In this document: in pieces, positions 1 to 64,000 of the stretch
Layout: every line of letters starts with the position of its first letter
How positions within the stretch are numbered: the stretch's first letter is position 1
Origin: Plumapathes pennacea
Taxonomy: Eukaryota; Cnidaria; Anthozoa; Antipatharia; Myriopathidae
DNA: 64,000 nucleotides
Reading direction: 5' to 3'
Assembly: GCA_964036295.1 (NCBI GenBank)
Contig: OZ038463.1
Location: 24,663,069-24,727,068 of the forward strand
Translations under genes and position numbers: made by a program
The notes under the pieces: generated by a model
Databases searched by the model: none
Told to the model about the DNA's origin: nothing
The model's input: the letters and a program-made list of their open reading frames with translations, nothing else

Positions 1-683
1 GGTCTTCCCATTCTGGTTTTCACACCCTTCGATGCCGATCTGGGTTTCTTTGAAGAAAACTTCGGCGGCAAACTCTAGCCGTGGAAGACTTGGATATTCC
101 ACAGTCTCGCGCGATATCGTGAAACGATTTCTTTTTGTTAATTCGCAAGAAAATGGCCAGCGCCCTCTGCTCCGCGGAAATTGTTTCTTTTCCCATGTGA
201 ATCGCTGTTTTTCTTTTAACTTCGACGTCTGAGTATCGTTAAATAAACGATTAATCGACTTGAAAGTTTTAACCTCAGTTTTTAGTCGTTAAAACCATTA
301 CATTTAATTGTGACCGTTACATTTTCAATTTTCATCCCGTCACAACTATATTCCTCAGCACATACAATACGAGCACGTCATTCACTAAAATGTTCCAACT
401 GTTTTTTAATTAAGCAAATTTGGTTCGAATATATACACATGGTCACGAAAAACAACTATTTCACGTTTGGCATCAATACATCAAATCCTCTAGAAGTTAT
501 GGACATTTTTAGTATAACTTGCGCTATAGACAATCCTGGCCAAAAGTATGTGGGACACTCTGAAAAAATGCTATGTTTTCAGCACCACTCCTTGTTGAAC
601 AACGAAAGCAGCTCCTTTTTCGAAACTTAGTCCCCCCCTCCCCCCCATACAATGTTGCTTGAAGGGAGTGCACTTTGAGCTTG
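1..683. other. Unassigned sequence at left edge
   Basis: No recognisable gene. A short plus-strand open stretch at 32-232 and another at 310-630 have no family motifs I know. There is a C-rich run near 631-646. The stretch ends where the 261-bp direct repeat starts at 684. Confidence 0.5.
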
Positions 684-944
684 CTCTAGCACACCTGGTG
701 GATATTGCGCGCACGTATCCTGGGATAATATATGAAAAGAACAATGATGTAACCAGGCATCTGTAGCTAGTAGGGGTTCGTCGTGGATGAGACAACACAG
801 GTTGCTTGTTCCGATTAACCGGACGCATTTCGGCCCACTTTATTCTGGCCTTCCTCAGCGGTTAATGAATGTTACAAGCCAATCGCTCGTTTATATGTTG
901 CTCTAAATTGATTGATGACGTGTATAATTGTTCAATGCTTAACA
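684..944 (-). repeat. 261-bp direct repeat, copy 1 (PLE-terminal or retrozyme-like)
   Basis: This 261-bp block recurs at 1275-1535 with only a few substitutions, an offset of exactly 591 bp. The two blocks flank about 330 bp with no convincing ORF. Each block contains an inverted motif that folds as a type I hammerhead-like RNA on the minus strand (814-866 here). Direct terminal repeats with hammerhead motifs are known for Penelope-like elements and for animal retrozymes. I infer a non-autonomous element of that type, because no reverse transcriptase lies between the repeats. Confidence 0.75.
814..866 (-). ncRNA. Hammerhead-ribozyme-like fold, copy 1
   Basis: Read on the minus strand, the order is: stem I ATTAACCG (866-859), core CTGAGGA (858-852, fitting CUGANGA), one extra A (851), helix II GGCC/GGCC (850-847 with 835-832) around an 11-nt loop, GAAA (831-828), a 3-nt TGC, GTC (824-822), then stem I closing strand CGGTTAAT (821-814). 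That is the type I hammerhead order with a nearly absent stem III, as reported for Penelope-like elements and animal retrozymes. Predicted cleavage follows C822. The extra A before helix II is a deviation, so activity is uncertain. Confidence 0.6.
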
Positions 945-1274
945 AGCTAATTAAGATCTTGAAGGTTCTAGATGTCCTTATAAAACGAAAATATGTTTCC
1001 ATGCAAGATAAATGCCCTAAAAGTTCGTTGCTATCCAACTATGCTCTTGACTGTACATGACAACTTGTTCCTTGTGTGAGTTTAGCCATGGTTCTTGATC
1101 CACATATCGCATTGCTTCGCTTCCATGGGGCTACAACAACTAAACATCACATTGCCGGCATTGAGTTGTTCTAGTCAGAGACTTGCTTCTTCTTTTTGAA
1201 GTGATTAGGTGTTCATTGTAGGGTGTCTTGCAATACTGTATCGACGTTCTTTGTTAACAAGGCGTTGCTGCTTA
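945..1274. other. 330-bp spacer between the two direct repeats
   Basis: No convincing coding sequence. The first bases after copy 1 contain CTAGATGTCC (about 967-976). Its reverse complement GGACATCTAG lies just right of copy 2 (about 1540-1549), giving a short inverted match at the two repeat exits. This spacer plus one repeat would make the 591-nt unit between the two ribozyme-like sites. Confidence 0.5.
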
Positions 1275-1535
1275 CTCTAGCACACCTGGTGGATATTGTG
1301 TGCACGTATCCTGGGATAATATATGAAAAGAACAATGATGTAACCAGGCATCTGTAGCTAGTAGGGGTTCATCGTGGATGAGACAACACAGGTTGCTTGT
1401 TCCGATTAACCGGACGCGTTTTGGCCCACTTTATTCTGGCCTTCCTCAGCGGTTAATGAATGTTACAAGCCAATCGCTCGTTTATATGTTGTTCTAAATT
1501 GATTGATGACGTGTATAATTGTTCAATGCTTAACA
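1275..1535 (-). repeat. 261-bp direct repeat, copy 2
   Basis: Second copy of the block at 684-944. It abuts coding-like sequence of the KDZ relic at 1536-1540. The few differences from copy 1 include the substitution in the ribozyme core described at 1405-1457. Confidence 0.75.
1405..1457 (-). ncRNA. Hammerhead-ribozyme-like fold, copy 2 (core mutated)
   Basis: Same fold as 814-866, shifted by 591 bp: stem I (1457-1450 with 1412-1405), CTGAGGA, helix II GGCC/GGCC, loop CGC and GTC are kept. The tetranucleotide after helix II is AAAA instead of GAAA because plus-strand C became T at 1422. That position corresponds to the conserved G12 implicated in catalysis, so this copy is probably inactive. 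Confidence 0.55.
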
Positions 1536-1539
1536 TTCA

Positions 1540-3657
1540 GGACATCTAGGTTATCCACCATCAGTGACGGGTCAAGTGCATGGTGCTTAGAAACCAAAGC
1601 CTCTAAATCTTGCTTTTCCTGGGAAACCTTTCTGCGAAGCTTCAATCGCTGTTTGAAAGTATCTGAAAATCAGTTGCAAGATACAAGTTCATAGTAACGA
1701 TAATTAAACTGCAAAAAATAAAACATGTGGACATCTCACACAACCACACATGCGTGGAGAGAGAGAGAGAAAGTGCACAGTGAACTGCGTTGCATTCTAT
1801 AAATAATTTACAATGAAAGTTCGGTTGCAAAACAGTTCTTCATTTCAAACCTGCAAGCTTTTGCATATCTCCGGTATGCTGTGCAATAGAAAAGGATATG
1901 TATTGTATCTTCTTCTTCTTCAGGCCGGCAAGGGTTCTCTGTCGGACCTTTTCCTTCCCCCTTTCCAACACCGACTCTATCCCTTCAGTTTGGGTCAATG
2001 TCGCCTCGAGTTCCTGGTAGCGCCTCCGTTTGGCCACACAACCTTTGAGACGTTTTGCCTGTGCCTTCTGGTACAACTCGTGTGTGTTCTGCTAGCAATG
2101 CCGTGGTCTCATCTGATGTTTGAACCAATTGTGAAAGGACATGCACCTGGCTTAAAATATGATGGAGGCTATAGAATTCTTCCTCTGCTGATAGGGGCTG
2201 CTTTAGAGGAATCAATCCGGTCTCCTCTGTAAAAATTGTGTGCACATATCAGAGCATAAAATAGAATGACAGGAGTCTCAAACATAGCTTACCTTTTGCA
2301 CACTCCTGTACTTCGTCAAACCAAGACTGTACGTTCACAGTGCTTATGGACACACCAAGATCTTTAAGGAGCTGGTCTCTTTCTTTATGTAACTTCTCCA
2401 GCATCGCCTCCACCTAATAACGATACGTATTGTAAAATTGAAAGCCCGACATGCATTTCCCCAATTTTAATCAAATAAAACCTGACATAAAATACGTCTT
2501 TGCACTTGAACTTCTCACCTTAGCAAACTTCAAGCTATCCACGAGGCCATGAACCTTTCTTTTGTTCCATGACAAGGCATGCTCTGTGATCAGTTCTTCC
2601 CTACCTAAGTAAGAAAACAAACACAAAAACAGAAACGTTTAAAGTGCAACCTTTTGTATATGTTTTACCTTTTGTATAGACCAACCTGACAAGACCAGCT
2701 GTGCCCCTTTGCATGCATAGCAGACAATGCAGGTTTCATGTTACTATCCTTGACTTCACTGCTTATCTTGTTGGCCCATTTCCAGTACTTACAAATTATG
2801 TCCTCCCAAAAGAACTTAACCTTGTTGAGCCAAAACAAAAAAGAAAGTACAGAGTATGACTGCAGTAATGCAGTTTAGTCAGTGTATGAATGTTCGACCA
2901 ATATTTACTGAAGTCATAACAAATTTTCAAATCAAGGTGCTCTTTTGAATGCCCATAAATGTATATACCCAGTAAATGACATTTAGTACCTTGTTGGGAA
3001 TCATTCTTTTGACTTGCAAAAAATGGGCATATCCATAAAGCTCCCCTTGAAACATATTGACTGCCCACTGAGCCAGTCCATGCCTGCATCCAGCAATCTC
3101 CAACCTAGTCTCATCAAGGTTCCCTTTCCTCTTTGGCTTGTTACCAGCTGCTCTCCAGTGTGACTCCCCATATTTTCCATCATCCTTGTAGTTCTTGTTG
3201 AAGTTTAAAAAAGTAGAACAAAGAATACCACTGACATATCAAAATTAAAGTGTTTGCATCAAATGCAGCAGTCTGTACTACTAACAGTATATTCCCTCTT
3301 GACCCAAGCATGTGGTAACACTAATGTGCCCTAGTGAAGTACGAATTACATAAGGCTAAAAACTGTAAATATGAAATAAAAGATTTCAACAATTCAATAG
3401 GAATTGCTTTAACTGTAGATACCAGAAATACTGCTCATGCCACTGCCCATAGAATTTGTTGTCCTCTGGTCATTATAATCCTGGTGTTTCACTCTTCTTA
3501 ACAGTAAAGCAAAAAGGGAAGCAAGTTCAGCTACAATGCCCCAATATCTCTGTTGCAGTATTGGACAGACCTTGGAAGATGAGCTTCTATATACAGAATG
3601 CATGTGGCTGTCAACATCTTTATCTGTGGCAATGAAAATGTCACCATAGTAGGACAC
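1540..3657 (-). pseudogene. KDZ-family transposase relic, 3' exons
   Basis: Minus-strand exon-like blocks with GT..AG edges give protein typical of Kyakuja-Dileera-Zisupton transposases. About 3657-3571 has YYGDIFIATDKDVDSH. About 3200-2990 has GESHWRAAG, LDETRLEIAGCRHGLAQW and VNMFQGELYGYAHF. About 2821-2686 has ALSAMHAKGHSWSCQ. About 2604-2520 has ALSWNKRKVHGLVDSLKF. About 2411-2293, 2231-1846 and 1665-1540 are Lys/Glu-rich C-terminal exons. In the 2231-1846 exon the frame shifts in a CA run near 2078-2090 (AEHTRV in one frame, YQKAQAKRLKG in the next), so the gene is broken. The 5' exons lie at 9198-11290, separated by retrotransposon insertions. Family assignment rests on motif recall and is fairly secure; exact exon limits are not. 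Confidence 0.7.
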
Positions 3658-3659
3658 TT

Positions 3660-4516
3660 TTTACACACACTTTATTTTATTATATTTCTTAAATTAGTAC
3701 ATAACTTGGACTGACCCGCAGGTAGCATAGCTAATCGAGGCGGGTCAGTCTCTAAATTTACATAAATTTTTTGTTATGGCTTAAAGTGCCAGATGACATG
3801 AAATAGCCAGGAGAATCAGTAACGATTAGGTCGAGAATTGATTGGCCTGTGGCAGTGATGCACGCCGGTCCCTCAACCAGTTGAGACAAGTTTTTACATT
3901 CCATAAAATTGAAAAGCCTAATACCGATGTCCGTATTTGGGCTTGTTGTGTCAATAAAGTTGTAATGAGCATTGACGTCACCCAGGAGAATAATAGATGA
4001 AAATTGTTTTGTGAATATAAGGTCAAAACTATTTTGTAAACAGTTAAAAAATTCGTTTGCTTTTTCAGCAGATTGGTTTGGCGGCCTGTAACAAACTCCA
4101 CATAACACTTTAGTTTTATTGGCAGTAATTTCTGTCCATAATAATTCAAGGTTGTCTGACTCGAAATCTAAGCGTCTAGTAAATGAAAGATGTTCAGCTA
4201 CATAAAAGGCAACTCCACCACCACGCGTCTGTGACCGATCTCTTCTCAAAGGCAGATGATAACCTGGCAATAATATAGCGTCGTTACTAATGTTTTGATT
4301 CAGCCAAGTTTCTGTGAAAGCTAGTATTTCAAAATTGTGTAAATTGGCCATGGCTGCAATCTCGTTTAACTTATCGGCAATGTTTAGACTTCTAACGTTT
4401 AGATGAGCTAACGACATACTGAATTTTTGGGGTCCAGGATTTGGGTGGACTGAACCAGATACTAAGATCAATAGACGAAAGCTTGATATCAATATAAACA
4501 ATATGACAGCAATCAT
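3660..4516 (-). pseudogene. Non-LTR retrotransposon endonuclease fragment (APE type)
   Basis: A 252-aa open stretch encodes an apurinic/apyrimidinic-like endonuclease domain. It has SGSVHPNPGP at the start, then LAHLNVRSL, ILAFTETWL, GGGVAFYV, LLWTEI, VCYRPPN and ILLGDVNAHYN. This is the N-terminal domain of ORF2 in CR1/L2-like elements, which nicks target DNA. No reverse transcriptase follows it, so this copy is internally deleted. An A/T-rich 3' tail runs to about 3660 next to a KDZ exon. It is probably a separate insertion from the RT element just upstream (4579-7190), because the order endonuclease-after-RT cannot belong to one element. Confidence 0.8.
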
Positions 4517-4578
4517 AAAAGCAGAAGCACAGCAGAAATATTCTCTAGAAATAACGATAATAATACTGTTAAAAAGAC

Positions 4579-7190
4579 CGATAGATAGATAGATATTCTT
4601 TATTTATCCATGGTCAAATTCATCAGCTATATACATGTAGTTAAAAGCAATATAATAAGCTACTAGATCTATATTTAATATCATAATTTAAGTCTATGTC
4701 TAAATCTAACCTAATCTAATTACAGTAATATGTTAAAACGCTAAGCTGCTTTCCAAGAATGCCGTGCCTAAAATACAGATTTAATCAGTTGTTTGAATTT
4801 GATGAGGGACTCTGCTTGCTTTACGTTGCAAGGGAGACTGTTCCAAAGAACTGCGCCACTATAACTGAAGCTATTTTTGTAATAATTTGTCCGTGGTAAC
4901 GGAACAGTGACTTTACTTACGGAGTCCCTCAGGCTATACGTAGTATCGCGGCTTACAAATTTCGAGCATAGATACTCAGGTGCTAATCCATGTAGAGATT
5001 TGTAAACTATTGTGGCTCTTTGAATTTGTCGCTGGATTGAATTTGAATTTGAATTCTAGATTTTCAAGTAAGTTGTTAGCATCAGCATCATAATTTGAGT
5101 AGGCCAAGACCTGAGCTGCTCGGTTTTGTAGTTTTTTGTAGTTTCTTTTGCAAGGTTAAACCACAATTTCCCCAAACGATATTGCAATAATCAAAATGCA
5201 GTTGTATTAGAGCCTGATAAATTAAATGTAAGGTCGTTTGTGGTACAAGGTGCCTTACTCGTTTTATGGCCCCAATCCCCGAAGTGATCTTCGTTAATTT
5301 ATTAACATGGTTACTCCAATTGAGTTTGTCATCAATGTGAACTCCCACTGATTTTACTGTATGGACTTGACTAATTGGAGTACCATTAATTGTAGGCATC
5401 GGGGAATCTGTAAGAGTATTTAGCCTTTGTCTTGATCCAATCAGCATAAATTCGGTTTTGGTCATATTTAGAGTAAGTTTGTTTGCTATTAGCCAGTTGC
5501 TAACATTTGCTAAATCGTGATTTAGACATGATTGAATGTTGTCTACATTGTCACCTGTGTATCTTAAATGGGTGTCGTCTGCATACATCTTTGGTTGACA
5601 GTGTGATAAGCAATTTAGCAGATCATTAATATATAGCAGAAATAACAAGGGTCCTAAGATGGTCCCTTGGGGAACGCCACAATTTAATGAGCAACTCTTG
5701 GAGAGTGACCCATTTACAGAGCATCTTTGTGTGCGGTTATCCAAGTATGATTCAAACCAATGATAGACATTATCGTATATACCGTAGTTGCTTAATTTAG
5801 ATAATAGGATCTCGTGGTCGACCGTATCGAACGCCTTTTTTAGATCTAGGAACACAACAGCATTGACTTTGCCATGGTCAATGTTGTATGACCAACTATC
5901 CGTAGTGTCAAGGAGAGCCGTGACAGTCGAATGAATGGTACGGAATCCCGATTGGTACTTATAGATGATATTATGCTCTGTTCATTCTTTCGAACACTTT
6001 GGCCACAACTGAGATTACGGAAATTGGGCAGTAGTTATTCCAGTCACTATGTTCACCTTGTTTAAATAGCAGAGAGACTCTGGCGCATTTCCAGTCATCT
6101 GGGAATATGCCAAGACTTAATGACTTGTTAAAGATATCGCACATTGGGATGCAAATAATATCAGCGCATTCTCGGATAAGCCTGGCAGATATCTTGTCAT
6201 GGCCGGTTGCTTTTGATTTGCTTAGTTTATTTAAGAGTGAAAGAACTTGATTTGAGTTAGTCGGGCGGAACTGAAACCTTTTGTCTGTGCTAGTAAGGTA
6301 ATGTAGATGACTATTGTTATCTGACAATGGAATCTCCCCACCAAGTTTGGGTGGAAAAGTGATTGTTAAATGCATCCGACATTTCGGTTGGATTGATCCA
6401 TTTACTTTTAGCTCTTTCACGAATGTTTTTCCAGACTTTCGAGAGGTAAGCTCATTGATAGTTTGCCAGGTTTTTCGGGAATCGCCTTTATGTTCATTGA
6501 AATTATTTTGATAATAGGCCTGTTTGGTTAATCTGATCTCCTTATTGACTATATTACGTTGCCTTTTAAATTGCACCCAGTCATTAGGATCGTTAGATTT
6601 AATTGCTTTAAGTTTCAGAATGTTTCGATCATGCATTTGTTTCTTCAGCTCTCATGTAATCCATGGTGAGCTATGCGCGTGAACACACGTTCTTAATGGA
6701 GCATGCATGTCAACAATAGCTAAAAATGAGTTTTTCATTCAGACCACATATCATTAGGATTATAAAAATTTTTTTACACGGTCCCAATCTTGGGAGGCAA
6801 TATCGTTTTGGAAGCTATCTCGGTTAAACTTTCGGAAATTTCTGTATGTTATAGTGTTATGTCCTTTAGACTGTCCATTTGTACAGAATTTTCTATAGGC
6901 ATAAATTAGGCTATGATTGCTGATGCTGACATGACATACCCCAGCGCACACAATCTTATCTGGACAGTTGGTATAGATTAAATCGATTAGAGTTGAGGTG
7001 GTTTCGGTTATCCTAGTTGGTTCAGTTATAAGTTGTTGAAGGCCATAGACATCAGTGCATACTTACTAGTAAACGCGTATTGCCGTCACACGAAGCATTA
7101 GCCAAATTACAATTGAAATCTCCCATTAAATAAAATTCAATATTTTCAGAGTCTAGTTGCTGTTCTATACGCCTTGAGGCTAACCTCCAT
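4579..7190 (-). pseudogene. CR1/L2-like non-LTR retrotransposon (5'-truncated)
   Basis: Minus strand: end of the endonuclease domain at about 7190-6760 (DFNCNLANAS, LIDLIYTNCPDK), linker and RT N-terminus at 6636-5971 (KATGHDKISARLI), RT catalytic part at 5855-5088 (FLDLKKAFDTVDH, GVPQGTILGPLLFLLYINDL, MYADDTHL), then a 3' UTR. The copy ends with an AAATAAAG motif and a GATA-type tetranucleotide run at 4579-4594, the usual 3' end style of CR1/L2 elements. The frame breaks between 5971 and 5855: VFERMNRA is followed by a stop and YKYQSGFRT continues in another frame, suggesting a small deletion. It lies in the interrupted KDZ gene. Confidence 0.85.
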
Positions 7191-7419
7191 CAAAAGTCAA
7201 GTAGTATGATGAATTGCTTACCTCTCACTGCTCAGTGGGAAAGATCAAATAAAGAGAGACAAATTCTAAGTAACACAGCTCACTACATTACACAGTAAAA
7301 TTAAAAACAAAAGAGCAAACAAACTGGCAACAAATCTTTGATGAAAGGAAAAAAGCACAATGATTCCTAGTTCGCACACGTCAAAGGATATGAAGATGTG
7401 CATGTTTAGTGGATTATAG

Positions 7420-7671
7420 TTATTTCAGATTGTGGATGGTCAGGTCCTCCTGCTTGATTCGGAAAATCTTGCTGTCACTTTTCCTCTTGATGAGATTGTA
7501 GCCATCTGAAGTGTAGACCAATCCAGTGTCACGGCATTCCTTCCTCACGTACATCAAGAGGTGTTGATTCGCTTTAGTTAGGTCTTCATTAACATATAAC
7601 GGCTTTCCGCATAGTTTGTGTTTGTTCATGAGATTCAGCTTAGTGTGAAAGCTCTTTAACTTGACGATCAT
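7420..7671 (-). pseudogene. Non-LTR retrotransposon ORF1-like fragment
   Basis: 83 aa resembling the C-terminal part of an RNA-binding ORF1 protein: MIVKLKSFHTK, CGKPLYVNEDLTKANQHLL, then VRKECRDTGLVYTSDGYN. The pattern 'VNEDLT...LL..RK' is common in ORF1 products of non-LTR elements. It lies just upstream (minus strand) of the truncated element ending at 7190 and may be its displaced 5' part. The gap 7191-7419 shows no coding signal. Confidence 0.55.
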
Positions 7672-7857
7672 AGGACGAGAGTGTGTCTCGTTTGGACGAA
7701 CGACCAGAATGTACTTTACTTACATTACATACACTACATTACATGTTTTACATTATTTCCATTTGATCATGCAATTTACAGCGTTCGTACAAATTGACGC
7801 AAAAAAGGAAGGAAACCTAGCGAAGATTTTGGAGAAACTGAAATACAAATATAAACA

Positions 7858-9084
7858 AATAATAATAATAACAATAACAATAATAATAATAATAATAATA
7901 TATATTATATACATAGATACAGAAACTATAAGTAGATGAATAGAATAACAATGATAGATTCTAGCAGAGAGTGGCTAATGTCTACCTATTTCTTGTGTTT
8001 TTTGCCTTTTGAAATTATCGTGGGTGTTTCAATATATGAGTCTTCGTTTTTAAAGATGTCAAACAGCTTTTCTTTTAGTTCGTGTTTGTATGCCTTCTTT
8101 GATCTTTTAGGTAATTGGGTATCTCATGGCGAAAATTCGTGAAAGAGCATCTTTTTGAACTTCAAGTCTCGATCTTTTTATATAAATATTTTCAGATGCT
8201 GATGGTCGTGTGTTATAAGAATGAATTCTTGATGTTCTGGAAAACAAATTTAAAATGTTTGTTGGTGCAATATTATTACTAACATCGTGCATTAAGTTGC
8301 AAACAGATTCGTAATATAAAAAGTTTAGTGGTAAAGTTTTGGCATTGACAAATAAAGGTATTGCATGTTCTTTTCTATCAACAAAATAAATTAAGCGCAG
8401 CGCACATTTTTGAAGAACAGTGATTTTGTCAAGTTAGGTCTTGGGAGCATTTCCCCAGACAGCAAGCCCATAGGTTAGATAAAGTAAAATTAATGATTGG
8501 TAAATATTTATAAGTATGCGACAAGGGACAAGGTGCCTCAACTTAGCAATCAAACCAACTGTTTTACTAATTTTAGTAGTGACGGAGTTGATATGGTTTT
8601 TCCAAAACAAGTTTTCATCAATTAGTACTCCAAGATATTTGATGCGGTCGTTATGTTCAAGATCGACATACCTTTTATTTTCGTTATCAAATATACTGAG
8701 TCGGGGATGATAGTTAAGTTTCTTTTGATAGGGACGGAAAATTACAAAGTTTGATTTCTTTATATTTAGAGTTAGCTTGTTTAAAGTTAGCCAGTTATAT
8801 AAATTTTGTAATTCAACATTTACTGTCAACTCTAGTGACTTAAAGTTTTTATCAGCGTAAAGGATGTTAGTGTCATCTGCAAAAAGGTAAAATCTTAATT
8901 TATCCGAACAGTGATGGATGTCATTTATGTAAAGTAAAAAGAGAAGCAGGCCTAAAACGGACCCCTGAGGTATACCATAGTTAGTTTTGAGTTTGGTTGA
9001 TATATGCGAGCCAATCTGTGTTGTCTGCGTACGATTTGTTAGGTAGGATGAAAACCATTCAGGACTCCTGCCTTCTTCTGCCAA
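7858..9084 (-). pseudogene. Second non-LTR reverse transcriptase fragment
   Basis: RT domain at 9084-8434 with WFSSYLTNRTQ, GIPQGSVLGLLLFLLYIND, LFADDTNILY, LNIKKSNFVIF and YLGVLIDENLFWKNHI. A C-terminal remnant follows out of frame at 8292-8107 (RTSRIHSYNTRPS). The 3' end is an AAT-type triplet run at about 7858-7900. Start and endonuclease are missing. The RT is diverged from the one at 4579-7190 and is a different family. It lies in the same interrupted KDZ intron. Confidence 0.8.
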
Positions 9085-9197
9085 TTAAAACAAATAATAT
9101 TATCAAACCAGTATTCTATTTATCATTTCAATAGCTAAATCAACTTTTATCCTGTTATAAGATCTTATCAACACATTTTTGTGTGCTATTTACAAAC

Positions 9198-11290
9198 CTG
9201 CCAGAACTCTTGTATCTGTACAGTTTCATGTTGCCATCAGCATGGCAAGAGTGCTGACTTACAGAACAGCATGGACAAGCCATCCTCCAGTCCTTCATCA
9301 TTAGACAATTTCATTCATATTGGCAGTATTTCCACTCTTCACAGGATTGGCAGAATGTGGTTGAATTAATTATGCCAGTCTGATAAAAGTAAATGAAAAT
9401 GTGCACACACAAAAAATCAGTCTACAATAAATCACCAGTCCCATTAAAATGTGTGTAATGAAAATGATCTTTGCACATGATTAATATAATTTTAGCCTAT
9501 TCTTACCAATATGGCCCTGAAGTCAGAATCATGATTTAACTGTACTATGTAGTGTGCCCCCCAAAATAATGCTAAGAACAACTATATCAGAAACGACAAT
9601 ATTGTGATGTCTTCAAACTGCTACTTTTCACCTGAGACAATTTAAGTAACAAGAATTTATAATAAAATGCAGTTCACTGCACTATTACCCGTCCTTTGAA
9701 AACTAAGAAATCTTCTAAAGCTTTCACAAAACTGTTCTCAGAAGTTCCAGGCATCCTTTTTTGGAGAAGGTCCCACTCCAGAAACAGATCTTGGGAGAAC
9801 AGGTAGGAAATGTTGGATTGGGTCCCAGGCCAGAACCTGCTTTAACAATTTCATGAAGTGTAAATGGATCCTTGACATGCCCACATTGGTTGCAATGCAG
9901 TTTTGCCGAATTCAAGTCAAACGCCCTGTAAAACAGGAATATTTAATACTCTTCAAGTTAAATCAATATAATTATATATTATTATGTATTAGTATTGAAA
10001 AATTGCAAACTGTTGGCCCATAATTAACCTAAACATCTGCAATATTTAATTATTATTTACACTAATACTCAATACATGTAGTTAACTGCTTCTGACTAAC
10101 CTTGCTGAGTAACAACAATAATCATTTCCAATTCCTCACGCATCTCAAGGTCTTTGCTGTGGCAGGATGAACAAGCTGACTCCCACATAGAATATGGCAA
10201 GCATCTCTCTGAAAGGTGAGAAAATTGAAGCAAAACAGCATTCATGCATCGCCTTGCAACAAAAATCATGTTTCAAGACAAATAAAAATATGCAAAGATC
10301 ACATTCAAAGATTAAATAGCCTTGGGCTATTTATGTATTATAACTAATTACTTGTGACTGTGAGATTTCCATCGGTGTTCAAACCTTGAGTTGGTAATAT
10401 GGGCTGGAAAAACCCATCTTGCCATAGTTCTCGGCCATGGAGAGGTTTATGGGCATGAGTTTCCAAGTCACACTTCCCAGAAAAAAATCTACTGATCCCA
10501 CACTGACAACACCTAATCAATGGGGACTCACGCAAACACATTTTACATAAACAAACATGTGACATTGCACAGACAGACAGCACAGCTTCAAAACTTTTAC
10601 TGCGAGAATTGTCCCAACTCTCTTGTAAAACAGCGACATGCTGCGCCCAGGTTTTTGAGTGATGCTGCATGGTATTTCCTTGAAGATCTTTATCCTTAAT
10701 CATGGCAGTCAAATGACCTGGTATGTAATAGACAATATATACTAGATTAATTCAATTTAGTGTTACAACAATGAGATTTTGTTCACAGAAAGATTAATTG
10801 CATGAGTGGGAGGGCATCATTTGATCGATGCATATATCCAGATGTAAAATCTTTATTCATTAGAAACACAGAGTGGAGGCGAAATAACAAGAATTTTTTT
10901 ATATTTATAAATTAACGAAATAAGGAATTTAATTGTGAAATACAGTGTACGTGTATAATAGTTTCGTAAAATATACTGATTTGCCAGTAAATTATAACCG
11001 TTTTGCTCACACATATTAGCTAAAAGTAATGTATGTAAAAACACAACCTCTATCTGACAATGAATTACGATTATACAGTTCCATAATCCACCTTCCGATT
11101 CAGCTGTCGAACATGGCCGACTGGATTCTCTTCTTTGGGGGCAATACGTTCCCTTAATGTTTCTTTTTCCATTCAAAGGATCATGTCCGAACTGAAGATT
11201 AACTGCCTTTCTTTTCTTTGGTGGTTTCAGAATACGCTTTGCCCATTCTATCAAGTCCTCTTCCTCCTTTTTCCTCTTCTTGGGCGCCAT
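9198..11290 (-). pseudogene. KDZ-family transposase relic, 5' exons
   Basis: Five exon-like blocks on the minus strand. Exon 1 is about 11290-11092 (MAPKKRKKEEEDLIEWAKR; Lys/Arg-rich, NLS-like). Exon 2 is 10717-10352: HHSKTWAQHVAVLQESW, then a Cys-rich module (CCQCG, GKCDLETHAHKPLHGR, WQDGFFQPI), the CxC zinc module typical of KDZ proteins. Exon 3 is 10208-10101 (SMWESACSSCHSKDLEM). Exon 4 is 9925-9689 (AKLHCNQCGHVKDPFTLHE, then NISYLFSQDLFLEWDLLQKR). Exon 5 is about 9293-9198 (CHADGNMKLYRYKSSGR). Exon 4 has a one-base deletion: KAG runs out of frame and FWPGTQSNIS continues in the next frame. With the frameshift in the 3' part, the gene is inactive. Confidence 0.75.
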
Positions 11291-11292
11291 CT

Positions 11293-12033
11293 TGGTATGC
11301 GCAGAACAGTGAATAGTTTGACAAGTTCTGAGCATCATGCGGATTAAGAGTATTTCATAATCCGGTCCTTATTAGTATTTTAGACTATTCCGTAATCCGG
11401 TCGAGAGACTGCGTTGAACTGGATCATACTTTATCTTCTTTACTTTCTTCCCATTCTCCCCCGAGAAGAACTTCTTGTGGTTCCCGGTGTCCTGCAATAG
11501 CGCAGGAATCATAGAAGTATTAACAACATTGAATGTGGTGCACAAATCGTAGAAAAAAACGAACAAATGTATTCCAGACAAACTTTCAATTGGCGAAAAA
11601 ACAACCTAAGAACTGCCTAACGTTAAGGGAAACTACAAACGAGTCTGCAGTGAAAATTCGTCCCATGTGGTTTTTGGTACAGACCAGGAAAACATTCTGT
11701 ACAGGAAAAAAGCCAACCACTGCATGTACTCAAACATGACTCATTAAAACTTCTTAAAACAGACTAGCAAAGTTTTAGCAGTGCAAATGAGAAAGAGGAA
11801 CCTGTAAATCAAGGCTCCAAAGAGAGTGAAAACTGTATGGCGAAGTGCTGTTATTGCTAAAGTAACAAATCTTTAATCTATAGCTGGTATTCGGTGTACA
11901 AACTTCAAATAAAAACGTCTCCCATTTCCGGCACAATAGCCCCTTGATCGTTTTCTTGATCCATGCTTTCTTCAGTTTGGTTGCTTGCTATTTTAGAGGG
12001 TGTTGCGGTCGCATGACCGCTTGGTGAAAAGAC
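11293..12033. other. Unassigned sequence upstream of the KDZ relic
   Basis: No gene recognised. Short repeats of ATAATCCGGTC / GTAATCCGGTC occur at about 11358-11402 just upstream of the KDZ first exon. They could be subterminal repeats of that transposon, but I could not find a matching partner near its 3' end. Confidence 0.35.
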
Positions 12034-12751
12034 TTACTCTATAAGGCCAATCCAGGGTGAGGGGGTATCTACGATTATCGTATTTCTAGTATGATCGAAT
12101 CGGGAAATGCCACATGTTAACCTAGCTGCTGCATTCTGAACGCGTTGCAGCTTGTTGAGATGGATGGTCGGTAGACTGTAAAGGAGGCTATTGCAATAGT
12201 CTAATCCACCTGTTGTAAATGCATTGACTAGTATTCGGATGGTGCTTTGACTTGAAAAAATGCAGTGTTGCATGATTTGGTTATATGAGTGATAAGCGTC
12301 ATTTGCGAATCAAACCAGGAGCCCAAGTTTTTAACCTCGCTTGACGGGTTGATATGTGTGTCACCAATGCATAGGGTTCTGAGGTTAACTTTTGCTAGTT
12401 GTTGTCTAGTTCCAATGAGCATGAACTCGGTCATGCTCTCGTTGAAAATGAGTTTATCAGTAAGCATCCATTTCTTGACATTGTCGATTTAATTTTGCAT
12501 GGCCATGATTGCTGTGGATTGGTCTGCACCTGCATTGGGCTTGAAAAATATGTAAAGTTGACTATCATCTGCATTACTGTGTACATCTGTAGGTGGTCTT
12601 CCAGAACATTTAATAGTTTGCTTGCATACATGACAAACAAGAGAGGGCCAAGACTTAACCCCTGAGGCACGCCATATTGCACGTCAAACCACTTGGATGT
12701 TGCGCCATTCACAGATATGGACTGAAACAAACTGCCGCCTGGTTGGCTCAA
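12034..12751 (-). pseudogene. CR1/L2-like reverse transcriptase fragment
   Basis: Minus strand pieces of one RT in shifting frames: YGVPQGLSLGPLLFVMYASK (12751-12431), FMLIGTRQQLA, VKNLGSWFDSQM (12467-12228) and GGLDYCNSLLYSLP, KLQRVQNAAARL (12273-12034). The catalytic YADD region reads as MYTVMQM because of a frameshift. Only the palm-to-thumb part remains. It is an old, dead copy. Confidence 0.8.
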
Positions 12752-12806
12752 TTGGTTGAGTGCCGGTCTTTCGTGCGGGAGGTTTTGGGTTCGAACCCTG
12801 GCCGGA
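12737..12806 (+). repeat. tRNA-like segment, probable SINE head
   Basis: Box A-like TGGCTCAATTGGTTGAG (from 12744) and a perfect box B GGTTCGAACCC (12788-12798) are spaced as in a tRNA, with partly complementary ends (GCCTGG.. / ..CCGGA). The anticodon stem is imperfect, so it is unlikely to be a working tRNA. A pol III internal promoter of this kind is the usual head of a tRNA-derived SINE. The following 12807-13001 may be its body, with no clear tail. Confidence 0.55.
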
Positions 12807-13324
12807 CCGGTGATTGGTTCAGATTATCACGTGATATGCAATGACGCAATTGACTTCATTAAACAACTCGAGTGTGGCAATGAATTGCTCGGTACTTGTG
12901 TGTAAAAGTTAACTGCATTTAATCCAAACTCAACACCGTTTGGGTTTGTGCTGAACACGCACTGATAAACTGGATGTTAGGGAACGATTTTGGCTTGTTC
13001 TTTAGTTTACCGCGGAAGCTTTGAGAATAGCCGTAAACAGATGTTTGATGGATACCGCTGGGGGATTGCAAATATCTCTGTAGCCACTAAATATTTAGTC
13101 CCGATGAAACTTTATGTGGTGACACGAAATACTTCTGGGAAGAAACAAGCCAAAAACGGAAACCAAAGCTACGATGAGCTTTAGCTGCAAAACAATCGCG
13201 ATTTATGCTTCACTCTGTACATGACATTTGTTGCCTCTTAAAATTCTTCTGCTTATCGTACATTGCCTGTTGAAATGTTTCTTTCATTTGATCATGTAGC
13301 CTTTGTTTTGCAATGGTCATTGTA

Positions 13325-13469
13325 TACCAGAAATGAAAAATACACCGAAATAGTCCTGAGTATTAAGTTTGCAGTCACAAATGGACTGAACACACTGTGA
13401 ACACACTGTGAACAAAACCGCAATAATATTTTAAACATGATTCGTGTTGCATTCCTTGCTTTCCATTTT
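13325..13469. repeat. R repeat, left part (split by the Helitron)
   Basis: Left part of a dispersed repeat of about 270 bp (GAAATGAAAAATACACC ... TTCCTTGCTTTC). Its right part resumes at 21309 (TATATTTGTTACAAAGCACG). Intact copies are at about 22557-22822, 37165-37430 and 38438-38700, and a reverse copy at 63914-64000. In the intact copies the two parts join through TTTCAATTTTATATTTG or a close variant, so 13470-21308 is an insertion. Confidence 0.8.
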
Positions 13470-16400
13470 TGCTGCGCAGCGAGCGAAGCGAGCGGAGCAG
13501 CAGTTCATATTCTGGACAAAATCTCGATTTTGGACCAGAATGCACCGCAAATCATTCTGGTAGTCATAACTGGCAGACAAACATATCACATGAAAGTGAG
13601 AGAGCAGATTATATATCACATGAGGGATATTGAGACACTTTTACTCCCACACATGAACACATCATTAAAAGGTTACTTAGCTAAAACGAAGATGGCTGGT
13701 AATGGTGTTTGGGGAACTGATGTTGAAATTTTAACTGCTGCTTCTTTGTTATCTGCCGATATTTTTGTTTACACCAAATTTGGTGGTGCTTACAAGTGGC
13801 AAAGGTTTTCAAGAACCATGCTTGATGGCAAAAGACCTGAAAGTGATTGCTCAATATACTTGAACCACACAAATGGAAATCACTATGATGTAGTACTTGA
13901 CGTCTCTACAAATAAATCAACACAGCAAATTCCTCTGAGTTCCTTGTCAAATGACGTGTGCAGTTTTGGTGCAAAAAAGAAAACCATGAGGAAAAGACAG
14001 TTAGGAAACATGAATCATCAAGAGCAATATCCAGCTAACAACATATTTTCAGACAAAAGCACTAAGCAGCAGAATTCAAAAAGGGCAAATCAGACAGAAC
14101 AACGGACAAACTTTGAAAAAAAACCCAGACTGATAAATGATCAGATGTCCAGGGCAACCCTAATCTCAAAAGTGAGTGAACCACAATCTGCCACCAAGAA
14201 AGCTTCTGCACACTCAAATGCAGGAAGTAATGCTTTTTTCTCCTACTTTGGTGAAGGGTCACAGTCAAGAATGTGTTCAATCATGAATCTTCCATTGGTT
14301 GTGAAGCACAATTTCAAACCTTCCAAAAAACTTGGGGAACCATCAAAACTCTTGCATATATTAGGTGACGGAAATTGTTTGTTCAGAGCATTTTCATATG
14401 TCATGACTGGCAGACAAACATATCACATGAAAGTGAGAGAGCAGATTATAAATCACATGAGGGATATTGAGACACTTTTACTCCCACACATGAACACATC
14501 ATTAAAAGGTTACTTAGCTAAAACGAAGATGGCTGGTAATGGTGTTTGGGGAACTGATGTTGAAATTTTAACTGCTGCTTCTTTGTTATCTGCCGATATT
14601 TTTGTTTACACCAAATTTGGTGGTGCTTACAAGTGGCAAAGGTTTTCAAGAACCATGCTTGATGGCAAAAGACCTGAAAGTGATTGCTCAATATACTTGA
14701 ACCACACAAATGGAAATCACTATGATGTAGTACTTGACGTCTCTACAAATAAATCAACACAGCAAACTCCTCAGAGTTCCTTGTCAAGTGACATGTGCAG
14801 TTTTGGTGCAAAGAAGAAAACAATTGGAAAGAATTTGCAAAATGTGGAATGTCAAAAGAAGCGAAAACTTGATACTGCTTTTCCTGTATCACAAAAACGT
14901 TTGAATAAAACTGCTGTGTATACCACACATTCGCAGTGCACAGAGAAAGCTTTACAGAGGAGAAACCTCTCTGAAGTAAGGAATTTAAAGCAAAGCAGTT
15001 CTTGTTGTCAGGAAACTAAAGTACGACCAAAGCAAAATGCAACTTGCAAACAGGAAAATTTTCCAAGGAAAATTGATGCCCTTGACAAATTGGCATCAAG
15101 AAATGTGATTAATTTTCATAAATCCATAGATTATACCATTTACCAATGTAAAATCTGCTGTGAAGCTTGGCCACAAAAAACTAAAAAAAGAAAAAAGACA
15201 ATTTCAAACTATGTGTGTACCACCTGTCTAAGAGACAAGCACCACCCAAAGAAATTTTCTAAAGAAAATTTTATGATACCTTCTTCTGTTCCAGAAGAAT
15301 TACAAGGCCTAACTCAAATAGAGGAAATGTTGATAGCTAGAGCTTTACCATTAATGAGAGTTTATATAAAGCCTGGTGGACAAAGAGGTTATTCAGGGCA
15401 CTGTATCAATTTGCCTCAAAATGTGAATGAACTAGCTTATTCATTACCCCGGTATCCCAAAGATGTTCCTTTTGTCATTGTTAGCATGAGGGGAAAAGGC
15501 AACACTTGTAAAGAAGTCATTGTGAGGAGGCAAAAAGTTGAGAACGCATTGCAGTGGCTTAGCCTACATAATCCTCAATACAAAGACATTGAAATTAATC
15601 GAGATGCTTTGAACTCTCTGCCTGAGAATGGTACTCCAGCGGATGTTGTAACACTAGAAGCAAAGCCTGACAACGTTGATCAGGATTCCCCAACTGATAC
15701 AGAATTAGAAACTGATTCAGATGTGGTGTATAACAAGGATACTGAAACTAGCAGTTTTCTTTCCTCTGAACATAATGAGAAACAAGAAAGAGAGGCAATT
15801 CAAGATGAATTAGCTGGAAAAACTCTAAATTGGCCAACTGTTCAAAATGAACCACTCAATGAATATAAAACATCATATTTAGCTACATTGGCATTTCCGA
15901 CATTATTTCCTGATGGAAAAGGTGACCCAACTATTCCCAGTCTAAACAGAGATGTGCCTTTTGCCAGTAGAATTAAACATCTACTAAAATTTGGGGAATG
16001 GTTGCATGGCCATTGGGTTTATCGTTTTGCTAAGCATCCTCGCTTCTCCTATTGGGCACTCAACATGATTCAACGGAGACGCATTTTGCAGCAAAGTTCT
16101 ATCTTCATCAAACAAAATCCAGGTGACTCTCATCTCACAATTGACCAATTGCGTGAAATGGCATCGGCCAACAGTTCTGCACTTCTTATGACAAAGCTTT
16201 CAAGATATGTAGGCAACATTTTAGGTAGTAATGCCTACTGGTATAAACAAAGGGAAGAATTGAAATCAATTATAGCAGCTAAAGGTGTCCCAACCATCTT
16301 TTTTACTTTTTCTTCAGCAGACATGCATTGGCCAGAATTGCACTCCTTATTTTCAAAAAACCCAAATAATTACACAAATGAGGAAAGGAGACAAAATGTA

Positions 16401-19253
16401 ATACACAATCCACACATTGTTGATTGGTTTTTCAACCAACGTTTAGAAAGTTTTATTAAACATTGGTTATATGACACTCTTGGGGCTACATGGCACTGGT
16501 ACAGATACGAATTTCAAGCTAGAGGTAGCATTCATTGTCATGGGACAGCTAAATTGAAGAATGATCCTGGACTTTGTGAGCTTACAGAAGTAGCACTAAA
16601 AGGATTCTTGGCTGAACAAAAGTTTCAACAAATGTCATGCGAGGAAAACCATGTGATTTTGCAAGATATTGAAAGTGGCAAACGTGCAACTCAAACAATT
16701 TGTGATTATGTAGATTCACTACTCTCAACTTGCAATCCACAACTGCCTTGTGAAACTGACTGGGTAAAACCAAGTATCCATCCATGTAAACAGCCTTATC
16801 TAGAACTGTCAGATGATGAACATGACAATGACTATGTAAACCTTATAAACACTGTCCAGCGTCACACACGTTGCAGTACTAACTATTGTCTAAAGCACAA
16901 ACCGAATGAAACTGATCTCAAGTGTCGCTTCAATTTCCCATTCAATCTTTGTGATCAAACTAGATTGGAATTTGAAAAAATCAACACTAAAGACAAATCA
17001 GTTCAATACAGAGCTAAAATCATCACAAAAAGAAATGATGCTAGGTTAAACAACCATCAACGTGTTCAACTTCAGGGATGGAGAGCCAATTGTGACATTC
17101 AGATAATAATCGACCATCATGCTTGTGTGGAATATCTTGCAAAATATGCTGCCAAGGGTGAACCAAGATCACAACAACTAAAGGACATTTTCAATTCTGT
17201 TGTCAAGAGCTCACCTGTTGATAACAACTCCAATAAAACAATAAAGCAACTCATGATGAAATGTCTGGGAGACCGTGATTTTAGTGCTCAAGAAACCATG
17301 CATCATTTGCTTTCACTGAAATTACACAGTACCACTTTTCATGTCAAATCTTTCAGTTTAAATGGTTCTCGTCGACTGCAAACATCTGCCCATAACAGCA
17401 ATGGAACATGTACAAAAGATTCTTTTCTTGATGTATATGCAAAACGCAGTACCTTTAAAGATAGTTTCCCTGACATATTGAACACCAATTTTGCGCAATT
17501 TGCAACACTTTACAAATTAACTAAGGGCAAACTTGAAAAGTGTTCAGATAATATTGTCCCAAACATATTTCCAACATATTCCCCCAATCCTCGAGGACAA
17601 TATTATAGCCTGTACTGCAAATTTCAACTTTTAAGATATAAACCATGGAAAAATTCTCCAAATGATGCATGGGGTACCACAGAGCCCAATGAGCAAACCT
17701 ATGTGACTGAATGGCATAACTTTCTGAACACTTCATATGCCAAAAGGTATGTTCAAAACTGGTCTCAGAAACTTTCAAATGTATTGGAAAATATCCAGCT
17801 TCCAGATCTTGATGAACAAACTGACAATGAGGAGCAACATCAACAAGAAGAATGGATGATTTTATCTGATTTTTATAAGTCAGGTCAACAAACAAATACA
17901 GATCCTGATCCACATTCAAACTACAACTGGGGCTTGGATGCTATGAAATACACTGTTCAACAAATTGGTGAAATGCCCTCCTGGATCAATACATCAAAGG
18001 AAAACTTTGAAATACCATGTTCTCAACGAGAAGTAACAGACATAAGTTCTTTCAGTCAAATGCAAAGGCTTGCATTCAATATAATTTCAAAACATTCTGA
18101 AAACACATCCACAAACGAACCTCTACTTCTCATTGTAAATGGTGTTGCAGGAACTGGGAAAAGCTTTTTCATAAATGCTGCAAGAGCTCATCTTCAACAC
18201 AAATGTGTAATCACTGCAACAACTGGAAAAGCTGCCTACAACATAGATGGAGTAACGATTCATTCGCTGTTAAAACTGCCAATCACACAACTGTTGGAAA
18301 GAGACCTCACTGGTCAAGCCCTGCTAGATTTACAAAGTAAACTGTTGGGCATTCATTATATTTTCATTGATGAGTATTCAATGCTTGGACAAAAAGCACT
18401 TGGGTGGATTGACAGGCGATGTAGGCAATCATCTGGTGTAAAAGAAAGGTTGTTTGGAGGAAAATCAATTATACTGATTGGTGATCCGGCTCAATTACCA
18501 CCAGTTTGTGCAAAACCATTGTATCATGCAAAACCATCAAATCAGTTTAAAACAGCTACACGATTGTTTCATACCAATGAAGAAGTTGCTGCATTAAATT
18601 ATAAATCACTCTTGGACCTCAAACAGCCAATTGCAAAGTTTGATGCAAAGCACTCGAGTTCAAAAGCAGCCAAAATTAACCCTCAAGATATGTATGGATT
18701 AGAACCAACATTGCTCATCTCAAAGGGTGCTCAAGTTATGCTCACAATGAATTTGTGGCCATCTGTTGGTCTTTGTAATGGTGCAACTGGCAAAGTAGTT
18801 GACATAATTTATAAAACATCACATCAGCCTCCAGATCTGCCTATTGCTGTTATTGTCAAGTTTAATGATTATGTTGGTCCCTCAATATCCAAAGACATTC
18901 CTTCTTTAGTACCCATAACTCCTGTTACTGTTTCTATACACTCTGACAACTCAACACAAGAAAGACAGCAACTACCACTCAAACTTGCATGGGCCTTAAC
19001 TATCCATAAGAGCCAAGGACTAACTCTGCCTAAAGCATGGGTGGACATTGGAAAGTCAGAACAAACTTTGGGGATCACATATGTAGCCTTGAGTAGGGTG
19101 AAACAGTTGTCTTCACTAGTTGTAGAACCCATGACATTTGATAGACTTAAAAGCATAAAAAATTCCAAGAACCTGAAGTACAGGCAGGAAGAGGAGCTTA
19201 GGTTGAAAAAACTTTCAGAGCAAACCAAAAATGACTTCTTTGAACAACGATGA
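13437..19253 (+). CDS. Helitron Rep/helicase with OTU domain
   Basis: A 1938-aa open frame. The ATG at 13437 lies in flanking repeat, so the true start is uncertain. Order: partial OTU copy (aa about 45-183); complete OTU-type cysteine protease domain (GDGNCLFRA with C314, H428 in NGNHYDVV); Cys-rich finger ([18 protein letters not shown]); DUF6570-like region ([15 protein letters not shown]); Helitron-like N region; HUH nuclease IHCHG (H1033/H1035) with RYEFQARGS; tyrosines Y1233 and Y1237 in [11 protein letters not shown]; Pif1-like helicase with Walker A GVAGTGKS (about 1569), Walker B IDEYSM (about 1645), GDPAQLPPV, and TIHKSQG near the end. Between LYHAKPSNQ and [13 protein letters not shown] the family normally has about 70-75 more residues, including an NQR motif, so the helicase seems internally deleted. 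Confidence 0.9.
13563..13985 (+). repeat. In-frame tandem partial duplication of the OTU region, copy A
   Basis: About 420 bp almost identical to 14400-14822, offset 837 bp (279 codons). It starts right after the position of the catalytic DGNC segment, so copy A lacks the cysteine and cannot be an active OTU domain by itself. The reading frame is kept across the unit. The few substitutions suggest a recent event. Confidence 0.85.
14400..14822 (+). repeat. In-frame tandem partial duplication of the OTU region, copy B
   Basis: Partner of 13563-13985. This copy is preceded by the DGNCLFRA segment and forms the complete OTU domain. Copy A probably arose from it by unequal exchange or template slippage at the left side of the Helitron gene. 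Confidence 0.85.
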
Positions 19254-19370
19254 TCACATCAATTATAAAAGCTGGTGTTTTATTATTATTATTATCATTA
19301 TTATTATTTTACAGTTATTTATAATATTGCTGGTTTTTTATTTTCCCGCCAGACAACAATACTACACAGT

Positions 19371-20756
19371 ATGGATCATACCAGTGGTGAGTTGCTCCAA
19401 AACTTTGTAATCCAGATGCAAGTAGATACATTTATTAGGTCTAACACTTGAAGAACAGACAGATGCCAAATACATTATCATTGCTCATCTAAATTTAGTA
19501 GATCTCATGATGCATTTAAATTGCCTCTGATGTCAGAAATTGTCCAAAATGACTTGCATCTTCATAGGTTCACTGCCAGATAATCAGCTGTCAATTCATA
19601 CTGAAATGCGGTACAATAAACCTTGCTCCTAAAAATGGTAATATGGAAAATCCCTTGCTTGTAACTGATTAGTGAACCATCAACTTGCTTTCTTCTTTCA
19701 GAAGATGGGATAGTGGGCTATCTACACCAGCTGTCACCCATAAAGACAAGCCAAAGTAAAAACCAATACTTTGACATGAAGCTTCAGACAAGCACAAACG
19801 TCTATCGCACAGTGTGCTTCTCGCCAGAGAAACACTCGCTACTCAAGCAAAAGCTTGAGTCCACCTCCCCCGTCAAACTGGAAAGGTACCAAATTAAAAG
19901 GAATGCCAAGACTGGAGATGAAGAGCTGATTTTGAATAAAAGAACCAGGATTGAAGAACCGAATGAAAGTGAAACTGACTTCGATTACCGGCAAATACAG
20001 ACTGACCTGGTGGAAGCAAAAGACAGCTCGGCAGAAGAAATCCTACACGGGGATGTGAACATAATGGTGAACATTGCTGGGCGTATAACTTTTGATGGTG
20101 CTGCAGAGACCCTCAATGTTAAAGGGAAGACTTTGAACAAGCAAGAAGCAATTTTCACTGACAACACTTCATCAGTACGTGTTGTGTTGTGGGAAAATGA
20201 CATGAAAAGGGTGGAGTCGAAGCAGTGCTACCACATCCGGAATGTTGCTGTGAAAAGTTATGGTGGAGCCAACTATTTGACTTTTACCAAACACACTATG
20301 CTGGAAAAAGCAAACCTGGACATTACCCGACAGGATGCAGAAACCACCAAAGCAAACCATCACCAAGTGACATTTCCACCAGATGGCATCAATTATGTTC
20401 AGCACTACTTCAGTTGCAACAAGTGTCATTCCAAGCTGACAAACGATGAAAGGAAAATTTTGAAATGCCCTGAGTGTGGCCTAACACAACTCAAGGCAAA
20501 GTGCAACAGAAAAGTCATTGCCAGTGTACTGTCCATAAATGACAAAAAAGAAACCATGTCACTCAATATCTTTGATGATATCATTGCACAGCTGTACACA
20601 GCATGCCAGGAACAGGGTGCTGAGATTCACAAAAAATTCATGGAACTCACTGATGATGATGTAATTGAAATGTTGCTCACAGTTGAAGCAACAGTTCTTT
20701 TTAATGAGAAGAAAAATGCCATCAAAGTTATCACTCCAAAAAGGAAGCAGCACTAA
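19371..20756 (+). CDS. Helitron-associated RPA-like ssDNA-binding protein
   Basis: Two exons. Exon 1 is 19371-19386 (MDHTS plus one base) with donor GTGAGT. Exon 2 is 19702-20756, after acceptor TTCTTTCAG, and resumes in phase as EDGIVGYLHQLSPIK. The product of about 356 aa looks like the large subunit of replication protein A: an OB-fold (NIAGRITFDGAAETLNVKG, then SVRVVLWENDMKRV), then a zinc-ribbon OB-fold (CNKCHSKL ... CPECG) and a basic C-terminus. RPA-like genes accompany animal and plant Helitrons and are thought to coat single-stranded DNA during transposition. It follows the Rep/helicase gene on the same strand, separated by about 120 bp. No frameshift is seen. Confidence 0.85.
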
Positions 20757-21308
20757 GAATGTACCAGTAACACAAACATCTATAAGTACCATTCAAATAC
20801 AGTATTAAAGTTTCCACCAGTGAGCCAGTTTGTATGTGAACCATCAAACTTGGCATTAGATTGTTCCTGTTGGCATTGGATCATTCCTGTTTGCATTGGA
20901 TTGTCTTAAGTTAGGTTGTTCTGTTTATACTTGTCGAATTGCAACATCTTAACTAAACACAAAAATAATAGTCATTAATTTTTCAGTTAGTTCCTGTTGG
21001 TTTCTATCGATAATAATTTATTATAGTTTGAAATAAACATTGCTGACAATAGTCAGCCATTCCAAGCTAGCTATAATCAAAGTTACACAACAATTGTACT
21101 TTATCTACAATCAGAAATTTAGAAAAATGTTAGACCCTTTGATAATTAAAAACATATTTCACTTGTGTTCCTTTTGTGCAATATATGCCGCGATTTTTTG
21201 GTCAATTAGCCAGATATGTTATCCATATTTTCTCTGGATGAGGTCGCTCACTCCAACTCAAGATTACAGCAAAATCTGCGCAGCAATCACTATCCTTGGA
21301 TATCCTAG
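20757..21308 (+). other. Helitron 3' non-coding end
   Basis: No gene. There is a short imperfect minisatellite of three roughly 24-bp units around GCATTGGATTGTTCCTGTT (about 20851-20910). The end hairpin and CTAG are at 21292-21308. An AATAAA-like signal near 21032 (AAATAAAC) could serve the upstream genes. Confidence 0.5.
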
Positions 21309-21430
21309 TATATTTGTTACAAAGCACGAATACTCGAAAGCCTGATAGAAGAAACGCATTCAGTTAACACAAGAAAACACACAAGTATTGAAGCGAAGGC
21401 TGGATTGATTGTGGCCTCTGATTAGAAATA
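21309..21430. repeat. R repeat, right part
   Basis: Continuation of the repeat left at 13469. It aligns with 37312-37430 and, more distantly, 22690-22822. Confidence 0.75.
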
Positions 21431-21737
21431 AGAGTCAAATTCGATTGTGCATAAGAAGAGATGTCAGAATTTCGCCCCAAAATTTTTATCGGTTCCAGCG
21501 AGTGCAGCAAGCTGACGTTCGGAGAGAGATAAGATGACGCGCAACTAAACATACTTAGCCAGTTTTTAAGTTCAATCGTTGCTGAAGACCGCCGTTTGGC
21601 GAACGACCAAAATCCCCATACATTTCTTTATAATTGCCAAAGGTCATGTTTTTTCAAAATAACAAAGGTATCACATATCACTGTGTGACAGACAGACAGA
21701 ACCTCGGAGCCTGGGCTGCCGTGTGCATTTTTTTTAA

Positions 21738-21816
<79 letters not shown>

Positions 21817-21817
21817 T
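21738..21817. repeat. ATT microsatellite
   Basis: About 26 uninterrupted ATT triplets. The same locus in duplication copy 2 (37741-37783) has about 14, a length difference expected for a fast-mutating tract. Long Ile or Asn 'ORFs' here are translations of the repeat. Confidence 0.95.
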
Positions 21818-22144
21818 ACTAACATACATACATATTTACATACTTACAGATTTACTACATACCTACATAGCTACTATACATTTTTTATATTTAAGTTTGT
21901 TCTTTAAAGTACAGCTAACGTTATTACAATGTTTCTAACAAGCTTCTAAGAAGCGAAAAGGCTCTCATAACATTCTATGTATAATAATACTTGCAAAACA
22001 AGGACTTCACACAAAACATTTCACATTGGTTGAAACTACAGTGACAGACATTGACGCTCAACTCAGAGGATAAATTCCTCTTGACAGAGGTACGTAGTAT
22101 TACAAACTAAATCTAGTGTGCAGGTAGAAAAGCTGTGGAACAGT

Positions 22145-22520
22145 CTAAAAGTCGCAATTTGAAAGCGTGGTCCATTTATTTTTGTAAGTTTTGTAGGCAT
22201 TATTTCTGACGGCGATTTCTTTTTCTGATTGAATCTTGTTTTGAAGTAGTGCAAGGAAAACGTTTATGTTCAATAGTTCACACTTGATTCGCGCAAGGTG
22301 TATGTAATATTTCGCTATCAGGAGGAAGTGGTTAAACGTGTAATAGTGTGGATATTCTGGCTTGTAGCCGTAAAGTATTTCATTTCGGTTTGGGTTCATC
22401 TTCTCCGATCACTTTTTGTTCCACCATTGGATAACTAGTTTCCATAACGCACTGACTTTGCAGCAGTCGTAGAAAATATGTGAAATTGTTTCATTCAGGC
22501 TCTCACAGCGCTCACAATTG
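22145..22520 (-). pseudogene. L1/Tx1-like RT C-terminal fragment (zf-RVT type)
   Basis: Minus-strand reading gives NCERCESLNETISHIFYDC, ALWKLVIQWWNKK, then MNPNRNEILYGYK, HYYTFNHFLLIAKYYIHLAR and SEKEIAVRNNAYKTYKNKW. This Cys/His pattern and the helical tail are the RT-associated zinc-finger C-terminus of L1/Tx1-like ORF2 proteins. Stops interrupt it. It ends at about 22145. Duplicate at 38026-38406. Confidence 0.75.
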
Positions 22521-22556
22521 TGTGAGCGTCTGCCCTGCGTGTCTGCGCTGTGTGTA

Positions 22557-22822
22557 TACTAGAAATGAAAAATACACCAAAATAGTCCTGAGCATTGAGT
22601 TTGCAGTCACAAATGGACCGAACACGCTGTGAAGAAAACCGCAATATTTGTAAACAAGTCTTGTGTTGGGCTTTTGTTACATTCCTCGCTTTCAATTTTA
22701 CATTTGGTACAAAGCACAAATACTCGAAAGCCTTACAAAAGTGAAACGCATTCAGTTAAAAAACAAGACAGACTAGTATTGAAGTGAAGGCTGGACTAAT
22801 TGTGGCCTCTGATTAGAATTAA
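22557..22822. repeat. R repeat, diverged copy inside the duplicated segment
   Basis: Shares GAAATGAAAAATACACC, CAGTCACAAATGGAC, GCTTTCAATTTTACATTTGG and GGCCTCTGATTAGAA blocks, in order, with the R repeats at 13325 and 37165. More diverged than those two are from each other, so it is an older copy. Confidence 0.7.
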
Positions 22823-22993
22823 GTGTTCGAAGCCAAACTGTCAAAATTGATTCATAAAAAGACAAGTCACGCATTACTCAGATTTACTTGGTGGGTAACC
22901 ATTTTGCTTCTAAGCTCAAAATGCAGAGTCGCTCAACCTTTAAGAACCAAGTGTATGAGTGTTGTAATGATAAATTTATAGTTTAATCAGGTT

Positions 22994-23500
22994 TCATTTA
23001 AGCAAGGTGTCAAAAGCCAAGTTCTCTATACTGTGTGATATATTTCTGGTGAGAAACTGGAAGTCTCCCGGAAGTTCCGCTCTTGTCCTTGCTTTCCATT
23101 TCAGTTTACTCTGCTCTCGACCCAACTGACGCCGCGAGCTCACTGGCAACGCCAGTCTAGTTTCCTTAATATTACACCAGATAATGAGTTCCGTCCAGAA
23201 CTTTTTTGTGATAGAAAGACACGAACAGATGTGTAAGGGATTCGTCCTCCACATTACAAAAAGAAGACAAAGGAAGGAAAGAATTCGTGGGCAAGTATCT
23301 ATTCAAGATTTTGTACTGAAACAACTATGATTCGAACCGTGTGAGAAAATCATCTTACCTTTCCATTGAGTCCTCCATAAATCTTCTACTTCTGTTGTGC
23401 TATTTGTTTCTTGCAGAAATATGATGTCGACCTTTTGTTTGATTAACCATATGAAGAGAGCTTTTCTTTTTTCTGGAAAACTTTAAAATCTACATTATCT
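22994..23500 (-). pseudogene. Internally deleted L1-like ORF2 (endonuclease start joined to C-terminus)
   Basis: The minus strand first gives an endonuclease beginning (VDIIFLQETNSTTEVEDLW, KMIFSHGSNHS at about 23450-23330). It then runs directly into a C-terminal zinc-finger region (YKILNRYLPTNSFLPL, NVEDESLTHLFVS..., FWTELIIWC at 23320-22994). The whole RT domain is missing, so an internal deletion joined the two ends. It belongs to the same minus-strand element as the ORF1 at 23922-24577. Duplicate at 38876-39385. Confidence 0.7.
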
Positions 23501-23921
23501 TTTGAATTGAATTGTCCTTAAATATTATTTCACTCATCAGTATTTCTCTCCTGGAAGTATGCATTCTAAACCACAACACAGTACACAATACAGCACAAAA
23601 TACAGCTAATTCACTTTTACGCACAGTCACTGGGGACAACAAAGTAACTAAGCACAATATACTTAACGAAGAAACAATAACTTCCTTTAAAAGCCGCAAA
23701 GAAATCATCTTGATTGCGACCCTTGGAATGTGGGGCTAATTTTGTTTTTGTACTCTTTGTTTTGCTTCCGAACCTCCGACTCCCAAAAGTTTAGTCAAAG
23801 GCGTGCACAGCTATTTTTACAAATATACGTCTACTTAATGTCTACTGCTTCACTCTCAATTTTAGTATGAACAGGTTGTAAGGATACACACACGGACTCC
23901 TCAGGCTATGATATTTTGCAG

Positions 23922-24577
23922 CTACAGTGGGACATACACTCCATCAATGAATAGTTTGTCAGGTTTGGGTCCGCTGAAGGCGGCACACTTTCCCTCTTGT
24001 CTAGCTTGATTTACTTTGGGCCACTGTTGTTTCCGCCTTTCCCTGATCTCTTTGGGTAGGTCGATGAGCACTTTCACTTCTTGGTGTTCCCTTGGTGCTC
24101 GCACCTTCTTGAATACCAACTCTCATTCCTTAAATCGTAAGAACCTGGCGATATTTGGTCTTGTTACCCTCCTCTTCTTCTTTCCGACCCGATGAATCTG
24201 TTGGAACTCAATGTAGCGTGGCTCTTCTATCCCTAGCTCCTCTAGGAATTGATACACCACTTGAGTATCTTCAGCCTATACCAATGAAGTGAAGATTTTC
24301 TCTTCGATTGTAAACTTCTTGATATATAATACGATCATTTAGTGTTTTGATGTCTTCCATGTGATTCTCCTCCTTCAGTTGTTGCACCTCCATATTTAGA
24401 AAGCTTAAACTGCCTTCTCGATCACCGATTTCTCGATTTCCGTGGTTTTCTTTTCGAGGTTTGTCACCTCTGAACTTTCCACACAGCCTTTTCAAGTTTC
24501 GGCACCGATGTCACTACATCTTGGAGTTTGCACTCTACTTTTTCTAGTTTCTTTATGATTAAGGTTAGTTGGCTCCC
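23922..24577 (-). pseudogene. L1-like ORF1, C-terminal part
   Basis: From the insertion boundary at 24577 the frame gives SQLTLIIKKLEKVECKL (coiled coil), KTLNDRIIYQEVYNRRENL and HFIGIG (RRM-like start), then RAPREHQEVKVLIDLPKEI, WPKVNQARQEGKCAAF and DKLFIDGVYVPL. This is the RNA-binding ORF1 protein of L1-type elements. The N-terminal part is at 27560-27739, across the THAP/YqaJ transposon. A few stops are present. Confidence 0.75.
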
Positions 24578-24681
24578 AATTCACCTTTTCCCAAATGAGT
24601 AGGTGACTGGATTCGAGTTCCGACCACAAAGGCGCTTGGGACTGTTTGGATGGACAGATCCGCCATCTTGTGTTAGCGAGT

Positions 24682-26157
24682 ATGCCGCATCATTATAACT
24701 GTTGTGTTCCTGGCTGTACAAACAGCTTCAGAAATGCACCCGATCTCCAGTTCTACCGAATTCCAAAGGATAAACAACTGAGGAAGACCTATAAAATCAT
24801 TTTGAATGAAACGCTCAAATTGGATTTCGAGTGCATGCGAGTTTGTTCGGCTCATTTTGAAGGTGGAAAGAAATTGAGTCATAACCATTTACCGACGCTT
24901 TTTCCCTGAAGTAAAGAAAAGACGCAAAGAAGAGAGCTGATGAGGCTGCAATCCAGTGAAACAATTCAAAGGGTGAAGAAACGGAAGTGTTTAAGTCCTG
25001 AGGTTCATGTAGAAATCCCGGAGCAGGCCAAAGGCTCACCTGGCTCTGATGGTAGCAACGCATCCATGGTGACAGACAGCCACATCGCTGCTCAAGAAAA
25101 ATGCACTCACACTGCACCTACTATGGTTGAACTTCCAGAAAGGGAGAAGTATGAAAAGGAAAAGCAGGTGCTGGTTGGGAAGGCTAGGGATTTGGAGATG
25201 GAATTGCTGGCTTTGAAAGAAAAAACTGAATTGCTCAAGATTGAAAATGAGAATTTAAAGAAAGAGGTTCGTCGATTGAACTTTGCACTTGAAAATCCAA
25301 GATTTGACATTGGTAAATACAGTGACAGTGATGAAGATATTGCATTTTATACTGGGTTTCCTGACTACAATGCTATGCTTTTGTGTTATAAACCTGTTGA
25401 GGAATCAGCAAAGAACATGAGCTATGACCACAAGAGAGTTTATGTTGATAAGCAGCACAAGCAGCCTGGCAGGCCAAGAGTCTTGAGTTCTTTCCAAGAG
25501 TTTACCCTTGTCATGATGAGGTTGAGACTTGGACTGTTTGAGAGAGACCTAGCAAACCGCTTCAATGTATCACTAACAACAGTGTCCAGAGTAACAAGAA
25601 CATGGGTTAGATTTCTCAGGTGTGAGTTTGAACCCCTGATCAACATCCCTCCAAATGATGTCATCAAACTTTACATGCCAGGAGTCTTCAAGAAATAATG
25701 CCCTAGCCTTACTGTTATCGTCGACTGTACTGAGATTGAGATGGAAAAGCCTTCATCTCTGGATGCACAATCGGTGTGTTATTCATCGTACAAGTCGAAG
25801 ACCACCATGAAGGCCCTCTTGGGTATCACTCCCAGTGGAGTATTGTGCTTTGTGAGTGATTTTTTTCCGGAAAGCACTTCAGATAAAGAAATCACTGTTC
25901 AGAGTGGTTTTTTGACAAAGCTCAACCAGGGTGACCAATTGATGGCTGACAAAGGATTCAATTGTCAAGATGAACTAGCTTCTTTTGGGGCTACACTTGT
26001 AATTCCAGCATTCCTCAAAGGCTCTAAACAGTTTTCTAAAGAGCAGACTGAACATAACAAGAAAATGGCAAGTTTGAGAATTCATGTTGAGAGATTGATG
26101 GGAAGGATCAAGAACTGGCAAAGTTTTGATCACAAAGTTCCTATTTATCACCAATAG
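24682..26157 (+). pseudogene. THAP-domain DDE transposase, copy 1 (broken)
   Basis: A THAP zinc finger at the N-terminus (CCVPGCTN, FYRIPKDKQ, VCSAHFEGGKK, LPTLFP) binds transposon ends. A coiled-coil linker follows (KEKTELLKIENENLKKEVRR), then an HTH (GRPRVLSSFQEF, RFNVSLTTVSRV), then a DDE_Tnp_4-like catalytic domain with D in VIVDCTEIE, D in LMADKGF and E in HVERLMGRIK. Breaks: the frame changes after LPTLFP (24909), and TAA at 25696 follows MPGVFKK where the family usually has Tyr. Length and domain order are otherwise complete. I chose MPHHYNCC at 24682 as start; 24646 is an upstream in-frame ATG. Confidence 0.85.
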
Positions 26158-26508
26158 CATCAGATATATTAATTGTTGTAAGTGCATTGTCCAATTTCCA
26201 TCCACCTTTGATCAATTAGTGTACTGAAATGTTTTTGACTTTGAAATGTTTTAACTGATATAGGAAGGATGTTATAATAGTACAGTTGTGTGTTAAACAT
26301 TGCAAACTCATACAGTTTGTTGGTTGAATAATGACTGCACTTTTATTAAATGGATGAGAGCCAGAACAACTTATCATAATGTTGTATTTTATTTTGTCAC
26401 CATGGGTCATAACATAATCATGCTCAAGTCAATGTAAAGTGAATAACTAACAAAGTAGGCCAGAAAGTCATGAAGGACAAATATACTGGGAACATTGATA
26501 CCGCAGTT

Positions 26509-27469
26509 CTAAACTGGGCAAATATCCCATTTCGGGAGTCCATACCTTATGCGGGGATATGCAACTTCAGGTGCAGTCCACCTGTCATGGAACAATTCGA
26601 GCTTAGGGAAAGTTGCTTTCCAAAACACTGCTGAGAATTGTACCCTTTGGCAAAATAGTTCACTGTTCTGTGTTCCCTGCACAACAAAATCAGTCCATTT
26701 CATTTCAGTCACATACATGTGTTGTTGTACTTGATAATAATACTTGTGCTTGGGATTTAGTTCCAATGCATCCGTTTTTACACAAATTCTCTTTCTCAGC
26801 AAGGATTCACTCAAACTCTCATTCTCTTTTACTTGAATAAACTTCACTTCTATGAGTTCTCTTGACTCCACTGAAGAGGGGTCTGAAACAAGACCACCTG
26901 GTGAAGCACCTAGAAATCCATGGTCCTTGCTGATAAAGAACCCACATCTAGTAACAGTGACACCAGTGTGCCCTTTCTGTTCCATCACCTCTGTGTACCT
27001 CTTGATAATTTTGTCTTCCATTTCAAGACCTGCTTTCATGCTTTCTGACTGGTATGGTGTATTCAGCCTCAATACATCTCTGATTGCTTTAGTTGGAGAT
27101 GTTGTTTCCCGTAATGTTGCAACACGATGGCACTTTGATGCTGTGATCCTGTACTTCCGTAATGCATACCAAGATGCATTGTTGGACTGGTCCCTTGTAG
27201 ACTTCTCAGCTTCAGAAATTTCTCTTTTGCTAACTGGAGTTTCCTCTTGACCTCGCATCTTTGCCTTAACACAGAGGGGCTTATTGGCTGTTCTTTCAGA
27301 GGAGAAAGTAACTCATCATTGACTGCATCATGATCACACACGTCACCTCCACTGACAGGATCCTCTTTGGGATCTTCAGGATTTTGTGGCAAAATATTTT
27401 GGCTCCTGAGATATCATCCTCGGTAAGGAAGACCTTTTCTTTTGGTGAATCGCTAGTTGAAGACGCCAT
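26509..27469 (-). pseudogene. YqaJ-type nuclease of the THAP transposon, copy 1
   Basis: Starts at MASSTSDSPKEK (27469), inside the transposon's right inverted repeat. Middle part MPQNPEDPKEDPVSGGD is in a second frame and the nuclease domain 27258-26509 in a third, so it is frameshifted or has small introns. The domain shows SWYALRKYRITASKCHRV, GLEMEDKIIKRY, GASPGGLV, LIEVKFI, KYYYQVQQHMYV and WTDFVV. This matches YqaJ/lambda-exonuclease-like PD-(D/E)XK nucleases. The usual SPDG motif reads SPGG here, losing a metal-binding Asp, so the domain may be catalytically dead. It is convergent with the transposase. Confidence 0.8.
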
Positions 27470-27559
27470 TTTCAAGATTCTGTCAATCAACACAGTCCCA
27501 AGTGCCTTTGCGGTCGGAACTCGAACCCAGTTGCCTTCTCGTTTAGATAAAGGCGAATT

Positions 27560-27739
27560 AATCTTTAAAGCTGTTAGCACTTCGTCTTTTTCGCTTACCA
27601 ATATGGCCTCCTGTTGCTCGGTTGCCTCATTGCGTGATTTGCAAATTCGTTTCTCGCTAGGGGATTTATTGTCGCTCTTGGAGCCACTACTGATGCTGCT
27701 TCTTGTCTGTCTTTTTTGTCCGTGAAGAAAATCCGCCAT
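27560..27739 (-). pseudogene. L1-like ORF1, N-terminal part
   Basis: Minus strand from MADFLHGQKRQTRSSISSGS through NKSPSEKRICKSRNEATEQQ to VLTALKI, where the THAP transposon interrupts it. The basic, Ser-rich start followed by a coiled coil fits ORF1 of L1-type elements. It continues in frame at 24577. Upstream 27740-28001 may be 5' UTR. Confidence 0.7.
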
Positions 27740-28001
27740 GTACTGCTTTAGCCTGGAAAATAGGATTTTCTTTCGGGAGCCGAGATGCACGCATCTTCAT
27801 TCTTCCATGACTAGCAATGACAAGTTTATTAGTCTTTAGAGTACAGAGAGAAGTATGTCTAGACACTATGACTAGAGGTGTTGGCATTGTAGGTAGGGTT
27901 GGGTTGAAGAAAGCCATAGTGTTGTCATTGGAGATGCTTTCTTTTAGCTTTTCAAAGGCATTTTTTTTGTGGTCCCCATTGAAGCTTGGCAGCTTTGTGA
28001 A

Positions 28002-28005
28002 TTAA
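28002..28005. other. Empty TTAA target site
   Basis: Copy 1 reads GTGAATTAACTCCCTC. Copy 2 has GTGAATTAA at 43871-43879 and TTAACTCCCTC from 50262, with 6382 bp between. This is the unoccupied site of the transposon at 43880-50261. Confidence 0.95.
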
Positions 28006-28039
28006 CTCCCTCAGGGGTTTCCTTGGGGATACGTATCTA

Positions 28040-30400
28040 GGTGTAAGTAAGTAAGTAAGTAAAGACTTTATTTAACGAGGGTATCACAAAATAGTACAAA
28101 GTACTAACAAACAAGTGGCCCTCAACCTATAATACAAAAAAAACCTATGCTAAGATTAAAATACAATGTAGGTATTGTAAAAGTAATAACTAACATACGA
28201 AAATAAAATTATGGATTAAAATGTGCTAAATCCTGTTGACTGTTTAAAATATTCGACTTAAGTGCGTTTCTAAAAGACCTAACACTTGGCAATTTACGGA
28301 TGTTTAAATCAATAGTGTTCCATAGCTGTGTAGTGATAACAGTGAAAGTCTTACCACCTTCAGTCTTTCTATTAAAATTTGGACATAAAAGATTAAAATT
28401 AGAATACTGGGTAGAGCGTTTGTGCACGTCACTGTTCAGCTTCAGTGTGTCCATTAAATATAAGCTAATACAGATTGTTTAATCTTAGCTTCTTCATAAG
28501 AGGGGATCCATTTGAGTTTATTAAAAAGTTCGACTGAGGGGGCTTGGGGGGAGCATCAAGAATGACTCTGGCTGCCCTCTTTTGGAGACGTAACACCTTG
28601 TTGAGGTTGTCCTTACTACTGCACAGAGACCAAATCACGGAGGCATAGTTCATGACAGGCCTAATCACAGCGTTGTATTATGCCATTCGTTGAGTAAAAG
28701 ATAGACATGCCTTCATCCTGTTGAGAACCCCGATCCGTTGAGACAGCTTATTACAAAGTCTGTCGATGTGTAAAGGAAAACCAAGCTCTCTGTGAATTTC
28801 AACACCAAGAAGTATAGCCAAATCAACTTGCTCGAGTACATTGCCGTTTGTCATCCGCAAATTAAGGTGTTTGTCCCCGATTGTGTCTTTTAAACGCTTC
28901 CCTGTAACGAGGAGTGTTTTAGTTTTGGCCGCATTTAAGGGCAATTTGTTCATGGTTGCCCAATCAACGTCTCGCAACAAGCTGCACAGCGAGGCCCTTA
29001 AGGTGTCATAGGAACTGATGTCAGCTGAGGTGATAAGAGTCGTATCGTCAGCATACAGGTCAGGAGACACGTCAGTGGAGCTCAGATGAAGTGGAAGATC
29101 ATTTATGTACAGTACAAACAGCAGCGGGCCAATTATACTACCTTGAGGTACTCCATAGGGAACAGACATGCAAGATGAATCCTTACCATCTAAATGGGCA
29201 AACTGTTGCCTTGAGAATATGTAGGATTTGAACCAAGTAAGAGAAGTGTCTGTCACCCCATAGGCTTAGAGCTTCGCTAGCAGCAGTTCATGGCCTATCA
29301 TATCAAAGGCCTTGGAGTAGTCAATCATCATACCGCTAACCCTATTCTTGTCCAAGTTGAATAATAGCTCATCAACAATCCGCACAAGAGCTGTCTCGGT
29401 ACTGTGGTGTTTATGGAAGCCAGATTGTCGGTGATACAACAAGTTGTTATCACAAAGATATTTATAAAGACTATCGTGAACATGCTGCTCAATGAGCTTC
29501 GACATCACTGGTAACAGATATCGGCCGATAGTTGTTTACGCCGGATTCTTATATAGCGGTGTTACCTTGGCAGTTTTCCACCGCTGCGGAAAAACAGAAG
29601 TCTGGAGCGAAATGTTGTTCAGTTTGGAAACAGATGGCACAATGAAAGGAGCAGCAACTTTTAACATCTTGGAACTATATTTGTCAGCACCGGTTGCCTT
29701 GTTTACACTCAAACTTGAAAGACTATCGACAACAAAGCCTTTGGATATTGGTGGAATTTTGAATGTAACATCAGGATCCTTTTTGGACAGAACAAAATGT
29801 TTGAGCCTAGTAATGTCAAACTCTACATTGGGCAGGAGTGACCTCAGTTTGTCTGCAATAGATGAAAAGTGAGCATTAAAGGCTTCTGCTGGCTCCTCAA
29901 CCAGGTGGTCGCTGTCTGTGCTGCTTGTTAGATCATTCACATTTAGCACCTTTTTACTGGATCCAGTCAAAGACTTGATAATCTTCCAGATCTTTCTCGG
30001 GTTGTTTTTGCTATCCTCGAAGCAGCCTTTGTAGAAAGCTCGTTTCGCACTCTTGATCAAGTTTACGGTTTTATTTCTTTCACGCTTATATTTTTTCCAA
30101 TCATCTGTGGTGTTAGAACGCCTTGCAGTTTTTAAGCAATTGTCCCTGGTCCTGAGCTGACAAATAATCGCCTTTTTCATCCACGGAGCTTGAGTTTTAC
30201 GTGCAACGCGTTTTTGGTGCCAAGGACAATGGGTGTTGAGGGCTTTGTTGAACAAGGTCTCCCAAAAACTAACAATGTCATCCAACTTATCAAATACAAA
30301 GGCTGTGTCCCAAGGAGTGCTAGCAAGAGTAGACTTGAACTGCTGCTCGTCTATTGGGTATATTCTATATTGGGTCTGTGTTCGTTTTCGTTTTTGTCCT
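28040..30400 (-). pseudogene. CR1/L2-like non-LTR retrotransposon in copy 1
   Basis: Minus strand: linker and RT N-terminus about 30400-29536 (YPIDEQQFKSTLASTPWDTA, SSLSVNKATGADKYSSKML, FPQRWKTAKVTPLYK), RT 29508-28678 (SGFHKHHSTETALVR, YGVPQGSIIGPLLFVLYIND, LYADDTTLITSADI), C-terminus 28668-28209 (AVIRPVMNYASVIWSLCSS, NFNRKTEGGKTF). The 3' end has AAATAAAG and a TTAC tetranucleotide run (28043-28063). Several frameshifts and a stop just before VTDTSLTWF, shared with copy 2, show it was dead before the duplication. Copy 2 counterpart is 50300-52260. Confidence 0.85.
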
Positions 30401-31300
30401 TGTTGTGGTTTGTTAGTTCGTGGTGGAGCATTGTAGATGGTTTCTTTAGCTGTCAGTTCGTCAGCATGTAGGTGAACTAGTTCGTGGAGTAGATTGAATT
30501 GGGTTGGGTTGGTGGGGGGATGGTATTTGTTGGTAATTATTTTGGTTTGGTTGTTGAGCTGTTGTATACAAAGTTGGTATTGTTGTTTAAGTATTTGGCA
30601 TAGTGAAATGCCAGTAGTCATAAGTAATTTGTTCCATTGTTTTTGTAGCTCGGGCGAAAGTCATGTCCTAGTCTCTGCGGTCAGCCTTAGTCCTTATGGT
30701 GGTTTGCCCGATTTGATGTAAATGTCCATTGCTGTAATTTGTTTCTCGTTTTGTATTTTTTTTACGTGACAGTTCAATGAGTTGCTTGTAATCGTCTTTG
30801 TTGAGGTGGGAAAGTGGGGGTGCGTTGGTTTGGTTTGCTATGGGTCCAGTTGTTGGTTGGTTGGTTGGGGGAGGTCCATGTTGTTTGTGGTCAATTCTTA
30901 TGGGGTTGGGAGAAGGGGTGTGTCTGTGTCGATGTCAATGTCTTCAGTTGGTTGGAGAGGGATAGGGTCCATGTCTTCGTCGTTCGTATCAAGTGTTGCT
31001 TCGAGGGAGTTGTCCGATTTGTTGAAGTCAGGGGGTGCATAGTAATTGGTGGTTGTGGCAGAGGTGGTGTTAGTTTTGTTGAGGTTTATTGGGTTATGAG
31101 TGGCTGGGGTTAAGGTCGGGTTAGAGTTGCTAGTGGCTGTGGATGAGTTAGTGGTGACAGTGAGTTGCGGTGTGTAGTTACGGGTGGAGGTCAGTGTGGG
31201 GTTAAAAGTGGTGTTCATGTTCAGGATGGATTCGTTCATGTTGGTTCTGGTGGTGGTGGTTGGCACTTTCAGGGGAGCTTTCTTGGTGAGGTCTGAATTT
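30401..31300 (-). pseudogene. Asn/Thr/Pro-rich retroelement-like open stretches
   Basis: The minus strand has two adjacent open stretches. 31266-30898 is rich in Thr and Asn (MNTTFNPTLTSTRNYTPQL, DMDPIPLQPTEDIDI). The second (about 30700-30370) has NKLLMTTGISLCQILKQQ, LLHELVHLHADELTAKET and QQGQKRKRTQTQ. It fuses into the CR1/L2-like ORF near 30370. I do not recognise a family. A gag- or ORF1-like product of another retroelement is possible. The plus strand is strongly G/T-rich. Confidence 0.35.
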
Positions 31301-33520
31301 TTTAGATGAACTACTTGTGAAAAAATAATAAAAAATAAAAATATTGAAATAGAAAAATAGAAAAATAGAAAAAAATTTGGGGGAGGGGGAGGGCGGAGGG
31401 GGGAAGTTGTGATGGGAACAATGGTCTTTGAGTGGGGTCCTGGGGTGCGCTTGAGAGCAACATAAATTAACGATTATCGGATTATGATTACATTATGGTT
31501 AAGTTATGAAGATTAATTAGGAACGGAAGGAAGTGTGATAAGTAACTACAATGGGGGGGAATGTTGTGAAATAGCAGCACAAGGAGGATCCTTGGTTAGG
31601 ATCTCTTTCCCCGGTAAATCGGAACATAGTATAAATTGTATTACAGGTATTTTGACCCCTGTGCTACTGTGTGGAAATTAATAATGGGTGAGTTATATAT
31701 GGGGTTACGGGGGTGATAAACTGGCGAATATGATTGTAATATGAAATTGTGCTTGTTAGTGTGTGATAACATGTTGCAGCGCTAAAATGCGGCTGTGGTA
31801 AGGTTGTTGAAATGTAGGGAACATGGTAAATGGGCAGAAATGTGGAATTGGTGACCTGTGGTGTGCATGTGCATTGTGAAACAATGGGAATGGGAGTTAC
31901 TGTAACAGAGAAAACCGAGCGAAGAGCAAAAAGGAAAGCGGCGAAACAGAGGGATCGGCGTGTACGTGGAATAAAAGCTAATAAATATATAACTTGGGGG
32001 TGGGACGGGTGGTTGGGGAGAGCACTTGAAAAAATGTGGTGAACCGATGACCATCATGAGTGGTTCATCCGTCGAAGCAACCATGTTATTTTCATCAGGG
32101 GCATAGTAACGTGGTTGCTCCATGAAGGTGGAAAGTTCCTTCGATGGTACGTGTTTTGAAATGGTAGGCGTGCGCCATCCATGCCCGACATGTTCAGTGG
32201 TTATGAACTTTTGGCCCTGGCCAAGTTGAGGGTGAAAGGAGAAAACCGGGGGTCGATGGTCAAGAGTTCAACACAGGGCAGGGAGTGTGAAATAGAAAAA
32301 GAAAGTTACCTCGATATATCCCCAAAGGTCGATATTTTCTTATGGCGCCCAGGTGCTTTGCTAGATCCTTAGTTGACTTCATGGCAGGCTGCGGCAAATG
32401 AGGTCGTAACAGTGGTGTGTGAGATGCTAAGATGCGTTTGGTTTGAGGGGGGCGTGTGTTGTTATGGCCAATCAGGAGTGCGCACTGATAATTATTAACG
32501 ATTTGGATGGTGGTGGGGGGGGCCAGGGGTTTTTTGTTTGGTTTGAAGCATTACTTCATCCTGGACGGTTTTGTTCGTATGATTCTTTAGTGCACATGAC
32601 CACAGTCAGCAGTAGTGCACGGACACTATGGGTTGGCCTTCTTGTGTGTGAAAAGACTAATGGAATTCTGTTTAGTTGAGTTGCTCGTGGGTCAATTTGT
32701 AGTCGTATCCTTGCGAGAAACGGCTCGGCTGACCATTTTGTTCCAGGCAAGTGTAACTGTTCGTTTATGATAGATGATATTGCGTGCAGCGGATTCATCG
32801 TTGAAGCCTGCAGTGTTTGAATGATCGTTGAGTGAGATTGAGGAGGCCAGTGTTAATTTTTTGTGGATCGGCTGAATCTTTGTTGACATGTAACATCTCG
32901 TTGTGGATGGTAGAACAATAAAGAGGTAAGATTTGTAGGAGTTGGTAGTGTTTGAATTTTGTAGAATAACGTGTTTTATTGGTGTACAAATCGGTTGTTG
33001 TAAATAAATTAAGGTGAAAGAGAAACATGTATATACTTGTATTGCTAATTGAAAATAGTGGAATATATACAGAATGAAGACGGAAATTACATTGTGGCTT
33101 ACTATGGTTTGTATAATGAACATTTCCCACAAATAACATTTTGTGGGAAATTGTGATTTGGCATAGTTAGTGAGAATATCACTTGGGAACAAGAGTACTG
33201 ATTAATTTTGATTTTGAATAGTTCTATTTTGACATAGTGTTCGCTCTTATTTAGCTCTGGCTGGAATCCACTGGAGCGTCTGGGTTGCTATGGGGTTCTT
33301 GTGGGTTGTTCTTGATTTGAACTTGCATGTCTATGTTGTTGAATGATTGTCTATCTTAGGATTTCATTGTAGAATTTTTTATCTCTGGTTTCTTTTTTTA
33401 TTTCGGGTGTCTTGTTCTTTTGAAAAGTTTTTAAGGTGTTATAACATTTGTTGACAGTCAACTTTTTCTCACATTTTTTTTTTGTACGTCAGATAGTTTT
33501 GGCATAGATACCTTAGTTAG
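31301..33520. other. Skewed-composition non-coding stretch
   Basis: No gene recognised. The plus strand is G/T-rich with a G-rich run at about 31376-31405. A loose inverted pair (TAGCAGCACAAGG near 31571 and CCCCTGTGCTACTG near 31657) could form a hairpin of about 100 nt. Open stretches here lack any family motif. Confidence 0.4.
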
Positions 33521-33840
33521 AAAGGAGTCTATTAAAGTTTCACTGCATGAATTTGCTTTTTCCTGGTAAAGGTCTGAATAAAACGTACTGAGTTCATGCA
33601 TGATAACTTTAGTATTTGTTGTTAGTGATTGGTCCCTTGTAAAAAGTTTTTGGATGGAGCTTTTTTACCTCTAGTATTCTCTAAGTTTTAAAAATACTCA
33701 TTACTTTTTTCTCCCTGCTCATTCCATTTAGCTCTCGAACGTATTGAAGATTATATTCAGTTTTAAGAATCTCCAATTCGTTTATGTTTTCAATTGATGG
33801 GTCCTGATCACATAATACTTGACACTGTTTTAACTTTTTT
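33520..33840 (-). pseudogene. Possible L1-like RT linker relic
   Basis: The minus strand gives, with stops, NELEILKTEYNLQYVREL, then MSREKKVMSIFKTLENTRGK and later MNSVRFIQTFTRKKQ. The pattern (helical linker, then a 'YFLNLE'-like segment) resembles the region before the RT domain in L1-like ORF2. Degenerate and short, so a weak call. Confidence 0.35.
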
Positions 33841-34199
33841 TCTGTTCCTGACAAAAACTAAAAACTCCATAATTTTTCACTACATTTCTTTCTCTTGGCA
33901 ACAAATGAGAATGCTTCGATAACAGTCGGAGTTTCGAGTCTGCATTTGATTGGCCATGCACATGTCTGTGTTTAATTAGCCACCAGTTGTCATATGACTG
34001 ATCATCCAGACCGACATCCGTAAGTCGAGTCACAAATAGCAACATCAGTTGTCACATGACTGATCATCCAGACTGACATCCATGAGTTGAGTCACAAAGC
34101 AGGATTAGTGTCGCTGCCTCCTTTTGTCTGCAGCAATAACGCCCCTTATAACATGTTTCAAAGCATTTCTGTATAGACAATACTTCATAAAGGTATCTA

Positions 34200-34872
34200 T
34201 GTACTCTAGCCTGTTGTTTTGTTCAGTCCTTTTGGCCGTATAGTGTTCAAAGTTTTTGTTAGAATATTTTGAGCATTCGAAGGATTTCTTTTTTTGTTCG
34301 ATTTCCATATCATTTTTCCTGATTTGTTCAATGATTGTGATGGTGACGTTATTGTGAAAATTATGAGTTTTTGTGTTGTGTAAGAGGTGTTCAGTGAGTT
34401 CACATCTACTGACTTTCTTTTTAATGTGGCTCCTATGGCTGTTTAGACGTAGGTAAATGCTGTTTCCCTCTTCCCAATATGCTGTAGTTTGCAGATGTTG
34501 TATTCAATGATGTAGATCAACCAGATCGATTGGCAGTCCAAAGAGTGAAAATGTTGAAGACTTTGTTGTTTGTGCTCGTAAATAGTGTTGTGGTGGTTAT
34601 TCGTTTGCACCAGCTACACTTGGCTTTGTTGCATGGTCTGCACCCCTTGTATGGCAGAATGTGGTCTTCCGTTGTACCTTTGTACCTCTCGTAGGGTTTT
34701 TGGGCATCTGTATGCGACCATTGGGGGTTTGTGGAATATGCAGGACAGCTTTTTCTTTGACTGGAGAAAGTTCCAACTCCTATTTGCGATTTCATCAATA
34801 TGTGGGGGTTGTATGTGGTTACCAGAGGTATGCGATCTGTGGTACTTTGTCTCATGTTCACAGACATTCTTC
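34200..34872 (-). pseudogene. Penelope-like element, C-terminal part with GIY-YIG-like region
   Basis: Minus strand just after the TAGG tract: [29 protein letters not shown] and TTTTLFTSTNNKVFNI. This C-x2-C / C-x2-C-rich stretch is typical of Penelope-like elements between RT and nuclease. Further on, in shifted frames, come LIYIIEYNICKLQHIGKR, RLNSHRSHIKKKVSRCELTE and TLNTIRPKGLNKTTG, consistent with a GIY-YIG endonuclease domain and its 'LN...GLN' tail. The RT itself is missing, with the microsatellite in its place. The copy is dead. Confidence 0.7.
34624..34872. repeat. Inverted repeat arm left of the TAGG tract
   Basis: About 245 bp whose reverse complement lies at 35607-35847. The arms include GTAGGGTTTTTGGGC, CCATTGGGGGTTTGTGGAAT and TGCATGGTCTGCACCCCTTG. 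Both are Penelope-like sequence in opposite orientation, with the microsatellite at the centre. Confidence 0.85.
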
Positions 34873-35606
34873 TAGGTAGGTAGGTAGGTAGGTAGGTAGG
34901 TAGGTAGGTAGGTAGGTAGGTAGGTAGGTAGGTAGGTAGGTAGGTAGGTAGGTAGGTAGGTAGGTAGGTAGGTAGGTAGGTAGGTAGGTAGGTAGGTAGG
35001 TAGGTAGGTAGGTAGGTAGGTAGGTAGGTAGGTAGGTAGGTAGGTAGGTAGGTAGGTAGGTAGGTAGGTAGGTAGGTAGGTAGGTAGGTAGGTAGGTAGG
35101 TAGGTAGGTAGGTAGGTAGGTAGGTAGGTAGGTAGGTAGGTAGGTAGGTAGGTAGGTAGGTAGGTAGGTAGGTAGGTAGGTAGGTAGGTAGGTAGGTAGG
35201 TAGGTAGGTAGGTAGGTAGGTAGGTAGGTAGGTAGGTAGGTAGGTAGGTAGGTAGGTAGGTAGGTAGGTAGGTAGGTAGGTAGGTAGGTAGGTAGGTAGG
35301 TAGGTAGGTAGGTAGGTAGGTAGGTAGGTAGGTAGGTAGGTAGGTAGGTAGGTAGGTAGGTAGGTAGGTAGGTAGGTAGGTAGGTAGGTAGGTAGGTAGG
35401 TAGGTAGGTAGGTAGGTAGGTAGGTAGGTAGGTAGGTAGGTAGGTAGGTAGGTAGGTAGGTAGGTAGGTAGGTAGGTAGGTAGGTAGGTAGGTAGGTAGG
35501 TAGGTAGGTAGGTAGGTAGGTAGGTAGGTAGGTAGGTAGGTAGGTAGGTAGGTAGGTAGGTAGGTAGGTAGGTAGGTAGGTAGGTAGGTAGGTAGGTAGG
35601 TAGGTA
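34873..35606. repeat. Uninterrupted TAGG microsatellite, 734 bp
   Basis: About 183 perfect copies of TAGG with no interruption visible. Read on the minus strand it translates as Tyr-Leu-Pro-Thr repeats in long open frames, which are not real proteins. A tract this long and pure is expected to be highly unstable. The G-rich strand could form two-layer G-quadruplexes. Confidence 0.98.
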
Positions 35607-35847
35607 AACGAGAGACGAAGTACCACTGATCACATACCTCTGGTCACAACATACAACCCCCACATGATATATATAGCTGAATTTGCAAATGGGAATTGGA
35701 ACTTTCTCCAGTCAAAGGAAAAGCTGTCCTTCATATTCCACAAACCCCCAATGGTCACATAGAGTCGCCCAAAAACCCTACGAGAGGTGGAAGACCACAT
35801 TCTGACCACATTCTGTCATACAAGGGGTGCAGACCATGCAACAAAGC
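35607..35847. repeat. Inverted repeat arm right of the TAGG tract
   Basis: Reverse-complement partner of 34624-34872, carrying Penelope-like coding sequence on the plus strand ([19 protein letters not shown]) in broken frames. It ends next to a CA-rich run at about 35848-35885. Confidence 0.85.
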
Positions 35848-35984
35848 ACATACATACATAGACACACACACACATGTACATACTTTATTATATGCTCCCC
35901 AAAGGGTATGGCGTTCCATTGTGGACAAAAACATGAAAACCATAAAATGATGTCAAAAATCGAAATGTGACATGAAAACGAGAT

Positions 35985-36191
35985 ACCAAAGCCGGATTGT
36001 AGCTGTTCGAGGAGAATGTCATGATCGACTGTGTCAAATGCGGTGCTCAGGTTTAGCAGTACCAACATGGTGATGTGTTGTTGATTCATGCTCATGAGGA
36101 TATCAAGTTTCACACGTAAGAGGGCCGAGTCTGTGCTGTGGAATTCTCGGTAAGCAGACTGGGATTTAGAGTAAAGTTTATGTACAGTCAA
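35985..36191 (-). pseudogene. CR1/L2-like RT fragment
   Basis: Minus strand gives KLYSKSQSAYREFHSTDSAL, VLLNLSTAFDTVDHDILLEQ and then leaves frame. These are the early RT motifs (the 'D-STAFDTVDH' catalytic segment). Only about 65 residues are kept. Confidence 0.75.
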
Positions 36192-36840
36192 GTTATGTAT
36201 TTTACTGAAACAGCTCGCTCAGTAAGTTTAGAGGTGAATGAAAAATTACTGACTGGGGAAGGTTCTTGAAAATAGGTTCTCATCCAAGCTCCTTCAACCT
36301 TGGTCAAGCATCAGCATGTTTCGAGCTGTCCGGAAACTGACCAGATTCCAATGAAAAGTTGTTTTTTTGTTTGTTTGTTTTTTTGTATTTTGATAGTTTT
36401 ATTTCCATTTTCCAATAATATGCATAAATATGCATAGACAATTTTCTGTATATACACTACTTTAAACATACACACAACAGGACATAGTTATAGGAAAATA
36501 ACATAACAAACACTACGACGAGAACTAATTTACAGAACGTGAAACAAAAAACAAATTTTTACTTCCTAAGGCTTGAGCCGCTAATCTTTTGCTATTTTTT
36601 TCCATTTTGAAGAATGGAAAGACATTTTTCCACTTGATAAGGCCATCACTGTTTCTAAGCGATGAATTAAGTTTAATCTGCTTAAAAAACCTGTAGAGAT
36701 GGATGGACAGCATTAATTCGACAATAGTAGATAAGTTGTTTCGCGATAATTAAGATATGGTTTAGTAGGACGAAATCTTCTCTTTGCCATACTCCAAACA
36801 ATATGTCAACTTCAGACAAAGAGTCAGTCTTAATTGCTCG
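36192..36840. other. Unassigned AT-rich sequence before duplication copy 2
   Basis: No gene recognised. A T/G-rich run (GTTTGTTTGTTTTTTTG) at about 36361-36386 is present. The duplicated segment begins at 36841 (TTAGTTTACCG). Confidence 0.4.
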
Positions 36841-37164
36841 TTAGTTTACCGTGGAAGCTTTGAGAATAGCCGTAAACAGATGTTTGATGGATACCGCTGG
36901 GGGATTGCAAATATCTCTGTAGCCGCTAAATATTTAGTCCCGACGAAACTTTATGTGGTGACACGAAATACTTCTGGGAAAAAAACAAGCCAAAAACAGA
37001 AACCAAAGCTACGATGAGCTTTAGCTGCAAAACAATGGCGATTTATGCTTCACTCTGTACATGACATTTGTTGCCTCTTAAAATTCTTCTGCTTATCGTA
37101 CATTTCCTGTTAAAATGTTTCTTTCATTTGATCATGTAGCCTTTGTTTTGCAATGGTCATTGTA

Positions 37165-37430
37165 TACCAGAAATGAAAAATACACCGAAATAGTCCTGAG
37201 TATTAAGTTTGCAGTCACAAATGGACTGAACACACTGTGAACACACTGTGAACAAAACCGCAATAATATTTTAAACAGGATTCGTGTTACATTCCTTGCT
37301 TTCAATTTTATATTTGTTACAAAAGCACGAATACTCGAAAGCCTGATAGAAGAAACGCATTCAGTTAACACAAGAAGACACAAGTATTGAAGCGAAGACT
37401 GGATTGATTGTGGCCTCTGATTAGAAATAA
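37165..37430. repeat. R repeat, intact copy at the Helitron empty site
   Basis: Contains ATTCCTTGCTTTCAATTTTA followed directly by TATTTGTTAC, the unoccupied counterpart of the Helitron insertion in copy 1. Confidence 0.85.
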
Positions 37431-37736
37431 GAGTCGAATTCGATTGTGCATAAGAAGAGATGTCAGAATTTCGCCCCAAAATTTTTATCGGTTCCAGCGA
37501 GTGCAGCAAGCTGACGTTCGGAGAGAGATAAGATGACGCACAACTAAATATACTTAGCCAGTTTTTAAGTTCAATCGTTGCTGAAGACCGCCGTTTGGCG
37601 AACGACCAAAATCCCCATACATTTCTTTATAATTGCCAAAGGTCATGTTTTTTCAAAATAACAAAGGTATCACATATCACTGTGTGACAGACAGACAGAC
37701 CCTCGGAGCCTGGGCTGCCGTGTGCATTTTTTTTAA

Positions 37737-37740
<4 letters not shown>

Positions 37741-37782
<42 letters not shown>

Positions 37783-37783
37783 T
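37741..37783. repeat. ATT microsatellite, short allele
   Basis: About 14 ATT triplets, at the place of the roughly 26-triplet tract at 21738-21817. Confidence 0.95.
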
Positions 37784-38025
37784 ACTAACATACATACATA
37801 TTTACATACTTACAGATTTACTACATACCTACATAGTTACTATACAATTTTTATATTTAAGTTTGTTCTTTAAAGTACAGCTAACGTTATTACAATGTTT
37901 CTAACAAGCTTCTAAGAAGCGGTGACAGACATTGACGCTCAACTCAGAGGATAAATTCCTCTTGAGAGAGGTACGTAGTATTACAAACTAAATCTAGTGT
38001 GCAGGTAGAAAAGCTGTGGAACAGT

Positions 38026-38406
38026 CTAAAAGTCGCAATTTGAAAGCGTGGTCCATTTATTTTTGTAAGTTTTGTAGGCATTATTTCTGACGGCGATTTC
38101 TTTTTCTGATTGAATCTTGTTTTGAAGTAGTGCAAGGAAAACGTTTATGTTCAATAGTTCAGACTTGATTCGTGCAAGGTGTATGTAATATTTCCCTATC
38201 AGGAGGAAGTGGTTAAACGCGTAATAGTGTGGGTATTCTAGCTTATAGCCGTAAAGTATTTCATTTCGGTTTGGGTTCATCTTCTCCGATCGCTTTTTGT
38301 TCCACCATTGGATAACTAGTTTCCATAACGCACTGACTTTGCAGCAGTCGTAGAAAATATGTGAAATTGTTTCATTCGGGCTCTCACAGCGCTCACAATT
38401 GTGTGA
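38026..38406 (-). pseudogene. L1/Tx1-like RT C-terminal fragment, copy 2
   Basis: Duplicate of 22145-22520 with a few substitutions (for example SELLNINVF for CELLNINVF). Same zinc-finger and helical tail motifs and the same stops. Confidence 0.75.
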
Positions 38407-38437
38407 GCGTCTGCCCTGCGTGTCTGCGCTGTGTGTA

Positions 38438-38700
38438 TACTAGAAATGAAAAATACACCAAAATAGTCCTGAGCATTGAGTTTGCAGTCACAAATAGACC
38501 AAACACGCTGTGAAGAAAACCGCAATAATATTGTAAACAAGTCTTGTGTTGGGCTTGTGTTACATTCCTCGCTTTCAATTTTACATTTGGTACAAAGCAC
38601 AAATACTCGAAAGCCTTATAGAAGTGAAACGCATTCAGTTAAAAAACAAGACAGACTAGTATTGAAGTGAAGGCTGACTAATTGTGGCCTCTGATTAGAA
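38438..38700. repeat. R repeat, diverged copy in duplication copy 2
   Basis: Duplicate of 22557-22822, with an extra AATATT-type difference near 38525. Confidence 0.7.
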
Positions 38701-38875
38701 TTAAGTGTTCGAAGCCAAACTGTCAAAATTGATTCATAAAAAGACAAGTCACGCATTACTCAGATTTACTTGGTGGGTAACCATTTTGCTTCTAAGCTCA
38801 AAATGCAGAGTCGCTCAACCTTTAAGAACCAAGTGTATGAGTGTTGTAATGATAAATTTATAGTTTAATCAGGTT

Positions 38876-39385
38876 TCATTTAAGCAAGGTGTCAAAAGCC
38901 AAGTTCTCTATACTGTGTGATATATTTCTGGTGAGAAACTGGAAGTCTCCCGGAAGTTCCGCTCTTGTCCTTGCTTTCCATTTTAGTTTACTCTGCTCTC
39001 GACCCAACTGACGCCGCGAGCTCACTGGCAACGCCAGTCTAGTTTCCTTAATATTACACCAGATAATGAGTTCCGTCCAGAACTTTTTTATGTGATAGAA
39101 AGACACGAACAGATGTGTAAGGGATTCGTCCTCCACATTACAAAAAGAAGACAAAGGAAGGAAAGAATTCGTGGGCAAGTATCTATTCAAGATTTTGTAT
39201 TGAAACAACTATGATTCGAACCGTGTGAGAAAATCATCTTACCTTTCCATTGAGTCCTCCATAAATCTTCTACTTCTGTTGTGCTATGTGTTTCTTGCAG
39301 AAATATGATGTCGACCTTTTGTTTGATTAACCATATGAAGAGAGCTTTTCTTTTTTCTGGAAAACTTTAAAGTCTACATTATCTT
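38876..39385 (-). pseudogene. Internally deleted L1-like ORF2, copy 2
   Basis: Duplicate of 22994-23500. Here the C-terminal part is open over 110 aa (FQYKILNRYLPTNSFLPL, LTHLFVSFYHIKKFW) because a 2-bp difference near 39090 keeps the frame that copy 1 loses. The missing RT domain is the same in both copies. Confidence 0.7.
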
Positions 39386-39805
39386 TTGAATTGAATTGTC
39401 CTTAAATATTATTTCACTCATCAGTATTTCTCTCCTGGAAGTATGCATTCTAAACCCCAACACAGTACACAATACAGCACAAAATACAGCTAATTCACTT
39501 TTACGCACAGTCAATGGGGACAACAAAGTAACTAAGCACAATATACTTAACGAAGAAACAATAACTTCCTTTAAAAGCCGCAAAGAAATCATCTTGATTG
39601 CGACCCTTGGAATGTGGGGCTAATTTTGTTTTTGTACTCTTTGTTTTGCTTCCGAACCTCCGACTCCCAAAAGTTTAGTCAAAGGCGTGCACAGCTATTT
39701 TTACAAATATACGTCTACTTAATGTCTACTGCTTCACTCTCAATTTTAGTATGAACAGGTTGTAAGGATACACACACGGACTCCTCAGGCTATGATATTT
39801 TGCAG

Positions 39806-40452
39806 CTACAATGGGACATACACTCCATCAATGAATAGTTTGTCAGGTTTGGGTCCACTGAAGGCGGCACACTTTCCCTCTTGTCTAGCTTGATTTACTT
39901 TGGGCCACTGTTGTTTCCGCCTTTCCCTGATCTCTTTGGGTAGGTCGATGAGCACTTTCACTTCTTGGTGTTCCCTTGGTGCTCGCACCTTCTTGAATAC
40001 CAACTCTCATTCCTTAAATCGTAAGAACCTGGCGATATTTGGTCTTGTTACCCTCCTCTTCTTCTTTCCGACCCGATGAATCTGTTGGAATTCAATGTAG
40101 CGCGGCTCTTCTATCCCTAGCTCCTCTAGGAATTCATACACCACTTGAGTATCTTCAGCCTATACCAATGAAGCGAAGATTTTCTCTTCGATTGTAAACT
40201 TCTTGATATATAATACAATCATTTAGTGTTTTGATGTCTTCCATGTGCTTCAGTTGTTGCACCTCCATATTTAGAAAGCTTAAACTGCCTTCTCGATCAC
40301 CGATTTCTCGATTTCCGTGGTTTTCTTTTCGAGGTTTGTCACCTCTGAACTTTCCACACAGCCTTTTCAAGTTTTGGCACCGATGTCACTACATCTTGGA
40401 GTTTGCACTCTACTTTTTCTAGTTTCTTTATGATTAAGGTTAGTTGGCTCCC
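39806..40452 (-). pseudogene. L1-like ORF1, C-terminal part, copy 2
   Basis: Duplicate of 23922-24577, with a 9-bp deletion near 40245 (VQQLKHMEDIK instead of VQQLKEENHMEDIK). Interrupted at 40453 by the THAP transposon, as in copy 1. Confidence 0.75.
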
Positions 40453-40556
40453 AATTCACCTTTTCCCAAATGAGTAGGTGACTGGATTCGAGTTCCGACC
40501 ACAAAGGCGCTTGGGACTGTTTGGATGGACAGATCCGCCATCTTGTGTTAGCGAGT

Positions 40557-42033
40557 ATGCCGCATCATTATAACTGTTGTGTTCCTGGCTGTACAAACAG
40601 CTTCAGAAATGCACCCGATCTCCAGTTCTACCGAATTCCAAAGGATAAACAACTGAGGAAGACCTATAAAATCATTTTGAGGAATGAAACGCTCAAATTG
40701 GATTTCGAGTGCATGCGAGTTTGTTCGGCTCATTTTGAAGGTGGAAAGAAATTGAGTCATAACCATTTACCAACGCTTTTTCCCTAAGTAAAGAAAAGAC
40801 GCAAAGAAGAGAGCTGATGAGGCTGCAATCCAGTGAAACAATTCAAAGGGTGAAGAAACGGAAGTGTTTAAGTCCTGAGGTTCATGTAGAAATCCCGGAG
40901 CAGGCCAAAGACTCACCTGGCTCTGATGGTAGCAACGCATCCATGGTGACAGACAGCCACATCGCTGCTCAAGAAAAATGCACTCACACTGCACCTACTA
41001 TGGTTGAACTTCCAGAAAGGGAGAAGTATGAAAAGGAAAAGCAGGTGCTGGCTGGGAAGTCTAGAGATTTGGAGATGGAATTGCTGGCTTTGAAAGAAAA
41101 AACTGAATTGCTCAAGATTGAAAATGAGAATTTAAAGAAAGAGGTTCGTCGATTGAACTTTGCACTTGACAATCCAAGATTTGACATTGGTAAATACAGT
41201 GACAGTGATGAAGATATTGCATTTTATACTGGGTTTCCTGAGTACAATGCTATGCTTTTGTGCTATAAACTTGTTGAGGAATCAGCAAAGAACATGAGCT
41301 ATGACCACAAGAGAGTTTATGTTGATAAGCAGCACAAGCAGCCTGGCAGGCCAAGAGTCTTGAGTTCTTTCCAAGAGTTTACCTTGTCATGATGAGGTTG
41401 AGACTTGGACTGTTTGAGAGAGACCTAGCAAACCGCTTCAATGTATCACTAACAACAGTGTCCAGAGTAACAAGAACATGGGTTAGATTTCTCAGGTGTG
41501 AGTTTGAACCCCTGATCAACATCCCTCCAAGTGATGTCATCAAACTTTACACACCAGGAGTCTTCAAGAAATAATGCCCTAGCCTTACTGTTATCGTCGA
41601 CTGTACTGAGATTGAGATGGAAAAGCCTTCATCTCTGGATGCACAATCGGTGTGTTATTCATCGTACAAGTCGAAGACCACCATGAAGGCCCTCTTGGGT
41701 ATCACTCCCAGTGGAGTATTGTGCTTTGTGAGTGATTTTTTTCCGGAAAGCACTTCAGATAAAGAAATCACTGTTCAGAGTGGTTTTTTGACAAAGCTCA
41801 ACCAGGGTGACCAATTGATGGCTGACAAAGGATTCAATTGTCAAGATGAACTAGCTTCTTTTGGGGCTACACTTGTAATTCCAGCATTCCTCAAAGGCTC
41901 TAAACAGTTTTCTAAAGAGCAGACTGAACATAACAAGAAAATGGCAAGTTTGAGAATTCATGTTGAGAGATTGATGGGAAGGATCAAGAACTGGCAAAGT
42001 TTTGATCACAAAGTTCCTATTTATCACCAATAG
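40557..42033 (+). pseudogene. THAP-domain DDE transposase, copy 2 (broken)
   Basis: Same domain order as 24682-26157 and the same TAA after GVFKK (near 41572). Private changes: LRNETLKL instead of LNETLKL in the THAP finger, a one-base deletion near 41386 (EFTLS stop instead of EFTLVMMR), and MPGVFKK to TPGVFKK. Both copies are dead. Copy 2 has one more frameshift. Confidence 0.85.
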
Positions 42034-42384
42034 CATCAGATATATTAATTGTTGTAAGTGCATTGTCCAATTTCCATCCACCTTTGATCAATTAGTGTAC
42101 TGAAATGTTTTTGACTTTGAAATGTTTTAACTGATATAGGAAGGATGTTATAATAGTACAGTTGTGTGTTAAACATTGCAAACTCATACAGTTTGTTGGT
42201 TGAATAATGACTGCACTTTTATTAAATGGATGAGAGCCAGAACAACTTATCATAATGTTGTATTTTATTTTGTCACCATGGGTCATAACATAATCATGCT
42301 CAAGTCAATGTAAAGTGAATAACTAACAAAGTAGGCCAGAAAGTCATGAAGGACAAATATACTGGGAACATTGATACCGCAGTT

Positions 42385-43345
42385 CTAAACTGGGCAAATA
42401 TCCCATTTCGGGAGTCCATACCTTATGCGGGGATATGCAACTTCAGGTGCAGTCCACCTGTCATGGAACAATTCGAGCTTAGGGAAAGTTGCTTTCCAAA
42501 ACACTGCTGAGAATTGTACCCTTTGGCAAAATAGTTCACTGTTCTGTGTTCCCTGCACAACAAAATCAGTCCATTTCATTTCAGTCACATACATGTGTTG
42601 TTGTACTTGATAATAATACTTGTGCTTGGGATTTAGTTCCAATGCATCCGTTTTTACACAAATTCTCTTTCTCAGCAAGGATTCACTCAAACTCTCATTC
42701 TCTTTTACTTGAATAAACTTCACTTCTATGAGTTCTCTTGACTCCACTGAAGAGGGGTCTGAAACAAGACCACCTGGTGAAGCACCTAGAAATCCATGGT
42801 CCTTGCTGATAAAGAACCCACATCTAGTAACAGTGACACCAGTGTGCCCTTTCTGTTCCATCACCTCTGTGTACCTCTTGATAATTTTGTCTTCCATTTC
42901 AAGACCTGCTTTCATGCTTTCTGACTGGTATGGTGTATTCAGCCTCAATACATCTCTGATTGCTTTAGTTGGAGATGTTGTTTCCCGTAATGTTGCAACA
43001 CGATGGCACTTTGATGCTGTGATCCTGTACTTCCGTAATGCATACCAAGATGCATTGTTGGACTGGTCCCTTGTAGACTTCTCAGCTTCAGAAATTTCTC
43101 TTTTGCTAACTGGAGTTTCCTCTTGACCTCGCATCTTTGCCTTAACACAGAGGGGCTTATTGGCTGTTCTTTCAGAGGAGAAAGTAACTCATCATTGACT
43201 GCATCATGATCACACACGTCACCTCCACTGACAGGATCCTCTTTGGGATCTTCAGGATTTTGTGGCAAAATATTTTGGCTCCTGGGATATCATCCTCGGT
43301 AAGGAAGACCTTTTCTTTTGGTGAATCGCTAGTTGAAGACGCCAT
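42385..43345 (-). pseudogene. YqaJ-type nuclease, copy 2
   Basis: Near-identical duplicate of 26509-27469. It carries the same SPGG variant and the same frame changes. One visible difference is DDIPGAKIF instead of DDISGAKIF. Confidence 0.8.
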
Positions 43346-43435
43346 TTTCAAGATTCTGTCAATCAACACAGTCCCAAGCGCCTTTGCGGTCGGAACTCGA
43401 ACCCAGTTGCCTTCTCGTTTAGATAAAGGCGAATT

Positions 43436-43615
43436 AATCTTTAAAGCTGTTAGCACTTCGTCTTTTTCGCTTACCAATATGGCCTCCTGTTGCTCGGTTG
43501 CCTCATTGCGTGATTTGCAAATTCGTTTCTCGCTAGGGGATTTATTGTCGCTCTTGGAGCCGCTACTGATGCTACTTCTTGTCTGTCTTTTTTGTCCGTG
43601 AAGAAAATCCGCCAT
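43436..43615 (-). pseudogene. L1-like ORF1, N-terminal part, copy 2
   Basis: Duplicate of 27560-27739 (MADFLHGQKRQTRSSISSGS to VLTALKI), ending at the THAP transposon edge. Confidence 0.7.
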
Positions 43616-43875
43616 GTACTGCTTTAGCCTGGAAAATAGGATTTTCTTTCGGGAGCCGAGATGCACGCATCTTCATTCTTCCATGACTAGCAATGACAAG
43701 TTTATTAGTCTTTAGAGTACAGAGAGAAGTATGTCTAGACACTATGACTAGAGGTGTTGGCATTGTAGGTAGGGTTGGGTTGAAGAAAGCCATAGTGTTG
43801 TCATTGGAGATGCTTTCTTTTAGCTTTTCAAAGGCATTTTTTCTGGTCCCCATTGAAGCTTGGCAGCTTTGTGAA

Positions 43876-43879
43876 TTAA
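43876..43879. other. Left TTAA target-site duplication
   Basis: TTAA next to the left end GTAATGGTTCAGAT. The right TTAA is at 50262-50265. Copy 1 has a single TTAA at 28002-28005. Confidence 0.95.
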
Positions 43880-44364
43880 GTAATGGTTCAGATAAGAACT
43901 ATAGTGCAACCAGCGGGGCCCCGGCAGCCGGAGCCGTTTGCGATGAAGGTGTAAATTCGATTAAAGGAGCATCTCCGATTGGAGTAAGGTCGATTAAGCG
44001 CCAAATTCAAATTGTTTTCTCCGATATTTTCGTGAAATTTGCGTTGAAGTGAAAAATAAGCAGACAATATCGTTGATTTAGTAATGTGTTTTACTTCTGT
44101 GCAGTTTCAGGCGATTTGCATGTGGGGAACTTTCCGTTGGAGAGACATTTTGCGCGAGCTTGAAAGCTGATGCGGTGTCTGTTTCATTTCACTTGACGCA
44201 AATGACATTTGCCTACCGCAAGTGTAACGCTATTGGTTCGGCTCGGTCAACTCATGGCGCCAAACAATCGTCTTTGTCGGGTGATTGCTACACGTGCCGG
44301 AGAAGAAGCTCAATTCAGAAAATAATATCGCTCTTTGCTCTCGTTGCACTGTGTCAAATGTAAA

Positions 44365-44941
44365 ATGGCTGAAAGGTGGGTTGTCGTTGTATTGATCCTT
44401 CGAGTGGGAACTCAGTCAGCGGTCCGATGTCTTATTTATTTGCTATATTCATCAGGAAACGAACATCAGAGTCAAATATGGAAGACCCAAAAAGATGAAG
44501 ATCGAAACCAGAGTAAGTATTGATACCACGCGAAATTTGCTCGTTCGCGCCTGGTCTTTCTAAATTATGCTTCCTTGATTTGCAGAAGAGCCATTTGTAC
44601 CAACTGTATGGCAAAAATTCGCCATCCGCAGGAAGCTAAGTGTTGCTTCGCGCTTCATGGCTGGAAAAGATTTCCAAACGATTTCGTGCGAAATGGGAAT
44701 CGCGAAGGCCACCATTGAAATTTACGCGATCGATTGTCTGGCAGCAGGGCAGCCACTAGATTACGATGTCATAGCCTCCAACCTGAACGTCACGACTACA
44801 ACTTTTCAGCGAGTGCGGAGGAGTATAGAGGAGAACGGCGACAGGAAACTGCGCACAATACACGACTCCCTACAGGCAGAAGTCTCTTATAATCAAATTC
44901 GGTTCGTTTTGGCCTGCATTATCAACGATATTGAACTGTAG
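44365..44941 (+). CDS. Small HTH protein of the TTAA transposon
   Basis: Two exons: 44365-44512 and 44586-44941. The intron of 73 bp has donor GTAAGT and acceptor TTTGCAG. Total 504 nt, 167 aa, no frameshift. After a hydrophobic N-terminus (WVVVVLILRVG) comes KEPFVPTVWQKFAIRRKL and a helical domain: FMAGKDFQTISCEMGIAKAT, LDYDVIASNLNVTTTTFQRV, SYNQIRFVLACIINDIEL. This resembles the HTH_40-type domain found after the RQC region of RecQ-like helicases ('SY..IR.VLA' ending). No helicase is present. Possible role: binding of transposon ends. Start at MAERW chosen for being inside the element, with two earlier ATGs nearby; exon 1 is less certain than exon 2. Confidence 0.6.
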
Positions 44942-44970
44942 AACAGGGGCGCGATTCATTGTATGGCTAC

Positions 44971-45045
44971 TTTTCATGTGATCAAATTCGTTTCGTGTTG
45001 GCCTGTCTGATAAATGAAATAGAAGTGGGATTGAGACACGTTTGA
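44971..45045 (+). other. Duplicated C-terminal codons after the HTH gene
   Basis: Just past the stop at 44941, the plus strand again encodes DQIRFVLACLINEIEVG, a near copy of NQIRFVLACIINDIEL. It is either a small tandem duplication of the gene's end or an alternative last exon. Confidence 0.5.
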
Positions 45046-45137
45046 ATAAGTTTATTTATGTACAGTGATGATGATAAAATAAATGCCAACGTTTGATCTA
45101 GTTGTGGTTTGATCTTGTTAGTGCTAAGAATCTTTTA

Positions 45138-48100
45138 TCATAAATAGGACACAGAAATAACAGAGGCTGAGCTAATTTCTGTGGCCGAAGTGGATAAATA
45201 CATCCTTGAAAACCACAATGCCGGGTAATTAGCATGTCCAGGTGGTGCATATGAAATGACAGCACCGCTATCCTTGTGTTGGTGCGAATCAACAAACATG
45301 CAGGAACCATCTGTATTTACAATAAATAACATTGAACGGCCAGAAGTTACAATTACATGGCATTTATGTCCGCTAGTACATGCAAGATTTAGAGCTGTTG
45401 ACATCTGCTGTGTACATTGTGTACCAAAAATATCATACTGATGCTCTATCTTATTGACACAGCAGTCTCCACCAGCTACTTCAACAGCTTCCTGAACAGA
45501 AACATTCACCGCACCACCCTCGAACACATCATCATGAATTTCATTCCCTTTAAGAATTGAATTCTTGAGGGCTAACCGCCAATTGTCCAACAAAAAGGCA
45601 TTCACTGGAGGCTGAAGACAAAAATAATTGTAATAATTACCAAAACACAAGGCAATGAAAGTACAAGCATTACTCCCTGATCTACCAAAAATTGTGGACT
45701 GGCTAAAATCAACAGGAAATTGCCACTCAATGACAACAGGTGTGTGCAAGCTGTTACATCCTAAATGTCCAACATGATCTTCTGACTGGCGAGTCATGCT
45801 ACTGCTGAACTGCAACCCGGTTGGTGGTGTGCTGGTGACTGGCCTGGTTGGTGGTGGTGTGCTGGTGACTGGCCTGATTGGTGGTGGTGTGCTGGTGACT
45901 GGCCTGGTTGGTGGTGGTGTGCTGGTGACTGGCCTGATTGGTGGTGGTGTGCTGGTGACTGGCCTGATTGGTGGTGGTGTGCTGGTGACTGGCCTGGTTG
46001 GTGGTGGTGTGGTGGAGACTGGCCTGGTTGGTGGTGGTGGTGCGGTGGTGACTGGCTCTGATAGACCTCCTGGTGCATTGCTATCTCTGGAGTTTAGTGT
46101 GGAGACTTCTTCAGCCAGGATGTTCAATGCTGCTTTCCTCTTCTGATGGTAAGTACTCCACCAGCTGCGAATTTGATTCTCCTTCAGTGGATCAATACCG
46201 CGCTGTCTCATCACCTCAATGGCATCCTTGGCATTGGCTCGGATACCACCATTAGCTTGGCGGTCATAAAACTCTATCATGACTTCTTTCTGGGCAATGG
46301 TGAAGGTCACACGTTTTGCTCCACCCTTTTTTACAGCAAACTCCTTCCCTGGCTGTCGCTCTTTATGTGGATAATCAGGCACTGTCACCAGGTTAGGGGT
46401 TTCCAGAGCTTCTGGTGAATGTTGCACAAAGTGTATGCTGTACACTTCACCTGATCCTTGAAATTGACCAACAGTTCTGGCCTCAGGCACAGATCCATCA
46501 TTGACAGTTGCCCCTGTGGAACCAGCTATGGGATTTATTCTTCCTGACAATGCCTGGAGCTGTGACTTAGTCTTTTTTAAGACCTTTCCGGTGCCTGCTA
46601 GAGATGTCGCCACAAGTCCACCAGCTTGCTCTCCTTCCACTGGAAATGAGAAGCTTCCAAACAGGGAGATGTCTTTCAGGGTACCAATCTTCTTTGGTGC
46701 TCTCTCCCTGTCAATCAGCAGCTCCAAGCAGGTGGTATTCTTGATACTCTACAAGACACACAAAACCTTTCTTAAAGATTGTCATCTTCAATGAGATACT
46801 GAGAACTGTCAGGTTTCTGAATATGTACTTATCCTGTTCTGCAGGAATATACATGTCAAAGTACCGGTTCTCAAGACTGCATAATTCAATGGTTTTGATT
46901 TTCTAAAATGTAGACTTACCCGTATGAGATCAGACAGTTGTCCACCAGACACCAAATCATTTCCAACCCGTACCCAACGAACAATCTTGTGGCTAATGTG
47001 GGCGAAATGTGTATCCAGCACTGTTTTGCCTTCTCCAGCTTCAAAGTTGTTGTACTGTAGGAGAGTCAGATTGAAGGCACTGTTGACTTCTGCCAAATAC
47101 AACAGAAACCCAGTGTTGTGATAGTGGGGTCCATTGTCTGACAAGTAAACAGAACAAAAAAGAGCCAGTTTAGATGTATACTCAAAGTAATCCAACAAAG
47201 AGCAATTTAAGAAAGCTTGGAGGTGATGTCCTTGACATCTACTAAAGTCCTTCTCTAATTTAGACACCATCTGCCTTGTATTTTCACAAAAAGGGCCAGA
47301 TGTTTATGTGCTTGCACCAGAACAGGGCCCAGTTGTTCAAAGCACGATTAGGCTAATCCTGAATTAGGTATAAATGTTTTTGACATCTGTAAGCATGAAA
47401 ATGGGAGGTTTCTCTCACAACACAACTTCTTTGATGTGTTTTAAGATAGGACAAGCTTGCCCAGGTCAATAGCAATAAAAATTGCATAAAGTACATGGTT
47501 ACATGAATTTCCACATCATAGTAATATTTAGATACTTTCACTCACCAGATAATAAATAAACTTGGAAGCCTGGGAAAGCATTCTCCAACCAGCTCAATCC
47601 AATGTCAAGGGCACTTTGAGTAAACCAGGTGTCTTGCTTGGTGTCTTCACTCCACAGGTCGATCACCTCTGCTGAGCGATCATCTTCACTGACTTGGGCA
47701 ATGACGTAGAACCCATGAAGTGAAATTCCTCTTTTCCCATACCAGTCTCTCTGGATTTCTCTTGTCCTTTTCCCAAGCTCCAGCTTCATCTTGTAGTCAA
47801 TTATAACAACACATTCCCCAGGCTTTAGGTTCTTTAGGACATAGTAGTAGTAATCTGATTGATGTTTGGTGCGAATGAGATGCCCAGTGTAGTCCAGATG
47901 CCTGTTCACTGACTCATTCAGCTTTTCCTTCAGCTTCACTTTCATTGGTAGACCACATGATGAAGTTTCCAAAGCCTCTTCAAGACTTTCACAGCTACTA
48001 TAGAACAGCGAAATATATTCCACTGTGTCTGGATGCTCCTCTGAGCATGTTCCCAATGCATGGCTCATGCACAGTTCAAGACAAGGGGAGTGCCGCTGAA

Positions 48101-49853
48101 GTAACTTTGAAAATTTCCTCTTCAGGAATGTCTGATGCTCCCGCAGGTTCTTTCTCACTGCTGCATGATCAAGGTTGTGCCCTGGCAGATTAGATATTTC
48201 CTGTGCAAGGGTACACATGGCATCAAAATTGGAGTGGCCAAAGTCATCACACAGGTTACAAAGACCAGCCAGCATAGTGTTCATGCGGAAGTTCTTTGGG
48301 AGGTGAGTGTACACATAGGTTCTCTTGACACCATTTGGGCATTGAAGGAGATACTGCTGGACAATGCCCTTGATGGAATCCTGCCAGTACCGTACAGCAG
48401 TTTCCTCCTTGTCAACCATCACACTGCGGCATGAACAAGCTCTGGTGATGTCATCTCGATGAAGGAACTCAGTTAGCTCTTCGATGATGTCAGGGCTCAA
48501 TCTCTGTCTCTTGAACTTTAGATGAGGGGGAGGGACACCACCACGTCCAAACAAGATGCAATGGACTCTTGCAGCAGTTACAGTATTCGGAGAGCAGCCA
48601 AATACCTTTTGAAGGCAGGCGTATGAGTAATCAGGAGCAACAATTGACAGTAGCCGCCGCTTTTCATCCCCATAATGGCGTAACCTCCCCACCATCTTGG
48701 CTGCCTCCACACGTGATGTGGCATCACCTGGTGTTTCTCCAGCCAATGAAATTCGGCTTTTGGCCTTTGTATTGCCAATCAAAAGCTTCTGCTTTTGATG
48801 CTTTGCATTTTCCCTAACTTTCTGGACAGTTTCCTTTTCCTTACAAGTCTTGTACTCTTTTGCCAACACATAAACAAAGTTCTTCTCACATACACGTGGT
48901 TTAACAGTACATGTAGTTCCAAAAATTTGTCTCCAGCCTTTGCTCTGAATGGTATCACCAATGAGTTCCGTTAAATGTTCACTTTCATTATGAACAAATT
49001 TGAGGGCAGTGACCTTTGTTGTTTCAGTAACCGCTAACCTCATATCTCTCTTGGTCCTCTCTTGGGCATCCTTATAGGGCAACAAAGGAAGGCATGGCAT
49101 TTGTGTGCCTCTCGTCATAAAGCGAGGGAGATATCCATTCCAGCTATCTTGACTCTCAACTGTATCAACACTATCAGCAGCCTAGGGGGAAAAAAGTTGT
49201 TTCCAGTCAGCAAAAAGAACTTCCATTCCAAGAAATACATTTATTTTCTTTACACATGAAAACTTTAGTCTTCTGATGGTTGAGAAAACCTGTTTCATCA
49301 ATAACTCAGTAGGTTTCAGATGCAATGATAGCTTTCAGATCGACACTCTACACCTAAGCAGAACATACACAAACATCTTGACGTCAAATACTGCTTCAAT
49401 TTGAAGCAAAGAGCACAGGTACAGGCGTATTTTTGCGAGCGTTATACAAAACAACTGTATCACACTTTGCAGTTTACTTACGTGTGCAGGCAGATGCTCT
49501 TGAAATGTTTCTTGATCAAGCTCTAAAGCTGCACATTCAATGCCTGTGCCATCCTAAAGAGAAGAAAAACACTCCCGTTTATATACCAGTTTTTGAACGC
49601 AAACACGAAAAAGGTGAGAAAACATGTGGCGTGGTCTGTCGCTACTCACCTCTGTTTCTTCGAGTCTACGGCACTTTTCCTCCACATGAATTCGGTTTCG
49701 GCACGCAAAGCAAATTTTGCGCTTCCTTTTCCCGTGTTTCTTGTCGCTGAAACAATACCTTTCCTCCTGGAAGGTGGTGGCCCTGAGTTTGGTGTGGTCC
49801 ACATGGTGCCATTCCTGATGCTTCACGCATCGGCACGTACCAGCGAACGGCAT
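45138..49853 (-). CDS. Transposase-homeobox-like-protease protein of the TTAA transposon
   Basis: Five exons on the minus strand: 49853-49650, 49553-49482, 49181-47546, 47137-46920, 46748-45138. All introns are GT..AG and phases agree, giving 3741 nt, 1246 aa and no stop. N-terminus: Cys/His-rich (GTCRCVKHQEWHH, CFACRN). Middle: Cys-rich block, then a DDE-like triad D554 (VVIIDYKMKLE), D638 (LLSDNGPHYHN) and E670 or E673 (NNFEAGEGKTVLD), a spacing of 84 and about 32-35. Aa about 856-916: homeobox-like helices (FTIAQKEVMIEFYDRQ, ENQIRSWWSTYHQKRK). Aa about 948-1020: repeats of TPPPTRPVTS. C-terminus: cysteine-protease-like domain with Cys1072 (GSNACTFIAL) and Asp1197/His1199 (FVDSHQHKDSGAVI). 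Intact and probably the newest gene in the window. Confidence 0.75.
45811..46055. repeat. 30-bp coding minisatellite
   Basis: About eight units of GGCCTGGTTGGTGGTGGTGT plus GCTGGTGACT, encoding (T/S)TPPP(T/I)RPVT on the minus strand. All units keep frame, with Thr/Ile alternation. It separates the homeobox-like and protease-like parts, so probably a flexible linker. Confidence 0.9.
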
Positions 49854-50261
49854 TTATCACAAAAAACAGCTACATGAATAACTACATGAATATTGATTCA
49901 AGCACTTGATCAACCGACTACGAACGTAAATTAACCTTCAATTTTTCAACAACACGAGCTGTAATATCCACTAAACGATCTCACTTCGACAGGTTCAATA
50001 TGGCCGCCGTTTTCGTTTGTTCGGGTTCAGTCGGTTCCCCACATACGAATCTTACGAAAGAGGCAGGAACAATAGCATGACGTATAAGTCGACAAAAGAC
50101 ACAAAGGAATCGGACTTTATCGGGTTTATTCGTGCAAAAATCGTAAAAAATGTGATTCCAGCCAATCACAAAGGCGGAAAATAATTGATAAATCTAATTA
50201 AACCGCGCGCTACTGAGCATGCGTTGCCGCTGCATACTATCCTTGTAATCTGAACCATTAC
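49854..50261. promoter_or_regulatory. 5' flank of the transposase gene and right transposon end
   Basis: No gene between the transposase ATG (49853) and the right inverted repeat (ends 50261). By position this must hold the transposase promoter and end-binding sites. No TATA box is obvious. Confidence 0.4.
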
Positions 50262-50299
50262 TTAACTCCCTCAGGGGTTTCCTTGGGGATACGTATCTA

Positions 50300-52260
50300 G
50301 GTGTAAGTAAGTAAGTAAAGACTTTATTTAATGAGGGTATCACAAAATAGTACAAAGTACTAACAAACAAGTAGCCCTCAACCTATAATACAATATAAAA
50401 ACCTATGCTAAGATTAAAATACAATGTAGGTATTGTAAAAGCAATAACAACTAACATACGAAAATAAAATTATGGATTAAAATGTGCTAAATCCTGTTGA
50501 CTGTTTAAATATTCGACTTAAGTGCGTTTCTAAAAGACCTAACACTTGGCAATTTACGGATGTTTAAATCAATAGTGTTCCATAGCTGTGTAGTGGTAAC
50601 AGTGAAAGTCTTACCACCTTCAGTCTTTCTATTAAAATTTGGACATAAAAGATTAAAATTAGAATACTGGGTAGAGCGTTTGTGCACGTCACTGTTCAGC
50701 TTCAGTGTGTCCATTAAATATTTCGGAACTGAATTTTTAGTCCTTTTATAAGCTAATACAGATTGTTTAATCTTAGCTTCTTCATAAGAGGGGATCCATT
50801 TGAGTTTATTAAAAAGTTCGACTGAGGGGGCTTGGGGGGAGCATCAAGAATGACTCTGGCTGCCCTCCTTTTGGAGACGTAACACCTCGTTAAGGTTGTC
50901 CTTACTACTGCACAGAGACCAAATCACGGAGGCATAGTTCATGACAGGCCTAATCACAGCGTTGTTGTATGCCATTCGTCGAGTAAAAGATGGACATGCC
51001 TTCATCCTGTTGAGAACCCCGATCCGTTGAGACAGCTTATTACAAAGTCTGTCGATGTGGAAAGCAAAACCAAGCTCTCTGTCAATTTCAACACCAAGAA
51101 GTATAGCCAAATCAACTTGCTCGAGTACATTGCCGTTTGTCGTCCGCAAATTAAGGTGTTTGACCCCGATTTTGTCTTTTAAACGCTTCCCTGTAACGAG
51201 GAGTGTTTTAGTTTTGGCCGCATTTAAGGGCAATTTGTTCATGGTTGCCCAATCATCAATGTCTCGCAATGAGCTGCACAGCGAGGCCCTTAAGGTGTCA
51301 AAGGAACTGATGTCAGCTGAGGTGATAAGAGTCATATCGTCAGCATACAGGTCAGGAGACACGTCAGTGGAGCTCAGATGAAGTGGAAGATCATTTATGT
51401 AGAGTACAAACAGCAGTGGGCCAATTATACTACCTTGAGGTACTCCATAGGGAACAGACATGCAAGATGAAGCCTTACCATCTAAATGGGCAAACTGTTG
51501 CCTTGAGAATATGTAGGATTTGAACCAAGTAAGAGAAGTGTCTGTCACCCCATAGGCTTAGAGCTTCGCTAGCAGCAGTTCATGGCCTATCATATCAAAG
51601 GCCTTGGAGTAGTCAATCATTATACTGCTAACCCTATTCTTGTCCAAGTTGAATAATAGCTCATCAACAATCCGCACAAGAGCTGTCTCGGTACTGTGGT
51701 GTTTATGGAAGCCAGATTGTCGGTGATACAACAAGTTGTTATCACAAAGAGCTCAATGAGCTTCGACATCACTGGTAACAGATATTGGCTGATAGTTGTT
51801 TACGCTGGATTCTTATATAGCGGTGTTACCTTGGCAGTTTTCCACCGCTGCGGAAAAACAGAAGTCTGGAGCGAAATGTTGTTCAGTTTGGAAACAGATG
51901 GCGTAATGAAAGGAGCAGTAACTTTTAACATCTTGGAACTGTATTTGTCAGCACCGGTTGCCTTGTTTACACTCAAACTTGAAAGACTATCGACAACAAA
52001 GCCTTTGGATATTGGTGGAATTTTGAATGTAACATCAGGATCCTTTTTGGACAGAACAAAATATTTGAGCCTAGTAATGTCAAACTCTACATTGGGCAGG
52101 AGTGACCTCAGTTTGTCTGCAATTGATGAAAAGTGAGCATTAAAGGCTTCTGCTGGCTCCTCAACCAGGTGGTCGCTGTCTGTGCTGCTTGTTAGATCAT
52201 TCACATTTAGCACCTTTTTACTGGATCCAGTCAAAGACTTGATAATCTTCCAGATCTTTC
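50300..52260 (-). pseudogene. CR1/L2-like non-LTR retrotransposon in copy 2 (5' end cut)
   Basis: Duplicate of 28040-29996. RT is open over 234 aa at 51548-50844 (YGVPQGSIIGPLLFVLYIND, LYADDMTLITSADI). Copy 2 keeps about 30 bp near 50722-50752 that copy 1 lost, but lacks about 31 bp near 51751. Homology ends at 52260, so the ORF's upstream part is missing here. Confidence 0.85.
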
Positions 52261-52263
52261 CAG

Positions 52264-53838
52264 GCCAGCGACGTTGAAATCACCAGTGGAGACGTACTGC
52301 TTGTTTACACAGTTCACCGTGAACAATAAACAGTGAAGTGTGTGCATTGTATGACTCATAGCTTGCTAACTGACCATTACAATGGCGATTTCCGAGTCTT
52401 GGGATCTATGATTCCACTGAGATTGGTCAGATATAACAAATTCTCAAGAGCTACAATATATTATTATCAACATAGTGATGAAAATTACTAGTTCAGGATC
52501 TCATGGCTCAAATCTTTGCCTCAAAGTTCTATAATTAAAATGCTTAAACGATGTGGTTTTTATTGTGAAGTACGATGGATAATTTAGTAGTGACTGCAAA
52601 GATTCTCAAGGCTTGAAAAGCTACAGTAGTTTAGTTTTTTTGTATTTTCATCAGAGGATCTATTTCAGGGGGAAAAAATGAAACTATATTAACAGGCCGA
52701 ATTCCTGGACATACATCTTGTCACCCTAATCCTATGCTCGGTTTTAACGAACACAGTAATGTACAGGTCTGAGGGCTAAATGTTTTTCCTTCTGAAAGAG
52801 TGTCGAAAAATCGCACATTTTGGTCTCGGGGCTGTTATCTCACCTCAATGTGGCACCAATGTGGCGTTTAAATGATCAATTATGATCTCCATAAGAAAAT
52901 CCTTGAAAGAAAACCAAGAAGGCTTAGGATTTTCCTCTGTTGTGATACAAGCGCTTTTCTTGCACTTCAGTGCCAAGAATAAGCACTAGTAACAAACTGC
53001 AGGAAACAGCCTAAATGACAATCAGATTAGACTACTCAAAACAGACTTCAAAATAGACTATAGGACACTCCAGCACATAAAATATTTCTTACATTCTTTC
53101 TTCTGGACTTGACTCTGGAAAATACTGCAAGTAAAGGAAAGATAAGTTTGTTACTTTCTCAAAGGACATCGGATTGGGTGTACTCACTTGTGCGAGGATT
53201 TCCAACAATTCTTCTATTGCACCCTGGAGGACAGCCAGGGGCGGCAATAACTCCTCTCCTGTCCCTTCAGACTAGAATTAAAACAAAGTGTAAGTATAGA
53301 TACACGAGAATTCAAGCAAGACAACAGACCGGCAACTTATCGGCATAGCGATTTCCTGGTGTCTCTGAGGACCAGCTGTCAAATGAGATTAAAAACCACT
53401 CCTTCAAATCTTCGGCCAGTAATCTTGTCAGTAATCTTGTCAGACGAAGAACAGCACACCACTGGGCAATATTTTTGTGCTACTATCTATTTCTTCATTT
53501 TTTACATGACTTTACATTTTTGAGTGCAAATACGGGTCAAAACGAGTGCAAAGATGGGAGCGTATTGCACTCGTTAGGAACCAATGCGTCATTTTTTGTT
53601 CCGTTTTGCGCGCGGCGAGAACATTTGTTCAGCTTCGTTCGTCGTATAATAAACAAACACGAAAAGTTGTGCAATACGGCTGTATTTTTACTCGTCATTT
53701 GTAAAAATACTCGTAAAAATACTCGTAAAAATACTCCGCCGGATTGCTCTCCTTCCCTTTTAATAATCTCTTTCTATTTTATTTCATCTTATATGCTTGC
53801 CGCATTGTTTTGCACATAACAGGTCAAGTATCGAAATG
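52264..53838. repeat. 1.58-kb direct duplication, copy 1
   Basis: Nearly identical to 55299-56882. It begins GCCAGCGACGTTGAAATCAC and ends GTCAAGTATCGAAATG. The left edge is 3 bp from the end of the large duplication, and the right edge coincides with the start of a 97-bp palindrome. Confidence 0.9.
53100..53380 (-). pseudogene. Possible 5' exons of an unrecognised gene, copy 1 (donor lost)
   Basis: Same exon-like blocks as 56125-56395, but the first exon's splice donor reads CCGATAAGT instead of CCGGTAAGT. The GT is destroyed, so this copy probably cannot be spliced as the other could. Confidence 0.3.
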
Positions 53839-53934
53839 CGCCGTCCAACCCTCTCCTGTGGCTGAGTTGACGTCCGCCCCTTTTGGCCAAAGGGACGGAC
53901 GTCAACTCGGCCACAGGAGAGGGTTGGACGGCGC
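53838..53934. repeat. 97-bp near-perfect palindrome
   Basis: Left arm starts GCGCCGTCCAACCCTCTCCT. The right arm is its reverse complement, ending at 53934, with only two mismatches and a one-base difference near the centre TTTTGGCCAAA. The right arm is coding sequence of the ankyrin fragment; the left arm is its mirror copy. This looks like a fold-back or template-switch junction. Confidence 0.95.
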
Positions 53935-54224
53935 TCCATTCTGCCGCATTGTATGGACACACAATTTGTGTCGACTCTCTAATCAGATATGGGGCAAATG
54001 TGAATGCAACAACGGTACTCCTTGAAGAAGGTACGTCATACAATGACACACCTTTGCATCTCGCGTCAAGGCACAACCACGGTTATTGCATAAAGAGGCT
54101 TATACAAGCAAATGCAAATTTATATGTGGAGGATTGTCTCGGACTTACACCGGAGCACTTTGCAACCAACAGCAGACTTCGTAAATGGATGGAGAACATT
54201 AAACGACAGCCTCGGTCTCTTTAG
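53883..54224 (+). pseudogene. Ankyrin-repeat protein fragment
   Basis: About 113 aa. From GTDVNSATGEGWTALHSAAL it continues with GHTICVDSLIRYGANVNATT, then NDTPLHLASRHNHGYCIKRL and LGLTPEHFATNSRLRKWMEN. These are three to four ankyrin repeats (consensus 'G-TPLHLAA..GH...V..LL..GA-VN'), which form a protein-binding surface. The natural stop is at 54222-54224. The left side begins inside the palindrome, so the N-terminal part of the gene is lost or elsewhere. It is the only fragment here resembling a host protein, but many animal genomes carry such pieces. Confidence 0.7.
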
Positions 54225-55298
54225 CTGCAGTGCTCTGCAGCTGTGAGGGAACACCTCAAGCCTGACAAGACGAAAAATGCGTTAAAACTGCCGCTGCCGG
54301 CTAATCTGCTCGGACTGGTTCTTTTTGAGTAAAATGTAAAAATTTAGATTTAGCAAATTGAATCGAATTTTCATCTGTGTTGGCCTAACACCAGCACATT
54401 ATGTCACAGTTTCTTCATTTTTTATAGTTGCTGTTCCAATTTACTTTAGATAGGTTTTTGTTTTTAAAGCTTGACCTTTTAGCTTTTATTTTACATTTAA
54501 ATCTATAAAATGGCAAATGTGATAAATTGAGAAAGCAAATCTTCATTACATTTTGAAGAGGTGGAATTTGAAGCTGGTTCTTTTCGAGTAAGATACGAAA
54601 ATTCTATAGTAGAGAAATTTTGTATCAGTCTTAGACGATAATATTTTTGCAAAGAGGCCGCAATATTTATTTTGGCGAAGGCTGTTTTCAACCATGTTTT
54701 TTACAGTTGCTGTTCGAAGTTGTTTTTCTTTTTTTTTCGAGTCGTTTTTTTGAGTTGCTATATATGATCCGGATGAACAAGAGTCTTACACTGCCGATTT
54801 CTCAACACGTTCCTGGCTTGCCAGATGTCCAAATTTTTCTTTAGTAGCTGATCGTGTGTGCTCTCGTCAAAGGACACTAGCCAGAGCCGTTGCTTCCGTC
54901 TAGTCAATCGCGTTTCTGAGACAACAAGGATCCAAAAAGGTAGTCTGTGTACAAAGTTTGAATTTGAGCGGTACAAATTCTATGTTGCTTTGCTGAACAG
55001 TTGTTTTACAAATTTAATAACCCCAGGGTTTTCACATGAATAAACGACACTCAGAAAAAGTGATCCCAAGTATTTACATGTACTGTTTGATTTCAGTCGC
55101 CATCTCATTTATTTCTCAGTCTGTTTCATCATCCAGCATCATTTATTTGTAATCATCATCATCACCATCATCATCATTATCAATATCATCGCCATCATTC
55201 ATCATCAGCATCGTAATCATAAGCACTGTGATCATCCTCGTTCATCATTGCCGTAATAGTGATAGATTGGATTTTCTGTCATAAAAAAATTCAGAAGC
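54225..55298. other. Unassigned sequence between the two 1.58-kb copies
   Basis: No gene recognised. An imperfect CAT/ATC repeat occupies about 55138-55235. Otherwise T-rich, with short open stretches lacking motifs. Confidence 0.5.
55138..55235. repeat. Imperfect CAT/ATC microsatellite
   Basis: Runs of ATC with interruptions (ATCATCATCATCACCATCAT and similar). Confidence 0.85.
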
Positions 55299-56882
55299 GC
55301 CAGCGACGTTGAAATCACCAGTGGAGACGTACTGCTTGTTTACACAGTTCACCGTGAACAATAAACAGTGAAGTGTGTGCATTGTATGACTCATAGCTTG
55401 CTAACCGACCATTACAATGGCGATTTCCGAGTCTTGGCATCTATGACTCCACTGAGATTGGTCAGATATAACAAATTCTCAAGAGCTACAATATATTATT
55501 ATCAACATAGTGATGAGAATTACTAGTTCAGGATCTCATGGCTCAAATCTTTGCCTCAAAGTTCTATAATTAAAATGCTTAAACGATGTGGTTTTTATTG
55601 TGAAGTACGATGGATAATTTAGTAGTGACTGCAAAGATTCTCAAGGCTTGAAAAGCTACAGTAGTTTAGTTTTTTTGTATTTTCATCAGAGGATCTATTT
55701 CAGGGGGAAAAAATGAAACTATATTAACAGGCGGAATTCCTGGACATACATCTTGTCACCCTAATCCTATGCTCGGTTTTAACGAACACAGTAATGTACA
55801 GGTCTGAGGGCTAAATGTTTTTCCTTCTGAAAGAGTGTCGAAAAATCGCACATTTTGGTCTCGGGGCTGTTAACTCACCTCAATGTGGCACCAATGTGGC
55901 GTTTAAATAATCAATTATGATCTCCATAAGAAAATCCTTGAAAGAAAACCAAGAAGGCTTAGGATCTTCCTCTGTTGTGATACAAGCGCTTTTCTTGCAC
56001 TTCAGTGCCAAGAATAAGCACTAGTAACAAACTGCAGGAAACAGTCTAAATGACAATCAGATTAGACTACTCAAAACAGACTTCAAAACAGACTATAGGA
56101 CACTCCAGCACATAAAATATTTCTTACATTCTTTCTTCTGGACTTGACTCTGGAAAATACTGCAAGTAAAGGAAAGATAAGTTTGTTACTTTCTCAAAGG
56201 ACATCGGACATGTGGTAATCATTTTGGGTGTACTCACTTGCGCGAGGATTTCCAACAATTCTTCTATTGCACCCTGGAGGACAGCCAGGGGCGGCAATAA
56301 CTCCTCTCCTGTCCCTTCAGACTAGAATTAAAACAAAGTGTAAGTATAGATACACGAGAATTCAAGCAAGACAACAGACCGGCAACTTACCGGCATAGCG
56401 ATTTCCTGGTGTCTCTGAGGACCAGCTGTCAAATGAGATTAAAAACCACTCCTTCAAATCTCCGGCCAGTAATCTTGTCAGTAATCTTGTCAGACGAAGA
56501 ACAGCACACCACTGGGCAATATTTTTGTGCTACTATATTCTAATTCTTCATTTTTTACATGACTTTACATTTTTGAGTGCAAATACGGGTCAAAACGAGT
56601 GCAAAGATGGGAGCGTATTGCACTCGTTAGAAACCAACGCGTCATTTTTTGTTCCGTTTTGCGCGTGGCGAGAACGTTTGTCCAGCTTCGTTCGTCGTAT
56701 AATAAACAAACACGAAAAGTTGTGCAATACGGCTGTATTTTTACTCGTCATTTGTAAAAATACTCGTAAAAATACTCCGCCGTATTGCTCTCCTTCCCTT
56801 TTAATAATCTCTTTCTATTTTATTTCTTCATCTTATATGCTTGCCGCATTGTTTTGCACATAACAGGTCAAGTATCGAAATG
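55299..56882. repeat. 1.58-kb direct duplication, copy 2
   Basis: Partner of 52264-53838. Small differences include an extra CATGTGGTAATCATT block near 56210 and one fewer TCGTAAAAATAC unit near 56760. Confidence 0.9.
56125..56395 (-). other. Possible 5' exons of an unrecognised gene, copy 2
   Basis: Minus strand: an ATG followed by one codon (MP) then donor GTAAGT at 56390; exon 56321-56238 (acceptor TTCTAG, donor GTGAGT) encoding SEGTGEELLPPLAVLQGAIE and ELLEILAQ in phase; a mini-exon near 56148-56127 (SQVQKKE). Splice edges are good but the peptide matches no family I know. It could be the start of a transposon gene whose rest is not in the window. Confidence 0.35.
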
Positions 56883-58328
56883 TAGAGCATGTTTGCGACA
56901 AAGTGAAAAACAATCAGACTAGATCAGGGGCCATTGAGCGGCGCGCCTGTGAAAAGGTTCAACAAGAAATCCCTAAATTTATGTGATTATGATGGATGGT
57001 GATCTAATTGATGATACTTCATCAGGAAAAAACCTCTCTCCCCTCTCGTTGTCGCATCAGAGAGTCTGAGGACGCCCACACATTGTGCTGACACACGGGC
57101 TATTTCCGACGTCAACTCTTTTATCTGGTTCTTGTCTCAAGTCACGAGTCAATTACTTTAAAACACAAGGACAATCCGATTATTGCTAAATTTTATGAAA
57201 CCCTTAGAATTTTTTTCTTGTCATTAGTCATCCCTTGAAATCTGACGTCAGTGTTTGTTAAAGACATGTTGCAATCTTAGCTTCAGCTTTGCCGGAAGTG
57301 TGGACTGGGTTTGTGGTAAAATGCCGCCCGGTATTAAGTTGGCCAGAAGTTGTCAAAGTAAAAATAATGAGCAGGGGGTTTTGTAACTGCAGTGCCGTGC
57401 CTATCTGATATGACAAGAACACGTTTAGCCCAATAGTTTACATTACTTGAAGAAAGAACACGACAAAAACACGCGGACGCATCAGCAAAAGCTTTATTCG
57501 CAGGTCTTGTCCAACTGACTCGTGATCTTGATCTTTACCTTGTCATACTCTTAAAAATATACTTCATAACATCTCTTTCCTTCCCGGATGATACAAAATG
57601 TAAAGATGGTTGCAGAGAAGTCCACACCTTTTTCTGCACCTTTACTTTTAGCCCAAGAGCTGCTAAATGTCAGTGCTCTTTGATAGGACCCCACACAGTA
57701 TAATATAGTATGGAGAATTTGGAATCTTATCAAACCTCTAAGTAAACTCTCACTCAGTTACCATATTATTCCATGATATTACAGGAGAATTTCTGTTTTG
57801 ATAGTCAGAAGTTACAAGTTTTTGTCGGAAACATTGTAAATGATAAAGTTGCTTCGCACGTTGTGTGTTCTAAAAGGTCCGCCAACTTTCCGTCGTAAAT
57901 TTCGAGCTGAAAGTGAAAAGTTTTTGTCCTTTTTTTGTCGGGAGGGAGGCCAAAAGGCCCCCCGGTTGAAACTGCTTTTTGGATGTATTTATGGCGTCAA
58001 GGAGCGCCTTTCCCCAAAGCGCTTTCTCCCGTTTCAAGCACGGCACAGGCGGGATTCGGAACTTTAAATTCTTTATCCATTCTTAAACCCTCTGTTCTTG
58101 TGAAAATTTTAAGTACTCTTTTTTATCACTACTACGTGTGGGATGGTAGTTTATACAGATGTTACGGTATGCGCAATGCATAATCCACAGGAGCTTTTGT
58201 TTTCGCTAATATTTCAACATTCAGATACATTCTTCACTGTATTTGTAACCGTTTTCCTGCCCCATCTTACAGCCAGTGTTTACGTGGGCTCGCTGAGTCT
58301 ACTTTCCAATTTTCGCACATATTTTACT
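56883..58328. other. Unassigned sequence
   Basis: No gene recognised. A G/C hairpin GGGAGGCCAAAAGGCCCCCC sits near 57944-57964. Short open stretches at 57840-58394 have no motif. Confidence 0.4.
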
Positions 58329-58439
58329 GCCTACGGCCACACCACCGCGGATAACACCGGTTCACTGAAGTTAAGCCCGGTCGGGCGGGGTTAGTACTTG
58401 GATGGGTGACTGCCTGGGAACACTCAGTGCTGTGGGCTT
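58329..58439 (+). rRNA. 5S rRNA-like sequence, shortened
   Basis: Begins GCCTACGGCCACACCACC and ends GTGCTGTGGGCTT, followed by a T-rich tract (TTTTCTTCTTC). The internal control region is well kept: GAAGTTAAGCCCGGTCGGGC (box A side) and GGTTAGTACTTGGATGGGTG (box C). Length is about 111 nt against about 119-120 for animal 5S. The missing bases lie after CACCGGTTC, where about ten nucleotides (TCGTCCGATC-like) are absent. Single copy here and not in a tandem array, so a dispersed pseudogene or a 5S-derived SINE head is more likely than a working gene. Confidence 0.75.
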
Positions 58440-58533
58440 TTCTTCTTCTTCTTCTTCAATCTTTGCCGTTTTTGCGGTGTTTTAAGCTTACTCTAGATCA
58501 CACATGGACATAGACTTTCAGTGTTTTACAACA

Positions 58534-58799
58534 AAATAAAAATGTTCTACATTTCGATAGTCGACCAGTTCAAGACCTTTCAATCCTGTTGTTTCCTTGT
58601 CTGTATTTTTTGTTTGTTTATTTGTTTCTTTCATATACTTGGACTCCAATGAAAACAAATCCTGCCCTCCCCTCTCCTTAGTTTGTCGCTCGCTCTCCTA
58701 CTCTTTTGACACGCGAAATGGGGGGGTTGCGTTCACCTGCCTCAACAAACTACCGCCAGCTACGCAGGCTAAAAATACTAGGAAGATTTTAGGTAATTT
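58534..58799. repeat. Dispersed 0.27-kb repeat, copy 1
   Basis: Matches 59390-59677: GTTCTACATTTCGATAGTCG, GACTCCAATGAAAACAAATC, CGCGAAATGGGGGGGTTGCG and CAGGCTAAAAATAC blocks in order. No coding capacity; probably a non-autonomous element. Confidence 0.75.
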
Positions 58800-59389
58800 G
58801 AATACGAGACTGACTGAAGCAGAGAGTACGCGTTTGTTATGGATAGGGGCTCAAATCAAAAACTACTACTTTTGTATTAAAACGTTTTGAGCTTCAGTTT
58901 GGTTAGTCGCCTTGACCCAGCCGCCGCTCTTGTTTGAAGAAAGTGTTACTCATTAACTGACATAGGCTTCAGTATCAAAATTAAGCCTGTACATCATTGG
59001 CCACAAAGGCCAGTCCCGTGGACTACTGTGCGGTTCCGCACTCGAAACCCATGCTTGTAGCGACCAGTAAGGTGGTTGCAATCTTCATTCTTCCAAGAAG
59101 CCTTCGCTCCATCCTTTTCCATTTCGTTTCGTTATTCTTTTTTGGCTTGGCTTTTATTTCTTCTGCCATAGCAGAATTTACCAGACATACGATCAGATTA
59201 TTGGGCGACAAGACAGGTGTTCGAGTCTCTACATCAGAGCTTTTAATCTTTCTTCTTGTTCTTGTTCTTGTTCTTCTTCTTTCGGGTCTTTTTTGTATCA
59301 GATTATTGTGAAACACTCAGCACTGCAAAACAGCATTCCGTAAATACAAGACTGTATGGGGAGTTCAGGTAAGGCAGTTATTAAGTTAT

Positions 59390-59677
59390 TAAAATAATGT
59401 TCTACATTGCGATAGTTGACCAGTTCAAGTCCTTTCGATCCTGTTGATTCCTTGCCTGTATTTTTTGCGTTTGTTTGTTTGTTTCATACACTCGGACTCC
59501 AATGAAAACAAATCCTGACGTCAGGCTTTTCCCTTTCACCCCCCCCTCTTTTCCCTCCTTAGTTTGTCGCTCACCCTCCCACTCTTTTGGAATGCGAAAT
59601 GGCGGGGTTGCGTTCACCCACCTCAACAAACTACCATCAGCTATGCAGGCTAAGAATACCAGGAAAAATTTAGGTAA
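59390..59677. repeat. Dispersed 0.27-kb repeat, copy 2
   Basis: Partner of 58534-58799 at roughly 85-90% by eye. The sequence beyond it (CAGTATGCGAAGTTACAGCG, near 59697) recurs near 60660, so longer pieces of the same family are scattered to 60.7 kb. Confidence 0.7.
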
Positions 59678-60892
59678 TATTGAGATCAGTATCAGTCAGT
59701 ATGCGAAGTTACAGCGCATTCGGGACCAAAGTTAAATTCGTAGAAAAATCGTCGCATAGATCATCTCTCCCCGAAGCTTGAAATATCGAAATCGCGTTGG
59801 CGTTGCGAATATATTTTGCAACCGACAATGAATGAATGGCTGAGTGTCAGTGCGAAATGGCGTTTATGGAAGAATACGAGACTGATTGAAGCAGAGAACA
59901 GACGTTTGAGCCACTGCCGTCAACGAAGTGTCGCACATAAAGGCTGGTTCACATGACAGAGCTGACAAACGCATTGCGTTGGTGACGTCATCAGTTCATA
60001 CGCTTTGTTTATCTTGTTCAGAATCCGATCACTGAGGTCAATATATTAACTTAAATTAACCTTAGAGCTTTCCTTTTCGTTGCAATGCTTGACCGGTCCT
60101 TTCACCTTAAGTATATTGTCCTTTTATACTATCTACGACTTTCACGGAATGCAGCTGGCCCAGTACTAAACGGCCGCTATGGCGATGAAATCACTCTGAC
60201 AAGGACGAATTCATTTGCAATATTTTCACCACGGGTGCAAGGAGGAAAGTGGTAGGTGCAAAAGCTCAGGAAGAGAAAAACTATAGAACTGCAAAGTCTA
60301 AAAATTTGTAGCTTAACCTTTGCTTCTGCGTCTTAACGTTTTTAAAAAACTCCGCTGGAAGCTGTTTTGCCACACAATTAAAAAATACAAAGGGATTCAG
60401 TGGAGCGTACACCCGCGCCAGTTTCCGCAGGAAAAAGCTTGCCTGCGCGTGTCACCCGGAATCAAAACACCCGGAACAATGCATGTATCGGTAATGAATA
60501 TTCACAACTGCTGCCAGAGGGTCCCCTTGGGAGCGGAGGGCCAGTATTCTTTTGTTTAAGTGTACGCAGCGCTTACCACAAATGCAAGCAAATATCTCGG
60601 AAACAAGCCCAAAATCTGAAAAACAAAATACAGGGACATTTTATTTACATAAGTATCAATCAGTATGCGGAATTACAGCGCATTTTGGCCAAAGTTAAGT
60701 TTTGGACAAAAAATATCACATGGACCGTTTTTGCCGGAGGCTCTTCATTTGATCGAGTGAAGGTTCGTCTGTCAGTCAGTCAAGAGGCGGACAACACTTC
60801 ATGTAAAGACTAACGGAAAACTATGCTACTCCTTATAAGGCAGTTCGTTCCTTATAAAGGATGCGTGCATCGCGACAGATTTGAACTAAACT
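59678..60892. other. Unassigned sequence with repeat scraps
   Basis: No gene recognised. It holds partial copies of the dispersed repeat (CAGTATGCGGAATTACAGCG near 60661). It runs up to the start of the second Helitron relic. Confidence 0.4.
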
Positions 60893-61936
60893 TTGAACAA
60901 ATGTCGAATTGAATGGATCATATTGATTCATTCTGTGTTAAAGAAAATGAATTTGGAAGCTGAAAAACTGAATGAAGCTCGTCTTCAAAAACGAAGAGAG
61001 TATGAAAGAGCAAGGTGCAAGCGTGAAACAATCGAAGAGCGAAAAATTCGTCTTGAGCAAAGACGAGAAGTACAAAGCCTCCGAAAAGAAACGCAGAGAC
61101 CAGAAAGTCCCGCCACAAAACGATGCTACAACAGAGAGAAACAGAAGCAAAGACGGGCCAAGCTAACATCTCCGGAAAGACAAAAGCGCTTGAAAGTGAA
61201 TCGAGAGTTGCAGAAGCGAAAGCGTGCCCAGGAGAAAACTCTGGAAAGACAACAGCGCTTGAAAGCGAATCGAGAGTTGCAGAAGCAAAAGCGGGCCCAG
61301 CAGAAAACTCCGCAAAAAGAAGGCAATCGCCAGCTAGTTGCTTTCCGACATGGCAATGAAACCTCTGACAAAAGAGCCCGCAGGCTTCAAGCTCAAACTG
61401 AAGCCAACACTCTATGCCGATGACAATGTGTTGCAGTTGTCGAAGAACGTCACGATCAGAGACAACAATATTTGCATGACCATGGGTGGGCAAATCCGGA
61501 AACTCCTTCATTCCACGAACAAGAATGGGTACAGGAGGAACTTGCTGCCTTTCACCGCTTTGAGGAAAACCTCCAACACTTACGCTGCAAGGTATGCAAA
61601 GAAACATGGCCGATCACCAACCAAAGCATGTCCGAGCAGAACTACACCTGCACTAGGTGCAAGCGCGACAAAAAGACTTTGTGTTGATTGTTCTCGGCTG
61701 ACAACGACATGGATCCTGGGACAGTGCCTGCAGAACTACAGGACCTTACTGAAGTAGAGGAAATGCTGATCGCCAGAGCTTTTCCCATCATGTGTGTTTA
61801 CCGTAAAAACACGGCGGGCAGCGTGGTTACAAAGGTCATGTCCTCAACTTGCCACAGGATGTTCAGGGATTTCTCAGCACTCTTCCAGCCAATGTGAGTG
61901 ATCTGCCCGTTCTTATCATCAGGAAGCAAGGGGAAG
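60893..61936 (+). pseudogene. Second Helitron Rep/helicase relic, N-terminal part
   Basis: 60893-61423 encodes an Arg/Lys/Glu-rich coiled N-terminus (KRREYERARCKRETIEERK, repeated LERQQRLKANRELQKQKRAQ units). In another frame follow HEQEWVQEELAAFHRF, a Cys finger (LRCKVCKETWP, YTCTRCKRDKK), a stop at about 61685, then [20 protein letters not shown] and, in a third frame, GGQRGYKGHVLNLPQDVQG and VSDLPVLIIRKQGEG (DUF6570-like region). These match the same parts of the Helitron protein at 13437-19253 ([25 protein letters not shown]), but it is a different, diverged family with at least two frameshifts and a stop. No OTU domain is visible. Confidence 0.75.
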
Positions 61937-63345
61937 GTAAGAATTGAAAACTATTGACCTCTGTGTATTGATGGCCGAATTTGCACAATTATGCATTAAT
62001 TGCAATACGGGCATTCTTTGCCATTGTTTATTTTCAACGAAGAACAGCTGAACAAAGGATGCATTATGAAATTTTGTTTTATCTGAATTCCTGTTTAATC
62101 GAAGAATCGAAGAATTGTGTTCACAATACTGTATACATGTGTTCGTACTTTGATTTACCATTGCAAAAGCTGTGGTTTGTGTTTTTTAGAATATTTGCCA
62201 ATTTTTACTACAGTATCAGTGCCTAATTAATTTACAGAACAAAAAACTGAACAAAGAATGCATGGTGAAATTTTGTTTCATTTGAATTCATGTTTATCAG
62301 ACTGAATGTGTTTTTATTATTTGCTGCATTTTCATACACAAGGATCGAAGAGAAAACAATACTGTATACATGTGTTTGTACTTTGATACCATTGTAAAAG
62401 CTGTAGTTTGTTTTTTAGAATATTTGCCAATTTTTACTACGGTATCAGTGCCTAATTAATTTACAGTGATTTATGATCTATGCAGTGAAGTTTCTTTAGC
62501 TGTCCATGTGATGTGCATTTGTTTTATGCCATATACACTTGATATATTTAAAAGCATTTACAGCAGTGTTTTTAGAAAAGAATTGGCCTCTATTATTTAT
62601 TATAAAATAACTATGATACTACGCACGCTCTGATTGGTTAAAAAACCATTTTATAAATAGTACAAAGACATGGAAATGACGAATCCTGAAATAAAAAGAC
62701 TGCGTGTCATCCCCTACTTCAAAGATTCATGTGTTACAGAAACTGCAGTGGGCTATTAGAGCAAATAGTGAAGCCGTGTGCAAATCATGTGCAATTAGTG
62801 AAGCAGCGTGAAGAAAAGTTGTCTGAATATTGCATGAAATTTAATTCGGAAACCGTGAGACAGAAAGCCAACAATTACACAGTCAAAGAACATTCTCTAA
62901 AGTTTCTAACCTTATACCTTCGTCTCCTGTGGCTCGTAGCTAGTAACAGATGGCTTAGATCACCGGAGTTTCACACGAATAATTGTAGGTTTATGGTGAT
63001 GAAGACACAAACAGTCTTCGCTAATGAGTCTGTCTCGGCTGTCGGCTTGGTGGCACAAAAGCTGTTGAGTCAATTCAATGGAGTTGACTGTCGTCCGGCA
63101 GAGTTCAAGTAATGCTCAAGTAAAGCAAACAAATGTACAAACTACCTTCTTCAGCAGAATAGTGTTGTTGTGCAGACATGTTTACGTCGAGTGACACCGT
63201 TGTCCTGAAAGTTAAAACCTGACGGCTCAAAACATTCTCGCCGGTTCTTCTGAATTCTTGACAAACAGTGGTACTAATATCCGACACATTTCTTGCGAAA
63301 TTCATCTTCATTTAGCAGCCTGTCAAGTTTTTCAAGTGAACGGGA
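61937..63345 (+). other. Insert or intron inside the second Helitron relic
   Basis: Begins with a GTAAGA-like donor (61936-61942) and holds a tandem duplication (61985-62467). A 127-aa open stretch at 62729-63112 (CANHVQLVKQREEKLSEYC ...) shows no known motif. The Helitron part between the DUF6570-like region and the Rep domain is missing, so this replaces coding sequence rather than just splitting it. Confidence 0.45.
61985..62467. repeat. Tandem duplication, period about 240 bp
   Basis: Blocks such as ACTGTATACATGTGT, TTAGAATATTTGCCAATTTT and GTATCAGTGCCTAATTAATT occur twice in the same order (for example near 62128 and 62361, and near 62211 and 62443). Confidence 0.8.
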
Positions 63346-63913
63346 GTGGTGTTCCGTTTTCATTCATGGACTGACTTGATGCATATGCAAGCCATTATCA
63401 ACAATCCCCATCTAACAGATTGGTACTTCTCAGCCAAACTGCCAGAATTCATCAACCGCTGGATGTATGGGTGCCTTGATGCAAGTTGGCACTGGTATCG
63501 ATATGAATGGCAAGCACGTGGATCTATTCATGCCCTCGGCTGTGCTCAGCTGAAGAATGACCCTGGCCTTTGTGACCTCATCGCCAAAGCTGCCAAGGGC
63601 TGGGAAACACAGAATATGCTCTTTGATCCTAATGCTAATCGCGAAGAGCTGCAGGCAACAATTGCAGAGGGCAACCAAGCCAAGGCAACAGCAGTCGAAT
63701 ATGCAGATTGGCTGGTGACAACAATGAATGAGGCAATGCCGGACTCCAATGACTGGTCAGCACCAGATCCACACCCATCCTCTGTTCCCTTCAGAGATGT
63801 GGAAGATGAGGATTACCATCAACTGGTCAACTCTGTTGAGCGGCATACCCGTTGTAATGCAGCCTACTGCCTTCGTCGCAAGAAAGCAGGAGAAGAGCCT
63901 AGCTGTCGGTTTG
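63346..63913 (+). pseudogene. Second Helitron relic, Rep nuclease part
   Basis: QAIINNPHLTDWYFSAKLPE, then [56 protein letters not shown] and PSCRF. This aligns with [34 protein letters not shown] and [16 protein letters not shown] of the first Helitron. The HUH motif reads IHALG where IHxHG is expected, so a metal-binding His is lost. The frame is cut at about 63913 by a reverse-oriented R repeat. The Tyr motif and helicase are beyond the window or deleted. Confidence 0.8.
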
Positions 63914-64000
63914 TATTAACTCAATACGTTTCTTCTATCAGGCTTTCGAGTATTCGTGCTCTGTAACAAATATAAAATTGAAAGCGAGGAATGTCACAAG
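63914..64000 (-). repeat. R repeat, reverse-oriented, at right edge
   Basis: Reverse complement reads TCGCTTTCAATTTTATATTT then GTTACAGAGCACGAATACTC, matching 37289-37345. It is inserted in the second Helitron relic and runs off the window. Confidence 0.8.

Follow-up and report, generated by a model that had tools for sequence, protein, structure and literature searches.

A probable TTAA-type cut-and-paste transposon in Plumapathes pennacea with a protease-like domain at the end of its transposase

The present study describes a 6382-bp element in a 64,000-nucleotide stretch of Plumapathes pennacea DNA (the window), which we regard, at a probability of about 0.78, as an autonomous-looking cut-and-paste DNA transposon of the TTAA type. 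Furthermore, the fusion of its transposase to a protease-like domain would make it an unusual variant among TTAA cut-and-paste transposons.

Results

The element directly borders on TTAA at both sides, and its ends are inverted copies of each other.

43880-50261, 6382 bp: whole element
43876..43879: left copy of the TTAA target site, directly bordering the element
43880..43893, plus strand: left terminal inverted repeat, GTAATGGTTCAGAT; same end in locus L013, while L011 and L012 each differ at one base
50248..50261, minus strand: right terminal inverted repeat; same end in L009 and L014
50262..50265: right copy of the TTAA target site, directly bordering the element
28002..28005: lone TTAA at the empty site, in the unoccupied duplicate

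The inverted match of the ends extends over 14/14 bases, with weaker similarity further in. The termini begin GTAATG, and the terminal bases are GT..AC. Among the 337 TTAA of the window, no other pair up to 12 kb apart had inverted flanking words at word lengths of 8 to 12, and 14. The element's ends being the sole such pair, chance is no reasonable source of them. Besides, the DNA around the element is duplicated within the window: the block to the left of the site, 22041-28005, corresponds to 37922-43879 with 98.9% identity, and the block to the right, 28002-28461, to 50262-50721 with 97.0% identity. In the unoccupied duplicate, both flank blocks join at one TTAA. The first-pass annotation had claimed a complete TTAA transposon with 14-bp identical inverted ends, TTAA on each side and a lone TTAA in the other duplication copy. 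All of this was confirmed.

When the whole element was searched against the 290-Mb genome (24 contigs), scoring 40 of 525 candidates returned at least 48 matches. Of these, 33 represent a short repeat nested within transposase intron 3 (47322-47458); apart from the self-match, the remaining 14 are fragments with 71-84% identity. The 5′ end recovered 5 matches and the 3′ end 3, in each case with the element among them. Six loci (L009-L014) were fetched and examined, and ends adjoin TTAA in five of them: exact ends in L009 (3′), L013 (5′) and L014 (3′), and single-mismatch ends in L011 and L012 (both 5′). No end was found in L010, and no 5′ end in L009. Further end matches with three mismatches in L010, L011 and L012 do not adjoin TTAA and look like chance. 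Since the flanks of L011 and L012 match too, these two loci are one insertion that was duplicated later. Counting them once, the TTAA-adjoining ends represent four independent insertions, and they carry the same ends, as the first-pass annotation had expected of other copies, rather than different ones. The window family is real but rare. Only the window copy is full-length with open frames among the matches examined, and no near-identical copy was found among the at least 48 matches scored. Given this very low copy number and the lack of a near-identical copy, the case for recent mobility of the window family comes from the one empty site.

Two convergent genes lie within the element. The longer one, on the minus strand, encodes the predicted transposase.

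49650..49853, minus strand: transposase exon 1, with ATG at 49853; Cys/His-rich by eye
49482..49553, minus strand: transposase exon 2
47546..49181, minus strand: transposase exon 3, with a Cys-rich region and the first putative catalytic Asp, D554 (codon 47796-47798); parts matched by relics L010 and L018
46920..47137, minus strand: transposase exon 4, carrying D638 as the second Asp (intron 3 interrupts its codon) together with E670 and D679; the matches to L009, L010 and L018 agree with the exon limits
45138..46748, minus strand: transposase exon 5 with the stop codon; homeodomain-like stretch, proline-rich repeats and protease-like domain
about 46119-46316, minus strand: homeodomain-like stretch in exon 5, by eye
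45822..46056, minus strand: 30-bp tandem repeat within exon 5, 7.7 copies, coding for a Pro-rich linker
45141..45746, minus strand: C-terminal cysteine-protease-like domain, aa 1045-1246, with Q1060, C1072 and D1197-x-H1199; part matched by relic L009
44365..44512, plus strand: plus-strand gene exon 1, with ATG at 44365 and donor GTAAGTAT; aa 16-54 matched at 48.7% by relic L011 and at 46.2% by L012
44586..44941, plus strand: plus-strand gene exon 2 with the stop codon; HTH_40 domain; only the first ~70 bases matched by L011 and L012

The five transposase exons join into 1246 codons with 0 internal stops, and the four introns (96, 300, 408 and 171 bp) are all GT..AG. The plus-strand gene has two exons and one intron and encodes 167 aa. 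Thus, the two convergent genes of the first-pass annotation, with exons joining without a stop, hold good, and its six exon junctions are to be corrected to five introns in all. Protein similarity to relics L009, L010 and L018 ends close to the exon 3/4 and 4/5 borders, and by this comparison both borders are supported. For exon 4, dN and dS (NG86, with stop codons of the relics excluded) were 0.085 and 1.148 against L010, and 0.108 and 1.166 against L009. The corresponding values for 131 codons of exon 5 against L009 were 0.188 and 1.2, and the fourth comparison, exon 3 against L010, gave no usable dS. As a dS of ~1.2 is near saturation, only the low dN:dS ratio is to be taken from these values. 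In Pfam, the transposase matched neither THAP, as the first-pass annotation had also held, nor the piggyBac transposase domain, the best match being DUF5898 at E 0.52. Its core had no match in Pfam or among PDB sequences, and a single-sequence structure prediction of exon 3 was of low confidence (pLDDT 32).

At the protein level, exons 3-4 returned at least 75 matches in the genome (71 of 281 candidates scored), many of them at 24-33% identity and with long open frames. Judged by this protein similarity, the window transposase is a member of a broad superfamily in the 290-Mb genome. The first-pass annotation had not mentioned these numerous distant relatives.

A transposase alignment (A1) comprised nine rows, with 22-30% identity to the window protein. 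Two families in the genome, F1032 and F1003, have transposases 23% identical to the window protein, and each was sampled as two complete copies that are 99.2% identical over the whole element. The F1032 copies (L051 and L052) are about 6.6 kb long with inverted repeats near 0.58 kb, and the F1003 copies (L053 and L054) are about 7.2 kb long with inverted repeats near 0.95 kb. TTAA adjoins 8/8 of their ends, and the flanks differ between copies. L051 has an open frame of 1032 codons and L054 one of 1003, and the L053 copy is interrupted. Because distant relatives are present in complete and nearly identical copies, of which some keep open frames, the superfamily appears to have been active recently in this genome. 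A further family, F802 (L049 and L050), has TTAA at the right end in 2/2 copies and at the left similarity boundary in 0/2. For this reason, we do not claim it as a complete element. The termini are GT..AC in F1032 and GA..TC in F1003. The window ends show hardly any similarity to the F1032 and F1003 ends, the score being reached by 81, 1474, 1159 and 1908 of 2000 shuffles in the four comparisons, of which the first is marginal and the other three are not significant.

The first and second Asp (D554 and D638 in the window) are invariant in 9/9 rows of A1 at a spacing of 81-85 residues. The spacing from the second to the third Asp is exactly 40 residues in all eight of the nine rows that reach it, giving D-x(81-85)-D-x40-D as the motif of the group. 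At the position of D679, Asp is present in 8/8 rows, and the position nine residues earlier (E670) is Glu in 6/8 and Asp in 2/8. The third catalytic acid would be either of these two, and we favour D679 because of the invariance of its position. Searches of viral contigs with exon 3, two relatives, A1 and A2 (the alignment of the protease-like domain), and of prokaryote contigs with A1 and A2, found no relative; records near the window's genome may be excluded from both collections.

A genome search with the protease-like domain gave 12 matches, the window itself counted, and A2 consists of the window and four of these matches (L055-L058). Invariant in 5/5 domains are S-Q...G-R-x-G-S-x-A-C and D-x-H-x-H, and with them the catalytic-type Q, C, D and H. 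The distance from Q to C is 12 positions in 5/5 domains (Q-x11-C), and that from C to D is 125-134. The domain lies beside this transposase in the window element and in relic L009, and probably also at C7, with a protease match at C7:5218884 and transposase matches 2-3 kb away (C7:5.2158-5.2167 Mb). The fetched F802, F1032 and F1003 elements (L049-L054) contain none of the 12 matches; their long frames end otherwise and may have further exons. A single-sequence model of the domain was of low confidence (mean pLDDT 39). The first-pass annotation had made no mention of the domain.

Exon 2 of the plus-strand gene contains an HTH_40 domain (PF14493; 48.7 bits vs gathering 27, E 9e-13), which the earlier annotation did not record. 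The genome search gave no second copy of this gene. HTH_40 is typical of RecQ/WRN C-termini. The protein probably serves as an accessory factor that binds DNA.

Discussion

From its motifs, we infer that the long minus-strand protein is a DDD/E transposase of the RNase-H fold. Its N-terminal Cys/His-rich part and the homeodomain-like stretch probably bind the element ends. D554, D638 and D679 (or E670) would then catalyse cleavage at the 14-bp ends and integration of the element into TTAA, leaving a TTAA on each side. For the C-terminal domain, the most likely assignment is a cysteine protease of the papain fold whose active site is Cys...Asp-x-His. Its substrate may be ubiquitin, or a ubiquitin-like protein, attached to the transposase or to host proteins, and removal of this modifier could protect the transposition complex or influence host repair. 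The HTH_40 protein would assist by binding DNA.

By name, the element has an even chance of being an ordinary Sola3, to which only the protease tail and the plus-strand gene would be added at the level of the family. This possibility concerns the name and is compatible with our reading of a TTAA cut-and-paste transposon. The first-pass annotation had placed the transposase in a Sola3-like or a less described group. Sola3 makes TTAA duplications, and the element shares with it the TTAA target, which is also common to other groups, and a DDE transposase that falls outside piggyBac and Kolobok by the marks tested. In contrast, the protease tail and the HTH_40 gene are, to our knowledge, not part of the Sola3 description. 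Repbase, as quoted in PMC4455052, has Sola3 as a subgroup of Sola. In the available portions of the literature searched, there is no definition of Sola3 by sequence or by ends. 

For the C-terminal tail, the chances of a deubiquitinase appear about evenly balanced. Viral-tegument-like deubiquitinases (VTDs) are known from Helitrons and herpesviruses, and their Asp-x-His is described as invariable in the excerpted text of PMC9741609. The same source gives the catalytic residues as C322/D451/H453 in DrT1-VTD2 and C319/D440/H442 in Wc-VTD1, corresponding to C to D distances of 129 and 121. The order Cys...Asp-x-His and its spacing are common to the window domain and the VTDs of herpesvirus tegument proteins, Helitrons/Helentrons and Drosophila ms(3)76Ca, and VTDs likewise form part of transposon proteins, including those of Cnidaria (PMC9741609). 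In contrast to the Helitron proteins, where the partner is RepHel, the window domain is fused to a TTAA DDD/E transposase, and the likeness is one of motif and spacing. A profile search of PDB chains, three PDB searches with single members and Pfam scans were negative for VTD homology, in a comparison made without a VTD alignment and with filters that lose weak matches. Since these searches reached no VTD and the structural model is poor, motif and spacing carry the assignment.

It is somewhat unlikely that the tail is instead a UFSP2/ATG4-type protease of ubiquitin-like proteins or an inactive relic. The D-x-H motif is also present in UFSP2 and ATG4 (PMC9741609), and the domain matched neither the VTD chains in PDB nor any Pfam family. 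However, the catalytic positions are invariant in 5/5 aligned domains, which disfavours an inactive relic in particular. Furthermore, VTD domains are joined to transposon-associated domains in corals and sea anemones, where the type of transposase is not named in the excerpts of the report (PMC9741609).

The unoccupied duplicate could be the product of a precise excision from that copy rather than a pre-insertion site, an origin that the first-pass annotation had not raised. Excision without a footprint is usual for piggyBac, another TTAA group (excerpts of PMC2872659), and the single TTAA at 28002-28005 fits insertion and excision alike. However, insertion after the duplication requires one event fewer, and position 28002 shows no remnant of the element. 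We thus hold excision to be unlikely and retain insertion into one of the two duplicates.

An equally unlikely proposal goes beyond the transposon itself, namely that the D-x(81-85)-D-x40-D proteins form an undescribed DDD superfamily of TTAA transposons apart from piggyBac, Kolobok and Sola, and that a family within it captured a herpesvirus-tegument-like deubiquitinase as its C-terminal tail. If true, the same enzyme class would have been captured independently by cut-and-paste transposons, Helitrons and herpesviruses.

It is highly improbable that the element is a Kolobok lineage that lost its usual marks. HTH_40 is a domain known from RecQ/WRN C-termini, Kolobok shares the TTAA target, and the F1003 relatives with their GA..TC ends fit the RR..YY rule of Kolobok termini (excerpts of PMC9587614). 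According to the excerpts of PMC9587614, a RecQ helicase is present in KolobokH and a second gene in some Kolobok lineages, as in the window element, and C/DxxH lies between the second D and the last acidic residue. In contrast, the termini of the window family and F1032 are GT..AC, C/DxxH is absent between the second and third Asp in 8/8 rows of A1, and a spacing of only 40 residues between these two Asp can hardly accommodate the zinc finger that most Kolobok lineages are described as having. Kolobok was rejected on these grounds. Likewise, the element resembles piggyBac in its TTAA target, its short inverted ends and the cut-and-paste transposition expected of it, but it begins GTAATG instead of following the piggyBac termini rule CC[C/T]T (excerpts of PMC2872659). 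Together with the lack of a Pfam piggyBac transposase match, this agrees with the first-pass annotation, where the transposase had been called not piggyBac-like. A Helitron is unlikely in view of the inverted ends and the DDD/E-like protein, and a domesticated gene in view of the intact ends and TTAA.

The element is complete, its ends are mapped, its empty site is defined and its transposase appears fused to a protease, and it thus offers a small system in which to ask whether transposition needs the protease. It would also extend the DNA transposon groups known for TTAA use. Enzymes that remove ubiquitin or SUMO turn up repeatedly, namely in Ginger1 transposases, in Helitrons and in herpesviruses (excerpts of PMC2836005 and PMC9741609). 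Among the literature matches listed, in the portions available, those relevant to a transposase-protease fusion are Ginger, the VTD report (PMC9741609) and Teratorn. The closest in layout is Ginger1, a DDE transposase with a C-terminal cysteine protease of the OTU or Ulp1 type (excerpts of PMC2836005). However, the Ginger1 core is Gypsy-integrase-like, whereas the window core has no Pfam match and its protease-like part is of the Asp-x-His type. Teratorn, as described in the partial text available, is a piggyBac-like transposon fused with a herpesvirus and thus also a TTAA transposon with herpesvirus-type parts. It spans 180 kb and is largely virus, whereas the window element has 6.4 kb and a single protease-like domain.

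Relatives of the transposase and a repeat nested in its gene

Two distant relatives of the window transposase define separate TTAA families, represented by the copy pairs L051/L052 and L053/L054. Each family has long inverted repeats, and its two copies share 99.2% identity. This near-identity suggests that the transposase superfamily has recently been active in the genome. The protease-like signature of L055-L058, the loci whose domain aligns with that of the element, was also found at further places, making up a genome-wide domain set. With the L058 domain as the query, the genome search returned 40 matches (itself counted), part of which lie within open frames of about 200 to 400 aa.

Intron 3 of the transposase gene contains a short repeat (window 47322-47458), for which the whole-element genome search gave at least 33 other matches. 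Since this repeat has no match in L009 and L010, two relic copies of the element, its nesting in the intron was probably a later event.

Other features of the window

Besides the duplication with the empty site, the window holds two local duplications, 52264-53838 versus 55299-56882 (96.7% identity) and 13563-13994 versus 14400-14830 (97.7% identity). A perfect (TAGG)n tandem array (34873-35606; 183.5 copies, 100% match) has on either side the arms of an inverted pair (34623-34853 and 35612-35847, 85% identity); the G skew is strongly positive across about 29-37 kb, a region including the array. The window also has two putative RNA genes:

58329-58438, + strand, 5S rRNA match (74.4 bits; gathering threshold 38)
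12735-12810, ARAGORN prediction of a tRNA-Glu (ttc)
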